Source of the DNA: Paramacrobiotus metropolitanus
Lineage: Eukaryota > Tardigrada > Eutardigrada > Parachela > Macrobiotidae
Length of the DNA stretch: 64,000 bases
Reading direction: 5' to 3'
Assembly (NCBI RefSeq): GCF_019649055.1
Contig: NW_026570309.1
Coordinates: forward strand, 248,001-312,000
A program made the position numbers and the translations under genes. The notes below the pieces were generated by a model. The model searched no databases, was not told the origin of the DNA, and saw nothing but the letters and a program-made list of their open reading frames with translations. Positions 1 through 64,000 of this stretch are shown here, piece by piece. Within the stretch, counting starts at the first letter, position 1, and each line of letters begins with the position of its first letter.

Positions 1-52
1 TCATAATGCTGATTCCGTATTCCATCAACTTTTATCTGTACTGCGCATTTAG

Positions 53-286
53 TACGAAATTCCGCAAGGGAGTGAAAGCGACCTTTACGGTAGTGTTACT
101 AAAAACAAAGTTGTGGAAGAATGCATCGTCTCGTGGTCAAGAGGAATCGACGCAGATTCGCCAAGCAACATCTACAAGTGGCCCATACACTCTCCCCAGT
201 TAAATCCAAGCTCAGATAAAGATACCTGCAGTCGACAGATTTCACAGAAACCTGGAAAAAGCTTAAGGGTTTGTTATTTTATGTAG
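53..286 (+). CDS. Possible 3'-terminal exon of a gene entering from the left
   Basis: An open frame of 77 codons follows a TTTAG acceptor-like site and ends in TAG. The reading is fairly polar and contains VEECIVSWSRGIDADSP. I do not recognise the product, and the rest of the gene would lie to the left of the window. A chance open frame is equally possible. Confidence 0.2.
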   Translation, partial: YEIPQGSESDLYGSVTKNKVVEECIVSWSRGIDADSPSNIYKWPIHSPQLNPSSDKDTCSRQISQKPGKSLRVCYFM

Positions 287-1290
287 AACAAGCAACTTCG
301 TGCAGCTCGGTTATAAATACGACTACGGATAATACGAAACTTTAGCGAACATTCAACGGGTACACGTACTTACTTGCACCTCCACCGGCGGCTTCCAAAT
401 ATGTACATACTTACTTTCTTAAGCTAGCCTGCAGTGCAATTTGTATGAGTATCAAAATTATACATAGTATGCATCAATTCCGATTGAAAAGGAACTGGGG
501 AAGGGGTTTTCAATTTACGGATGTTACCGTCCGGCTAGGCAGGATGCTGGTGTCCGGCTCAGAAAAAGTTTTGATGATACTACAACTTCTGTAACTCTGA
601 TAAACTACGCTAACGCATCGGCCTCATTCGATTGTTCGTTTTTCTGAAAGTTAGAAGAATAAAAGTCTACGTAATGTGGAGTGCTCTGTAGCTAAATCGA
701 AGGCAGAATTCCATAATCCATTACCCTTTAATTTTTTTGTAACTTATTAGGCCTCGTCCCGAATTCGAAGCGCTAAGTATTTATTAATTGTGGTATGGTG
801 TAGTTACTACCAAGTACTTACTACCTATAGTAAGTTCTTGTTACTACTCAAACACTGATAATGGTTAAAGTATTCTGGGTAAGCCGAAGACCTTTGGCTT
901 TCAGTTAACATGCAACACTACCACAGAAAGAAACTGAGAGATCGCGTATAATCTTGTGCAATCTGAATGTTTTTTTTATACAGTTCATGTTTGATCAATA
1001 ATCGAAAAAAAAGGATATTTAACACGCTATCGTATATCCTGACCCATGATATTACTGTACATATTTGTTAGCAAAATGGAAACACTTCATAAGCTAGAAA
1101 TTCTCGTTTGATTGTACGTTTGTACAGAAAATCAAGTACATTGTCTGACAAGGATATTAATTGGTATAAAAGACTAAAGCACATTACTTGGAACTTGGAA
1201 CGCATTCTTGGAACACACACACTTGGACTAAAGCACATTACTTGGAACACATTACGTTGCTCTTGGAACTTCTAATCATAACTAATCAGA
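287..1290. other. Intergenic stretch, AT-rich
   Basis: No convincing exon, RNA gene or repeat was seen. A short direct repeat around 1170-1250 (variants of ACTAAAGCACATTACTTGGAAC) lies just downstream of the E2 gene stop. Confidence 0.4.
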
Positions 1291-2072
1291 TCACTCAAAC
1301 GTAAACGCTTGTTGGATGGCCAATTCTTGGTCCAGATCCTCCATTTGAGGGCTACCAAACAGACTTTCAAACGCATGTGCGACGTCCCATTCCGCCAAAG
1401 CCAAAGCATCCCGTGCTGCCGTCGCATCGCAGCATCCCGTCTCCACCAGCTGCGCGACTTTGCCATCCATTTCCGTGTACTCCGTGCAGTCGGCAGCGTT
1501 ACCGTTAGCGTACACTCGCAGCCAGTACCGGGCCGTAAGATTAAACTGGCTCCGGTTATTAATGAACTGGTATGCCAGGACGGCATTGACAGGATCGCCC
1601 AAAAGCTACATAATCGACGGAAAAAACATTAACAACCCGAGCCTGTATAATGTGCGGCATTGTAGTATAAGACACATAAATTTTATCATTATGTTTACGA
1701 GTATCTTACCGGTGAACTGAGCAAACGGCGAGCACACATCAGCAGCGTCTTAATTGTCATACTTTCGCACCATGTCGTACAGAAGCGGGGATACAGCCGT
1801 CCGGTGTTGGGGCAGATGTTGGGGTGCCATATTTTGGTCATGAAGCGTAGAATCGGCGGTCGTTGGGGATAGTTTTCCGGAATTTTGATATCCAGCAGAA
1901 AATTACCGCCTTCATAGATTGTTCCTGCCGGCGCAGCGATGGTTCCCGTTAGAGCTTCCATGCGGTTCTCAAACATCTCCCAGAATACGACGCCGTGGTT
2001 GCGGCCAGTTTCCTTGGTCATATTGGCCAGTTCGACAGACAGACGGCTTATTGCGGCATCCGAAAGTGCCAT
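1291..2072 (-). CDS. UBE2K-like E2 (UBC + UBA domains) lacking the catalytic cysteine
   Basis: Two exons, 2072-1710 and 1605-1291, joined in phase 0 across a 104-bp GT-AG intron, give about 224 residues; human UBE2K has 200. The UBC fold is clear: YEGGNFLLDIKIPENYP, then RPPILRFMTKIWHPNI. After the intron comes the UBE2K-like segment GDPVNAVLAYQF. A C-terminal UBA domain follows (MDGKVAQLVETG ... ALALAEWDVAHAFESLF). In active E2s the residue 11 positions after the His of HPN is the catalytic Cys; here it is Tyr (NTGRLYPRFC). A non-catalytic, UEV-like ubiquitin-binding role is therefore likely. Cysteines at +4 and +15 are not at the usual position. The start is the ATG before ALSDAAIS. Family assignment is firm; loss of catalysis is inference. 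Confidence 0.85.
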
Positions 2073-2423
2073 CTCGAATAGCAAGTTGTAGCATTAACCT
2101 ATACAACACATCAGAAATATTTCCAATTTCAAATCCAAATGCTATGCTGATGTAATTCAAATGCTAATGAAAGCTGCACAAGGTAAAGCTGAACGTCGTT
2201 AAAGGCATAAATAAACGTGAGAGAGCTTATGTTGTCTCACAACGTTGGCCAAAAGGGCCAGCAAAGATTAAGGCACGTTATACTTTACTGATTATTCGTA
2301 AGTCATGGCATTATGACATCATAGCAGTAGTGCCCAACTCGATGTGCCTCATTACACATACTAGCTTTGCTGGAAAAATACTGCCCTCCCCTTTGTGGAC
2401 ACATTACCCAAAGCGAGTGTGCC

Positions 2424-2899
2424 GACACTTTCGCGTGCTTGCGGTCACTGGAAAATGTACTGACAGGGCCTGCTTTGAGTCCATCACAGAGAACCATTTT
2501 ATCACAGGTATGGGACAACGTATAAACGTAGTATTTATCAGCTCTGACAACGAGGAGGTTTTGCCATAACAAATGACAAACATTTTCAAAACGTTTAGCA
2601 GAATAATATAATATACGAGTTCGCTAGATTGTGGTTGCTGTCGGTTTGACATAGAACTATTGTTTATGCAGGTACTGAAGCAGTGGCAATCCGGTGACCC
2701 GCGATTTAATGACCAGACATCACTGATGGATAACCCTCTCAACGGTGTTCCTCTTGATTCGCTGCGGAATGTCACGCTGTTTATACTCTTCTGGCATTTT
2801 GTTCAGGAAGATCTGCACTACTGGCAAAATAAAGGTTCTTTTCATAAAATGTGTCGCAAAGACTCCGACGATGTATGCAAAAAAGGGGAAACTGGATAA
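2424..2899 (+). pseudogene. 3' remnant of a plus-strand F-box family gene (unit 1)
   Basis: This matches the end of the gene at 14987-16919. The exon-2 tail reads ACLRSLENVLTGP ... SQRTILSQ and stops at CAG|GTATGG. Then comes a 160-bp intron, and after TTTATGCAG an exon-3 reading VLKQWQSGDPRFND ... PLDSLRNVTLFILFWHF. Exon 3 continues open to a stop at 2899, longer than in the 16.8-kb copy. No Agenet exon or F-box is present upstream, where the E2 gene lies instead. It is a truncated copy, not a working gene. Confidence 0.75.
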
Positions 2900-3315
2900 T
2901 TTAATCTAAAACAAAATTCAGTTTTGTTGATGTAAAAATAAGTTTGCTGGTATTTTCTACCGTGCTGGAAATGATGGAATGGTACGGTACTTCGGCGTTC
3001 TACATTTGATGGCTTCTCGGTAACGCTGCACGTTCGTTATTATTTTTTACACTTTATATGAACATGCAGGATTGCCGGTACGATGTATTTCTGACATGAA
3101 AAGCCGGGGTAGTTGCATTCGCCAAGACGTTTGTCTGTATTAACACGCGCAAACCCAAAAATGCCACGATATTATACACACAGTAGTACAGAGTTTATTA
3201 TGTACATCTTATTAAACTCGAATTTGCCAAGTCTTATCAATACGGAGTACGGACACTCCTCTTCTTCCGGCAGGTCCACTTGGTATTCAGTACTATTGAC
3301 AGTAATTACCCGGCA

Positions 3316-5721
3316 TTAGTTCATTTTTACAATTTTTTTCAAACGCGCAGCAATCGCGTTAGCGTTTATGGAGAGTGCAGCAGGGACATATAGCCGACTT
3401 TTTCCTTTCATTCTTCTCCGATTGTACAAAATCATGACGCGGGCCAGCGCGTACAACACGGGCCTTGGTAGTTTGGCTATGTCCCAGCCGCAGCGACGAT
3501 GCCGAAAATCCAGCCAGTTCTGCTCGCTCTCTTTTGACCGCGGATCCCGAAACCAGTAATTACGAACAGCCTACAAAGACGCGTTAAATTTGAAATAATT
3601 ATAGCAATAGTGAGTGCGGTCTGAAACGGTGTTTTTATAACGTGCATTTTCGGTGAATTTTGATATTGCGCTGGTAAAGCTGCAACGTGCAGCCAATACT
3701 GTGCAGTAGTGTTCCCTTCTCTAAAAGCTGCGTAAGAAGTGCTTACAATGTGCGAGTAGAACCAAAAGATGCTTTTTTAAGGCTCTCCTGAACGCGCTTC
3801 TGTATTCGAACGCAGAGAGGGAATCTCTACAGTCTACGCATTGTATATGCTCCTTTTATTGTGCTAATAATACTATCCAGTGGACCGGCTGCCCTGTTTT
3901 ATAGTCCTAGATTGCACGGATGCATCGCATATTTATATAGTATGTGTACCGGTACATCGGATATATATGTATAAAGTAGTGCAACAGTCATTTATAAGCA
4001 CATACATAAGCATAAGCCTCCTTACATAAGCAATCGCATTCCATCCCGAATCACTGGGCGGCGCCGCGTCAATCCACTCGGACAACACCGTCAGATCCGG
4101 TCCAACAACCGGTAAATTGCAATCAATAATGTCCAGCAGGTCGCAAAAAAGGTCGTTGGAAAGGGGATTGACTATCCCACTGAACAGCGGGAGATCGCCG
4201 TATCTGGACCCGTACACCTCACGGTCTTCATTTGTACTACTATGGTATAGGCAAATATGATCGTCGTACATGGCGTCATCACAACAGATCCTACAGTGTC
4301 TCCACATCACCGTGCTACAAACCGACGCCAGCTGCTGACACTTGTCGGCCAAATATTTGACTGGGCACTCATACACAATGCCGTCGGCCAGCCAGAGGAA
4401 GCTGCAGAAAGCGATTGTGCGTTTCTTCCCAATGGGCTGTTGGCACAGGGCTTGCTCCAACCATAGCAGACAGAGGCTGTCCTTACAGCAATACTGGAAA
4501 GTCTGCACACCGGGACGTGCTTTCTGAATGATCAGGCACTGGTTGGATGTTGTCACGCATTTTAGCATGCAGACGGTGAACGTGTACTGCAGATCACTAT
4601 TGCAGGAATCGCCGCTTAAAGGGTCAAACGTTATCCTGACTTCTTGTGCGTCGTCGGCAAGGAAGATGGCATTCCATAATTGGCAGACGCGGCGCTGCTG
4701 TAAGCGGTCCACAAAGTCCAGCATCCGGAAAGTACTGGATAGCAATTCTGGAAGCAACACGGATAACTGGGCGTCGCTGATCTCCGTTGTCATGGATAAA
4801 TTCCTGTCGGTGTAATTCCCCAGATGTCGCAGGTTTGGCGATAGGTTTAACAATTCTTTACAGATGTTATCCTGGAAAATTAAGGCGACTGACTGATTGT
4901 TTGACTTTCTTACTAAAACGTGAACCGTTTTTCAAATAGTATGTATTACCTACTCCAGAAAAATAGTGTAAATTTTAATTTTATAGAATCATTCGTAATT
5001 ATATCTATGATATCAGTAAAAATTTGCTACGTCACGAAGACAGATTAAGTAATTAAATGAGATCGACGGTCATTTCTCAGCCTTCTGGGAATGCACAAAC
5101 ACTTGCCCAACTAGCCACTAAGAGCGGCTCAGAATTTTCTTGCTGGATGTAAACCAATTTTTTTGCAGACAAAGAAACCGGGAAGATTTGCCACATGCTG
5201 AGGATTTTTCTGAAGAGATGGCGAAAATCTGGAGAATCTAATAAAAATTCGCGGCGACGCTTTGCAGGCACCTCCAAACATCTCTTGACAAAGTGGTTTT
5301 TGGCTATAATTCGCCGTTTTATAGAATTTTCAGAAGGTCGTATGCGCAGCTGTTTTGTGGAAATGGATTCGGTCAGCAGTACATTGTCAAACTGCACCCG
5401 AACGACGGTGTGCGCATCATTCGGGGAAGCACTGTTCATTTGCAAAACGAGGTCCATGGCAGGATACCATGCCGGCGGGTGGGTGGGAAATTCACGAATC
5501 AGCACATCCATCATCTCCGAATAAAACGGCGGTGGCCCATGATCAGTGCGAAAGACCTTGCCATGCTCCACCACTTCCGCTCGCCTGCCAGGATATCCGA
5601 AATCCACCACGAAATGCCCGTCCTTCTGGACATTGATCACCGCTGCGCGTCGAAAAATACCGTTAGGGTCTCGCACTTCCACCGTGTTCCATCCGCCTCG
5701 CCAGGATTCGTCAAATACAGT
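3316..5721 (-). CDS. F-box protein with FMRP-like tandem Agenet/Tudor N-terminus (copy A)
   Basis: Three coding exons are visible: 5721 to about 5100, 4871-4026 and 3570-3316. Exon 1 resembles FMRP: Tudor 1 WNTVEVRDPNGIFRRAAV and VVDFGYPGRRAEVVEHGKVF, Tudor 2 DVLIREFPTHPPAWYPA and TKQLRIRPSE, then a KH0-like stretch (VPAKRRREFLLDSPDFRHLF ... KLVYIQQEN). Exon 2 holds the F-box LLPELLSSTFRMLDFVDRL and QRRVCQLWNAIF, followed by a Cys-rich region of about 200 residues. Exon 3 carries the tail NYWFRDPRSKESEQNWLDF ... LPRPVLYALARVMIL. Exon 1 opens at an acceptor, so the start codon is in an upstream exon I could not place; the exon-1 donor is also unresolved (a conserved GGGCAA|GT is one candidate). 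By analogy with the family it would be an SCF ubiquitin-ligase adaptor. No frame break was seen. Confidence 0.72.
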
Positions 5722-5951
5722 CTAGAATGTATGAAATGATAAATGAGACATTATTTGAAACCTCTGCTACTGCGATGGGTCAATATTTTACCTTATGTTT
5801 TAACTTGTAGAACAAGATATTATGATAAACATAATTTCTAAAACTCTTATAATGGATGTAACGCTACGCGCTTGGCAAGTTATTAATCGACAGTCCATTC
5901 TGTACTATTACCCTATAAGAGTGCGGTTCGCTAACTGTTAATGTGATCTAA

Positions 5952-6646
5952 CCAGGGCCCGGTCACCGGCTCCCGGCTCCGAGAAATTTCATTTTTTGCA
6001 GGAAGACAAATTAATCCTTGGGTACGATTAAAAAAATATTTCCATCGGCCATGGTTGAGTGGGCGTGGCCAAACTTAAATCCCAGTGGTAATACATGCCA
6101 TACTATGTAATAAAGGAATACCGTAATAGTGTATCGTACAATGTCAGAGGTTTTCTGTTTTCACAAATGCGTGTAACCGGTAGTCAGATGATTTTCATAA
6201 TTCTTCTAAAAATTACTAGTGTAAAATAAACCACCGAGAAAAATTACATACAGTATTAGAGTAGTATGTATTGGGAAAATGGAATACGTCCCGCGCACGG
6301 TAGAATATCATACACATGTTGGCACAAATACAATACGCGTTCTCACTACTTACCAGTTTTACAATTTTATAAATTCTTCTCTATTATTAACAGCACCAAT
6401 TTTAGGACGATTAGAAATGCTCGGACCACTTAAATCACTTATGCCAACCTCTAACACATTAGGCTACATTGATACGGTATTCCCAATAAATAGTGCTGCA
6501 TGTATTAATGCCACAGGAATTAAATTTAGCGCCGCCCACTTCACCATGGCCGATGAAAATATTTTTTTAAGCATACCAAAGAGCTACTCTGTCTTCCTGC
6601 AAAAAATAAAATTTTTCGCAGCCGGGAGCCGGTGACCGCGCCCTGG
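5952..6646. mobile_element. Non-autonomous DNA transposon (MITE-like) with ~57-bp TIRs
   Basis: The ends are near-perfect inverted repeats. The left end begins CCAGGGCCCGGTCACCGGCT and the right end is the reverse complement of CCAGGGCGCGGTCACCGGCT; identity continues through TTTTTTGCAGGAAGACA. The flanks read TAA on both sides (5949-5951 and 6647-6649), a possible 3-bp target duplication of the kind left by PIF/Harbinger elements. The inside is AT-rich with no transposase; a 118-codon open frame inside has no recognisable content. The superfamily is tentative; a hAT or Merlin origin is possible if the boundaries shift. Confidence 0.75.
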
Positions 6647-6649
6647 TAA

Positions 6650-7967
6650 GTTTTATTATACTGGAGATCTTTTTATACCCGTACCGCTATACGGCGATTT
6701 TGGTTGCCACTTCTGTACTTCATACCTACGAACTATGTATAGATATATACATTTGTCATTCTACACGTTGACGGTTCCGCTTCTGTACATATTTGCCTTT
6801 TTTTTCTGAAAACGCACGATTTCTCGCGCCGAGCTCGAACATAATGATGGGAATTTCTTGACAAAATCCTTGGAATCATATTCGAATTCGGAATTAAAAG
6901 AGCGGCTTATTCTATAGTATGTAGTATTCAAATTTCGAAAAGCAATATTATAGCAAAATAAAAGGGACAAGGTTTATTTCTAATGGTAGATATATTAACT
7001 TTGACTGGTCTAATGGCATATTAAATGCGTCTACTCCAGTGCATTATATCTGTAACTTTTGGTTTGTACTACTCGTAGTATTCCATCTGCGTCTGAAATT
7101 ATTCCACAGATTCTGTAAATTGCCGCTGAAGGCTCACTTACAAGGACAGGACCATGATGCACGGCATTCAAACGAAACTGGAGGTTTACTACCATTTTTA
7201 GGAACTCTTCAGCCGATATCCAAGTTATATTGCGCGTTCGCTATTATGATTCATTTGTACAAGTTATACAGAGGTACATGTTGATGTAGCGATACAGAAC
7301 AGCTAACACACGCATATCGGCACATGTCGTCCATATTACAGTATTTTATAGCAAAATATCCATCCAGCCAAAACGGGCTAGTCCCGTGGAAAATACCACT
7401 AGAGAAGCACCATGCAGTGAGAGATCAAGTGCAAAGTAAAAACTGAAAAAATAAAATACGCCTTCGCCAGCAACCGGAAATCATGGATCTCTATATCCTG
7501 TGCACTAGTGTACGCGTGCATGGTATAACGGTAGCAGAGGCTGCAGAGATACTGTATGCATTATGCAAGAACTCGCTCGTGCTCTGTATTAACGATTGTA
7601 AGCAGTGTAAGCGTGCGGAGTTGGTTTTCTTGCCGTTTAATTGATAGCTCGGCTGCGTATTACTTTATCGATCCGCTTCCTTTTTACATGCATGCAGACA
7701 CAAGTTACTGCTTAATAAATATAGATACATTTACTCGTACACTTTTTTTAGAGGCATACTGTATAAGTGTATATATTAAATCGAATTGTATCGACAAGCA
7801 ACAAAATCTTCCAGTAGTAATACGTGCAAAGAGTTGGAAAGACGTCAGCGCACGTACTTCCAGTTCTTTAAGCGTGATACACTCCGAAAAACGCTAATAT
7901 CTGCTTGAACCTTAAGTTTAACATGGTGAACACTTTAGCATGGAAAGTTAACATTGAGGTCTGAATG
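6650..7967. other. Intergenic; 5' flank of the unit-2 plus-strand copy
   Basis: No gene seen. Parts of 7030-7500 resemble 13960-14660 (for example GATCAAGTGCAAAGTAAAA against GATAAAGTGCAAAGTGATA), as expected of duplicated upstream sequence in the tandem units. Confidence 0.45.
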
Positions 7968-8788
7968 ATGTCTGGATGTGCACGTTTTCGTCGTAACAGT
8001 CTTTGGCTCGCGGCGCCGTGGACGTACATAGCGCCGAGGGATCCGTTCGTCATGGCATGATCACCGACACCCATCCATTCCCATCGCGGATTTATTGTGG
8101 GTTTCTCGAAGAAACGCATTTCGGAGAAACTCCGAAACTATGAATTCCAGAACCACGGTGCGGTGAAGGTCGTACTGCGAACATCGGGGCAGGATGCGTG
8201 GCGCTGGTATCGCGCCACAATTATCGGCAGACTTCTCCATAGGTTTTGTATTGTCAATGTCCAGCGCGAAGAAGTTTGGTTGAAGACTTTGTGCGGTTCG
8301 ATGCTGTACAAAGCGTCAATGAGGAGCCGGTCCGACGATATCGCCGACACTGTCAACCGTTGTCGGAACACCTGGAAATATTGGCAAGACCGTTAACCGA
8401 CAAAGATTTTCAGCGGTGGAATTGCTTGTGGGAGGAGGAGATCTGGCTGGTCAGTGTTGAAGAAAACAGAAACTTTGTTTATATTTCATCTTCCGAATGT
8501 AAATTTTCGGAGGATAATTTGGTAAAGGGAAAACTATGGTGGCATGCAGTTTTGCGATTTCTCTTTGCAATGCAATTTCTCCTTTAGGATACGCCTTTTT
8601 GCGCCCAGAGAAACCCCTTCGTGCGAGATCCGTTCGTGGACATTAAGAAACAGATCCGCTCCGCCATGGGCTTGCTCATATCGCGTCGCCATATCTGGCA
8701 TATCGTCAGACAGCTAAACAATCTTCCTAGCGATATAACTGACACATTGCGCAAATTACGACAGTCCAACGGACGGACATGCATATAA
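7968..8788 (+). pseudogene. Broken Agenet-F-box family copy (copy E, unit 2), 5' part
   Basis: It is homologous to exon 1 and the start of exon 2 of the gene at 14987. It begins MSGCARFRRNSLW and leaves frame almost at once, because a C present in the sister copy is missing. Most of the first Tudor repeat is deleted. The second repeat and KH0-like part remain readable (HFQ-type motif DKDFQRWNCL, then RNFVYISSSE). Exon 1 ends at TTG|GTAAAG (8521). Exon 2 starts at 8588 (DTPFCAQRN ... SRRHIWHIVRQLNNLP) and ends at TAA 8788, before the F-box. The F-box exon body is absent here. Confidence 0.78.
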
Positions 8789-10139
8789 CATCATATAAAA
8801 AATCCGAAGGCGTTATGGCGATTGCTCAGGATGGTGTACAACATACAACACATTTGCAATGCCACTACGTACTGCATTTATAGACGGCAATACGTAGCCG
8901 GCAGAAAGGTGGACGGGTGGATGGTGACTGTTGTTACGATCGTGGAGGTGTACGATCATGAACACTGGATAGCGTGGATTGCATGGCTGTATGTATCTTT
9001 ACGGTCGTGTTTGTGCCGAGTCTGAGCTGTATCATTTATGATCATATTTGTGCAGGACATTTATGTCTTTATGGTGTTATGCATTTATATGCATGAGTGT
9101 TTGTGACCGATGGTCAAGTGTGAATGAGAGGAAGGCAGGACTAATCTGGCCTGCAGGAGCGGATGTGCAGTGGTCAGATTGGTGCGTGTGTTTTTATAGC
9201 TTTGTGGCTATATGCGATATGAGCGTGTTGTGCGAGCATGCATATTGATGTGGTATATAAGTTGATGCAACTGTGTTGACACAGTTGTCGGGAGTGCAGC
9301 TGTCATGAAATAAAAGTTAAGCTTTTTCCTGTGGTGTACGTTGTACGAGGTAGACGTAGTGCTGCAGGGTATTATGACTGTTCAATGAAATCGCACCACT
9401 CTGCCGAATCGCATCCACCTTTTCCTAAAGGTCATATAAGGTGGATGTGATCTGACAGAAAAGTAACTTTTACATATATGGCCTTTACATATATGTAAAG
9501 GTAGCTTTTCTGCCTGCTTTCTTACGTCCGGCTCTGTATCTTTATTCGGCAAAGGCCATCGATATTACAAAATATGCATTCGCGTAATACTACTTAAAAT
9601 GATCCAAATTTAAACGTTAAAGAAACAACCAAAATCGTTATTGCCATCAGACATTCTAGGACGCATATTCATAGTACCCAACACAGCAGCGGCGTTTCCT
9701 TTCACTACAGCTAGACTTAATCTCTGCTTCAAAAACGCAGTAGAACGAGGCTCCCCTGTCACGTCGCGAATCTTTCTGCCAGCGAAACGCCAGCGAAACG
9801 TCGCGAATCTTTCTGCCAGGCTCTGTTAGTAGTTTTATCTTTGGGCGGTTGCATCTGCCACATACTTTTGTTCTGCCTGATTTCGCAGCAGTCTTTCTAA
9901 TAGCGCGATAATCGAAAATAAGTTTTCTCAACAGAAATTTTAAATGATGAAAACATAAAATGCGGGATAACAAAATTCCGAATTTTCGTAAAAATCCACT
10001 GTTCCGTTTTTCGTAAATATCGAAGTACCCACTACCCTCTCTTCTCGCTCGGCGCTCATACCGCATTTGTACCTCACCATTTGCCGAGAAGAGAACTCAG
10101 ACACTTTTCTACCGGACTTCACCCGTCTTTCTACTGGAA
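8789..10139. other. Unrelated sequence occupying the place of the missing F-box exon
   Basis: Compared with the sister gene at 15.7-16.6 kb, the F-box-coding part is replaced by about 1.3 kb without a recognisable gene. The stretch 8820-9370 is rich in TGTAC and CATGCAT words and has TATATAAG near 9255 and AATAAAAG near 9310. A short tandem duplication (GTCGCGAATCTTTCTGCCAG, twice) lies at 9761-9820. A deletion plus insertion is the simplest reading. Confidence 0.4.
9455..9513. repeat. Nested palindrome
   Basis: A perfect 20-bp palindrome, CCTTTACATATATGTAAAGG, lies at 9482-9501. Outer arms (CAGAAAAGTA ... TAGCTTTTCTG) also pair, and a further inverted repeat, GCATCCACCTT/AAGGTGGATG, sits just upstream. 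This could be the end of a small transposable element or a cruciform-forming site. Confidence 0.5.
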
Positions 10140-10480
10140 GGCGTTCGCGTTCATGCGGCTAGTGTGCCAATGCTTAAGGTCACTGGATGATGTGCTAACA
10201 GGGCCTGTTTTGAGTCCATCACAGAGAACCGTTTTATCACAGTTATGGAACATGGCATTAACGTAGTATTTGCCAGTTCTGACCACGGGGAGATTATGTC
10301 ATGACAAACTGACAAACGTTTCAAAATGTGCGCTATGTAAATTGTGATTGCTGCCGGTGGAACCATTCTTTGTGCAGGTACTGGAGCAGTGACAAGCCAG
10401 TGTGTCACGCCTGTTCATGCTCTTTTGGCATTTTATTCAGAAGGTTCTGCATTACTGGCAAAATAAAGTGTTTTTTTTTC
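10140..10480 (+). pseudogene. 3' remnant of copy E (F-box family, unit 2)
   Basis: The exon-2 tail LRSLDDVLTGPVLSPSQ is followed by a degenerate exon 3 from about 10378 (VLEQ, then stop). At the exon-2 donor the sister copies have CAG|GTATGG and CAG|GTGCGG; here it is CAGTTATGG, so the donor GT is lost. Downstream intron sequence is still alignable to the copy at 2.5 kb. Confidence 0.7.
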
Positions 10481-10931
10481 ATAAAATGTGTCGCGATGAC
10501 TCCGACAATGTACCATAAAAGGGGAAACTAGATAATTTAATTGCAAAAATGCAAAATTTTGTTGATGTACAGCACATAAAACTAAGTTTGCTGATATTTT
10601 CGACCGTGCTTTTGTATGGAATAATATTTCGGCGTTCTGTATTTGATGACTTCTCGGTTAAACGCTGCCTGTTCTTTACATCTGCTTTGTAGTACTGTAC
10701 ATGAATCTTGCAGTTACGATGTATTCTAAACATATTCTTTCTAACTCGAAAACCGATGTTGCTGCATTTGCTGAAAACATTTGTACTAACCAGCGCGTAC
10801 CCCAAAAATTGGAACGAAAATAAACAGAGTGCATCTTATAATAATTTGTAAACAGCCTTATTACTACCGAGCACGGACATTCTTCTGGCATGTCCACTTG
10901 ATATTTGCAGTAATTACCATTTTACCCGGCT

Positions 10932-13170
10932 CTAACCCATTTTTATAAATTTTTTAAAACGCGCAGCAAGCGCGATTGCGTTTTTCTCCCTCATTCCAGC
11001 CCGCTTGCGCAAAATCATTACGCGGGTCAATGCGTACAACGCGGGCCTTGGCATTTTTGTTATGTCCCAGCCGCAGCGTCGATGCCGAAAATCCAGCCAA
11101 TTCTCTTCACTTTCTTTTGATCGCGGATCGCGAAACCAGTAATTCCTTACATCCTACAAAGCGAACAACCGTCAATCGAAATGAAATTCATACATCAGTG
11201 AGTGCAGTCTGAAACTTTGCTTTCATAGCATGCATTCGCCATGAAATTTCGCTACTTGAGCTGTAAAGATACAACACGCGATCTTGTGCAGTGTGCCCAT
11301 CTGCGACAAATGATTAATAAAATGTGCACATTTATAATGAAAAACTAGAGGAGAAAATGCTTCCTATGATGTGCAATAATGGTTTTTATTGTATGTTCGA
11401 GCCCAGTGCTTGAAATCCCTGCGCATTGGCTCTGATCCTGTCTCACTCTAATGGTAAGTTGATACTGCTATTTAACTTTTGACGAGCGGTGCCGGACTTT
11501 CTACTTTTTTAGTCCTCGATTGTACAGATAGGTGCATCACATGTGTACACTGCGGTACGATCCTCACATTAACAATTCCATTCCACCCCCAACCATCTGG
11601 CAGCGCAGCTACAACGTCTATCCACTCGGACAACGTTGTCAGATCCGGCCCAACAACCGGCAGATTGCTGTCAATGATGTCTAGCAGGTCGCCAAAAATG
11701 TTGCTGGACGCGGGATTGAGTGCCCCATTATACAGTGGGAGATCGCCGTAACTGGATCCGTACACCTCGCGGTCCTCGCTGGCAACTTTGTAGTATAAGG
11801 AATTAAGACCGTCGTACAGGGAATTATCACAACAGATCCGACATTGTCTCCACATTACCATACTGCAGACCGGCGCCAGCTGTTGGCACTTGTCAGCCAA
11901 ATATTTGACCGGGCAATCACAGGTAAAGCCGTCGGCCAGCCAGAGGAAGCTGTAGAAAACAATTTTACGTTTCTTCCCAACGGGCTGCTGACATAAAGCG
12001 TGCCCCAACGACTGTAAACAGGGGCTGTCCAAAAAGCAGTATTGGAAAGTTTGCACATCGGGATGTGCTTTCTGAATGATAAGCCACCGGGTGGATACCT
12101 TCACGGTTTTCAGCACGGTGACGGTGAACTTATACTGCGGATCACTACCACAGGAACCGCTAAATGGGTCGAAAATAATTCTGACTTCTTGCGCTTCTTC
12201 CGCAAGGAAAATGGCATTCCATAGTTGGCAGACACGACGCTGCTGTGTGCGGTCCCGAACGTCCAACATGCGGAATGTGCTGGATAACAATTCTGGAGGC
12301 AAATGGGATACCTCGGAGTAGCTGATCTCAGTTGTTGCAAATAAACGGCTGCCGGCATTGTCCAATTGACGTCTGTGGACTAATGACAGGGTTAACATCT
12401 CTTTACAGATGCCCCGCTGAAAAATAAAACAGCGATTACGATAAATATTTGTTTTAGCTTTGTTGTACAACAAAAACATGTTTATGTTTAAATTTAAATT
12501 TCAAAACTGTTGTTTACTTAATATTGGCGAATGTTTTTGTCATTAGTATGCTATCGAAGGAAAAATGAAAATCTTAATAAAAATTCTCGACGTTCCGAAG
12601 AAAATTACAAAGGAGATTGACGGCTATGTCCCAGCCTTTTGGGTTGTACGAACACTTGCCCAATCAGTCAGTAACAGCGGCTGCGAATTTTCTTGCTGGA
12701 TGTACACAAATTTGTTTTCAAACAGAGAAACCGGGACAATTTGCCGTTTATTGAGGATTTCTCTAAAAAGATTGTTGGAATCCGGAAAATCTAGTGAGAA
12801 ATTGCGGCGATGCTTTGTAGGCAACTGCAAGAACCTCTTGACAAAGTTGATTTTCGCTACAACCCGGCATTCCAGAGAATCCTCCGAAGGCCACATGCGT
12901 AGCTGGTTCGTAGAAATTGTCTCGGTCAGCAACACATAGTCGAAGTGCACCGGGACGACTGCGAGCTTATTATTCGGAGAACCGTTGGTCATCTTCAAGC
13001 AGGCGCCCATGGCAGGATACCAGGCCGGCGGACGGTTGGACAATTCGCCAGTCAAATTCGGTTGGAGAATTCGATCTATCTCCGAATTAACTGCAAGACA
13101 CGATGGATCGTGGCCAGAGGGAAGACCTTGCCGTGCTCCACCTCTTCTGCAAGGATTCTTCAGATACTGC
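10932..13170 (-). pseudogene. F-box family copy B with damaged Agenet exon
   Basis: Exon 2 (12416-11568) and exon 3 (11153-10932) are open and close to copy A: ICKEMLTLS, F-box LPPELLSSTFRMLDVRD, QRRVCQLWNAIF, then DVRNYWFRDPRSKESEENW ... ITKMPRPALYALTRVMIL. Exon 1 (from 13170) is broken. It runs from the first exon codons directly into the GTGGAGCACGG site, so the first Tudor repeat is gone, and the frame then shifts. The junction has TGGA-CACGG on both sides in copy A, suggesting a microhomology deletion. The second Tudor and KH0-like part are still open (12624-13055: RPPAWYPAMGACLKM ... RRNFSLDFPDSNNLF). A product starting inside, with only the F-box part, cannot be excluded. Confidence 0.75.
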
Positions 13171-14986
13171 CTAAATATATATGAAATGCGAAATAAAACC
13201 TTTTGTAGAATTTATCAGTTACTGTGGTTGGTCAATAGACTACATTATGTTTTAACAGAATGCCTACATCAAAATACTGATACAAAGAGTCATAATTTTC
13301 AAAAGTCAGATAATGTTGAAGCAAGTATATTACGTGTATTGTACTGCACTGTTGGAATACTTCAGCGCCCGGCTTTTTTGTATGTACTGCCAGAACCATG
13401 CTCTGGTAGTTCAAATTAATGCAGAACGAAATAAACGAAATGCAAGATTCCTACCCTACTTTAACGAAGGCAGCGTCCGTTCTTTCTAAACGACGACCTA
13501 CCACTACTGAAACGCGGTTCTGGTCGTACCGTACGATAGACTGTATTAAACATCGGTATAATCTGCAACGACTGCAAGTAAATATTTTTTTAAATCTAAA
13601 AGGATTTTGTATACTTTTACCTTTATTCCGGTGATTTTGGCTGCTATGCCTATTTGCTTTTCTATCCGATTCTATACGTCACACAGTATTAGCATTTCAT
13701 TTTTTCTAAACATGCGCTTTTAGCCTTTTACGTGCACAACACGAACAAAAAGATCCAAATTTTTTTAACAAAACTACTGAAAATTATATTCGTAATTAAT
13801 TTCGAAACAGAACTTACGCAATAGCAGTACACAATAATTATTATATTCGAATTTCGAAAAGCACTGCTGTATCCAATAAAAGGGACAAGGCTTGCTTCCC
13901 ACATTTACACGTATGTTAAATTTTAGCCTAATGGCACGCCAGACATGTTTACTCCACTGTATCTTTAGCTTTTGGTTCTGGAATAACCTCGAAACATTCG
14001 CCAGCATTTTATATGTATGTACCACACTTTAACCACAGTACCAGCATTTTACGTTAGTTATGTACATATAGATATTAATTTTCGCAGATTCGTGAATGCC
14101 TGCTGAAGGCTCACTTACGATGACAGGATAAGGAAACATGAAATTCAAAGAAAACTGGAAGTTCACGTTCACTAGCATACGGTATTTAGAAAGCCCACAA
14201 CCGATATCGATGTTCCGTTACGCGTTCACTAACGTAAGATGTACTGTAGCAACTGTACACGATGCATGGCACTGATGGCAGCAGACAATAATTATGTAAT
14301 TTGCCAACAAATTTGAAGGCAACCGCTGCACAGAAATCAGAGAATTTCGTCACAGTGTATCAATTACTTAAATAAAATTGTCTAATGCCGTCGATAATCT
14401 TAATCAGAAGTAGCAGTTGTAAAGAGTAGATTCGCACACATTTGGCAAATTGGCAGAACAGCTGACATAGAACTATTATATAATATGCACAGCGGCACGT
14501 ATCATTCCCAAATCTTATAGGAAAGCAAATTCAGCCATATGGTGGTGTTGCGGAAAATACGAGTAACACCAGAGAGCACCACGAAGAGATAAAGTGCAAA
14601 GTGATACCTCACAAATCAAAAACTGCTTCTGCAGCAGCCGGATATCATGGAGAAATACCCGTACCCTAATGATTGTAACTTTGTAAGTACGGTAGAAACG
14701 CGTGAACGTCAAATCAGCAAGCTTGTGGAGTCGGCTGCGTACTTTATCGATCCGTTTCCTTCAGTATGTTGCTTGCAGCACAAGCTATGGAATCTTCCAG
14801 TAGTAATACATACGAACTACGAAGCATGCAAAAACACGTCAGACGTGTGTACAGCGTACTGTACGTTTTACTTGTACGAAACGTTAAGCGCGGTATACAC
14901 CGAAAAACGCTTAAAAATCTGCTTGAAACCTCAAGTTTAACATGAAGAATAGTACAACATGGAAAATTAACATTGAGATATGAAAG
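13171..14986. other. Intergenic between divergent F-box family copies
   Basis: No gene seen. Segments at about 13960-14000 and 14520-14660 resemble those upstream of copy E (7030-7500), so this is the duplicated 5' flank of unit 3. Confidence 0.4.
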
Positions 14987-16919
14987 ATGTTTGGATGTGC
15001 ACGTTTTCGTCGTAATAGTATTTGGCCTCGCGGCGCCGTGGACGTGTATGAAACCGACGGATCAGTTCGTCATGGCATGATCATCGACATCCATCCTCAT
15101 CGCGGTTTTATTGTGGATTTCGATTATCCAGAGCATCGCGCGGATCTCGTTCCGTTTGATCAATGTGCGCCGAAGAAACGACGATATGACATCTTTCAGA
15201 TCGGGGATGCGGTGCAAGTCGTCGTGCGAGCTTCGGAGCAGGATGCATGGCGCTGGTACGCTGCCACAATTACCGGCCGCCTTCACCGCCATTTTGTGAC
15301 TGTCAAAGTTCAGCGCAAAGAAACAGCCGCGGAGGAGGTTGTGCGGTTAGAGGCTGTACAGAACGTCAAGGAAGAACCGCACCGACGATATCGCCAACAC
15401 ACGCAACAGCTTTCGGAGCAGCTGCGGAGATGCTTTCGGAGCAGCTGAGGAGATTGGCGAGACCGTTTACCGTCAACCATTTTCAGCGCTGGAATTTGTT
15501 AGGGGTGGCAGACATTTGGCTGGTCACCGTGGAAAAAAGCAGAAACTTTGTTTATATTTCACCTTCCGAACGGAAATTTTCAGAAAATGAACTGGTAAAA
15601 TCATACTCCTGTGTCCTGGCTTTGTAAAACAATGATGATGATAGGAATGACTTCGCAACGCAATTTCTGTGTAGGATGCGCTTTTCCGCGCCATGCGGAG
15701 CCGCTTGCTGCGAGATGGTTTTGTGGTGAGTTGGAAAAATATCCGCGGTGCGGGCTCCTTGTTAACGTCGCGGCGTCATATTGTCAGTCGGCTGAATGAT
15801 CTTCCTGACGATATAACTGACATATTTCGCGAATTAGGACAGTCCAGCGGACGGACGCTTCAGAAGCACGTTCGTGGAGGCGTTTCGTCACTTTTGCTCA
15901 AGAGCGACAAGCGCCGTGTTTACTCTCTACCTGACGAGTTGCTTCGTGCGATCTTCCAGTTGTTAGAACTGCGGGAACAAGTGAGCTGCCGCCTGGTTTG
16001 CAAAACCTGGTCTTGGTTGATCAAGCAGATGATGGGCTCGCACATTGAACTCAATTTAAGTAAACGCGCGTACCATAACGATGCACTCCTCATGGCTTTA
16101 GAACAGGTCATCAGTCGTCGTACCAAGGTAATTCTGTTCACTTTTCTCGGATTTCCCAGTGATCCCTTTGGGATACTCTTCAGCATACTGAAATTTAAGC
16201 GAATCCGAATCCCGGTGATCGTCTTGTCAAATTTGGACGTTTGGGCTAATGATATCCTGGTATTCTCTGATTCATGGACACTGCGGTTTCGTTCAGAATG
16301 GGCGGAGGTGTGTGATAAACTGGTTCTACACAAGACTACGGTTCGGGGATTGCCGTACATAGATGTAGGAACGTGCCGGTGTTGCCTGAACGGTTTGGAA
16401 AGCGACACAAATGATTATCTGTATTACATTGGTTGGCCCTTCTGTTTTTGGGTGGATCTGTATAAACATGTGAATATTGAGAAAAGCGTTATTGCCACAC
16501 AGAACGTAGTGCCAATGGAGTCAGCACTGGGTTTGTTGGAAAAGTGTTGTCCATCCCTCTGCTGGGAGCAACCTTGGAAGTATTCCGACACCTCCGCATG
16601 TTTAATGGCGTTGAAAAACGTGCTGTCAGATCCTACTCCATCCCAGAATATTATTACATCTCAGGTGCGGTACGGAATAACCGTAGTGTTTGTCAGTTCT
16701 GAAAATTGTGAGATTAAGTAATGTCCATGTTAATTCTGGGTGTTTTCGATTAAACAATTCATTACGCAGGTACTGAAGCTGTGGCAAAGAGGTGATCCGC
16801 GATTTAAGGACACAGCAACATTAATGGATAACCCTCTCAAGGGCATACCTCTCGAATCGCTGCGGAATGTGACGCTGTTTATACTCTACTGGCATTTCAT
16901 TCAGGATGACCAGTATTAA
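14987..16919 (+). CDS. F-box protein with FMRP-like N-terminus (copy D), exon 1 frameshifted by a 23-bp duplication
   Basis: Exons: 14987-15594, 15675-16664 and 16770-16919. Tudor 1 is GAVDVYETDGSVRHGM and IVDFDYPEHRADLVPF; Tudor 2 is GDAVQVVVRASEQDAWRWYA and EEVVRLEAVQNVKEE. The KH0-like part spans LARPFTVNHFQRWNL, RNFVYISPSERKFSENEL and, in exon 2, LLTSRRHIVSRLNDLP. The F-box is textbook: SLPDELLRAIFQLLELREQ, CRLVCKTWSWLI. Exon 3 reads VLKLWQRGDPRFKD ... LESLRNVTLFILYWHF. CTTTCGGAGCAGCTG(C/A)GGAGAT occurs twice in tandem at about 15408-15455. The 23-bp extra copy shifts the frame between Tudor 2 and the KH0-like part. Either the copy is inactive or only the downstream F-box part is made. 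Confidence 0.72.
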
Positions 16920-17667
16920 ACGAACATAAAGGTCCTTTCCATAGACTCTATCCCGGTTTCTCCGACGATAGGCTAACCAAAAAAGACAAGAGATAAACTG
17001 AAAGTCTGGGGAACATGTTCGATTTTGTTGATGCAAAAATGCTAGCTGGTATTTACCGGTATTTGAATTGTTTTTACCCAGTGTTGTATGGAATGCGTGG
17101 ATCGATGCCACTTCAGCATTCTATTGATGACTTGTTCTAAAATGTTTTACTGCGAGCATGAAAAACCGATTGAGAGCATGAAAAGAATAAAAAAAAAGAA
17201 TTATCTATGGAGAATGCATCATCCAAATATCATTACCAAGTGTGGACCTAGAAAGCACTACTACAAATAAAATAAACAAAACGGTTCATCTACTACAGCT
17301 GTCAACATTACCAGCCTTAATGTTACATGCGGATTTTTGGGAAAAGTTGTACAGGTAACATTCTGCGAGTAACGCGACCGTTTTATTTCTGTGAGGTGGA
17401 TTTTGAAACAATCAACAACAACCAAACAATTCAAAACTATTTAAAGCTATCTAGCTTAAAAAATTGGAAAAAGATAACCACTACAATGTACATACATAGC
17501 TTTCCAGACTGCATAGCCACATACCACAGACTACATAGCTTTCCAGTTTTACTAAAACTAGTAAGTTAGTAACAATCCTAGTATTGGTTAGTGCTAGTAA
17601 GTTAGTTAGTTCGGACAGGCAATCCACCTCAAAACTTAAACTTAACGGTAATAAGTTTTAATCGATC
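16920..17667. other. Short spacer between convergent copies D and C
   Basis: AT-rich; no exon recognised. A duplicated word, CATAGCTTTCCAG/ACATAGCTTTCCAG, lies near 17496-17545. Confidence 0.35.
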
Positions 17668-20644
17668 TTACGAAGTACATAATCCTATAAACTTTTTAAA
17701 ACCCGCAAAGCGTGATGGTTTTCGTTTAGGAAGAGCAGCACGATTAAGTGCCGGGACTAGCTGGTTTTGTCTTTCCGTTTTATCCCGATTGATCAAAATC
17801 AGTATGCGGGTCAATGCGTATAACAAGGGCCTTGGCAATTTACTTAGGTCCAAATCGAAGCGACGATAGCGTATGTCCAGGCCATCTGCCTCCCTTTCAG
17901 CCGGCTGCGAATCCCGAATCCAGTAATTCTTTACAGTCTACAAAAACAACAAAGTTCTATCTTTTGCAATCCCTAAAACGGAAAGTGCAGTCTAGAAAAT
18001 TATTGCGTAGTTCCTGTTCATCCGTGCATGTACGGATGTACCGTATCCATTTACTGAATTAACTTCCATGTGCCTGCATCTGTAAAATCTACATCAAATT
18101 TGGCTGGCCACTTTGATAAGATCCTTACTCGAACAATTTCATACCATCCCGGATCATCATCGGGCATAGCAACAACAGCGTCGATCCACTCGGACAATGA
18201 CGTCAGATCCGGTAGAACAAACGGCAAATTGTTGTCAATGGCGTCAAGCAGGTCGTCGGAAATGTTGCTGGAAAGTGGGTTAAGCGTCCCAGTGGTCAGT
18301 GGAAGATCGTCGTATTTGGACCCGTATACTTCATTGTCAATATTGTCGTAACGGGTAAGGTCACAACGGAGTCTACAATGCCTATACATCACCGTGCTAC
18401 AGACCGGCGCCAACTGCCGACACTTTTCAGCCAAAAATCGAACCGTGCAGTCAAAATTCACGATGTCCGGGAGCAACAGAAAGTTATAAAAAACGATTCT
18501 CCGTTCCCTCCCAATGGGCTGTTGGCACAGACTCTGGATCAGCCATTCCAAACAGTTGCGGTCAAGCCAGCAGTAAGACTGATTCTCTAAGCGGAGATGT
18601 TCTTTCTGGATGATAAGACACTGGGTGGACGTCTTCACGCATTTCAGCAAACAGACGATAAACATATACTGCAAATCACTGCCACAGGAATCACCGCTTA
18701 AAGGGTCGAAAGTTATCCTGACGTCTTGTGCATTTTCGGCAAGGAAAATAGCGTTCCATAGTTGGCAGACACGGCGCTTCTGTATGCGGTCCAAAAAGTT
18801 CAAGAGCCGAAAAGTGTTAGATAACAATTCTGGAAGCAATCAGTGTTGCTTTACTTAGTAAAAGTAAATAGTAAACTTTACTTAGTAAGCCGTTTTTGCC
18901 TTTTACTAATTAAGTAAAAAGTAAGTAAGCAGCAAAACGGAAAAGTAAAAGTAAAGTAAAAGTAAGAGCAGTCGAGGCTTGAGAAGTAAATAGTAAGTAA
19001 AACTAAGAGGAGCGAAACGGGAATAGCTTAATTAGTAAAACAGCCTTTTACTAAGCGTCCGCAACAGATAAAAGTGACGGGCATCATCAGAATTCTGCTG
19101 GACATGCTTTTTTCCATAGCAATAAAGTTTGGCAGTACAAGTTTTCTTCTGAATCGCTAAAATTTCGCTGCACTGCAGACGCTTTCAACCGCTTAGGTGG
19201 GCGAGTTACGTGACTGCCAGGCGTATTAGCTAGTGCTGCTTCGCTGCAGTACTTACCTTGGCACCGGATACGGTGTAATGACTTTTGCTAATTTTTGTCA
19301 AAAAATAAGTACTGTAATTTTACACAGAACCAAATCGCTTCATTGAAACAAATTTCTGAGCACAAATTAAAATTAATCGGTGTGCACACTGTCCCAAAGT
19401 ACAAGCAGTTATTTTTGTTTTAGATACGTAATATGCTTAAGAAATGCATACTTTATGGCAATATTGAAAAATTTTGTTGCGTATGGCGATTTATCGCAAA
19501 ACACTTATAGTAAATACTATTTTACTAGTAATTACTAAGTTAGTAAAAGTAAGTAAGGTTACGATAAAAAAAGTAAAAAGTAAGTAAAAGTAAGGAAGAA
19601 AGATTATGAAAAGTAAATAGTAAAGTAAATAGTAAAGTCAACAGCCAGACGAAAAGTAAAAAGTAAGTAAGGTTTTGGGGCAATAGTAAATACAACACTG
19701 GAAGCAATAGTGAAAAGTGGGAATCATCGGTCTCCGTAGTTGCAAGTAAATCCCACTTGGCATGAGCCGGAAGACACCTTAGAGTTGACGACATGGTCAG
19801 GGTTTTTTCACAGATGGAACTCTAACGAAAGAAAAGTTAAAAATTAGATGTTTTTGTTTACGTATGTACAATTTCTAATAAATTTCTTTAACACTACAGA
19901 TACGGAGTATTCTTCAATGGAAATTGTAAAATTAATGATCTCATGAGAGTAGCATTATGCGAGGTTAAGAAGAGAGTCAAGAGACTAATACAAAAAGGAT
20001 TCACGATCTTTTGGGATCGTACGAAGACTTGCCCAATCCTCCAGTAAAAGCGGTCGAGATAGACGTTTTTGGACATAAACAATTTTTTCTGGAGACAAAG
20101 AAACTGGGTAAATTTCCCAGTTATTAAGGATTTTTTGGAAAAGATGACGGAAATCGGGAGACTCCAGTGAGAAACCGTAACGAGGTGCCGGAAGCAGGTC
20201 CAGAGATCTCCTGACGAAATGGTGTTTTTCAAAAGTCCGCTGTTTCAGGCTAAGTTCAGACGGCCGCATGCGCAGCTGTTTCGTAGAAATTGTCTCGCTC
20301 AGCAGCACGTTATCGAACTGCACTCGCACATCGGCTTGCTTGTCGTTCGGGTAACCGTTATGCATCTGCAAGCAGGCTCCCAGGGCGGGATACCAGGCCG
20401 GAGGACGGTTGGGAAATTCCCGGATCAGCACATCTATTTCCGAATAAAGATACGGCGGTCCGCGGTCTACGCGGAAGACCTTGCCATGTTCCACCACTTC
20501 CGCTCGTCGGCCTGGATACCCGAAATCAACCACGAAACTCCCGTCATTCAGGATATCCACCACAGCTCCGCGCCGGAAAACACCGTTGTTGTCTTGCACT
20601 TCCACGGTGTTCCATCCACCTTCCAAAGATGGCTCGAACACAGC
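17668..20644 (-). pseudogene. F-box family copy C, exon 2 split by a hAT-like insertion
   Basis: Exon 1 (20644 to about 20000) is open and very similar to copy A: GGWNTVEVQDNNGVFRRGAV, VVDFGYPGRRAEVVEHGKVF, RPPAWYPALGACLQM, TKQLRMRPSELSLKQ. Exon 2 starts at 19821 (ICEKTLTMSS ... DDSHFSLLLP), is interrupted at 19700, and resumes at 18840 with the F-box PELLSNTFRLLNFLDRI up to CGA|GTAAGG at 18129. Exon 3 is 17937-17668 (VKNYWIRDSQPAEREADGLD ... LPRPLLYALTRILIL). Removing the element and one target duplication restores the frame, so the gene was open when hit. The insertion should inactivate it unless it is spliced out. Confidence 0.8.
18841..19700. mobile_element. Non-autonomous hAT-type transposon
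   Basis: The 860-bp element has ends CAGTGTTG...CAACACTG. It is flanked by an identical 8-bp direct repeat, GAAGCAAT (18833-18840 and 19701-19708), the duplication length typical of hAT elements. Both subterminal regions are packed with AGTAAAAGTAAGTAAG-type repeats, in the manner of hAT subterminal transposase-binding arrays. No transposase is encoded, so it depends on an autonomous relative. Confidence 0.88.
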
Positions 20645-20649
20645 CTGGA

Positions 20650-23041
20650 AGCGTCAAATAAACGAAAAAGATCTTTATAGAATGGTACGTACTACCGGCG
20701 CGGTACTAGCTTATTTAATTCGAATTCCTCCCCGGTTATGGGTTATGTTGAAATGCCGGCTAATAACATCAAAACAATTAACTCACTCAAAATTTCAAAA
20801 TCTTTATAGTTTTTCACTGGGGATTCTGAATATACTAATGCACTATCTGTACCTCTGTTTACGCCTATTGTTGGAGGAACACATAAAGTGTATTATCTAA
20901 CACATAAAGGAACACATAAATTAAAGGAACACATAAAGTGTACATAAAGTGTATATCTTTATCTATAATTTATATACAAATGCCTTTATATCAAATTTTG
21001 CCGCTTAGTAGTAAAAATTACATTTTTCTTCGCGCACACTGCGATTTATTTGCGAATGTCATTATGCCAGGACCTGTTCCCTGACAAAATCATTGGACAC
21101 AATACGCGAAACTCAAAAAGCGTCGCACTTTGTACCAAATAAAATCGAAAAACAATTGCTTGCCATCTGATAAATTCTTATGCAGTAATATATAATATAC
21201 GAGTACTATGTACATATAATCTACCCTGTAGAATCGATTCGATCGAATAAATGTATAGATATCTACAGACTGACTATAAATATAACACACACATGTAAGT
21301 TTTTAGACTAATGGTAAATATAATGATTACTCATTAGAGTTTTTAGCACTGGCATAAACCGCAGCATTTGTAAGCAGCGATTCCTAACACTTCTTAGATT
21401 ACTTCTTAGATTCCTAAAACTCGTATTTCTGTTTTTGGTTGGAAACACCGATCTAGAAACACCCGTCTAGATATGCATATTTAATACAGTTTACTTACGA
21501 TGACAGGACAATGAAATACGGCTTTCAAACGAAGCTGCAAATTCGCCACCATTTTTACGACGTTCCCAACCGATGGCACGTTGCACGTCCAATCTGCTAT
21601 GTACTACTATTTCATGATGCGGGCCAGTAATAGTACCCAGTATTGTGGATTGCTATCCACTTTAAAAAAAGTCGAAAGCAACCATTTCAATGAAATCGGA
21701 AACATCGTCAGTAGCCGCATACTTAAAATACAAATTTTCGGATATAGATATTAACGAGTCTTCCTCGCTGTAGAGCATACTTAATACTACATTTACTTAC
21801 TAAGTAGAGAGCATTATTATGATTTGCATTTTGCAGCTTCAACATGGTCATAGCATTGCCCTTACTCTTAACTCGTTGTGGGTTACCAGGCTTTATGATG
21901 AAAGTAGTTGTACTGTAAGTACGGGTACGCAGGTACAGTATGTACATAGGCATGCAGCTGTTCCTGCAAGTTGCATGGTTGATTTATTTTGTTATAAATT
22001 TTAACTATGAAGTAGTGTGTCAGCGTTTGCAATTATTATTATTCGGGTGGCTATTGCCCAGTAAATTTAGGCTTATATTAAATTACACATTTTTGTTATA
22101 AGGTTTGAGTGTCGATTGTACATGTCGTGATCCACAAAATGAATACAGCTGCATACTGCTGTACCTACCCGATATACAAAGGCACTGCACTCTAAGGCGG
22201 TGCTCCGAGTCCCTCTGCGGTCGCGTCGGGACTCGGATCCGATCCTTGACCACGTGGTTGACTTGGAACGTCATCGTCATCACGGAGCCGCTGCCGGAAT
22301 TTATCGACAACGGGTCATTGCTGTATTGTTAACAGAAAGTAGGCGAGTGTTTATTGTAATACAAGACCATCCTGTTCGAGCCATCTGCAGTATAAGGCTG
22401 CATGTGTATGTCAGCAGTACTGTATTGGTTACCACTTCCGGTTGGACATTGTATCGCGGTTTTTCTACAACGTAAATTTGTATGTAACCGCTCTACGATC
22501 GCAGTGTATCAGTAAAAGTACTGCAGTGTACTACGATTGTAATGACATTGTATGTATTAATTTACTTGTTTAATGCTATGGCAGCGCAAAAATCGTAGTC
22601 AAATGACTGTAGTGTTGTCGTCCAAAAAGTTGTCTTCAAAAAATGCCATAGAAAAAACTGCAAGCTTGGTTTATTGGTTTCGATATTTTTTTGCAGAACA
22701 TTGGCGATAAGAAAGAAGGTAGGGTCTCCACTGCACACAAATGCGGACGGCAAAGTTTTTTCTGATTTTTTTGTAGATGAAATCGCGGTCGCAAAACTTT
22801 TTCCACGAAACAACAAGCAGGCACACAAACATCGAATTTTGCCAACTTTATCGAAATCTGACAATGGAACAACGATAAAACATTACTTTAATCCCCTACC
22901 AAAAACACTGCGATACGGTATTTCTCAGATTTCCAACTATGGAATGCTAATAATTTATAATAAATGTCCCCAGATTGATAAAAAATCATCATAAACGACA
23001 TATCTCCTTGGCGCAACAGACAGCAACACCAATCAGCCGTT
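20650..23041. other. Long stretch with little recognisable content
   Basis: Mostly AT-rich. A cluster of ACACATAAAG(TGT) repeats lies at 20875-20955. A GC-richer island at 22190-22320 is listed separately. Open frames at 22570-22990 exist on both strands but show nothing I recognise. Confidence 0.35.
22195..22315 (-). other. Possible isolated exon, strand uncertain
   Basis: This ~120-bp island is GC-rich like the coding exons of this window. On the minus strand it follows AATACAG and reads NDPLSINSGSGSV, then TFQVNHVVKDRIRVPTRP, with a GTGCAG donor-like end. The plus strand is also open over 22105-22331, with several cysteines (CTCRDPQNEYSC). No partner exons were found, so it is only a lead. 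Confidence 0.2.
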
Positions 23042-25542
<2,501 letters not shown>

Positions 25543-28500
25543 ATGACGATGAGCCCGCGCTTCATCGGCCCGACATGGAGAGCGGTGGCCAATTGCGGGA
25601 TGTTTCCCAAAAACAGCATCTTAACGACTGCGCCGCGGAATTTCACCGGTTAGTTTCTCATCTAACCGCACCTAATGATATTGTTCTGCCGTGTTTCGGT
25701 GGGCATGTGATTGAGAAATGTATTGCCTACAGTGTCGGCTTGCAATCTCCTATACACCAAAGAGGCCATGGGACTCAGCAACTATGAATATGCCCGGGAG
25801 AAAACGGCGACCCAACTGGGCACGATGAAAGGTTCGTCGGACATTTTCCCCTCGTATCCCGTAACGGTTCCGTTAAAATTTGATACGAATAGAAAAAATC
25901 ATGACTAAGTAATTTTCTAACGGAATCCGGGTGGGTGTAGATCGTTTCAAGCAGCGGATGGATCAGTATCTGAGCGCCGACTCGAAATCTCTCATCTTCA
26001 CGGAAGATCTTAAAAATATGTGCTATCTGGCCGAGGACGATAAGGATTTGCAGATGGTCAATAAAATGCTGAAAAAGTATGGATGCTTGCCACGAATGAG
26101 TGCACATTGCGGTGCAATTTGACCGTAGGATGGTGTTTTGAAAGGATTTTTGTTGTGAAGGTATGCCAAGCAGAATGAGCAGATGCGCTTCGGTTCCTTC
26201 GTTTTCGGACCGGTCCTCATGCGTCTGCATCATTTCCTCGATAAGCCGGATGAAGCGTTAGCCTCCATTCAAGATCCCGTAAGTCTATTTGATCTGCAAG
26301 AGTAATATGCGAATTTATTTACTGGAAAAGTAAATAACTACTTAATCTGAAATTGGGTAATTTCACTATTTCATTAAGTAATCATTAGTTATGTGATTTG
26401 TGTGTGCCTAATAATTCGTTTTTGAAAAAAATACATCGGTAGTTACAATTAAGAAAAAAAATTAGATAATCAAAATAACTGAAGTTAAAACAAAATTGTA
26501 TTATTCTTTGAAAAATAGGTTGAGAAGTTCTCTGCATACAGTAAAATTAATTAGAAGTAAGTAATAAGCTGGTAATTTCAGTGAGTTCAGATGAAATTTT
26601 TTTTAAAGTGGCAGTGGCATTAATCAGTAGCCAGTAGGTACGAGGTATCTGTTTATAGTCAGAGCAGAACATTTTTACGTAACGTTTTAAACATTGAAGG
26701 ACCAGAATTAAAATAAAAATAAAATTGAATTGCGAAGTTTTCTTCCAAACTGTGTTCGCTTCTGTGTTTGAGTGTCCGACAGTTGGATGAATAAGGTAGT
26801 TATTTTTCTCGGATGTGTTAAAATGGTAGCGCTTCTCTTCAGGATCTGGGGCAGGTGTATGACCAGCTGACTTCCTACATGGTGGCGATGGATCTCCTGT
26901 ACAACCACCAGCGCTACGACGACGTCCTGAAACTGTACAAAGCCATGACGCAGCGCCCGTTCTTTGCTGAGAAAATGCCCAAAGAGAATCTGGTCCTAGC
27001 CTGTGCGGCGTGTTATAAACTGGTACGAATACGGAGCTGCATTCTTTCTTTTTTTGGGAACCGTGGAATGACATTCCTGTCAATATAAATTGCCTAAATT
27101 ATGTGGCTGATACATCCATCCGTTAAAAGGTTGTAATATTTTGCAGGGCACACCCGAAGCGTATAAAACGGCCATGGAGTTGGTGAAAAGCTGCATTGAC
27201 AAGCAGGCACCGGTTATGCGCAAAGCGGTGTCCTTTGCGGCTGCTTTAGCTCTGAAGAACGTAAGTCGATTCATCGAACAGGGTTGACGGTTTAGAATTT
27301 TGCTGTATTGATAATAATGTTTCCCTGAGCGTATCTCGTTATCGAGTTCTAAAAATGAGGATTGCTATCTAAATATTAACTCCGATATTTCGTATAATAT
27401 GTGTATGTTTAAGAAACGTCAATTACAAAGCAGAAATACTGCAGTTTTTTTTATCGGATTGCTTTCGTGACTGTGCAGTAAGTATTTAAGTCTGTGTATT
27501 ATGCGAGATTATGCGATTCGCTCGCGATATTCGTTGTAAGTTTTACTGTCGGAAAAATAGTCATTTTAGTACTCGTACTCTACTCAATAGGTCGGCCTTT
27601 TTTTTCGTACAAGTACGTAATTGTGTTCCCGTTTTTGTACTCACACGAAAAATTATCGTCCAGACTCACAATTTTTTTGTAGAATGATGCGACTGGTGCA
27701 TTGGAGCTGCTGAGTATTCCTCCCAATCAATCCTACGTGACCATCCGCAATTTGCGAATCCTCTGCCTCGTCAAATTGGATCGTTTGGAGGATGTTCTCC
27801 CTATCCTGCGCTCGATGATCGAACAGGATGTGGGGCCTAAACGGATTGGGCATGGCTTTTTCCAAGATGTGGTACGTTGTGCTTTTACATTGCAGAAATG
27901 CTTAAGTACACCATCTTTTTAAAGAATAGCCTGTATGTGATGTAAGGGAAAAATTGTAAACTATCATTACAGCGGAAACAAATATGTAGAAAAGGAAAAT
28001 TTTATAAAATAAAAATAGAAAAACAAATATGTGAATAGTAAATAAAAATGAATTAAAAACAGCAAAATTTTAAAACAAATCAAAAAAATAATTTTTACGA
28101 TACAGTAAAGAAGAGTTATTTAAAGATCCCGCTGGCCTGAGCGTTTTATGAAGTCTGAAAATGTGGTTATCTAATTCTGCTCAAATTATAGATCGCGGAA
28201 GTGAAGAAAGCCCTGGAAACCAAAGAGGACAAGGAGTTGCGCCAGGAATTCGAGAAGACCTTCAAAGCCCTGGAGCACGGCGACCAGATTGACGCCAAGA
28301 CCCTCCACGAGTTTCTGGAGCGGCCCATCGAAGACTACAGTAAGCGGCCGGATTTCCAGGGGCAGGACTTCAACGACCGCCGGCTGACCAATACCTCGCG
28401 CTTCCAACCGGAAGGCGCCCCGGCCCCCTTCCGCCAGCGCGGCTACCGCGATGACTACCGCTCCCCGAGCGGTTTCCAACAACAGGGCGGATCACGGTAT

Positions 28501-28851
28501 GAGTCCGGCGGTGGACGGTTTGATTCCGGCGGTGGACGGATGGGCGGGCTGGACGGCACTCGCTCGGGGGGCTACGAGTCCGGTAGCAGCGGCCGGTACG
28601 GGTCGTACCAGGGCAACCGGGACCGGGTGGGACTGTCCGAACAGGGTACGCGGTATGGAGTATCGCAGCGGGCGCGCGGGGGCTCCGACAGCGCCATGGA
28701 TGAGGGACGGGGGATGCGTGGGGGCCGCGCGGCAGACGATGGGTATAATCCCAATCGGGAGGCCGGGTACCGACCGCGTGGACAGTTCCGACAGCCCAGT
28801 GGCGGGGCGGGTGGAGCGCAGCGCCAGGGACTGGCGGATTTTGACGATTGA
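25543..28851 (+). CDS. PTCD2: Mitochondrial pentatricopeptide repeat protein 2 with Gly/Arg-rich C-terminal extension
   Basis: Eight exons join in frame: 25543-25648, 25733-25831, 25941-26076, 26161-26278, 26843-27022, 27147-27260, 27683-27871 and 28192-28851. They give about 533 residues; the vertebrate protein has about 390. The N-terminus (MTMSPRFIGPTWRAVANC) is a plausible mitochondrial targeting peptide. Family landmarks in order: SNYEYAREKTATQLG, FKQRMDQYL, MCYLAEDDKD, MRFGSFVFGPVLMRL, LVLACAACYKL, AVSFAAALALKN, and TNTSRFQPEG near the usual C-terminus. PTCD2 takes part in mitochondrial RNA processing and maturation (apocytochrome b in mouse). The last ~140 residues are unusual: Gly/Arg/Ser/Tyr-rich, with YESGGGRF, RGGSDSAMDEGRGMRGGR and GYRPRGQFRQP, resembling RGG-box RNA-binding tails. 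I know of no such tail in vertebrate PTCD2. Confidence 0.88.
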
Positions 28852-29878
28852 GGAGCGGTCAGTGTGGAAGGCTTGTTAGGTTGTTGTTGCACGTGCTGGC
28901 GTTGTGGGTATGTGGTTGCGTTGGCTTGTAATATTGGCAAGTGTGTTTTTGTACTACGGCAGTTACGGTTGTTTTTATTTACCACGGACTGTGGCGCTGT
29001 GGTCTCCTTTTTTGATACTTTGTCACTTGTATTTAATGTGGCTGGAAGTGCGGTAATATCCCGTGTTTGAATAAATAAAATGAAAGCAGAAAAATCAAAG
29101 GGCATTTTTTTCGCAGTATTGAACAGACAAACATCGCTCACAACAACACGTTCATACGTTCAAAAAAAAATTTGTAATCATGTAAAAAAATCGAATACGA
29201 GCAAATCATGTACTCGTAACCGTCATTGGTTTTAATTTAGTATGTATTACCGCAAGTGTAAGAATTTTTCGATCATCTCGTTCCGATGGATAATAATTAT
29301 TTTTTAAAGAGAATTGCAGTGCGAACATTTTTGTTGAATATTAAGTGATTATTAACTTCCAAAAAGAAACAAAATGGCACAACACCTAAAAAACAAAGAT
29401 ATGTAGGCCGCAAAACTACAGCACTTCTTGAAATAGGTACAAGATTACAAGTTACGTAAAAGTTTAAAACTACAAAAAGGGTTGCTCGACACGAAGTAGA
29501 TAACGTAAAATTAAAAAAGGTAGCGCAGAATACTGTTGGCACATTTGATACAGTGCAGAAATCAACAGTGCAAAAGCTGGCTGTGTAACGCAATAACGCG
29601 TGCCAATAAACTGCTTATAACTGCAATGTAAAACTTCAAAATTTATCAATAATCCATAATTTTGTGGCATTGCGTATGTGAATTTTTACGATGCTCTGCA
29701 CTTATTTATTTAATTCTTTTATACTTTGTATGTATTAATATATGAATACTTCAATGTACAAATGTACTGTGAATTTTTGTGACTAAGCAACATTGAAAAC
29801 TGCTGCAGGTTTAAGCACAATGACTGAAAATCGTACCGATGTTTTGAAAGGTCAAAATCATTAAGGTCGCCAGATGTC
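28852..29878. other. 3' flank of PTCD2 and 5' flank of the SNARE gene
   Basis: AATAAA at about 29071 is a likely PTCD2 polyadenylation signal. The remainder is AT-rich with no recognised exon. Confidence 0.45.
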
Positions 29879-30800
29879 ATGCAGAATCGGTACCATACCA
29901 ACGACAACCCGAGTACCGGATCCACACACGATCCCGACGATGCCTCCGATAGCTCCGAACATGTGGTGGTGCCGACACGCGTCACCTTCACGGCGGATCC
30001 CGAGGTTGTCGTCGTACAGAAGAAATCCTGGACGGCACTGCAGCGCTCCTTGGTCATGTGCCACGAAATGGAGGTGTGTGGGAAGATCACGCTGGAGAAG
30101 CTGGCCGAAGCTAGCACCAAGTTCCAACACATTGATGACTTCCATTCCAAGATGGAGCGCGATCTGATGGAGACAGCGGTGCATCTGGACGATATGCAGA
30201 AATGCTGCTTTGGACTGTGTACCAACCCGTGGGCGAAAAAGACCGCGCCGATAGCACGGCAGGCGCTGGAAGAAACACTCGGTACAGGGATACTAAAGGT
30301 CACCAATTGTAAAAGATCACTTATTTAAACAATTACGCTAATGGTCTTTATTCTTTTTAAATGGTTTTCCACTTTTTAAATGGTTTTCCATTAAAGGTCA
30401 CTTACTTTATCTATTCACAGTTCACAAACAGAAATGGATGTTTATCTCCGTTTGCGAATAATACAGTAATTAAACTGATGTTGCTGTAGATGATATGGTG
30501 GCGGGTAGAGCGAACAATGATCAAGTGACACCGACCAATCAGCAACCGGGTGCCAAGGAGTTCCCCAAACTGGAACCGTTCATGCTCATCGCAAATGACA
30601 CGGTGGAGAAAGAGATGGAGGGATGTCTGGATAAAATGGACGGTTATCTGGACAAGCTGGAAGATATGTCGGAGGACATCGGCAATCGGCTGAATGGAGA
30701 GCGCCGGGTGATCGATGCGACGACGGATGCCATGGACAAGAATATCCTCCGGGCAACGCTGGCGAGAAAAAAGGCGTTGGCAACATTGAAGGCGGTTTGA
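29879..30800 (+). CDS. SNAP-25/23-like Qbc SNARE
   Basis: Two exons, 29879-30281 and 30490-30800, join in phase 1 to give 237 residues (SNAP-25 has 206). The order is SNARE motif 1, Cys-rich linker, SNARE motif 2, as in SNAP-25, which supplies two helices to the vesicle-fusion bundle. Motif 1 spans LQRSLVMCHEMEVCGKITLE and KFQHIDDFHSKMERDLMET, with the expected zero-layer Gln (KFQHI). The linker CCFGLC suits palmitoylation. Motif 2 spans ANDTVEKEMEGCLDKMDGYL, DIGNRLNGERRVIDATTDAM and the end LARKKALATLK. At its zero layer, where SNAP-25 has Gln174, this protein has Glu (NGERR). It could be a SNAP-23/25 or SNAP-29-type member; the Cys cluster favours the former. Confidence 0.85.
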
Positions 30801-31446
30801 GAAACGCAAACCGCGAAAGCTTGCATTTCGGATATTTTGCTGTCTGATTGATACTGTATTTGGCGCTATTTTATTGTTTACAAATTGTTACGAGTACATG
30901 TTTCAAGTTTCGTCATATACTCATAAGATATGAGGAGGCCGGTTTTAACTACAGTGTACATGCAACAAGTGTTCCCGAGACGGTATTTTCTGTACTTGAA
31001 GTATAGTTCATTTATTCATTACGTAAAAGACTTGCTGCAAAGTATCCACACGCTGCTTGTCGGAAATAGTTATACTTGTCGGAAGATTTAATTTGATTTA
31101 ATAAATCAAAATACTACACATTTAATCCCCCGAGGTGGTATTAGTCTAATAATTATTTTATTGAATATGCGCCGACTTCGACTCTGCTGGTTATTATTTT
31201 ATTGAATATGCGCCGACTTCGACTCTGCTGGTTAGGGTACTTGAAGTGCTTCTACAGATACTCGAACTTATGATCTTATCACAATTCACAAGCACAGCTC
31301 ACAGTCACTTCACATAGTCTAATCTGCCAAAATTTTTACTGATGCCTTACCATTTGAGTGATCTGTTAATGTTGCCCATACAGCAGTTTTAAGCTTTCAA
31401 GCTACATTTTAAGAGTGTTATTAATTAATAATTTTGTGACACCAAA
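30801..31446. other. Intergenic with a 41-bp tandem duplication
   Basis: An almost exact 41-bp unit (ATTATTTTATTGAATATGCG through CTGCTGGTT) is repeated at 31152-31192 and 31193-31233, a recent local duplication upstream of the next F-box gene. No other content was recognised. Confidence 0.7.
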
Positions 31447-33541
31447 ATGCGATTCTATTACTATGAACATCCCATCACACCACAGCGCTGGAGGGCTGTG
31501 GATGTGCGGGACGGTAAGGGTCTCTTGTGGCACGGAGTCATAATCAACGTTGTGGAAGCGGGTTTAATTGTTGACTTTCTGTATCCCGGAAGGCGCTCGC
31601 AACTGATCGAATTTGGCCAAGCGTTCCGCTGCAAAGGCTGCTTCTATAAGTCGTGTTGCGATAGTTCCAAAGTCACATTCCAAGATCCGATTGAGGTCCT
31701 TGTGAAGGCTTCTCCGAAGCACCCGTGGACTTGGCACCCAGCTAGGTTTCTGGAGAAATGTGTTATCTGGAACATGTTTGTTTTCGTGCAAGTAGAAGTG
31801 AATGGCACGGAATGGAAAGAGCTTGTTCCCATTTGGCAGGTTCGTCTTCGACCGTCCACAAAAGACTTGCAGGAACGCGTCATCGTGCAAGGCCACATCA
31901 GCTCGCGGTCGTGTCGTTTACCTAAAGGATACCGTGAAGGCCCAGTGGAACACGACGTGTGGGAGGAATGGAAGCGAGAAATGGAAACGGATGGATCGAA
32001 GGCTTATCCTGTTTGTGTCCTTGGCAATGTGCAACGCCGATTTATGTGCAACGCCGCGACACGTCTCCCATCGAGTCCTCTTATCTGGAAGAGCTTCAGG
32101 TTGGTGCAGTAACCCTAGGCGAAGTACTTGTACAGAATGTATGGTTTGTGCTGTACAAAACAGTGTTGAAGTGCTCCTAGTCATAGACAGAGCAGTTTAT
32201 TTTTGCTTCTGATGGAGTACTGTACGTAAATATTTCACAATAATTATGCAACTAAATGTTTTATGTTCGCACTACACTTACAGTACTTGCCATAATTTAT
32301 ATCGGTACGTTCACATGTTTCAATAGTGCGGTTTTCCAAGTCAAAACTTGCGGGAGAAAGTCTCACACTATTTCACATAAGTTGTATTTAATAGAAATGT
32401 TTACTTATAGGAAACTGTGCTTGATCGTAGGGAGACGTTGGCAAAACACTTGAAAACTGTATCCGCCGCTCCGGCCGTTATTTCTGATGGATCTGTGGAT
32501 ATGCAGTTCTCCGCATTGAGTCTGAACATAATCATCGATATATTCCGAATGCTGAGTACCGTAGACCGCACCAAGTGCCGTCGGGTCTGCGGTCAGTGGG
32601 ATGCCATTCTGACGTCGGGGGGTACCATGGGCGACATTCGAGTGTCGTTTGCCACCAGCTCAATTTGGCCGGAGACTCAGTACATCTTCTTAGTCAGCAT
32701 TCTGAAGTCCCTGGACCCGGCTACGAAGTGGATTATTATCAAGAATTGCGAGCATAACCGAACTTTCAACAATCTGCTAATTGAGTGCGTGTCATGGATT
32801 GCTAAGGTGTCCATGGATACAAACGCCAAGAAGCTGCAGATAATCATCCACAAATGCTTCTTGGACGACTGGGATGCTGACGATGTTCGGGTTTTCATTT
32901 TTGACTATCTCCGTAGCTTCGCTCAGCAGCTGTTTGATGTTGCGAAACGCTTACGTGGCACCGTTCTGGTGTGGAGTAGTTGCACATATCGAGCGCCGTT
33001 AACACTTCCGAATGTGCACACCCCAATGGGCAAAGGATCAATGTCGTTGTCGTCACAAACTGTGGATAGTATGGAGGCGACGCTGTACAGTTTATTTGAG
33101 AAAGACCTGCCTGTTCTTGTCCCGTTGGACGAACTTTCCACGTGGATATCTGAGGTTGCTATTGGTGGACCGGAAGCTGTGGAAAAAAGTGGAATTCTGC
33201 CGGTGCGGTGGTGATTCATACGATAATTGTCAATTTAATCTACTTTACCATTTTGTGGTTATTGTGTCGTAATTCTGAAGTCATGAAAGTTTTTTCAGTT
33301 TCCTCAGATTATAGGCTTTCGCAGTACGATCCCGGCTTTTTCGTTGTAGTCAGCGGGTTTTTTTCCATTACAGATTCTGAATTATTACGGATCGCTGGAC
33401 TGCCGCATGAAGAAGCTGGGTAAATTTGTAAAGTCAACCGCTGGAAATTTGAAAGGTTTGGATGTGACGAAACTGCCGAAATTGGCCGTGTATGTCTTGG
33501 GTCTCAAAATGATGTCGTGCCAGGCCAACGTCGCAGTGTGA
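31447..33541 (+). CDS. F-box protein with FMRP-like N-terminus (copy F), exon 1 apparently frameshifted
   Basis: Exon 1 starts at ATG 31447: Tudor 1 WRAVDVRDGKGLLWHGVI and IVDFLYPGRRSQLIEF; Tudor 2 DPIEVLVKASPKHPWTWHPA and WQVRLRPSTKD. Near 32030 the family signal jumps to another frame (PIYVQRRDTSPIESSYLEEL up to CAG|GTTGGT), so one base is gained or lost within this exon or in the assembly. Exon 2 (32421-33202) codes for the F-box LSLNIIIDIFRMLSTVDRT, KCRRVCGQWDAIL and a ~170-residue C-terminal region with DLPVLVPLDELSTWI. Exon 3 (33374-33541) is ILNYYGSLDCRMKKLGK ... LDVTKLPKLAVYVLGLKMM. Exons 2 and 3 join in phase 0. Confidence 0.72.
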
Positions 33542-34812
33542 AGATTGTAATATCGTTATCAAGTAGCAATCAAAACACTTTCTGGCTCTTTTATTATGTT
33601 TGTTTGGTTGTTATTAATGTGACCTGGGCCGCTAACCATGTCAACGGGGAATCTCGCGCTGTGGTTTCACTTATTTTATGGGAGTTGTTGTTCCTTTTGT
33701 TTGGAAGTTATAACTATAAGTACTTGTTGCTCACTGTATGATAACAATCTTAATTTTTCTTTTAAAATGTCGCAAAACCTGTCATGCAGGCAATAAAAGG
33801 TCCAAAATTTCCTGCAAAACTGTGTTTTTGCTGTCTCTGTAGTCCGGAGTGGTGTTCGGGTACTAGTATACAGTAACCGCATTAAATACGAGTAGTTCTC
33901 GGCCAGTAGAAGTACGATGCAATTAAAGGAATTTTGCACTGGTTATAGACTTATAGTAATACCATAACCGTAGCGTCCCACACCTGCATGTAACTTTATC
34001 TTGTGCAGAACTGCTAGTATTATGTATCTCGTCGTTGATAATGTTACAATGCTGTTAATAGCGCACCATTATTGTTTAGGCGCAAGGATTGGTCAACATT
34101 GCATAGTTGTTATCAAATTTTTTAGAAAGTTATTGGTGCATGGTCGATATTTATTTATTTCTGCGGCGATTGCGAATAAAAGCTTGCGTGGCGCCTAGCG
34201 TATCCAAAGTAAAAATGTTGGCTTGGTTCCCATTGGTGTGCCTTTGAAATCATAGTGGCGTAACATGAGATCATTTTGAATCGCGATGATCACTGACGCT
34301 CAGGATGGCAATCTGACCAGTTACCGCCTATAGGATGCATGATCTTTCTTACGTAATTCCAGCATATACGTAATATTAGCATTTTCTTTAACTTGATTAC
34401 ATGAGCCTAGGAAGGCGGTTGCGCGATGGTGTCATACAGTCATTACTTACCTTGTATGACTGTATGACTGTTACATTGTGTATCGTGTATCTGCGGGCGT
34501 TGAACCGATCGTAACACAGAACAGGATGTTTATACTGTTAAGTATGAGGCAACCGATATCATAATACGGCATCATGGCCGGAAACCTTTGCTGCTTCTGC
34601 ATATTTTAACGACATCATACACGCAAAGATGACGTAGTATATGGCAGAGATTTCCGCTCCTCAAACACTTCTGCCGCTGTCAGGGTACCATGTGAGACAT
34701 ATAAGGAGGAATGAAATCTCGTCATCTGTACACTGCTGGATATTTTTTGAAGAAACTACGCGACGCTTCGTAATGTGTAATACCGTAACTTAATGCCACA
34801 CAACACGAAATT
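33542..34812. other. Intergenic
   Basis: No exon recognised. A small inverted repeat, GTCATACAGTCATTACTTACC/TTGTATGACTGTATGAC, lies near 34430-34470. Confidence 0.35.
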
Positions 34813-35898
34813 ATGGCCGAATCAGTTTGCTCGTCTAATCAAAACCCGTGTTCTACGGAAATCAGCGCCATGCTGAGCGAAAGCGCTCAGGCAAAGATCT
34901 TTTTGGGGAAGCTTAGTGACTGCGGAAAAATGGTAGTCGTGAAGGTACCTTACCTGGATCACGAACAAAGCAAACGTCAGTGCGACGTGGAGCTGCTTGC
35001 ACAGGCAACGAAAAGGGTTTTATCATTTCATCACGAAAATGTTGTCTGCCATCTTCATCACGAAATCAGCATAATTAAATCGGCAGCAATTCCGCGGTTC
35101 AGTTTGCTGGATAGCCAGTTTAATCGTGTTCCACAGTATCAGATCGTAATGGAATTCTGCTCTGGTACGTTTCATAGTTTTTCACTTTGTGTTCACGGAA
35201 AGGTCAATGAATGTTTCCCTAAATGGGTTTATTTTGTAGGCGGTACACTACACGACCTTTTGAAGACGTCCTCGCTAACCGCTCCTTTGCTACAAAAATG
35301 GACGAAGCAGCTGATCAGTGGACTCGCTTATCTGCACGCCCAGCGGTTTGCCCATAAGGATCTCAAAGGTGACCACATTTTCTTATCGTCACCGGATGTC
35401 AACACGTGCAGCCTAAAAATCGGTGGTCTCGTGAATCTCAAACAGCTTTTACCAAATACAGCGACTTCCATGTACAGTGGTGACGTTTCTAATAAATCCA
35501 GTTCCTTTGCGTTCATGGCACCGGAGATCATAACGGGTTCTGAAGTGGAGATCGAGCCGGTTGGGGAAGCGAAGAAGCTGGGGCGTCGAAGTGATATCTG
35601 GAGTCTGGGATGCGTGATAATTCAAATGATAACCCGAAGCCTTCCAAGGTTTCTTAAGCAAAACGATCATAAGGTCACGGCAATAACGGGAGAACTGGCG
35701 ATTGTGTACTTTGTCGGTAGTGGAGGCTCGCCCACGGTCCCCAGCAATATCCCGGCTTTCGTGCAGGATCTCATCGAACAATGTCTGGCGCGGGATCCTA
35801 ATCATCGACCGACGGCTGCTGCACTGCTGGAACATCCATTTTTCAGCTACCCTGCAGATGAGTTAGAAAAATGGATTTTGCCTTTGCAGGCTGGATAG
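34813..35898 (+). CDS. STE/MAP3K-like protein kinase lacking the DFG motif (probable pseudokinase)
   Basis: A 75-bp in-frame intron (35165-35239) separates two exons; after splicing EFCSG|GTLHDLL is the usual hinge of STE kinases, giving 336 residues. Retained: the VAIK-type Lys (MVVVKVPYL), a catalytic-loop Asp (HKDLKGDH), APE (FMAPEIITG), the helix-F region RRSDIWSLGCVIIQMITR and the C-lobe end DPNHRPTAAALLEHPFF. Changed: HRD is HKD, the catalytic-loop Asn is His, and DFG is replaced by GGL (LKIGGLVNL). The Gly-rich loop is also unrecognisable (SESAQAKIFLG). Without the DFG Asp, magnesium-dependent phosphoryl transfer is unlikely; a scaffold or allosteric role is inferred. No extra domains are visible. 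Confidence 0.8.
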   Translation: MAESVCSSNQNPCSTEISAMLSESAQAKIFLGKLSDCGKMVVVKVPYLDHEQSKRQCDVELLAQATKRVLSFHHENVVCHLHHEISIIKSAAIPRFSLLDSQFNRVPQYQIVMEFCSGTFHSFSLCVHGKVNECFPKWVYFVGGTLHDLLKTSSLTAPLLQKWTKQLISGLAYLHAQRFAHKDLKGDHIFLSSPDVNTCSLKIGGLVNLKQLLPNTATSMYSGDVSNKSSSFAFMAPEIITGSEVEIEPVGEAKKLGRRSDIWSLGCVIIQMITRSLPRFLKQNDHKVTAITGELAIVYFVGSGGSPTVPSNIPAFVQDLIEQCLARDPNHRPTAAALLEHPFFSYPADELEKWILPLQAG

Positions 35899-37355
35899 CT
35901 TTGACTTTCTGCGATCAGTGTGATGTACAATACGCACTCTGTAATCCGCGATACTACCGTAGCACTTATATCCCTTTGATACTATTATCAAATCCAGAAA
36001 ACAGAGTACTTCTACCAGTATATAGTGATTGTCAATTTTAATTATAGCTTACTTTGCTTTTGATTGTGCGTTTGATTGTACATATTATAAGTGATGGAGA
36101 GATCCGTACGATAGGAATAATTATCGTAAATAATCTATCCTACCGACCTACTCAACGACAGTGAATGAGCTAATAATCTCAATGTGGCATAGCTGAGTCT
36201 AAGAATCTACGCGAAGCGAGAACTGCATCTCCGACGATATTTTAATTAGAAACTCCGAAGCTGCCAAAACTCAGAATGCTAGAACTGATCCTCAAAGTAC
36301 TGCAACTCTCGGACTTATATAGACACGGCGCATCCGTGTAGAAACAACCAAAAGTAAATCCGAAAACAAAAGAGAAACGTCGACAAAGTGAAAGAATAAT
36401 AGAAAGTACGAGTAAAGCCGTCACATTACGTACTGTACTGCTATGTTCCGTCATAAGTACATTTTTTGGAGGCTTTCCGTATAGTGTACTGTACAGTATG
36501 GTATGTGTGTGGAGAAATAGGTACAAGCCCATCCAACAATTCTTTGACCGCTGTAAGCGCAGCGCATATAAATCGCGCACAGTAATGCAAATACGCATCG
36601 TAGTGTAGTGGCAGATATATTTATAAATATTCAACCAATAATAATATATTAGATCACAATTAATAGACCATTATTAGACCAACGTGGAATCAATCATCTT
36701 TAGCCCGGGCATGTTGCAATCAGTAATTTGAAAGTAATATGGATATTAAGTACCACCGCGATATTGTATTGCAAAGCAAAGATAATACTGTTACAAAAGC
36801 ATAAAATTAATATAAACTATGATGGCAATAAATAATGCTAAACATATTACATTGTATATCACAGATACAGTAACTGCAACACATGCAGATTTGTTGCTTA
36901 TTTACGCTGAATACGCAGACCCATGTGGCGTGACGTGTCGAAGCACATTAAATGGTTCAAGCCCACGTTTCTTTAAATTCCCGCTTACAGCGGTCGAAGA
37001 ATTGTTGGATGGGCTTGTACATATTATAGTACTCGTAATAACTACCGACTGTCGGATTGTCATTTAATACTTAATACTAGTATTATTTCAATGGAACGGA
37101 AAACAAAATTAAAACATCTGGATACTGATAACAACGAAATGTGCGTACATCGCTGTACCGTTTTGTAAATCGCCCTCATTTTTATTTTTTTTACATGGCG
37201 AAATATCGGCCATTGCTAAATTGGCGCTCTCACTGAGGCTAATTAGCTACGCGCGATAGAATTTGTTTTTTTTATACTGATAGACGAAGCAATCGACGAG
37301 ATTAGATATGATGCAGCAGCATTACGGATAATAATTCTCTGATCACAACTCGAAC
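35899..37355. other. Intergenic
   Basis: AT-rich; nothing recognised on either strand. Confidence 0.35.
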
Positions 37356-38038
37356 TTAAATAGCGATGTCTCTTCGCTTAGCCGGCAGTTTTACGGCTTT
37401 CTCCAACGCTTCGGCATCTTTTGCGGAAACGCGAACACTCTGAGAGGTCATCACCGTCTTAGTACGGGCATTTTTTCCCTGAGCTCTTGGCGGTTGCTTT
37501 AACACTCCCGTGACAATGATTTCGGGAAACCATTCCCGAAATTCTCGGTCAGGGCTGTAATTTGTTTGCCCTGCTGGCCTCACAGTAAATGGAGGGCTAT
37601 TCGGGCGTTCGACCTGGTCAGGATGGAATACAACGGGGATTACTCCGCTACGCATGGTCTCCCCATAATGTTGCAATGCCGCTAGTTCTCATAGGCACGA
37701 TGGAAATAGGCAGATGTACAATTTCCATCATGCCGTTGAGAAGATTGAGATGAACGTATGCTTTGCAACCGCTCTTCAGCGTCGTTGTGACTTGTGATGG
37801 ACTTGTGGGTTATCTGCTCGTCCTTCCAGTGAGGACGATATTCGCCTCCCTTCTTGCAAATTAGTCGAGCGGAGCTGTATGGGAAAGTTGCATGGTGCGG
37901 ATGTGTTTTCGATGTCCGTGCGTTTCCTCCTGGGTTTACGAAGACTTGATTAGTTAGCTTTCCCCAGTCTTGGACAGCTTTTACAGCTGCTTCGTAGGAC
38001 CTAAATCGGCCTCCAGTTTTAAGCAGGGTCGAATCCAT
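37356..38038 (-). CDS. Hypothetical protein, two adjoining open frames
   Basis: An open frame from ATG 38038 to 37682 reads MDSTLLKTGGRFRSYEAAV, ending in ARLICKKGGEYRPHW and a polar tail. A second frame (37676-37356) is Lys/Arg-rich at its end (LEKAVKLPAKRRD). They could be two exons of one gene. The layout F-x-S-Y-E-x-A, aromatic spacing and ARLICKKGG recalls the N-terminal FAR1/FLYWCH-like part of some MULE transposases and SWIM-type proteins, but the resemblance is weak and no transposase core or SWIM finger is present. Confidence 0.35.
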
Positions 38039-38599
38039 TTTAGAAGGGTAAATAGTACAAATTTGCAATTATAACCGTTACGAATACCGGTAGGTAGCAG
38101 ACATAACTGTGCCGACTGTTACTGGAATACGAAATTATGCCGGCTAATACACAGTACCGGTATAGTACACGTCCTAGAAATTATTCGGACAATAACAGAA
38201 TATTTTACTTTAGTTGTTATGGTGTTGGTTTATAAATACCTGCCGCATGGCTTCGGGGTCGTTTCCGGCCATGTTCGGCATAAATGCCCAAATGAAGTAA
38301 AGTTCCGAGCCCACATTCGGTTTTCCTCGTGTGGCGTGTAGGAGTAATTCGATTTTACAGTATATGCTCCACAGTTCACACGTCGATGGCGCTGCAGTCA
38401 GAGCATTTTGTTGTCGCAGTTTATGTACTCGCACAGTCCATCAATGTTTATTGTTTATTGTACGTACGGCAGGCAGGTAACCCATTGAAAGCTAGGATCG
38501 AATCTAGCGTGGGAATTTAAACCTGGCTAAATGACAGACAACATTATGAATTTAAAGCAAAAGCCATTAATACAAGAGAATTACTAAGAAAAGGAAGGC

Positions 38600-39560
38600 A
38601 GTCAGGCAATGGTAACATGCTTCAGTGCATTACGAAAAACAGCAAGCGAACTGCTACTAAGAATGTCGTTTCCGGCTTCGGTTAGCCGGTTTCTGATGTT
38701 GTTCAGTCTCCACGCCAACGTAGACTTCCCCGTCCTTGTGGCCGCGTCCGCTTCGATGAAGGTCCTGTTTCCGCTTCGAAGACTGTACGGTTTGGATTGT
38801 TGCTTTATGACGATCATTTCGGTGAGGTAGCGGGGCACTTGGAACTTCTCCGGGTGCAGAATTTTGTAAAGCCATGTTGCTTCCTGGCGTTTCCATCGTT
38901 CAGACAGTGGCGTAATCCCGTATTGTTTCATCAGGCTGGTGGCAGATACTTCGGCATACAGTAGTTAGCGATAGCTCGAATAGCTTTTCTTTGCGCAGCA
39001 GCCAGCGGCTCCAGCGTGGACACAGGCGCACCGCTCCACACAGTGGAGCAACGGTCCAGGTGAGACTGGACGAATGCGTGATAAAGTCGGGGCGGGGCGT
39101 TGGGGCAGCGGCAGTCCGCTCTTAACACTGTTTACGAGAGCGATTCCATGGTAAGCACTTTTTTGGACCTTTTTAATTTGGTCAGTCCATTTCAAATGCT
39201 CATCAGTTATCACTCCCAAGTGTTTGACTGACTTTTCGGTTCAGGCTTATGCCCGTTCAAATCAACTGACACGATACTCTTATCACGACTGTACGCAGAA
39301 GTGACCATTAGCAGTTTTGACTTCTTTTCGTTGACAAACGAACGGTAAGCCACTCGCATATTATTGGGAGCACTGCAGTTATTTTGTCTGCTGCTTCCGA
39401 CTTCGTGTCTGCTATCGCGTAGCAGATCGTATCATCAACAAAACTTTCTAACTGCACATCTGGGCAATCAAATTCGATTTTCAGCAGTTCGTTTAAATAA
39501 TTTATGAAAAGTAAAGGACCAATGACACTAGGAGTAGTCGATCAGCGAGACCGGATTACA
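38600..39560 (-). mobile_element. 5'-truncated LINE (non-LTR retrotransposon) reverse-transcriptase fragment
   Basis: On the minus strand the palm-domain order of CR1/jockey/L2-type reverse transcriptases is readable: SVIGPLLFINYLNELL, the catalytic box FVDDT (YADD equivalent), KHLGVITDEHLKWTDQIKK, then thumb-like LYHAFVQSHLDRCSTVW and LAAAQRKAIRAIANY. The C-terminal region QSKPYSLRSGNRTF ... RLNNIRNRL ends at 38602. The fingers region and ORF1 are missing, and at least one frameshift (near 39245) separates the palm from the rest. It is an old, inactive copy, typical of 5' truncation during target-primed integration. Confidence 0.8.
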
Positions 39561-40524
39561 AGTATTCACCGGCATAATGCATGCCGCTCATCGGTATCCC
39601 GTATCACCACCAGCTTTCAATATGCGCAAAACAGAATGGAGCAGCAGTGCGGGAAGTTTTCGTTTTATCGTTCGTTTTTTACGTTTAACCTTTTAGGTTT
39701 AATTTTATTGTAACTCGACACAGGAATGTTCATGGGCTTCGTGACACCACAGATATACTGTACTTCTTTGTACATATGACCATAGTCGTCACAGCAAAGC
39801 AGCAAAACAGTAACGACAAATAAAAATACCAGCGCAGTCTAAAAACAACAGAAATGGCGCACGAGACAATCGAAATCTAAATAGTGCGGTAAGTAACTGC
39901 CCTTAACTGTCATTATACTACGGTACATGCAATAATATCTAGCAAGCGGTGCAGTAATCGTACTGACAGTGCACTCGATTGCAGCCCAAATTACGTAAGT
40001 ACTACCAACAAGTTGGACCCATTGACGTATAGGTCAACTGACCATTTTACATCCACTGAGAAACTGGACACATATTTCTTATAAACGGATTTAAATGGGA
40101 CTCTTTCTCGTTTATCGTTACGGAGCTCCGGTTGACACCGTTTGTACATGGCGGACTAATTTGGCTGCTTCAGTGCCGCGATTGCTAGGCAACATGCTAC
40201 TGCACCTGCAACATAGCAGTACCGGCGTCCTGGTCCCTTTGCCTTGATGGCTTGATGTAGTGCGCTTGTCGTGCTTACTTGATTGTTTTATTGCATTTGT
40301 TTTAACCAATCATAAGCGAATTGTATTAAGCAATGCAATTGCATCTTAAATAAATGGGAAGTTATGGTGCAAGCTATCGTGAACAAGTGTCAATGCGCTT
40401 AAAGTGTTAACAGTTCTATGTTCTTGACCTTAGTACAATATACAGTACCACTCCATTATATGCTAAACTTAATTGTCTGCACTATTGAAAATTGAGATAG
40501 AATTATCAGTTTACTTAAAGAAAC
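39561..40524. other. 5' flank of F-box copy G
   Basis: No exon recognised. The GC-richer part (40120-40260) contains GATTGCTAGGCAACATG, close to an RFX X-box, which may be chance. Confidence 0.3.
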
Positions 40525-42346
40525 ATGTACGTATATAATGTATGCAACGGATTGCGTGGTCCAGAAAGATGGCGCACGGTGGATGTATACGGCACAAACG
40601 GACTACTGCAGCACGGTGCAGTCATTAACGTTGTCGAGTGCGGGCTTGTTGTGGACTTCTTTTGTCCCGGCAGGCGATCAGAGCTGGTGGAATTTGAGAA
40701 AGCATTCCGGTGTGAAGGCTTCTTTGTGAAGGGTCGCGGCAAAGCCATCACCGGGACAGATAACGTTGAAGTACTAGTACAAGTGTCAGCCGATCAGCCT
40801 TGGACATGGTACCCAGCCAATTTCCTGGATCATCACATCCCTTGGGCGGAATTTGCCTTGGTCGCCGTGAGCGCCGGCGGCAGTGTATCCAAGAAAATTG
40901 TTTCACTCCGGCACATCCGGGTTCGGTCGACGGAATACGAGTTACTAAATCGAAGAGTTGGTAAGCGGGACTTTATCACCGGTACATACCAATTGCCGGA
41001 CAATGTGCCACAGCCGTTGGACCCGCGAACGTGGAGGAAGTGGAGGGAAGCGCTGGAATTGAATTTTCTGTGTAAAGTGTGTCCTGTCTGCTTCCGGCAG
41101 AATGAGTTGGTATACCTACAACCCGGCATCAACTCTTCGATACAGTCTGACTATTTGGTAAAAGCAGCAAATGTAATCTTAGTTACAGCCGCATGTACAT
41201 CTAGCCTTATGGTATTCACCGGAGTACGGAGGCCTCCGTGCTTTATGAGAAGCATATCCAGACGTAAAAACTGATAAAAAGCACAAAATACCGGTTAGAA
41301 CGAATAGCGCCGATATAGTCAGCCGGATAGAAGACTATTAAGTAAAACCTGTATATATGAAGGCAGGATCATAGTATGTACTATGTATGTACTTACTGAA
41401 AATCATAAGCCAGTGGCCTAATTTGTAAAGTACAGTATTTTTCGTCTCGACAGGCAGTCGTGATCGAATCTATTGTAAAGAAGAGCAACAGGACCAGGGA
41501 ACTGCGTACCCAACCAGTCAGTTCCGTGGCTGATCCGGACGACATACGGTTTGAGCGTTTATACCATCACTGGGAGGTGATGATGGTGATTTTCCGGCAA
41601 CTGACCACTTATAACCGAGCATACTACCGCCGCGTCTGTTCCGTGTGGGACGCCCTGTTGCAGTCAGACAGCACTTATAAGGCCGTCCATGTCTCGCTAA
41701 CCGATCGTTCGGACTTCCATGCTGCTCTGTGTATCTTGAACGCACTGAATTCGCAAACCGAGTACGTAATAATTGCCAACGCCGCATATCATACAGAGAT
41801 GTTGGAAGCATATTTACTGTGGATAGACGCTGTTCTCACGGTTGCGTCAGACTGTAAACCATGTAAAATAATCTTCTACGAATGCCGGTGGATATTTGAC
41901 GATCCCGCAGACGACACTGAGAGTCTCAACCACGTTGTGCCGAGGTTGAACGGCACACGACCGACAGTCAAAAAGCTGATGTGGGTCAGTTGTGCGTATT
42001 CATGCCTCCTTTCTCCGACATCTAAGAGATCAAAGTATGCCACCTTGCCTATGGCTACCGGTTCCATTCGGATTCCGTCGCCTAGTTTATCTGAAAACTT
42101 ATACTTTCTACTGGAGAAGGACCTTCCGTTGCCTTTGCCGAAACTGTCAAAGTGGGTCACCGATGTAGCCGATAGCGGTCAGGAAACTTATATCTATGAT
42201 ACCGATATCCAAACGGTAAAACTATCTCTTTCCGTTCTGGATATTGATTGTTAACTGGGCATCCTTCTGTAATTGGAAATTTATTACAGATTCTGCGAGA
42301 CTGCTTACTTTCTGAGAAGAGGAACACGCTTGGTGATGACTGCTAG
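40525..42346 (+). CDS. F-box family protein with FMRP-like N-terminus (copy G)
   Basis: Exons 40525-41157, 41454-42215 and 42290-42346 join in phase 0, about 483 residues. Tudor 1: ERWRTVDVYGTNGLLQHGAV and VVDFFCPGRRSELVEF. Tudor 2: DNVEVLVQVSADQPWTWYPA and RHIRVRSTEYE. KH0-like: LPDNVPQPLDPRTWRKWR and ELVYLQPGINSS. Exon 2 has a degenerate F-box (YHHWEVMMVIFRQLTTYNRA, YRRVCSVWDALLQ) whose LPxE core is not conserved, then the family region to EKDLPLPLPKLSKWVTDVAD. Exon 3 starts ILRDCLLSEKRNTLG and meets TAG after 18 residues, while family-like sequence (LHTLDVSTVMRVAVHV) continues beyond it, so the tail is shortened. With copy A it is the best-preserved member. Confidence 0.75.
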
Positions 42347-43666
42347 TCTGCCGATATCGCAACCAGTGGGATGTCAAAAGATCTGCATACTTTAGATGTG
42401 TCAACTGTGATGCGAGTAGCCGTGCATGTTACTGAATCCTACGCTACCAGGGACAAAAGGTCAGATTTGTGGAAAGCTGCAAGCACTTCCTGGACGCTTG
42501 TTCCGGAACTTCCTGAACATCCTTGTTCTCTTGGCGAAGCTGATGCTGCATCGAAGCCTTTTGGGAGTGCCGCACATGGACGTTTGGGTTGAGTTTGAAA
42601 ACAGCAAGCTTGACCTCAACAACCAAAAAACAGCCATTTATAATTTTTTTCTGTTATTAATCTTATTACACTTATATAATGTCGCTCTGTTATTATCGTT
42701 AACTACAAATGCACGCTACGGTTTGCTTGAGTGTGAGCAGTTGCGAGCGCTATGGTTGCACAATGGAGAAAAATCATAAACGTATGTACTCTGTACAGAT
42801 ACTATGTAAAGTGTACAACAACAAATATTAATTATGGTTGTACGAGTACATCACACTAATATTACAAGTAGATTACGGGAATCGCGCCGGGTTAAAACGT
42901 TACGCTGCCAACAAAGCGGGTTTGCATGCTATAATTATTATTTATATTAACTTTTGTTGCGGATAGGTTGTTCAGTTTCGTTCGCTAAAGAACTGCATCC
43001 ATACAGAAGATGAGAAACGATTTTTCATACATGTTACACAAAATAGCAAAGCAAGGCGAGTAAACTGGATGAATTTCGTGCAGTGCTTAATTTTTTCATT
43101 GACTGCTGAACCAGCCAATTTTTATCGCTGCGTTCTAATTACGCTGCATTAGGTTTGTTCCAGTTGATGAAATTACTGTAAAACAGCTGTGATATGTTCG
43201 AAGAAAATTCCGCCTGTCAATTCTAATCGTCCACTATTTGACGTTTATGTTCCTCACAATTGTCTGTGTACTTCAACAACAAATGTCGTTTAAGGTGTGA
43301 TTCACCTGAAAACACACTGTATTGTCCATGCCGCCACAGACCCGGATATTTATTACTGTGAACTAAATAGCTGTCTTTGCGATATCAGTTGCCGGCTGCC
43401 ATGCATATTCCCGGAAATAGCAATACGATTTTCAATGTAAATACACCAAGCATGATCGTAAGCGTTGCGCGTTGCACTTTGCTCCAAACCTGATTTTGTC
43501 GATATTCGTGTTGCGACTGGTTTATCTTTCCACTCAGTCCAGTGTGGTTAGTACTTAACAGTCACGGGCCATGTTATTATTTGCACACAAACATTCTTAT
43601 AGATTGTCTGTAATTCGCGATGTTGGCTATTTTTCTTCTATTTTAAGTATTTTCGAATTTCTGTAA
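42347..43666. other. 5' flank of the PGRP-kinase array
   Basis: No coding exon recognised. The conserved upstream block found before copies 2-4 (with TCGGTGACCCC) is not seen here. Confidence 0.35.
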
Positions 43667-46515
43667 ATGGCAGATTGTCCAGACGTCAATATTATTCCGC
43701 GTTCAGAATGGGGTGCACGAAATCCGGTGGCCGGATTAACAAATTTGACGCTTCCGGTTAAATATATGGTTTATACGCACACTTTTGGCGAACCATGCAA
43801 TAATCCCACATCTTGTTCATCCATTGTTCGAGAAATACAGAATTTTCATATGAATTCGCCTAATAATTTTGCGGATATCGGATACAAGTGAGCAAGCATT
43901 TTGCTTCTAATACAATTGCAATATTTGGATAACTCCATCACTGGAAATACCAATACATCCCTTAACATTTTCAGGCGGCCTCGCAACAGTTATTTATTAC
44001 TAGCAATAGGAGAAAGAAAGATTCATTTTACTGAAAGAAATAAGAAAAAATGTTTTAATCGGCTTGAGTAACATGGAAATCTTACGGAAACCATACGTAA
44101 ATTTCAATTAAATGTGCTAGTCTTTCATGCATGATATCTGCGGCTAATCTAGATTCTACATTAATTTTTTATTTACAGTTTCCTGATTGGGGGAGATGGG
44201 TCGATTTTTGAGGGGCGTGGTTGGCATACGAAAGGTGCATATAATCCGGATTACAATAGCAAAGGATTCGGAACGGCCCTGATCGGTCGATTTCCCCCGG
44301 AAGGTGAAAGAACTATTTCAGAATACTGGAGTAAGAAAGCGCTTCATCTGATTATTTGGTTTGCAAACTTTGTACTTGGTATTAGGGAACTACTTCAGCG
44401 ATCTCAGCTACGCCGCCGCGAAATCAGCAAATGGATTATATAAGTGCGCACTGAGCAAAGGCTACATAAGTCCGGCTAACGATTCCGCCGTTATTACGTC
44501 CCGGATAAATCCCGTTATTCGAGAGTACGTTTTAAATCCGGACGTGTTAATGCGTAAGTGCACCGTGAAGGAATTACAGGATCCGTTTACTGAGACAGTT
44601 TGTATCACTGCAGCCACGACGACAACAACAACATCAACGACTACAACAACGATTTTATTCAACACAACGAATACAATCGTTTCTCCAACAACTAGCACCA
44701 CTCCTGGTACAAATTGTTTGCCTGCATTGCGCAGATTTTAAAAGCAAAACGCAATTAAGTATCATAGCGTAATGTAGCATTTTTATCAAGGTTTAATTAT
44801 TTATAGTTCTCACCGATGGAGTTATTGCGGCCATTGCAACTGGGGTCGCGATACCACTTCTGTTGGCTGTGTTGTTCATTGTCTTAATCTGCAAACGCCG
44901 CAATAAGCTAAAGGTCAGCATATCAATGCGCTTCTTGTTCCCTTAGGGTAAAATAAATGTTGTTCGTTTATAACAGACAACGGAAGATTATCGAGCGGCT
45001 ATTCAGAAACTCATTCCACAGACTACGATGGCGTATTATGAACGTCCCCGATGGTCGGTGGATTTAAGTAAGCACGAGCCCGGTTCTTTGCACTGTGCAG
45101 TACCCCATTATACAGCCACAGCTGCAAATTATTAACAGGTGCTTTTCACAGGAGACGTGTGCCTAGGAACAGGACAGTATGGACAGGTCTTTAAAGGTTC
45201 TCTAATGGACAGGAAACCGTCGAAAACCCTGGGTCCAACGCTGTCGGGATGCCGTCCAGTTGCGGTAAAGATGCTGCGTGAGTCCTGCTGTGATTATCAG
45301 GGAACAGCGGGGTTTTTGGCGGAAATGAGCATCCTGATGAAGGTCGGCCGGCATGTGAACATTGTTAACTTGGAAGGTGTGGTTTTACGAGGTAAATAAG
45401 CAAACTGTTGCAATAAAATGTTTGAGGTGCTTTCAAAGATGATTCACAGAGACGATAAGACTTTATCGTGCTTTATATGACTATAGTTATAATATTATCA
45501 TTTTAGGGAAGCTGATGATGGTGATGGAACACTGCGAGTTAGGATCTTTGGACGCGTATCTTCGGAAGTTAAAGGAGGACACTTTCGCACCACCCCTTGA
45601 TGTAAATAACTTGGTCCGCTTAGCCAATAGTTATGTCGCCTTTGGTGTCGGGGACAAGCCACAAGCTACGGTTGCGACTGGATCAGGTCCAGATGTATCA
45701 GAACTGACAAACATCGCCTATCAAGTCAGCCGAGGAATGGAATTTCTGTCGTCAAAGCATGTCATCCACCGTGACCTGGCAGCGAGAAATGTCTTACTGA
45801 CCGCGGATAAAACAGCAAAAATTGCCGACTTTGGGATGGCAAGGGAGCAACCGGAATATATTTTGGAAAGGGAAAAGGTACACAGGCAAAGCAGAGCGGA
45901 ACTCGAATAGTTTTCTCAGCTTGCAGCGCGATTCGCTGTTTTAACAATGGAGACATACTGCAAAACGAAATATCGAATACCTTTTATTTTTTAGGTTCCT
46001 TTACCAGTATGTTGGATGGCACCAGAATCCATTATTCCCGGTCGCGGAATTTTTCACATCCCCAGCGATGTGTGGTCGTTCGGTGTGGTTCTCTGGGAAA
46101 TATTCTCCCTAGGAGAGACACCATACGCGATGGAGTTCCCCAACGGAATTTTATACGCGCAACTATGTACGTTTCTGCAAGAAGGCAACAGGTTACAAAC
46201 GCCTGACCTTTGTCCAGAACCAGTGTAAGTGTAATATTGCTCAGTGCTACCCCAATTATTAATGGACGAAGAATCAGAATGAGGTGTCGTTTCAGTGCGT
46301 TATTGATGGTGAAGTGCTGGGACTTCCAATCCGACAGCAGACCGGATTTTTTCGAGCTGCGTAAAGGACTGGAGGCCCTGTTACCGGTTGCTGACAGAGC
46401 GCGCTATGTGCTTTTCGATGAGGAAAATGAAAAGCTCAACAGCTGCTTAAAGTGTCCGGCGGAAGATTCAGGCTGTGCATCCGAAACCGCGTCGTCTTAT
46501 ATATCGTATGCTTGA
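43667..46515 (+). CDS. PGRP-domain receptor tyrosine kinase, copy 1
   Basis: Ten exons: 43667-43887, 44179-44303, 44386-44553, 44614-44706, 44807-44913, 44977-45067, 45152-45391, 45507-45877, 45995-46224 and 46296-46515. They join without a frame break to 621 residues. Exons 1-3 are a PGRP domain: CPDVNIIPRSEWGARNP, YMVYTHTFGEPC, IQNFHM, DIGYN|FLIGGDGSIFEGRGWHT, FGTALIGRF. Exon 4 is a Thr-rich stalk (poly-Thr, TNTIVSPTTSTTP). Exon 5 is one membrane helix (ATGVAIPLLLAVLFIVLIC) with stop-transfer KRRNKLK. Exons 7-10 are a full tyrosine kinase: [87 protein letters not shown]. The kinase insert is about 30 residues longer than in the sisters. The first His of the amidase IHHT motif is Thr and the C-terminal His/Cys ligands are absent, so it probably binds rather than cleaves peptidoglycan. 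No signal peptide precedes MADCP; an in-frame TAA lies just upstream. Confidence 0.87.
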
Positions 46516-48132
46516 GAATCTGATAAAGATTTTTATTACAACTTTGTTCACATTGAACTTTACGCGTTTGTTAATTAAGATATACTTGCAAGCAAACTTC
46601 TCATATTGCGCATGCCGCAATGAATTGAACGTGGGGATTTAATTCAGCGTTAAATGGATTTCTTTAAGCATTCAGGGATCCGAATCTGCTTACTGCAGAT
46701 ACAGTACGCAGAAATTCGACGACAACGAAATCTGCAGAATTACGGATATGTCGCACTTCATACGCCCATTAAAATTGTAACGTGTTTGTGTATTGCGCAA
46801 GCAATCACGAAAACATTAATTAGACGATTCGGCCAGCCGATAGTGCATTTGTTTATGGCGGACCTGCGTGCTAATTACAAAGGCTCAAAGTAAGATATCG
46901 GAAATATTGTCTTGCGTATAAAGCCGACCAGCGTCATACGGTTTATCGACATGTATGTCTCGACTGGCTTGAACGTTATGAACAGAAACGTAAGCGGCAA
47001 ATGTTTACTAATATGGAAGTGATGTTATGATATTTTTGTTACCTAATGCAATCAGCGATAGCTGATGTATGTCAATTAGACATTTTTCGCAACTGCTCCA
47101 CTTAACCATAGCACTACACTTAACCATACGCTATGGTTAAGTGCGAGCGTATGGTAAATGCGGATACCATACAAATTCGTTGTATGGTAGCTGACTTCCA
47201 AAGGCTCCTCTTAGTTCCCATACACTTTAACTTCGTTAGAGCTAAGCTTTTCTAGCACAGAAAACATCGGAGAACTTGAATTTTGATGTTCTAAAGGATG
47301 CCATACCGTGTAGCACGAGAAAAAAAAATAAATACGAAGATCTCTAGAAAACATCTGCGCTGGTTTTAAGGTATCCTGTACACTGTCACTCCGATGGCGG
47401 TGTCTAGCTACACGATAAGGTATGGTTAAGGTATGGTTATGGTGTCTTTTGCGAAAAGCCTCTAATAATAGCGTGTACAATTTTAAAGTATTGTGCAACA
47501 ACAAACTGTTTATTCCAGGTACAAATGTGTTAGACGCAAAGCGAATACCGTTAGTTATCGCGAATGTTACAATTTCATGAACAAATCATGCATCAAGGAA
47601 AATTTTCCGGCAGTTAGTTCCAGGAAGTGCTCATTCAGACGCATAGTTATCGGTGACCCCATTGATAGTATGGCGGTAAAAACAGCCTGTTGACTCCATT
47701 AAATATGGGTTGATTGTGTCGGCGGTATTGCCAGACTCATAACAGTTAGGTTAAGCAAAATCATTGTAGGCAATAAAGATAACGCGTTGATGATCTAATT
47801 TAAACCGACCATAAATCCCGATAGTTACCTGCTCGTGTTACCGGCTTATGCAGCCGTTTTATGCAATAAGATCATAAGAGCGGCTTAATCAATAACCAGC
47901 ATTGCTCTTTTCTCTCGTAATATGCACAAAGTATTGTCTCGGGGAAATGGCTTTGCTAACAAGCACACCCACAATTTTTGAAAATGTGAAGCATAGTTAG
48001 CAATTTTTACATCAAAGATTTCACTTCTTTACCAGCATAATGTAAAACAAGTTCTTTATCGGTATAATTATTATCACTGTTGAACATCATTTAAGTAAAA
48101 TCTGTGCGACTTGAGTAACGAACAATGTCAGA
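46516..48132. other. Spacer between PGRP-kinase copies 1 and 2
   Basis: Contains inverted repeats made of CTTAACCATA/TATGGTTAAG words at 47098-47190, echoed at 47418-47440. From 47564 on it contains the conserved upstream block described separately. No gene seen. Confidence 0.45.
47564..47800 (+). promoter_or_regulatory. Conserved upstream block of PGRP-kinase copy 2
   Basis: The block is shared with 52856-53040 and 59115-59350. It includes TTCCGGCAGTTAGTTCC, TCATTCAGACG, ATCGGTGACCCC (47650-47660 core) and TGATGATCTAATT. At its start an ATGTTACAATTTCATG stretch aligns with the hydrophobic mini-exon of copy 3 but is out of frame here. It may be promoter, 5' UTR exon or a decayed signal-peptide exon. 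Confidence 0.5.
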
Positions 48133-51100
48133 ATGGCGGAATGTCCAGGAGTTGCCATTATTCCGCATTCTGAATGGAGTAAACGAAATATCACGGGAAG
48201 CCACACCGCTCTTAATTTACCCGTCCCATACATGGTGTTTAGGCATACCGAAACATCGCCGTGTGTCACTCTAGCTTCTTGCAGAAGCACCGTGGTTGCC
48301 ATGCAAAAGTCGCATGTGGACGGAAACCAATGGGTGGACATTGGATACAAGTAAGCAATGCGCATTTACGGATGAGTATATTAAATGTCACAAATGTTTT
48401 TTTTTGACGTGCCCTTTCCCGGGCCTTTACAGCACTATAATCAGTAACCACAGTATATTGCAGTTTTGTGATTGGTGGAGATGGATCCATCTTCGAGGGT
48501 CGAGGGTGGCATAATAAAGGATCGGTGGCGAAACAGTACAACAGTATCGGGATTGGGATAGGGCTTATCGGTAGGCTCAAGACCAACGGTGGGTGAATTC
48601 TTGTTATTCCTTAATGATTATTTAGACACAGGCACGCCATTGCATGGGTCGGCGCATTAGTAAAAATCCTCCTTATGGTTGTGGTAGAAGTACTTTATCA
48701 CCCTCAAAAGTTACGTTACAATTTCATGTCCCAACCACAATCCCCATTCTTGCTTTACTCTAGTTAACGACCAATCAACGACTTTATACAGCCATAGTCT
48801 TTAACATGTACTTTTCACAAGATATGTAAAGTAAAACCTTATTTGTTTCTATAAAAAAGGCGGAATAACAATTACAATGTTCTATTGATATTCTTATGGC
48901 ATGGTATAGGAACTCAGCCAGTGCTTATTTTCAGGAAGCGAAAATCATGGATTTCTGTACGCTGCTGCCAAAGCGGCCAATGGTCTCTTTTACTGTGCGC
49001 GGGGGAAAGCTTATATTAATCAGACAGCGGATGGTGCTGTTGTTGCCTATGACATTAACCCGCTGATCAAAGATTTTATCTTGGATCCGGATGCAATGTT
49101 AAGTTAGTATAACCATTTCTGGTTTCTGCTCTCTCATAACTATTCTTAGTACACGGGTGCGTTAACGGCACACTGGAGATTTTCACGGCAAACACAGATT
49201 TGGAAAGTACTGCATTTAGAAACTTGTATGTACGAGCATTTGGAGGCTTTTGCAGCGACAACGTTTCCTCCACCGTCGCCAACGCTGCCTCCAGATCAGT
49301 CGATAACCACTCTGCCCACAACAACGTCGGCTTCGACAAGCCAATCATCTTCGGTTTCTCCTGGCTCCCGAGGGTCCACCACCTCCGCTTTCACAACAAC
49401 CGAAGCATCGGGTGCGCCTTACGCAATTTAACGAAGCAAAAAGAGCAATCACTTTCGCTGATGCAACTTGAAGAGAGATCGTTAACATAACGCTATACAG
49501 TTAGATTACTTACTGTACTCTATTCCAACTAATGCGACACTTCGCAAATGTGTATAAGCACTTTCAAACTGGCATGATTAAACGAGATTCGTGATACATT
49601 AATATCATCTTCAAAAATTAGCGGTGAATATTCACGGCTTAAAATACCGTACAATTATTTTGCTACGAAAACAAATGCGCATTGTTTTGATTGTACGGTT
49701 ACAGCAATACCGGGAGAAATAGTTGCCGGAATCGCTGCAGGATTTGGAGGCCTAATTTTATTGTTTGCGGTTCTTGGGATTCTGTTTTACAAGCGGCGCC
49801 TTCGGCTAAAGGTCTTGTTATTGGTTACCGGTAATTGGCTGTAAACGGAATAGAACAGGAATCTACTTCTTACGCAGACGAATGACTACCGACCGGCCAT
49901 TCGAAAGCTGATCCCCGAGAATGTGATAGCTTACTACGAACTTCCACGGTGGTCTGTTGAACTGCGTACGTACAGTTTCAGTAGTAATCTAGATTGTTTT
50001 CCGTTGTGCTGTACTCGTATGTGCACAGCCAAAAGGGTTAGTTTTGTCGATTTTGTCTCTTTACAGGAGACGTTTGCCTTGGAGAAGGGCAGTATGGGAA
50101 AGTTTACAAGGGGATGTTGCTCGATAACAAATCACGCAACGTACAACGGCGCCGGTCATCTGAAAGTCGTTCCGTAGCGGTTAAGATGTTGCATAAACTG
50201 CGTCACGATGACCACAGGCACGCTGGTTTCATTGCCGAAATGGGCATTTTAATGAAAGTGGGTCGTCATGTGAACATTGTTAATCTGGAGGGTCTTGTTC
50301 TCAAAGGTAAGTGACGGCGTTCTGTGCATACTCCTATACTACTGTATGTATGTACATAAAACTTTCGAAAATAATGGAAAAAAACTTTTGTCAGGAAAAT
50401 TGCTCATGGTAATGGAGCACTGTGAGCTCGGATCACTCGAACGTTATCTCCAAAGACTAAAAGTGGAAGCGGCTGATGTTCCCATAGGTAAGTGATCTGT
50501 GCTCGACAATCACGCCGAATCGTGCGAGATTTAATACAGAGAGTTAACGGCAGTGCTGATATAGCGGAGCTAACCAATATGGCGCATCAAGTCAGCCGCG
50601 GAATGGAGTTTCTAGCGTCCAAGAATGTCATTCATCGAGATCTAGCGGCTAGAAACATCCTACTGAATGCTTCGAAAACCGTGAAAATTGCCGATTTCGG
50701 AATGGCGAGAGAACAGCCTGCGTATATATTGGAAAGGGAAAAGGTCAGCCTGCAACAAATCAGTAAGCAGATTATCGGTTTGTTCCTACTAGTTTCTCTC
50801 TTACAGGTTCCACTGCCGGTTTGCTGGATGGCACCTGAATCCATTATTCCCGGGAGGGGAATATTCACCACGTTGAGCGATGTGTGGTCGTTTGGTGTTG
50901 TACTCTGGGAGATATTTACCCTGGGTGGTGTGCCCTATGCCAGCGAGTTTCCCAATGGGATATTCTACACACAGTTTTGCCTCTTCTTGCAAGAGGGTCA
51001 ACGATTAAGCACACCGGAATTATGTCCAGAATCATTGTAAGAACGTACCAGAAGTATATTACCGGGAGATTCACAAACATTTCCTGCCTATCTATTTGAC

Positions 51101-51337
51101 AGTGCGATACTAATGATGAATTGCTGGCACTTCCACGCGGAGGATCGACCCAATTTTTCCAGCTTGAGGCAAAGCATAGAAGCACTATTGCCGGCGATAG
51201 AAAGGGCACAGTACATTGCTTTTGATACGGAAAACGAGGCACTGAATAACTGCCTCAACAATCCAGCAGATTGTTCTAGCTCGTCCACTTCTTCATCGAG
51301 CACTTCGTCATCTAGTCAAACCATCGCGAAGATGTAA
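48133..51337 (+). CDS. PGRP-domain receptor tyrosine kinase, copy 2
   Basis: Exons: 48133-48350, 48464-48588, 48935-49102, 49256-49411, 49705-49811, 49878-49965, 50067-50306, 50395-50462 (or 50487), 50540-50743, 50807-51036 and 51103-51337. [66 protein letters not shown]. The stalk is Ser/Thr/Pro-rich (TTFPPPSPTLPPDQSITTL ... SVSPGSRGSTTS). The helix is [20 protein letters not shown], followed by KRRLRLK. Kinase: [52 protein letters not shown]. The kinase hinge exon is split by an intron the sisters lack. The strong donor ATAG|GTAAG breaks the frame with the only good acceptor; the weak donor AAA|GTGGAAG keeps it, giving about 612 residues. The tail is Ser-rich. Confidence 0.84.
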
Positions 51338-51589
51338 CGCGATTTCCTCATTGCTGAAATTCTGTTTCATGAAACACCTTAGAATTCTTTTGTTTGTTTC
51401 TCGTTTTTCTCGGTTGTGGGATCAGTTTGTGTATCATGACTGCCGTTGGCCCGCAAATAATAAAATTAAATAACTTATTCGGCACTAGTCGCACTACTGT
51501 CAAATCGTAGTTACAAGTTTTATAAGCTGATACTGTTGCTCGTGCTCCTCATTATTCGTAATCACCAAAAAAGCACATTGTCCATGTGG

Positions 51590-52265
51590 TTAGTCAAGGA
51601 TGATGTCAGCGACGAAACTCTTGCACTGCTCATCCCCATCACCAGGAGCGCATCCTTGTCCCAGCTGCATGTCTTCCAGAAGAATAAGATAATCAATGGG
51701 GTGAGCATGCAGTGAATCCAGTAAGGCCTTTATCGCGTCCTTTTGCGGCACGATTTTATCCGCGGTGTAGGAAACAGTGTATTTGACCAGACGACCTCCG
51801 TTAATCGTCTTGTCTTCTGTCAGCTTGGTTTTAACATTCTGTACTTTCGTCGGGCTCAGTAGTTTATCTGCAAATACATAGTGCACAAAAATGATTCCCT
51901 TAACACACTGGTTCCCTGTTCCTTCTGCTCCTCTATAAGGAAGCCAGGAATTTAATGTTGCAGTTCACTGAACATAACATAACATAAGGAAGATTTTGGC
52001 AGTATTGTATCGTTTTACCTAATGCCGATTTCCATCGTGTTCCCAGCGCGTTGAGGACCTCAGTGTTCGTGTGATTGGCCATGGACAAAACCTTATGATT
52101 AATAACATCTTGCTTGGCTGCTGTAAATAAAAAATCGAAGTAGATAGCTTTTTGATTAATATTATGTATAATTTTGTGCAAAACTGACGCATTCAATCAA
52201 CATGCACCTTCGCTCGGTGTTCCTGTAGCAGCTATGATTGCAATAATCACAATATACCCCAACAT
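51590..52265 (-). CDS. Small secreted protein of unknown function
   Basis: Three exons, 52265-52208, 52120-52019 and 51867-51590, join in phase 1 each time to give 145 residues. The N-terminus MLGYIVIIAIIAATGTPSEG is a convincing signal peptide. The mature part has an N-glycosylation site (ANHTN), a Lys-rich middle (VQNVKTKLTEDKTINGG, LVKYTVSYTADK) and two cysteines close together near the end (GQGCAPGDGDEQCKSF), likely one disulfide. I recognise no domain. It lies antisense between PGRP-kinase copies 2 and 3; a functional link is only a possibility. Confidence 0.7.
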
Positions 52266-52269
52266 TCTG

Positions 52270-52855
52270 GTGGTCCAGGACAAGAGATACGAAGGAGAAA
52301 AAGGCAGAATGATTTTCTTTAAAAGATAAAAGTTAGGGTTTGGTGAAAAGGTCGGTATCACGGGTACGTATGCACTACGCAGTTATCATAATAGTAAATT
52401 ATTACAAGAATAGGGGTGCGCAACTTTGTAAGGCAAAGCTGAATTAATGGACAAACTTGAACATTACAGCCGGCAGCAAAACTTTCAAGATTTTCCACTT
52501 CAGCTTTTTCAATGTCCGGGGTAGGCTGGCAGTAGTTATGTAACTTACTGTGTTCTGTTATGCTGATCAGCGTGGTACGTATAGTTTTGGACGTATTGCA
52601 TACGCTTATTTGCACTATTTTTTGGTAGGAGAGTGAAAAAAACATCTGCACAATCTACCTCAACACAATCGCCATTAGCCTTCCTCCCTTTCCCTCGTAT
52701 CGGCTACAGCTAAGGGTGTAGAATACAGTATTATGGAACACTACTAGTACTTGTACTCTGTAAGTACGAGTAGCCGGGATTTGGTTTGGGTTCGTATAAA
52801 TATATCGAGTAACTTGGAATGTGTGCACGGCTAGCCGTTCCATTACTTGCACGAC
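52270..52855. other. Spacer between the secreted-protein gene and copy 3
   Basis: No exon recognised. It should hold the promoter of the minus-strand secreted-protein gene. Confidence 0.3.
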
Positions 52856-53040
52856 ATGTTTCTAATTTCATGGATATTACCAGCAATGGTTTCCGGCAGG
52901 TTAGTTGAAGAGGATGGCCGTTCAGACAGAGAATTATCGGTGACCCCGTAGATAATATTATTGCGTTGAGTACACTTCATGTTGATCGAACCGGAATATT
53001 TATCACAGGTAATGCTGATAACATGCGGATGATCTAGTTG
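52856..53040 (+). promoter_or_regulatory. Conserved upstream block of copy 3 with a possible signal-peptide mini-exon
   Basis: ATG 52856 opens 14 codons, MFLISWILPAMVSG, ending at GGCAG|GTTAGT (52899), which looks like a signal-peptide exon with a good donor. An acceptor GGCAAG|C at 53245/53246 would join it in frame to MTDCPG. TCGGTGACCCC follows at 52937-52947 and GATGATCTA near 53030. The aligned stretches in copies 2 and 4 are frameshifted or interrupted, so the coding reading rests on this copy alone. Confidence 0.4.
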
Positions 53041-53249
53041 TGGCCTAACAGAAATCCGGAAATTACCATTCTCGTTTGACTTAAAGCATTTTCATATTGT
53101 TAACCAAAGCATCTCAATTTGCGAGAAATTGCAGTACATATAACTAATATTTTTGACATTCAACCGTGCCAAAATTTTTGTCAGTATGCGCATTTGAGCA
53201 CATTTGTAATTAAATTTAAGAAAATGCAGTTTACTGACCGGCAAGCAAA

Positions 53250-56200
53250 ATGACTGATTGTCCAGGAGTGACTATTATTCCGCGGTCTGAATGGAACGCG
53301 CGGAATGCCACGTCCGATCTCACCCGTCTGGATCTTCCGGTTCCGTATATGGTGTTCAGAAATAGCTACACATCATCATGTTTCACTCTGGCGTCCTGTA
53401 AAACCACTGTTGCTGAGATTCAGAATACGCACATGGAAAACAATTTTTTCGACATACCATACAAGTATGTTTACTCTCACAGAAAACTTCCACAGACCAA
53501 ATTTTTTTACTGTACTCTGTACATGCGAATTTATCCCTTAGCGGCATGGGTTACGTTAAACATCCCTAGTTGACCGTTAATTAAGCGCCTCGGTTTACAG
53601 GCGATATTACGTACATCTAGCTTTGGACTTTGGAAAACTTTGGAAAACACAGAGCAGAAAGATCTGGTTGCGGTCAAATGTCATTGTGCAGCGTTCGAAC
53701 AGAAAAAATCGCATATGTGAATACGAGTACAGATACAGTACTATCTGTAACTGCAGAATTTACTGCAGTACTTACTGCAGAATTTTTGTTTCACATACAG
53801 AGTAGTGAGCAAAAATAGTTCTCTTACCCCTAAGTAATTATGCGATAAGGTTAATGCTCACCGTCAAATGACTTTGAGCCAATAAAATTCTCGATCAGAC
53901 TAGAACAGCGCCGCCGCGAGAGTACTGTACCGCAAAAACGCCACCAGTCTTCCAAATACCGACGGTGTTTAATCAGAACCCGTTTTAGCCAGCTGCAAAG
54001 AAATCAAAGGCAGAGAGATGTGTTTTTGTTTAGGAAGTGAAGATCATGAGTTTATGTACGTTGCTGCCCGGGCGGCCAATGGCTTACTTCACTGTGCAAT
54101 GGAGAAAACCTACATTAACCAGTCAGCAGATGAAGCTGTTATTGCCTTTGACATCAACCCCCTGATCAAAGATTTCATATTGAATCCGGGTTTGCTGGGT
54201 TAGTGTGATGCTATCATTTTATTGTTTGTTCTTAATTAGCGTAAATTACCGGAGGTTTGAAGTACTGATAATTATGCTTACTGCGCCCGTAACTGCGGTT
54301 AAAACTTAAAAGTCTGTAGCATTCCCTGATCATCCGTGTATAAGACACAACCATTCCTCGAACCTCGAACTTGGTAAGAAATTCTTATACCCGTACCTAC
54401 GACTGATACTGTAGAACTCACGATTGACGATCGGATTTGACAAGAATAGACGAGAGAAAGAATAGGTAGACGAGTTTGGCATGACGTAAACGGCTACTGC
54501 AGTAGGGCGTTCGAAGTACCGCAAACCGCAGGGTAATGCTGCTAGGAAACGGCTGAATGTACCATGAATTTTGCAACAACAGCATTTACCGCAACGTTCC
54601 CTACAGCTTCATTATCCGCAGGTCAACCGACATTCTTGCTATTTCCGACAACCACAATGTATCGGTCTCCTTCGACGTCTTCTAATTCAAACAGCAGTTA
54701 CAACACTGCCACCAATGATTCTTCACCAATCATAATGGAACCGTCAGGTACGAGTACCGAAAACATATGGTCATACGAGTCTCATACCGTAATATTATAT
54801 GATTTGCAGTAATTAGGGGTGAGGTGGTGGCTGGGATTGCTGCTGGATTTGGTGGTTTAATTTTATTGGTTGTCCTAGTGGCGATTGTGTGCCTCAAGCG
54901 GCGCAACCAGCAAAAGGTCAGCTAATTGCATGTGCTGCGATAATCGCAAGAACGAAATGCAGAATATTTTCTTGATAAGCAGAAACAAGATTATCGACCG
55001 GCTATTCGCAAAATGGTTCCCGAAAATCTGATTGGCTACTATGAAATTCCCCGGTGGTCTGTTGGATTGCGTACGTGCCGTTTTCCCAGCCGTGTAAAGC
55101 GTTCTCCGATGTATGCTGTAGAAAGTTATTACATGCATGATTCTTGCAAATCAATAGGCGACGTTTGCCTGGGAACGGGGCAGTATGGAACGGTGTACAA
55201 AGGAGTCTTGCTGGACAACAAATCACGCAAAGCGCAGCTGAGCCGATTATCCGAGAGCCGTTCGGTCGCGGTTAAGATGATGCGTGAACAGCATCCCGAT
55301 GGGCACATGCATTCTGGCTTCCTTCAGGAAATTGGCATTCTGATGAGAGTGGGCCGACATGTGAATATCGTCAACTTAGAGGGTCTTGTTCTCAAAGGTC
55401 AATGGAAGTTTGAATCAAACTAATAGTCTATCAATGTTTGCTTTATTATTTTCACTAGCTCATCATAATTACATTTTCAGGAAAGCTCCTCATGATAATG
55501 GAATACTGCGACCTGGGATCTCTCGAAAGTTATCTCCGAAAGATAAGAGCGGAAGGGTGCGATATTCAGAGCATTGACATTACTGAGTTAATCAGCATTG
55601 CATACCAAATAAGCCGCGGAATGGAATTTCTCTCTTCGAAAAATGTCATTCACCGCGATCTGGCGGCTAGAAATATCCTTCTGAATGCTTCGAAAACTGT
55701 CAAAATTGCCGATTTCGGAATGGCGAGAGAGCAACCTGAATACATCTTGGAAAGGGAAAAGGTTAGCTGGTACAAACAGCACTACGTGCGCTTTACGAAG
55801 ACAGTTAACCGCTTAAGGTATTGAGTTTTAGTTTTAGTTTAATCGCTCGAGTTATGAATAGGTTCCGCTCCCGGTTTGTTGGATGGCACCCGAGTCTATC
55901 ATTCCCGGCCGTGGTATCTTTACTACGCTCAGTGATGTGTGGTCATTTGGTGTTGTTCTGTGGGAGATATTCTCTCTGGGCGGTGCTCCGTATGCAAGCG
56001 AGTTTCCCACTGGGATCTGGTATTCACAGTTCTGTCTTTTCCTTCAAGAAGGTCAACGATTACATACGCCGGAATTGTGCCCAGAGTCAATGTACGAGCA
56101 TACTACCTGTGGTTGGGCTTTTCCTAAACATTTTACGTGCATTTTTTGACAGTGCGACACTAATGACTGCTTGCTGGCATTTCCACGCTGAGGATCGGCC

Positions 56201-56408
56201 GCATTTTTCCAGTCTAAGGCAAAGTATAGAAACACTGTTATCGATGGCGGAGCGGACGCGGTTCATTGGTCCCGATACGGAGAATGAGACACTTAATGAC
56301 TGCCTCAACATCCCAATTAATTGTTCCAGTCCATCTGGAATTGTTCCAGTTCCAGCTCATTCTTCGCCCGGATCTGACACTTCTAGTCAAATTGTTGTAA
56401 TGATTTAG
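53250..56408 (+). pseudogene. PGRP-domain receptor tyrosine kinase, copy 3, central PGRP exon missing
   Basis: Exon 1 (53250-53464) is [37 protein letters not shown]-like and ends in the usual phase. The exon for FLIGGDGS...GRGW is absent from the 570 bp that follow. The next family exon is 54034-54198 (GSEDHEFMYVAARAANGL), and joining it directly to exon 1 gives AAG TGA, a stop. The later exons are all intact: stalk 54583-54747, membrane helix 54810-54916 ([26 protein letters not shown]), 54983-55070, kinase 55158-55397 (GTGQYGTVYKG, SVAVKMM), 55481-55761 ([25 protein letters not shown]), 55862-56091 and 56153-56408. Either the gene is dead despite a conserved kinase, or a product without a PGRP domain is made, or the assembly dropped an exon. 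Confidence 0.75.
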
Positions 56409-56738
56409 CGAGACATAAAAACGCAGCATGTGCATGATGCCTATATTTTCAAGCGCTCGAATATGGCGGCTGTTCATAAGTGAAGCGTAAAACTTCTCCT
56501 AACTAACGACATACTATTGCAAGTGCTTCAATCCTAGGGTAGCCCAGTACGAGTATGAAAGCAGCTTCGTGCACACGAACACGTGCAAACCTCGTTCGCG
56601 GACCATGTTTTCTTTTTTGTGCATTTTGACAATCCAGAGTTTTTTTTGAATGAAAATCAGGAGATGAACGAGTACAGAAGTATATTATATGGAGAACACA
56701 AAATGAGGTCACTGCTCTGTTTTTTTTTTAAAATTTAA

Positions 56739-58404
56739 TTATAATTTACCGGCATACGAAATGTTTGCTACATTTCGCAACAATATCAAGATGTCGTCCT
56801 TCGATAGGCCTTTATTTGCCAGCTGATCCATAATAAGGACGTAAGTTATCATCCCGCCGATTAGCTACAAAAAACAGAAAGTAAAATTATTTCTCCATTA
56901 AACACTTTTGAAACTTTGGAAACCGTTTTTTTGGCAAAACGAATAACGCATCAGTATCCAACTTACGGTTGCCACGAACTGGCGGTTTACGGTGAAGAAT
57001 CCACCAACAGTGAACGCCACGCTAACGGAGCTGACCCTTCTGATTAAAAACCTAAGTATGGAATCATCGTTTGATGCAGCCGATGGTGCATCGGCTGCGA
57101 TATTTCGCATGGACTCTTTGATATTTTCAGCCTGAAATGACAAAAAAGGGAAATGCCATAATTCTGCCTGTACGTGCGCTGGAAAAGGGCAAAAAATGAT
57201 CATGCAGTGCAACACCCACTTAACAAAGCAGCGTGCACAATGTTGGTTCCCGTAGAGTTTGTACGCTGTCAACTACTCTGTACATATTTTTTGAAGACAT
57301 AATTCGATTTCTTTTCAAGAGCAGAGAATTAGCACGTCGGATGTTTAACTGCATAAAAACTCTCCGCCCCCTTTTCACAGCATATACACGTGCCCGACTG
57401 CCCGTACGTAACTTTTTACGTAATTACAGTATTTCATTTACCTGCTCTAGCATGTACACGGGTGTCCATGTGCCGAAAACAGCACAGAACACTAACGAGG
57501 AAAGATTTTGGACCACAACAAGTGCTCCAGTTCTCAAACGATCAATATACGTTAGCAGCGTAAAAATCTGATAAGCATACACCAGCAGCAACGTTAATGA
57601 TGACAGTTCACTCAGTTGGCGTATAATTCGAGAGAGATTCACATGATCATTTATGATGGCCTCGATTTCTGTCACCTGCTTTGCATTTATCAATTTGCTG
57701 TTGATTCTGCTGAAGCATACTCCAACCGTAAAGCAAATTACCATGGGGATCGATTGAATCAAATAGAACACCAAATCCATAATCCACTGGCTTACTAATT
57801 GAAAATCCTTAAAAAACCGCAGAGTGAGCGACGTTGTCGGCAGTCCATACCATCGACTCATAAACTGTAGAGATCCGATACGCGCTGCACCGCCCCAAAG
57901 GGTATCCACCATGTAGCCGGCACCAACCGCGTTACACGTATGTATGATTAGTGCGAAGAGAATGACAATGGTTTTATCGCGCTTCTGTAGGTACTTTGTG
58001 CAGAAAGGTCCCGCTTGACGAATTGCTGCTACGTAATCAGAGTAGACATAGTGGAAGTACGCAACGCTAATTAAGCGTGTAATTGTCCGCTGAAGATCGG
58101 TGAAGAAGCTGAGGAGAGCGCCCGTCTCACTGCTTAATTGTGATTGCGATATTCTTATATAAAATGCTCCAATCGTAGCCACATAATAAGTGGCTAAGAG
58201 GCTTACCGCCCAGATAAGATGGAAACTTTTCCATATTAGGGACAAATTTCTGGTACCCGGTTTTCGCAAACTGGAGAAGATGCCGTATCCTGCCAGAGCG
58301 CAAACGAGTAACCATGGTTTTATCAGCTTTTCCAAAAACGTTAGGGTATGCGTATATTTCCCGAGAAAATGGAGCACGTTATGCAAGCATTGCAGCTTTG
58401 CCAT
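56739..58404 (-). CDS. Gustatory-receptor-like seven-helix protein (7tm_7 type)
   Basis: Three exons, 58404-57442, 57131-56967 and 56864-56739, join in phase 0 to 417 residues, the usual size for insect-type gustatory receptors. About seven hydrophobic segments are visible (for example PWLLVCALAGYGIF, IWAVSLLATYYVATIGAFY, TIVILFALIIHTCNAV, IPMVICFTVGVCF, LTLLLVYAYQIFTLL, FCAVFGTWTPVYMLE). The last helix contains TYVLIMDQ, matching the TY-x5-Q signature of the family. The start is the ATG before AKLQCLH. Members are ligand-gated cation channels with an inside N-terminus. It lies antisense between PGRP-kinase copies 3 and 4. Family call is moderate because these proteins diverge fast. Confidence 0.7.
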
Positions 58405-59114
58405 AAAGAACCGCTGTCTTTTATAAACCAGGCAAAATCTGCTATAAAGCAAGATGGTGCCAGGCAATCGGCATTGTCAAAGCTCAGTTGTCTAGTTCTG
58501 TTTTATATAATATCAACATGATTGAAATTATATTAAATTGCTGGTAATCTGACAGAATGCCCATATTGTCAGTTATCTGCAAATCTATCTGGTTAACGCT
58601 TTCCCAAACTTGTATGTCATTGTCTTCTTGAAAGATGCTGAACTCACGGCAAATGAACTGCTTCGTAACTGTTAATGTCGACTGCAATGACGCACAGTAC
58701 TGTACTGTATTAGCAGTACTGCCAGTACAGATCAGATCATACATACATACGTACGTACTGTATGCTATATTCTCATAGCTAGAGCGTATTTGATTTTATG
58801 ATACAATAAAAGCATGCTGCATCCACTGCGTAATGTGTACTTAATTGAAGGACTGTAATTCTCACGAGAGCTTGTGTTGTGTTTTTGTGTTTCGATGAAT
58901 ACACAGTCAGAGTTCAAACTGAGTTCGCCAAAGGAAGCAAACTGGGTGCTCCCAGTTCAATTTGCTAGGCTTTACGGGCTGGAACAAAGAATTTCTTAGT
59001 TAAAAATGAGATTGTGGAATATGATACAACAACTATTTGTTTCCGGTTATGCCATTAAATTGTTGAATTGTACTCGTATCGCTTGCGAAAAGCGAGTAAT
59101 TTCCGGGTTGTGTA
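58405..59114. other. Spacer upstream of copy 4
   Basis: No exon recognised; a run of GTACTGTACTG-type words lies at 58690-58760. Confidence 0.3.
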
Positions 59115-59350
59115 ATGTTTCAAAGTTCATGAATACATGCGAGCAGTAGTGTTTTGATAAGTAGGTGTGTTCCAGGCTCGTTCAGGCGCTCATTCCGACA
59201 GAAGTTAATCGGTGACCCCGTTGCATAGCTGTAAAATGGTCAATGTGGGTTGGGTCGTGTCTGCGGTGTTGTGATATTTACAGTGAAGACAGGCAAAGTT
59301 ATCGCAGGTAATATGTAAAAGATAACGTGCGGAATGCGGATGATCTAATT
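59115..59350 (+). promoter_or_regulatory. Conserved upstream block of PGRP-kinase copy 4
   Basis: Aligned with the blocks of copies 2 and 3: ATGTTTCAAAGTTCATGAAT (an in-frame TGA follows after five codons), GCTCATTCCGACAG, TCGGTGACCCC at 59209-59219 and GCGGATGATCTAATT near 59335. It lies about 450 bp upstream of the PGRP ATG. Confidence 0.5.
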
Positions 59351-59562
59351 CTTGTTGATTATAAACCAAGACAGTATACGCTCGTTAAACTGGTTGAGCG
59401 GTTCTGGCTGGCTAACTGAAGTGCAATTTTAAATTCTGGAGAATGTATTAGTATTTTTCGCCTTTCAACCGCCGCATATTTTTGTCGCTATGCCACCTAT
59501 ACACATCTGGAAATGTAATTCTTATGGAATTGTGGAATGCTATTTAGTGAAGGACGAATAAA

Positions 59563-62500
59563 ATGACAGATTGTTCAGGAATTAATTTTGTTCGGCGTTC
59601 CGAATGGAATGCCCGTAACAACACAACCGAGCTCGTTATTCTCGATCTCCCGGTCCCGTATATGGTGTTCAGGCACACTAACACGTTACCGTGTGATACT
59701 CCGGCTTCCTGCAAAGCCGCCGTTGCTGGCATTCAGAATACGCAGATGGCAAGCAGCTTTTTCGACATTGCGTACAAGTATGCTTATTTTCATGCGTTAC
59801 GAATAAATTCCGGTATATCAAAGCTGTTTATATTCGTATGCGGAATGCTTGAATAATATGTGGTCACGTTAATCATCTGTAGTCGACAGCATTTGCGATA
59901 TGTGCTATGTTTGCAGTTTTGTAATTGGCGGAGATGGCTCGGTCTTTGAGGGACGAGGTTGGCACCATAAAGGATCCGTGACCCCAATGTACAACAGTAG
60001 AGCCATTGGTGTTGGTCTTATCGGTTGGCTCCAAACGAACGGTAGGTAACGCTTTAAAAAAAAAAATTTTGAAAGCCCGTCAGAATAGTAGTTGTGTGGT
60101 TGTACACACGATTCCAATAGTTGTAACCATCTTGCTCACAACTGTAACAGTCGACAACAGTCAAACCCCTTCGTTAATTTTCCCCTGTTTAAACGAAAAC
60201 TGGTTGCTTAACCGAAGCGCCTTTATTAACATTATTCTAGCCCGCTCCTTGCAAATCAGATGAATGTGCTTATCTTCAGGAAGTGAAAATCATGGATTCA
60301 TGTACGCCGCTGCCAAGGCGGCAAATGGATTACTTCATTGCGCGCTGGGGAATGGTTACATTAATCAGTCGGCTGATTACGCTGTTATTGCTTTTGACAT
60401 CAACTGGCTAATCAAAGGGTTTATACTGGATCCCGATTCGCTGCTCAGTTAGTAAAACGACATGTTAGTTTATACCAGTTGCACGGTTCATGTGCCGTGT
60501 GCGACATTAAATCGGAAAACTTTGTCAGCGTTGTCTGCAGATCCGTCGACATCAACGCTGACTACGACAGCTTCGCCATCAACAACCTACCGATCATCTT
60601 TCACTGTTAACCACACTCGTGTGAACAGCTCTTCACCAACCGAAACGGAACGGTCAGGTACGTATGGGATGGTACTTTAGGTTTCGATATCTTTATCAAC
60701 TAAGGAAGCTGCTGCTTCTCGGCGCATCTTTGAAGTTTTACACGATCTCCTGTTTCAGAACTAATTTCAAAAAAAGAAAAATAACGCACAAGATTGCTCG
60801 TAACGTGTATCTGAATGCATTGCAGCAATAAGTGGTGAAACGGTGGCTGGGATTGCTGCAGGATTTGGAGGCCTAATTTTGTTGGTTGCCCTAGGGGCAG
60901 TTTTGTTTCATAAACGGCGCAACCAGCTAAAGGTCAGTAGTGCATTATTCGCAATAGTTGCAACTTGTCCTGACGGCGTGTATACTGTTTTATTGAGCAA
61001 GCAAAGGATTACCGACCGGCTATCTGCAAACTGATTCCCGAAGGTGTGGTCGCTTACTATGAAATTCCGCGCTGGTCTGTTGAGCTGCGTACGTGCCCGC
61101 TTTCAACCCCATAAAACCGTTTACGTTTTAAAATTATGCGTTTTAAAAACTAAAAACCATAGCAATGAACTGTTGTCTATAAACAGGAGACGTTTGCCTT
61201 GGAACAGGGCAATGTGGGAAGGTTTTCAAGGGAGTATTACTTGATAACAAATCGCGCACAGCACAGCTGCGTCGATTATCAGAGAGCCGGTCCGTAGCTG
61301 TTAAGATGACCCATGAACAGCAGAGTGACGATACTACTACCCACACAAGTTTTATTGCGGAAATGAGTATTATGATGAAAGTCGGTCGCCATGTGAATAT
61401 TGTTAACTTGGAGGGTCTTGTTTTAAAAGGTCAGTCGCAGGAGAACGCATGTATAAGTGTAAACTGCACAGCTTGTGTCCATTTTTCGTGATTTGCTTAC
61501 ATTTACAATTTTACATTTATCAGAAAAGCTACTTATGGTAATGGAAAACTGCGAACTTGGATCACTCGAAAGCTACTTACAAAAGGTAAAAGCGGAAGCG
61601 ATTGATCTCTTGAACTTTGATGTTATGGAGTTACAAAGCTTCGCGCATCAAATATGCCGTGGAATGGAGTTCCTGTCTTTGAAAAGTGTAATTCACCGCG
61701 ACCTGGCGGCTAGAAATATTCTTCTCAGTGCCACAAAGATTGTCAAAATTGCCGATTTCGGAATGGCAAAAGAACTCCCGGAGTACATCTTGGAAAGGGA
61801 AAGGGTCAGCTTGCCATTAGACACAGAATACGTAACTCAGTAGTAAAACGATGCTCTTAAAGCATCTTAAAGCAGCTTAGTCTGGCGACCGCGCAGCTTA
61901 GAGCAGCTTACGACTGTTCATACCCAACCTGGGAAATCGAACCCAAGACATACAATCTTAAAGCCAGACGTACTACCAGCAGGCTATGGGCAGATTAACA
62001 TAAATTTGGTTTTATTATTTTTCCTACAGTAGCCAACTTATTCAGCGTAAGCTGATGAAGATACGTATCTTACCAGGCTAATGGAAAATTTTTTTGGTAC
62101 ATTTTGAAAATTCAGTGTAAGCTGATGAAGATATCTTACCAGGCTAATGGAAAATTTTTTTGGTACATTTTGAAAATTTTATACTTTTTTTGGTTTGATT
62201 TTAAGTTGTGCATTAGCTTAACGGTATCCCGTAGCATCTTGCAGCATTATTGTGCATTAGCACCAGCAGCAGCATTGCTCCGTGTACTGATAGCACGACT
62301 GTTTCTTCATTTTTATTCGTAGAAGCAGAAGTGTTACGCAGAATAATGCTGCGTCAAATTCTTGTTCGAAAGTAAACCTGTATATTATAGGTTCCGTTGC
62401 CGGTGTGCTGGATGGCACCGGAATCCATCATTCCCGGTCGTGGAGTCTTCACCACGCTGAGCGATGTATGGTCATTTGGCGTGGTTCTGTGGGAAATATT

Positions 62501-62940
62501 CTCCTTGGGCGGTATTCCATATGCTAGTGAGTTTCCTAACGGGATCTTCTACACACAGTTTTGCCAATTCCTTCAAGAAGGTCAACGACTAAGTATACCG
62601 GAATTATGCCCAGAATCAATGTAAGAGCCTTCCGGAGCGCGGTCGCCTGACTTTTTACGAATTTTTTACGCCTCTTCTTGACAGCGCGGTACTGATGACA
62701 AATTGTTGGTCCTTCCCTGCTGTGGATCGACCTGGTTTTTCCAGTTTAAGGCAAAGTATAGAAGCGCTACTGCCGATCGCGGACAGGAATCGGTATATTG
62801 CTTTTGATATGGAAAATGAGAAGCTGAACAACGGCATCAATAGCCTGGCCGATGGTTCCAGCTCAACCGGTTCTTCGCCCAGATTTTTGGCATCTGGTCA
62901 AATTGTCGTGAAGATCGATTTACCGGAAACCTCGCATTAG
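59563..62940 (+). CDS. PGRP-domain receptor tyrosine kinase, copy 4
   Basis: Ten exons: 59563-59777, 59917-60041, 60280-60447, 60529-60657, 60826-60932, 60998-61088, 61187-61429, 61524-61804, 62391-62620 and 62685-62940. They join in frame to 614 residues. [83 protein letters not shown]. Stalk: [17 protein letters not shown]. Helix: [18 protein letters not shown], then KRRNQLK. Kinase: [11 protein letters not shown] (Tyr to Cys in the Gly loop), [60 protein letters not shown]. The amidase His of the first motif is Arg and the late His/Cys ligands are missing. No signal peptide precedes MTDCSG in exon 1. The 586-bp intron before exon 9 is swollen by a SINE-like piece and a tandem duplication. 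Closest in sequence to copy 3. Confidence 0.87.
61925..61990 (-). repeat. tRNA-derived SINE-like or tRNA pseudogene fragment
   Basis: On the minus strand an A-box-like TAGCCTGCTGG and a B-box GGTTCGATTTC stand 33 bp apart. The B-box is flanked by arms CTTGG/CCAGG that form a T-stem, but the anticodon stem does not pair well. It sits inside the last long intron of copy 4 and continues into non-tRNA sequence, as SINEs do. Confidence 0.45.
62041..62178. repeat. ~70-bp tandem duplication in an intron
   Basis: TTCAG(C/T)GTAAGCTGATGAAGATA through TTTGGTACATTTTGAAAA occurs twice in a row; the copies differ by a 4-bp CGTA and one substitution. Recent slippage or unequal exchange. Confidence 0.8.
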
Positions 62941-64000
62941 GGCATTTGGCGCTCGATTCTTTGCCATTTTTTTGCCTTGTTTGTAATTCGCGTCTGTCGG
63001 ATGCAGCCAGTTTTAGGCCATATATAGCAAGCAATAGCTTCCGATCAGCAATTCTAACGTTTAGCACTTTATTCCAGTTTCCTAATAATACGAACCGTAA
63101 TTATCTTTTAACGTCCTGATCACAAATTAGTTGGTGGCTGGGTTACGTTTATCTGACCGGACCGTCAATATCCATAGCAAATCGCAAGTGAGGGCAGATT
63201 TGCAACTAGTATATGCGGGCCACATCGTTTATCAGGGTTTATCAGGGTTATCAGTCAGAAGACAGCGACGAAGTGGATTACATAGTAGACCTTGCACAGG
63301 ATTATTGGCTGAAGCTACGATGTAAAATTTTGTCAGTACAAATTTACAAAAAAACTGATATGGTTATTGCAGTCCGATAAATTTTGTATGACCTTGCGTT
63401 AATCAGAACGGCAATTGTCACTAAAGAATCTAGCAAACGGTTCAGAACATTATTTAACCGTCTGTTAATGTAAGCAGAAAATATTTATTCCCATTAAGCA
63501 CTAGGACAATTCGATCAGAACAGAATCTGTAGAAGTACAGATCATTTCACTATTCAGTATTGCATTGATGAAGTAAAATATTCACATGGCGTAGACGAAT
63601 GATCATTGGCCAGATTTCGCAGATCAGGTTGAACACCACGGAAAACATTCACCGGCACCCTATCCAGATTCCAGGGACTCCAGGGTATGAAAGAGCAGAA
63701 TATTACACGCATCCTCTGTCTACGCTGAAAACACCTTCGCATTCTATCATTCTATTCATTGCATTCTGGTGCCATATGATTCAAAATGAGGAGGCATATG
63801 TGTTGGCAGCCAACTGGCAGCCGTAGATGATATTAAATATCATCTACGGTAACAAACCAAGATAAAATTTTTATCTTGGTCTGTTACCAGTTCCTCAATG
63901 GTGAATCCGCTGAGTCATTATCGTTACAGTGTTAGGTGTGGGAGTCGCACACCAATTTTTTGGAAAAATGCATTCCGAATAAATACATGTACGATGCGCA
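62941..64000. other. Right flank of the array
   Basis: No coding exon recognised. A small direct repeat (TTTATCAGGGT) lies at 63230-63250; strong palindromes near the end are listed separately. Confidence 0.35.
63821..63888. repeat. Two adjoining near-perfect hairpins
   Basis: CCGTAGATGATATT and its complement form 14-bp arms around one base (63821-63849). This is followed at once by GGTAACAAACCAAGATAAAA and its complement with one mismatch (63848-63888, 20-bp arms). They share the GG at the junction. They could be ends of a palindromic element or a cruciform site; a short GGTGTG/CACACC hairpin follows near 63935. Confidence 0.7.

Follow-up and report, generated by a model that had tools for sequence, protein, structure and literature searches.

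Within the analysed stretch of Paramacrobiotus metropolitanus DNA (64,000 nucleotides, hereafter the window), a gene family spanned positions 43667 (ATG of gene A) to 62940 (stop of gene D) and comprised four copies on one strand (+), namely A (43667-46515), B (48133-51337), C (53250-56408) and D (59563-62940). Reading was open through A, B and D (621, 619 and 610 amino acids, respectively), and these three copies had a common layout in which a PGRP domain was followed by a Ser/Thr stalk, one helix, a juxtamembrane exon and a tyrosine kinase (Table 1). A tblastn search across the 64-kb window with A, B and D as queries, the D query carrying a frame error, returned no fifth copy at an E-value of 1e-3.

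Table 1. Positions of the predicted exons and of the upstream block in the window.
Feature	Position	Strand	Evidence
Gene A exon 1, PGRP part 1, start codon	43667..43887	+	gene model, Pfam
Gene A exon 2, PGRP part 2, FLIGGDGSIFEGRGW	44179..44303	+	gene model, Pfam
Gene A exon 3, PGRP part 3; zinc-ligand His/Cys absent after C136	44386..44553	+	gene model
Gene A exon 4, Ser/Thr-rich stalk	44614..44706	+	
Gene A transmembrane exon, KRR stop-transfer	44807..44913	+	
Gene A juxtamembrane exon (DYR...YYE)	44977..45067	+	
Gene A kinase: exons 45152-45391, 45507-45877, 45995-46224, 46296-46515 (stop)	45152..46515	+	Pfam
Gene B PGRP: exons 48133-48350, 48464-48588, 48935-49102	48133..49102	+	Pfam, phmmer
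Gene B stalk exon	49256..49411	+	
Gene B transmembrane exon	49705..49811	+	
Gene B juxtamembrane exon	49878..49965	+	
Gene B kinase: exons 50067-50306, 50395-50487, 50544-50743, 50807-51036, 51103-51337 (stop)	50067..51337	+	Pfam
Gene C PGRP exon 1; exon 2 absent downstream	53250..53464	+	
Gene C PGRP exon 3, out of frame relative to exon 1	54034..54198	+	
Gene C stalk exon	54622..54747	+	
Gene C transmembrane exon	54810..54916	+	
Gene C juxtamembrane exon	54983..55070	+	
Gene C kinase: exons 55158-55397, 55481-55761, 55862-56091, 56153-56408 (stop)	55158..56408	+	Pfam
Gene D PGRP: exons 59563-59777, 59917-60041, 60280-60447	59563..60447	+	Pfam
Gene D stalk exon	60541..60657	+	
Gene D transmembrane exon	60826..60932	+	
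Gene D juxtamembrane exon	60998..61088	+	
Gene D kinase: exons 61187-61429, 61524-61804, 62391-62620, 62685-62940 (stop)	61187..62940	+	Pfam
Upstream block of B; common to C (52890-52958), partly to D (59188-59228)	47604..47671	+	

The preliminary description had proposed four genes of identical exon order, with the PGRP in three exons and the kinase in four. The common order and the three-exon PGRP held for A, B and D (three of four copies) but not for C, which is without PGRP exon 2. The kinase of B was split into five exons by an additional 56-bp intron within the kinase-insert region (between exons 50395-50487 and 50544-50743), and four kinase exons were present in each of the other copies. 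Every drawn intron had GT...AG ends (9 in A, 10 in B, 8 in C and 9 in D), and the shared intron phases claimed earlier were recovered as 2,1,1,1,0,1,1,0,2 in A, B and D.

In copy C, a comparison of the 569-bp gap between exons 1 and 3 with PGRP exon 2 yielded only 7-10-base word matches in DNA (E >1) and nothing at the protein level. Moreover, the phases of exon 1 (2) and exon 3 (1) do not permit an in-frame junction. This lost exon could be taken as a sign of a decaying cluster of pseudogenes, the least probable of the explanations considered here, as reading is open through A, B and D, their splice sites are GT-AG and dN/dS values are low, even for the PGRP exons left in C (0.24 for exon 1 and 0.17 for exon 3 in comparison to D). 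The low values in these two exons indicate that C either decayed at a late stage or continues to produce a kinase.

Purifying selection acts on the PGRP, helix and kinase exons, and not clearly on the stalk. Differences at codon position 3 in comparison to positions 1 and 2 were significant between A and B for the PGRP (p 9.2e-14), the transmembrane and juxtamembrane exons (p 1.7e-5) and the kinase (p 1.1e-28), while the stalk gave no significant signal in the three of six pairs tested (p 0.32 for A and B, 0.44 and 0.13) and neither did the transmembrane and juxtamembrane exons of C and D (p 0.096). Wherever dS was unsaturated dN/dS remained below 1, with a maximum outside the stalk of 0.42 (exon 1, B and D), and identity was 0.41-0.49 in five introns versus 0.59-0.74 in nine exons (second kinase exon excluded).

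In the predicted models of A, B and D, ectodomain and kinase reside in one polypeptide, as in receptor tyrosine kinases (RTKs), which is not the case for C as drawn. The locus might instead hold two families run together, with PGRP genes alternating with transmembrane kinase genes and each producing separate transcripts. AWTAAA motifs between exon 3 and the helix of B and D, their absence within 600 bp after the D kinase stop and Met codons in the stalk of C would all suit such an arrangement, as would the exon 3 donor of B, C and D (GTTAGT), which is an immediate in-frame stop if the intron is kept. However, in A, B and D the first Met downstream of PGRP exon 3 lies past the helix, which leaves a separate kinase gene without a start codon in this interval. 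The gap from PGRP to helix is 253-611 bp in comparison to 1617-3154 bp between genes, A and C are without AWTAAA in this interval, and the phases are shared, with stalk exons (93, 156, 126 and 117 bp in A, B, C and D) differing only by multiples of 3. We thus regard separate families as highly improbable, and for A, B and D the earlier assertion of a genuine fusion gene receives good support from intron phases, in-frame indels, selection and the lack of a kinase start. Retention of intron 3, with its immediate stop in B, C and D, could give a PGRP-only product, and the locus could yield a short decoy or cytosolic sensor in addition to the full receptor. This would be compatible with the receptor reading favoured below but appears improbable, given that intron 3 of A (60 bp) has no in-frame stop and that, with GTTAGT being an ordinary donor sequence, the stop may have arisen by chance.

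Pfam Amidase_2 was matched by all three full-length copies above the gathering score (E 6.4e-9, 2.4e-8 and 8.7e-8), while neither exon 1 of C alone nor the C piece from exon 3 onward gave a match to this family in Pfam, and a search of the three PGRP members against NCBIfam returned none. The best solved structure for the B domain was bumblebee PGRP-SA (phmmer, E 7.1e-27), and a profile of the A, B and D domains best matched PGRP-I-alpha (E 3.2e-33), with LC and LE chains among the solved PGRPs matched in both searches; no profile match extended beyond residue 152 of 170. Four cysteines (C4, C44, C50 and C135 in B numbering), which presumably pair in disulfides as in known PGRPs, and the core motifs IGGDGS, FEGRGWH and YNS are invariant in A, B and D. 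Amidases of the T7-lysozyme type bind zinc through His, His and Cys. H38 alone aligned with one of these ligands, the first (MAFFT), and no His or Cys was found beyond C134-136 in the PGRP of A, B and D that could serve as the second or third. None of the three is thus an amidase PGRP by its zinc ligands, and the lack of two ligands points to a PGRP of the sensor type. In a separate comparison, the PGRP alignment gave 33 candidate loci in viral contigs with 29-51% identity.

The dipeptide at the ligand-specificity column, which we assigned using the alignments of the three-copy profile to solved PGRPs, was NF in A and C, QW in B and SF in D. In other PGRPs, the dipeptide at this column is reported to track Lys-type versus DAP-type peptidoglycan (PMC4655397). 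As it differs between copies, the family may have split ligand specificity. Homology of the PGRP domain is strong, and peptidoglycan binding is plausible on these grounds.

All four copies matched Pfam PK_Tyr_Ser-Thr (E 8.2e-73 or better) and possessed invariant VAVK, alphaC-type Glu, HRDLAARN and DFG elements. Among the matches listed, the kinase ranks closest to the VEGFR/PDGFR/FGFR group, a placement that reflects PDB ranking only and small margins. Behind a two-domain EGFR chain, the nearest chains in two rankings (best 60 of 902 and of 615) were VEGFR2, PDGFRA and FGFR1; in the second ranking, PDGFRA and FGFR1 were separated by a non-RTK chain (7t6f, 213.6 bits). The top place of the EGFR chain is inflated, as both of its kinase domains were counted. 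The juxtamembrane segment contained three invariant tyrosines, including those of a YYE motif, the activation loop a single conserved tyrosine, and the kinase insert was short, being longest in A. Pfam detected Amidase_2 and kinase families, with no Ig-like domain at E 0.01. Searches with the kinase alignment produced 101 pattern-matching stretches in prokaryote genome contigs and 263 stretches in viral contigs, none of them relatives.

One strong hydrophobic helix followed by KRR was found in all four copies, as had been stated; A, B, D and the part of C from exon 3 onward each showed a single hydropathy peak exceeding 2.5, all remaining peaks being at or below 1.34. As the PGRP is N-terminal to this helix, the family does not have the type II topology of PGRP-LC. 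The ATG was three codons ahead of the first PGRP cysteine in four of four copies. Upstream of it, an in-frame stop followed at a distance of 0 codons in A, 6 in B and 4 in both C and D. No convincing cleavable signal peptide was found in a 1.5-kb scan, where candidates numbered 0 in A, 1 in B, 3 in C and 8 in D and were not shared by eye. A signal-like stretch of C (52856-52899) was considered as a signal-peptide exon and dropped, because the matching stretches of B and D encode nothing similar (by eye). This outcome, together with the conserved ATG directly ahead of the PGRP, could be interpreted as a PGRP that stays in the cytosol like the intracellular sensor PGRP-LE. Such an arrangement is very unlikely, however, as both ends of an inserted single-pass helix cannot be inside, and the charge in A, B and D changes from -1/-2 before the helix to +4/+5 after it, a positive C-terminal flank that points to N outside and C inside. 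Furthermore, the mucin-like, Ser/Thr-rich stalk, the sequons and the invariant disulfide-type cysteines suit the secretory pathway. Since no signal peptide was found, the N-terminus would probably be carried across the membrane by the helix itself.

Taken together, the locus probably encodes receptor tyrosine kinases that form a small tandem family, bind ligand through a PGRP domain and would be clustered by peptidoglycan. Polymeric peptidoglycan would bind several PGRP domains and bring the receptors together, pairing would be aided in B, C and D by runs of small residues along the helix, and the kinases would cross-phosphorylate on the activation-loop tyrosine and the juxtamembrane YYE tyrosines, which could then recruit SH2 adaptors. 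A growth-factor-type pathway would in this manner read out the bacterial cell wall in place of an IMD or Toll adaptor, and the earlier suggestion of a direct path from peptidoglycan sensing to tyrosine phosphorylation is plausible on grounds of homology. Alternatively, fusion and kinase may be real but the PGRP recruited to a host or other ligand, making these ordinary growth-factor-type RTKs that do not sense peptidoglycan. The lost zinc site, the diverged PGRP end, the non-standard dipeptides of B and D and the kinase rank near VEGFR/PDGFR among the matches listed could all reflect this change, yet known sensing PGRPs are typically without zinc ligands and the core motifs of A, B and D are kept under purifying selection, and we consider another ligand unlikely.

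The PGRP-based RTK organization proposed here can be compared with several known systems. PGRP-LC and PGRP-LE of the Drosophila IMD pathway sense peptidoglycan and likewise have a PGRP without the amidase zinc site. LC is anchored in the membrane as a type II protein whose cytosolic tail recruits an adaptor, whereas the family described here carries its PGRP at the N-terminus and has a tyrosine kinase as its predicted cytosolic portion. VEGFR/PDGFR/FGFR receptors (Pvr in flies) are alike in kinase rank among the matches listed, in having one helix and in their juxtamembrane and activation-loop tyrosines, but the present family differs in its PGRP ectodomain, the absence of Ig-like domains and of a detected signal peptide, and its short kinase insert. 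Venus kinase receptors are invertebrate RTKs with a Venus flytrap module borrowed from another family; here the borrowed ligand-binding module would be a PGRP. Plant LysM receptor kinases fuse a glycan-binding ectodomain to a kinase, and both these and the bacterial PASTA kinases have other ectodomain folds and kinases of the Ser/Thr type. The PASTA kinase PknB is reported to bind muropeptides (PMC3145798). Both groups resemble the present family in the working principle, in which an ectodomain that binds glycan or peptidoglycan is joined to a kinase, and differ from it in architecture.

To our knowledge, a PGRP immune receptor with its own kinase has not been described in animals, while the design is familiar from plants. 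In agreement with the preliminary description, searches of the full-text literature yielded no earlier account of a PGRP receptor tyrosine kinase among the matches listed. Animal PGRPs are known to reach gene expression via Toll or IMD adaptors. A survey of eight tardigrades found PGRP homologues in eutardigrades only, one eutardigrade being the exception without them; most IMD-pathway genes were undetected and neither Relish nor NF-kB was found (PMC7056985). A PGRP receptor tyrosine kinase, if true, would be a concrete and testable answer to how a PGRP could signal in such an animal; in any animal it would represent an innate immune receptor that signals by its own kinase domain, with bacterial sensing wired straight into growth-factor-type signalling by one predicted protein family. 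We tentatively raise the possibility, itself rather doubtful, that a lineage whose IMD/NF-kB route was lost or never present, as reported for tardigrades (PMC7056985), placed a PGRP on a growth-factor-type tyrosine kinase and then tuned tandem copies to different peptidoglycan types, giving a one-protein path from cell wall to phosphotyrosine whose N-terminal domain is exported without a signal peptide.

Rfam and tRNA scans each returned zero matches, and the block upstream of B, C and D was considered as protein-coding and dropped by eye, its core being without third-position changes. At up to 3 mismatches, this core had 6 matches in the window in comparison to 3.06 expected, a count reached in 9 of 100 shuffles, so that only the exact and one-mismatch copies upstream of B, C and D are meaningful. 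The block is perhaps a promoter or 5' leader.

The four tandem PGRP-tyrosine kinase genes (A to D) were modelled manually, using splice signals and comparisons between paralogues, and the window DNA read as spliced, eukaryotic-type genes. Four copies with the same exon order had been claimed in the preliminary description, and this held for A, B and D, which translated into 621, 619 and 610 residues with zero internal stops and had phases 2,1,1,1,0,1,1,0,2 common to their nine introns, B having one additional intron of 56 bp in the kinase-insert region. It did not hold for C, which lacks PGRP exon 2 and otherwise has its exons as in the other copies. Searches for exon 2 in the 569-bp gap of C returned DNA word matches of 7–10 bases only (E >1) and zero matches as protein, while a 26-bp piece of C intron 1 was alignable with D (81%, E 0.010). 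As exon 1 of C is out of phase with exon 3, C as drawn could not make a full receptor; the exons for its stalk, helix and kinase are all open. In B, C and D the donor of exon 3 (at 49103, 54199 and 60448, respectively) reads GTTAGT and gives an in-frame stop at once if intron 3 is kept, so that three of the four copies could yield a PGRP-only product. The 586-bp intron preceding the third kinase exon of D contains two 66-bp tandem copies (62040–62178; 93% match).

Several observations argue that the PGRP and kinase exons belong to one gene. Phases and exon order are common to the copies while introns are saturated, forced alignments giving 0.41–0.49 identity for five introns and 0.59–0.74 for nine exons. 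Indels between copies preserve the frame, stalk included (93, 156, 126 and 117 bp), and the gaps from PGRP to helix (253, 602, 611 and 378 bp) are short in comparison to the intergenic gaps (1617, 1912 and 3154 bp). Downstream of PGRP exon 3, the first Met falls in the juxtamembrane exon of A and in the first kinase exon of B and D, so a transmembrane kinase starting there would need an unseen exon; the stalk of C contains Met codons. AWTAAA motifs between exon 3 and the helix in B and D count against a single gene, as does their absence within 600 bp past the D stop. Overall, phases, indel frame, Met position and gaps make a real fusion gene well supported for A, B and D, but not for the out-of-phase C as drawn.

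Third-position excess was tested in three of the six copy pairs (A-B, C-D and B-D) and was strong in the PGRP exons (p 9.2e-14, 2.8e-5 and 3.4e-7) and the kinase (p 1.1e-28, 2.6e-16 and 5.6e-17). Transmembrane plus juxtamembrane exons gave p 1.7e-5 for A-B, 1.9e-5 for B-D and 0.096 for C-D, and the stalk alone was not significant in these three of six pairs (p 0.32, 0.44 and 0.13). Most comparisons that involve A have saturated dS, which leaves B, C and D as the main group in which dN/dS is informative.

PK_Tyr_Ser-Thr (Pfam) was matched in all four copies (E 8.2e-73 or better), and the ATP lysine, an alphaC-type glutamate, HRDLAARN and DFG are unchanged across them. The nearest solved chains after EGFR were VEGFR2, PDGFRA and FGFR1 (best 60 of 902), and in a second search VEGFR2, VEGFR1, PDGFRA, the non-receptor kinase chain 7t6f and FGFR1 (best 60 of 615), in a ranking where margins are small and the top EGFR chain is counted twice. 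The single activation-loop tyrosine is invariant (AYILERE in B, EYILERE in the other three), as are three juxtamembrane tyrosines (DYR, YYE).

Amidase_2 (Pfam) was matched above its gathering score in A, B and D (E 6.4e-9, 2.4e-8 and 8.7e-8) and was not found in the C pieces tested (exon 1 alone; exon 3 onwards). Against solved structures, the B domain matched 28 distinct sequences at E 0.01, headed by bumblebee PGRP-SA (7.1e-27), and the A+B+D profile matched 31 at E 0.001, headed by PGRP-I-alpha (3.2e-33), with three-copy profile matches stopping no later than residue 152 of 170. T7-type amidases have three zinc ligands, the first of which aligns with H38. No His or Cys was found in the domain end of A, B or D, hence two of the three ligands are missing whatever the alignment, which points to PGRPs predicted to be of the binding rather than the cutting type. 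The Arg of EGRGW, part of the DAP site, is retained in A, B and D and leaves the Lys/DAP assignment mixed. At the dipeptide tracking Lys- or DAP-type ligands in other PGRPs, A and C have NF, B has QW and D has SF, the column having been set by hand using profile alignments to solved PGRPs. Based on the preferences given in excerpts of PMC4655397 (Gly/Arg-Trp favouring DAP, Gln-Phe favouring Lys, selectivity maybe not absolute), A, C and D look Lys-like at this dipeptide and B DAP-like.

Overlooked in the preliminary description was the start codon, whose position, three codons 5' of the first PGRP cysteine, is shared by every copy; in-frame stops lie 0, 6, 4 and 4 codons upstream of it in A to D. 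Scanning 1.5 kb upstream for a hydrophobic-leader exon gave 0, 1, 3 and 8 candidates, none of which appears common. This absence of a shared leader exon, together with the conserved ATG, makes a protein without signal peptide the simplest product. Upstream DNA has short conserved blocks only, among B, C and D, while A aligns only at the start-codon region. TTATCGGTGACCCC (+) occurs exactly upstream of B (47647–47660) and C (52934–52947) and with one mismatch upstream of D (59206–59219), not upstream of A; the remaining three window matches have 3 mismatches each. In A, B and D the charge is −1 to −2 on the N-terminal side of the helix and +4 to +5 on its C-terminal side, a pattern that would favour N-out/C-in insertion by the helix itself. 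Neuregulin is a precedent for such signal-less translocation, but moving a disulfide domain of about 200 residues would be unusual, and export is the weakest step of the proposed mechanism.

PGRPs bind muropeptides and are clustered by polymeric ligand, and receptor tyrosine kinases are switched on when brought together. Ligand clustering of the PGRP ectodomains would thus bring the kinases together, and the small-residue run GIAAGFGG, present in the B, C and D helices, could mediate helix pairing. The genes are predicted to form a family of PGRP receptor tyrosine kinases whose function we infer from sequence, three of the four gene models being intact and kept by selection; this would be a receptor tyrosine kinase with a new ectodomain. 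No earlier description of a PGRP receptor tyrosine kinase was seen among the matches listed from excerpted open-licence literature, although uncurated database entries outside that scope may well include one with this architecture. Excerpts of PMC7056985 report PGRP homologues in eutardigrades, R. cf. coronifer excepted, and neither Relish nor NF-kB in the tardigrades surveyed, and these excerpts hold no mention of a kinase fusion.

Other loci in the window
Feature	Positions	Strand	Remark
Paired frames, putative two-exon F-box family	3936-5721, 11475-13211, 18054-20653	(-)	
Paired frames, putative two-exon F-box family	14984-16718, 31432-33211, 40519-42254	(+)	
Kinase-like single-frame ORF	34789-35895	(+)	Pkinase E 6.1e-32
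350-aa frame, six hydrophobic peaks	57424-58476	(-)	between C and D

In each of the six frame pairs an F-box-like frame comes after an unnamed domain (RAVDVRDGKG...VDFLYPGRR), and the pairs are apparently a two-exon gene family, F-box-like (Pfam) scoring slightly below cut-off in the single frame tested. With the query counted, tblastn linked five of six first-domain frames (12627–13211 unmatched) and five of six F-box frames (15675–16718 unmatched). A Pfam search of the 350-aa frame gave zero matches, and its product looks like a chemoreceptor-type multi-pass protein. The kinase-like ORF has HKD instead of HRD and lacks DFG, with IGG near the expected place, and is a possible pseudokinase.
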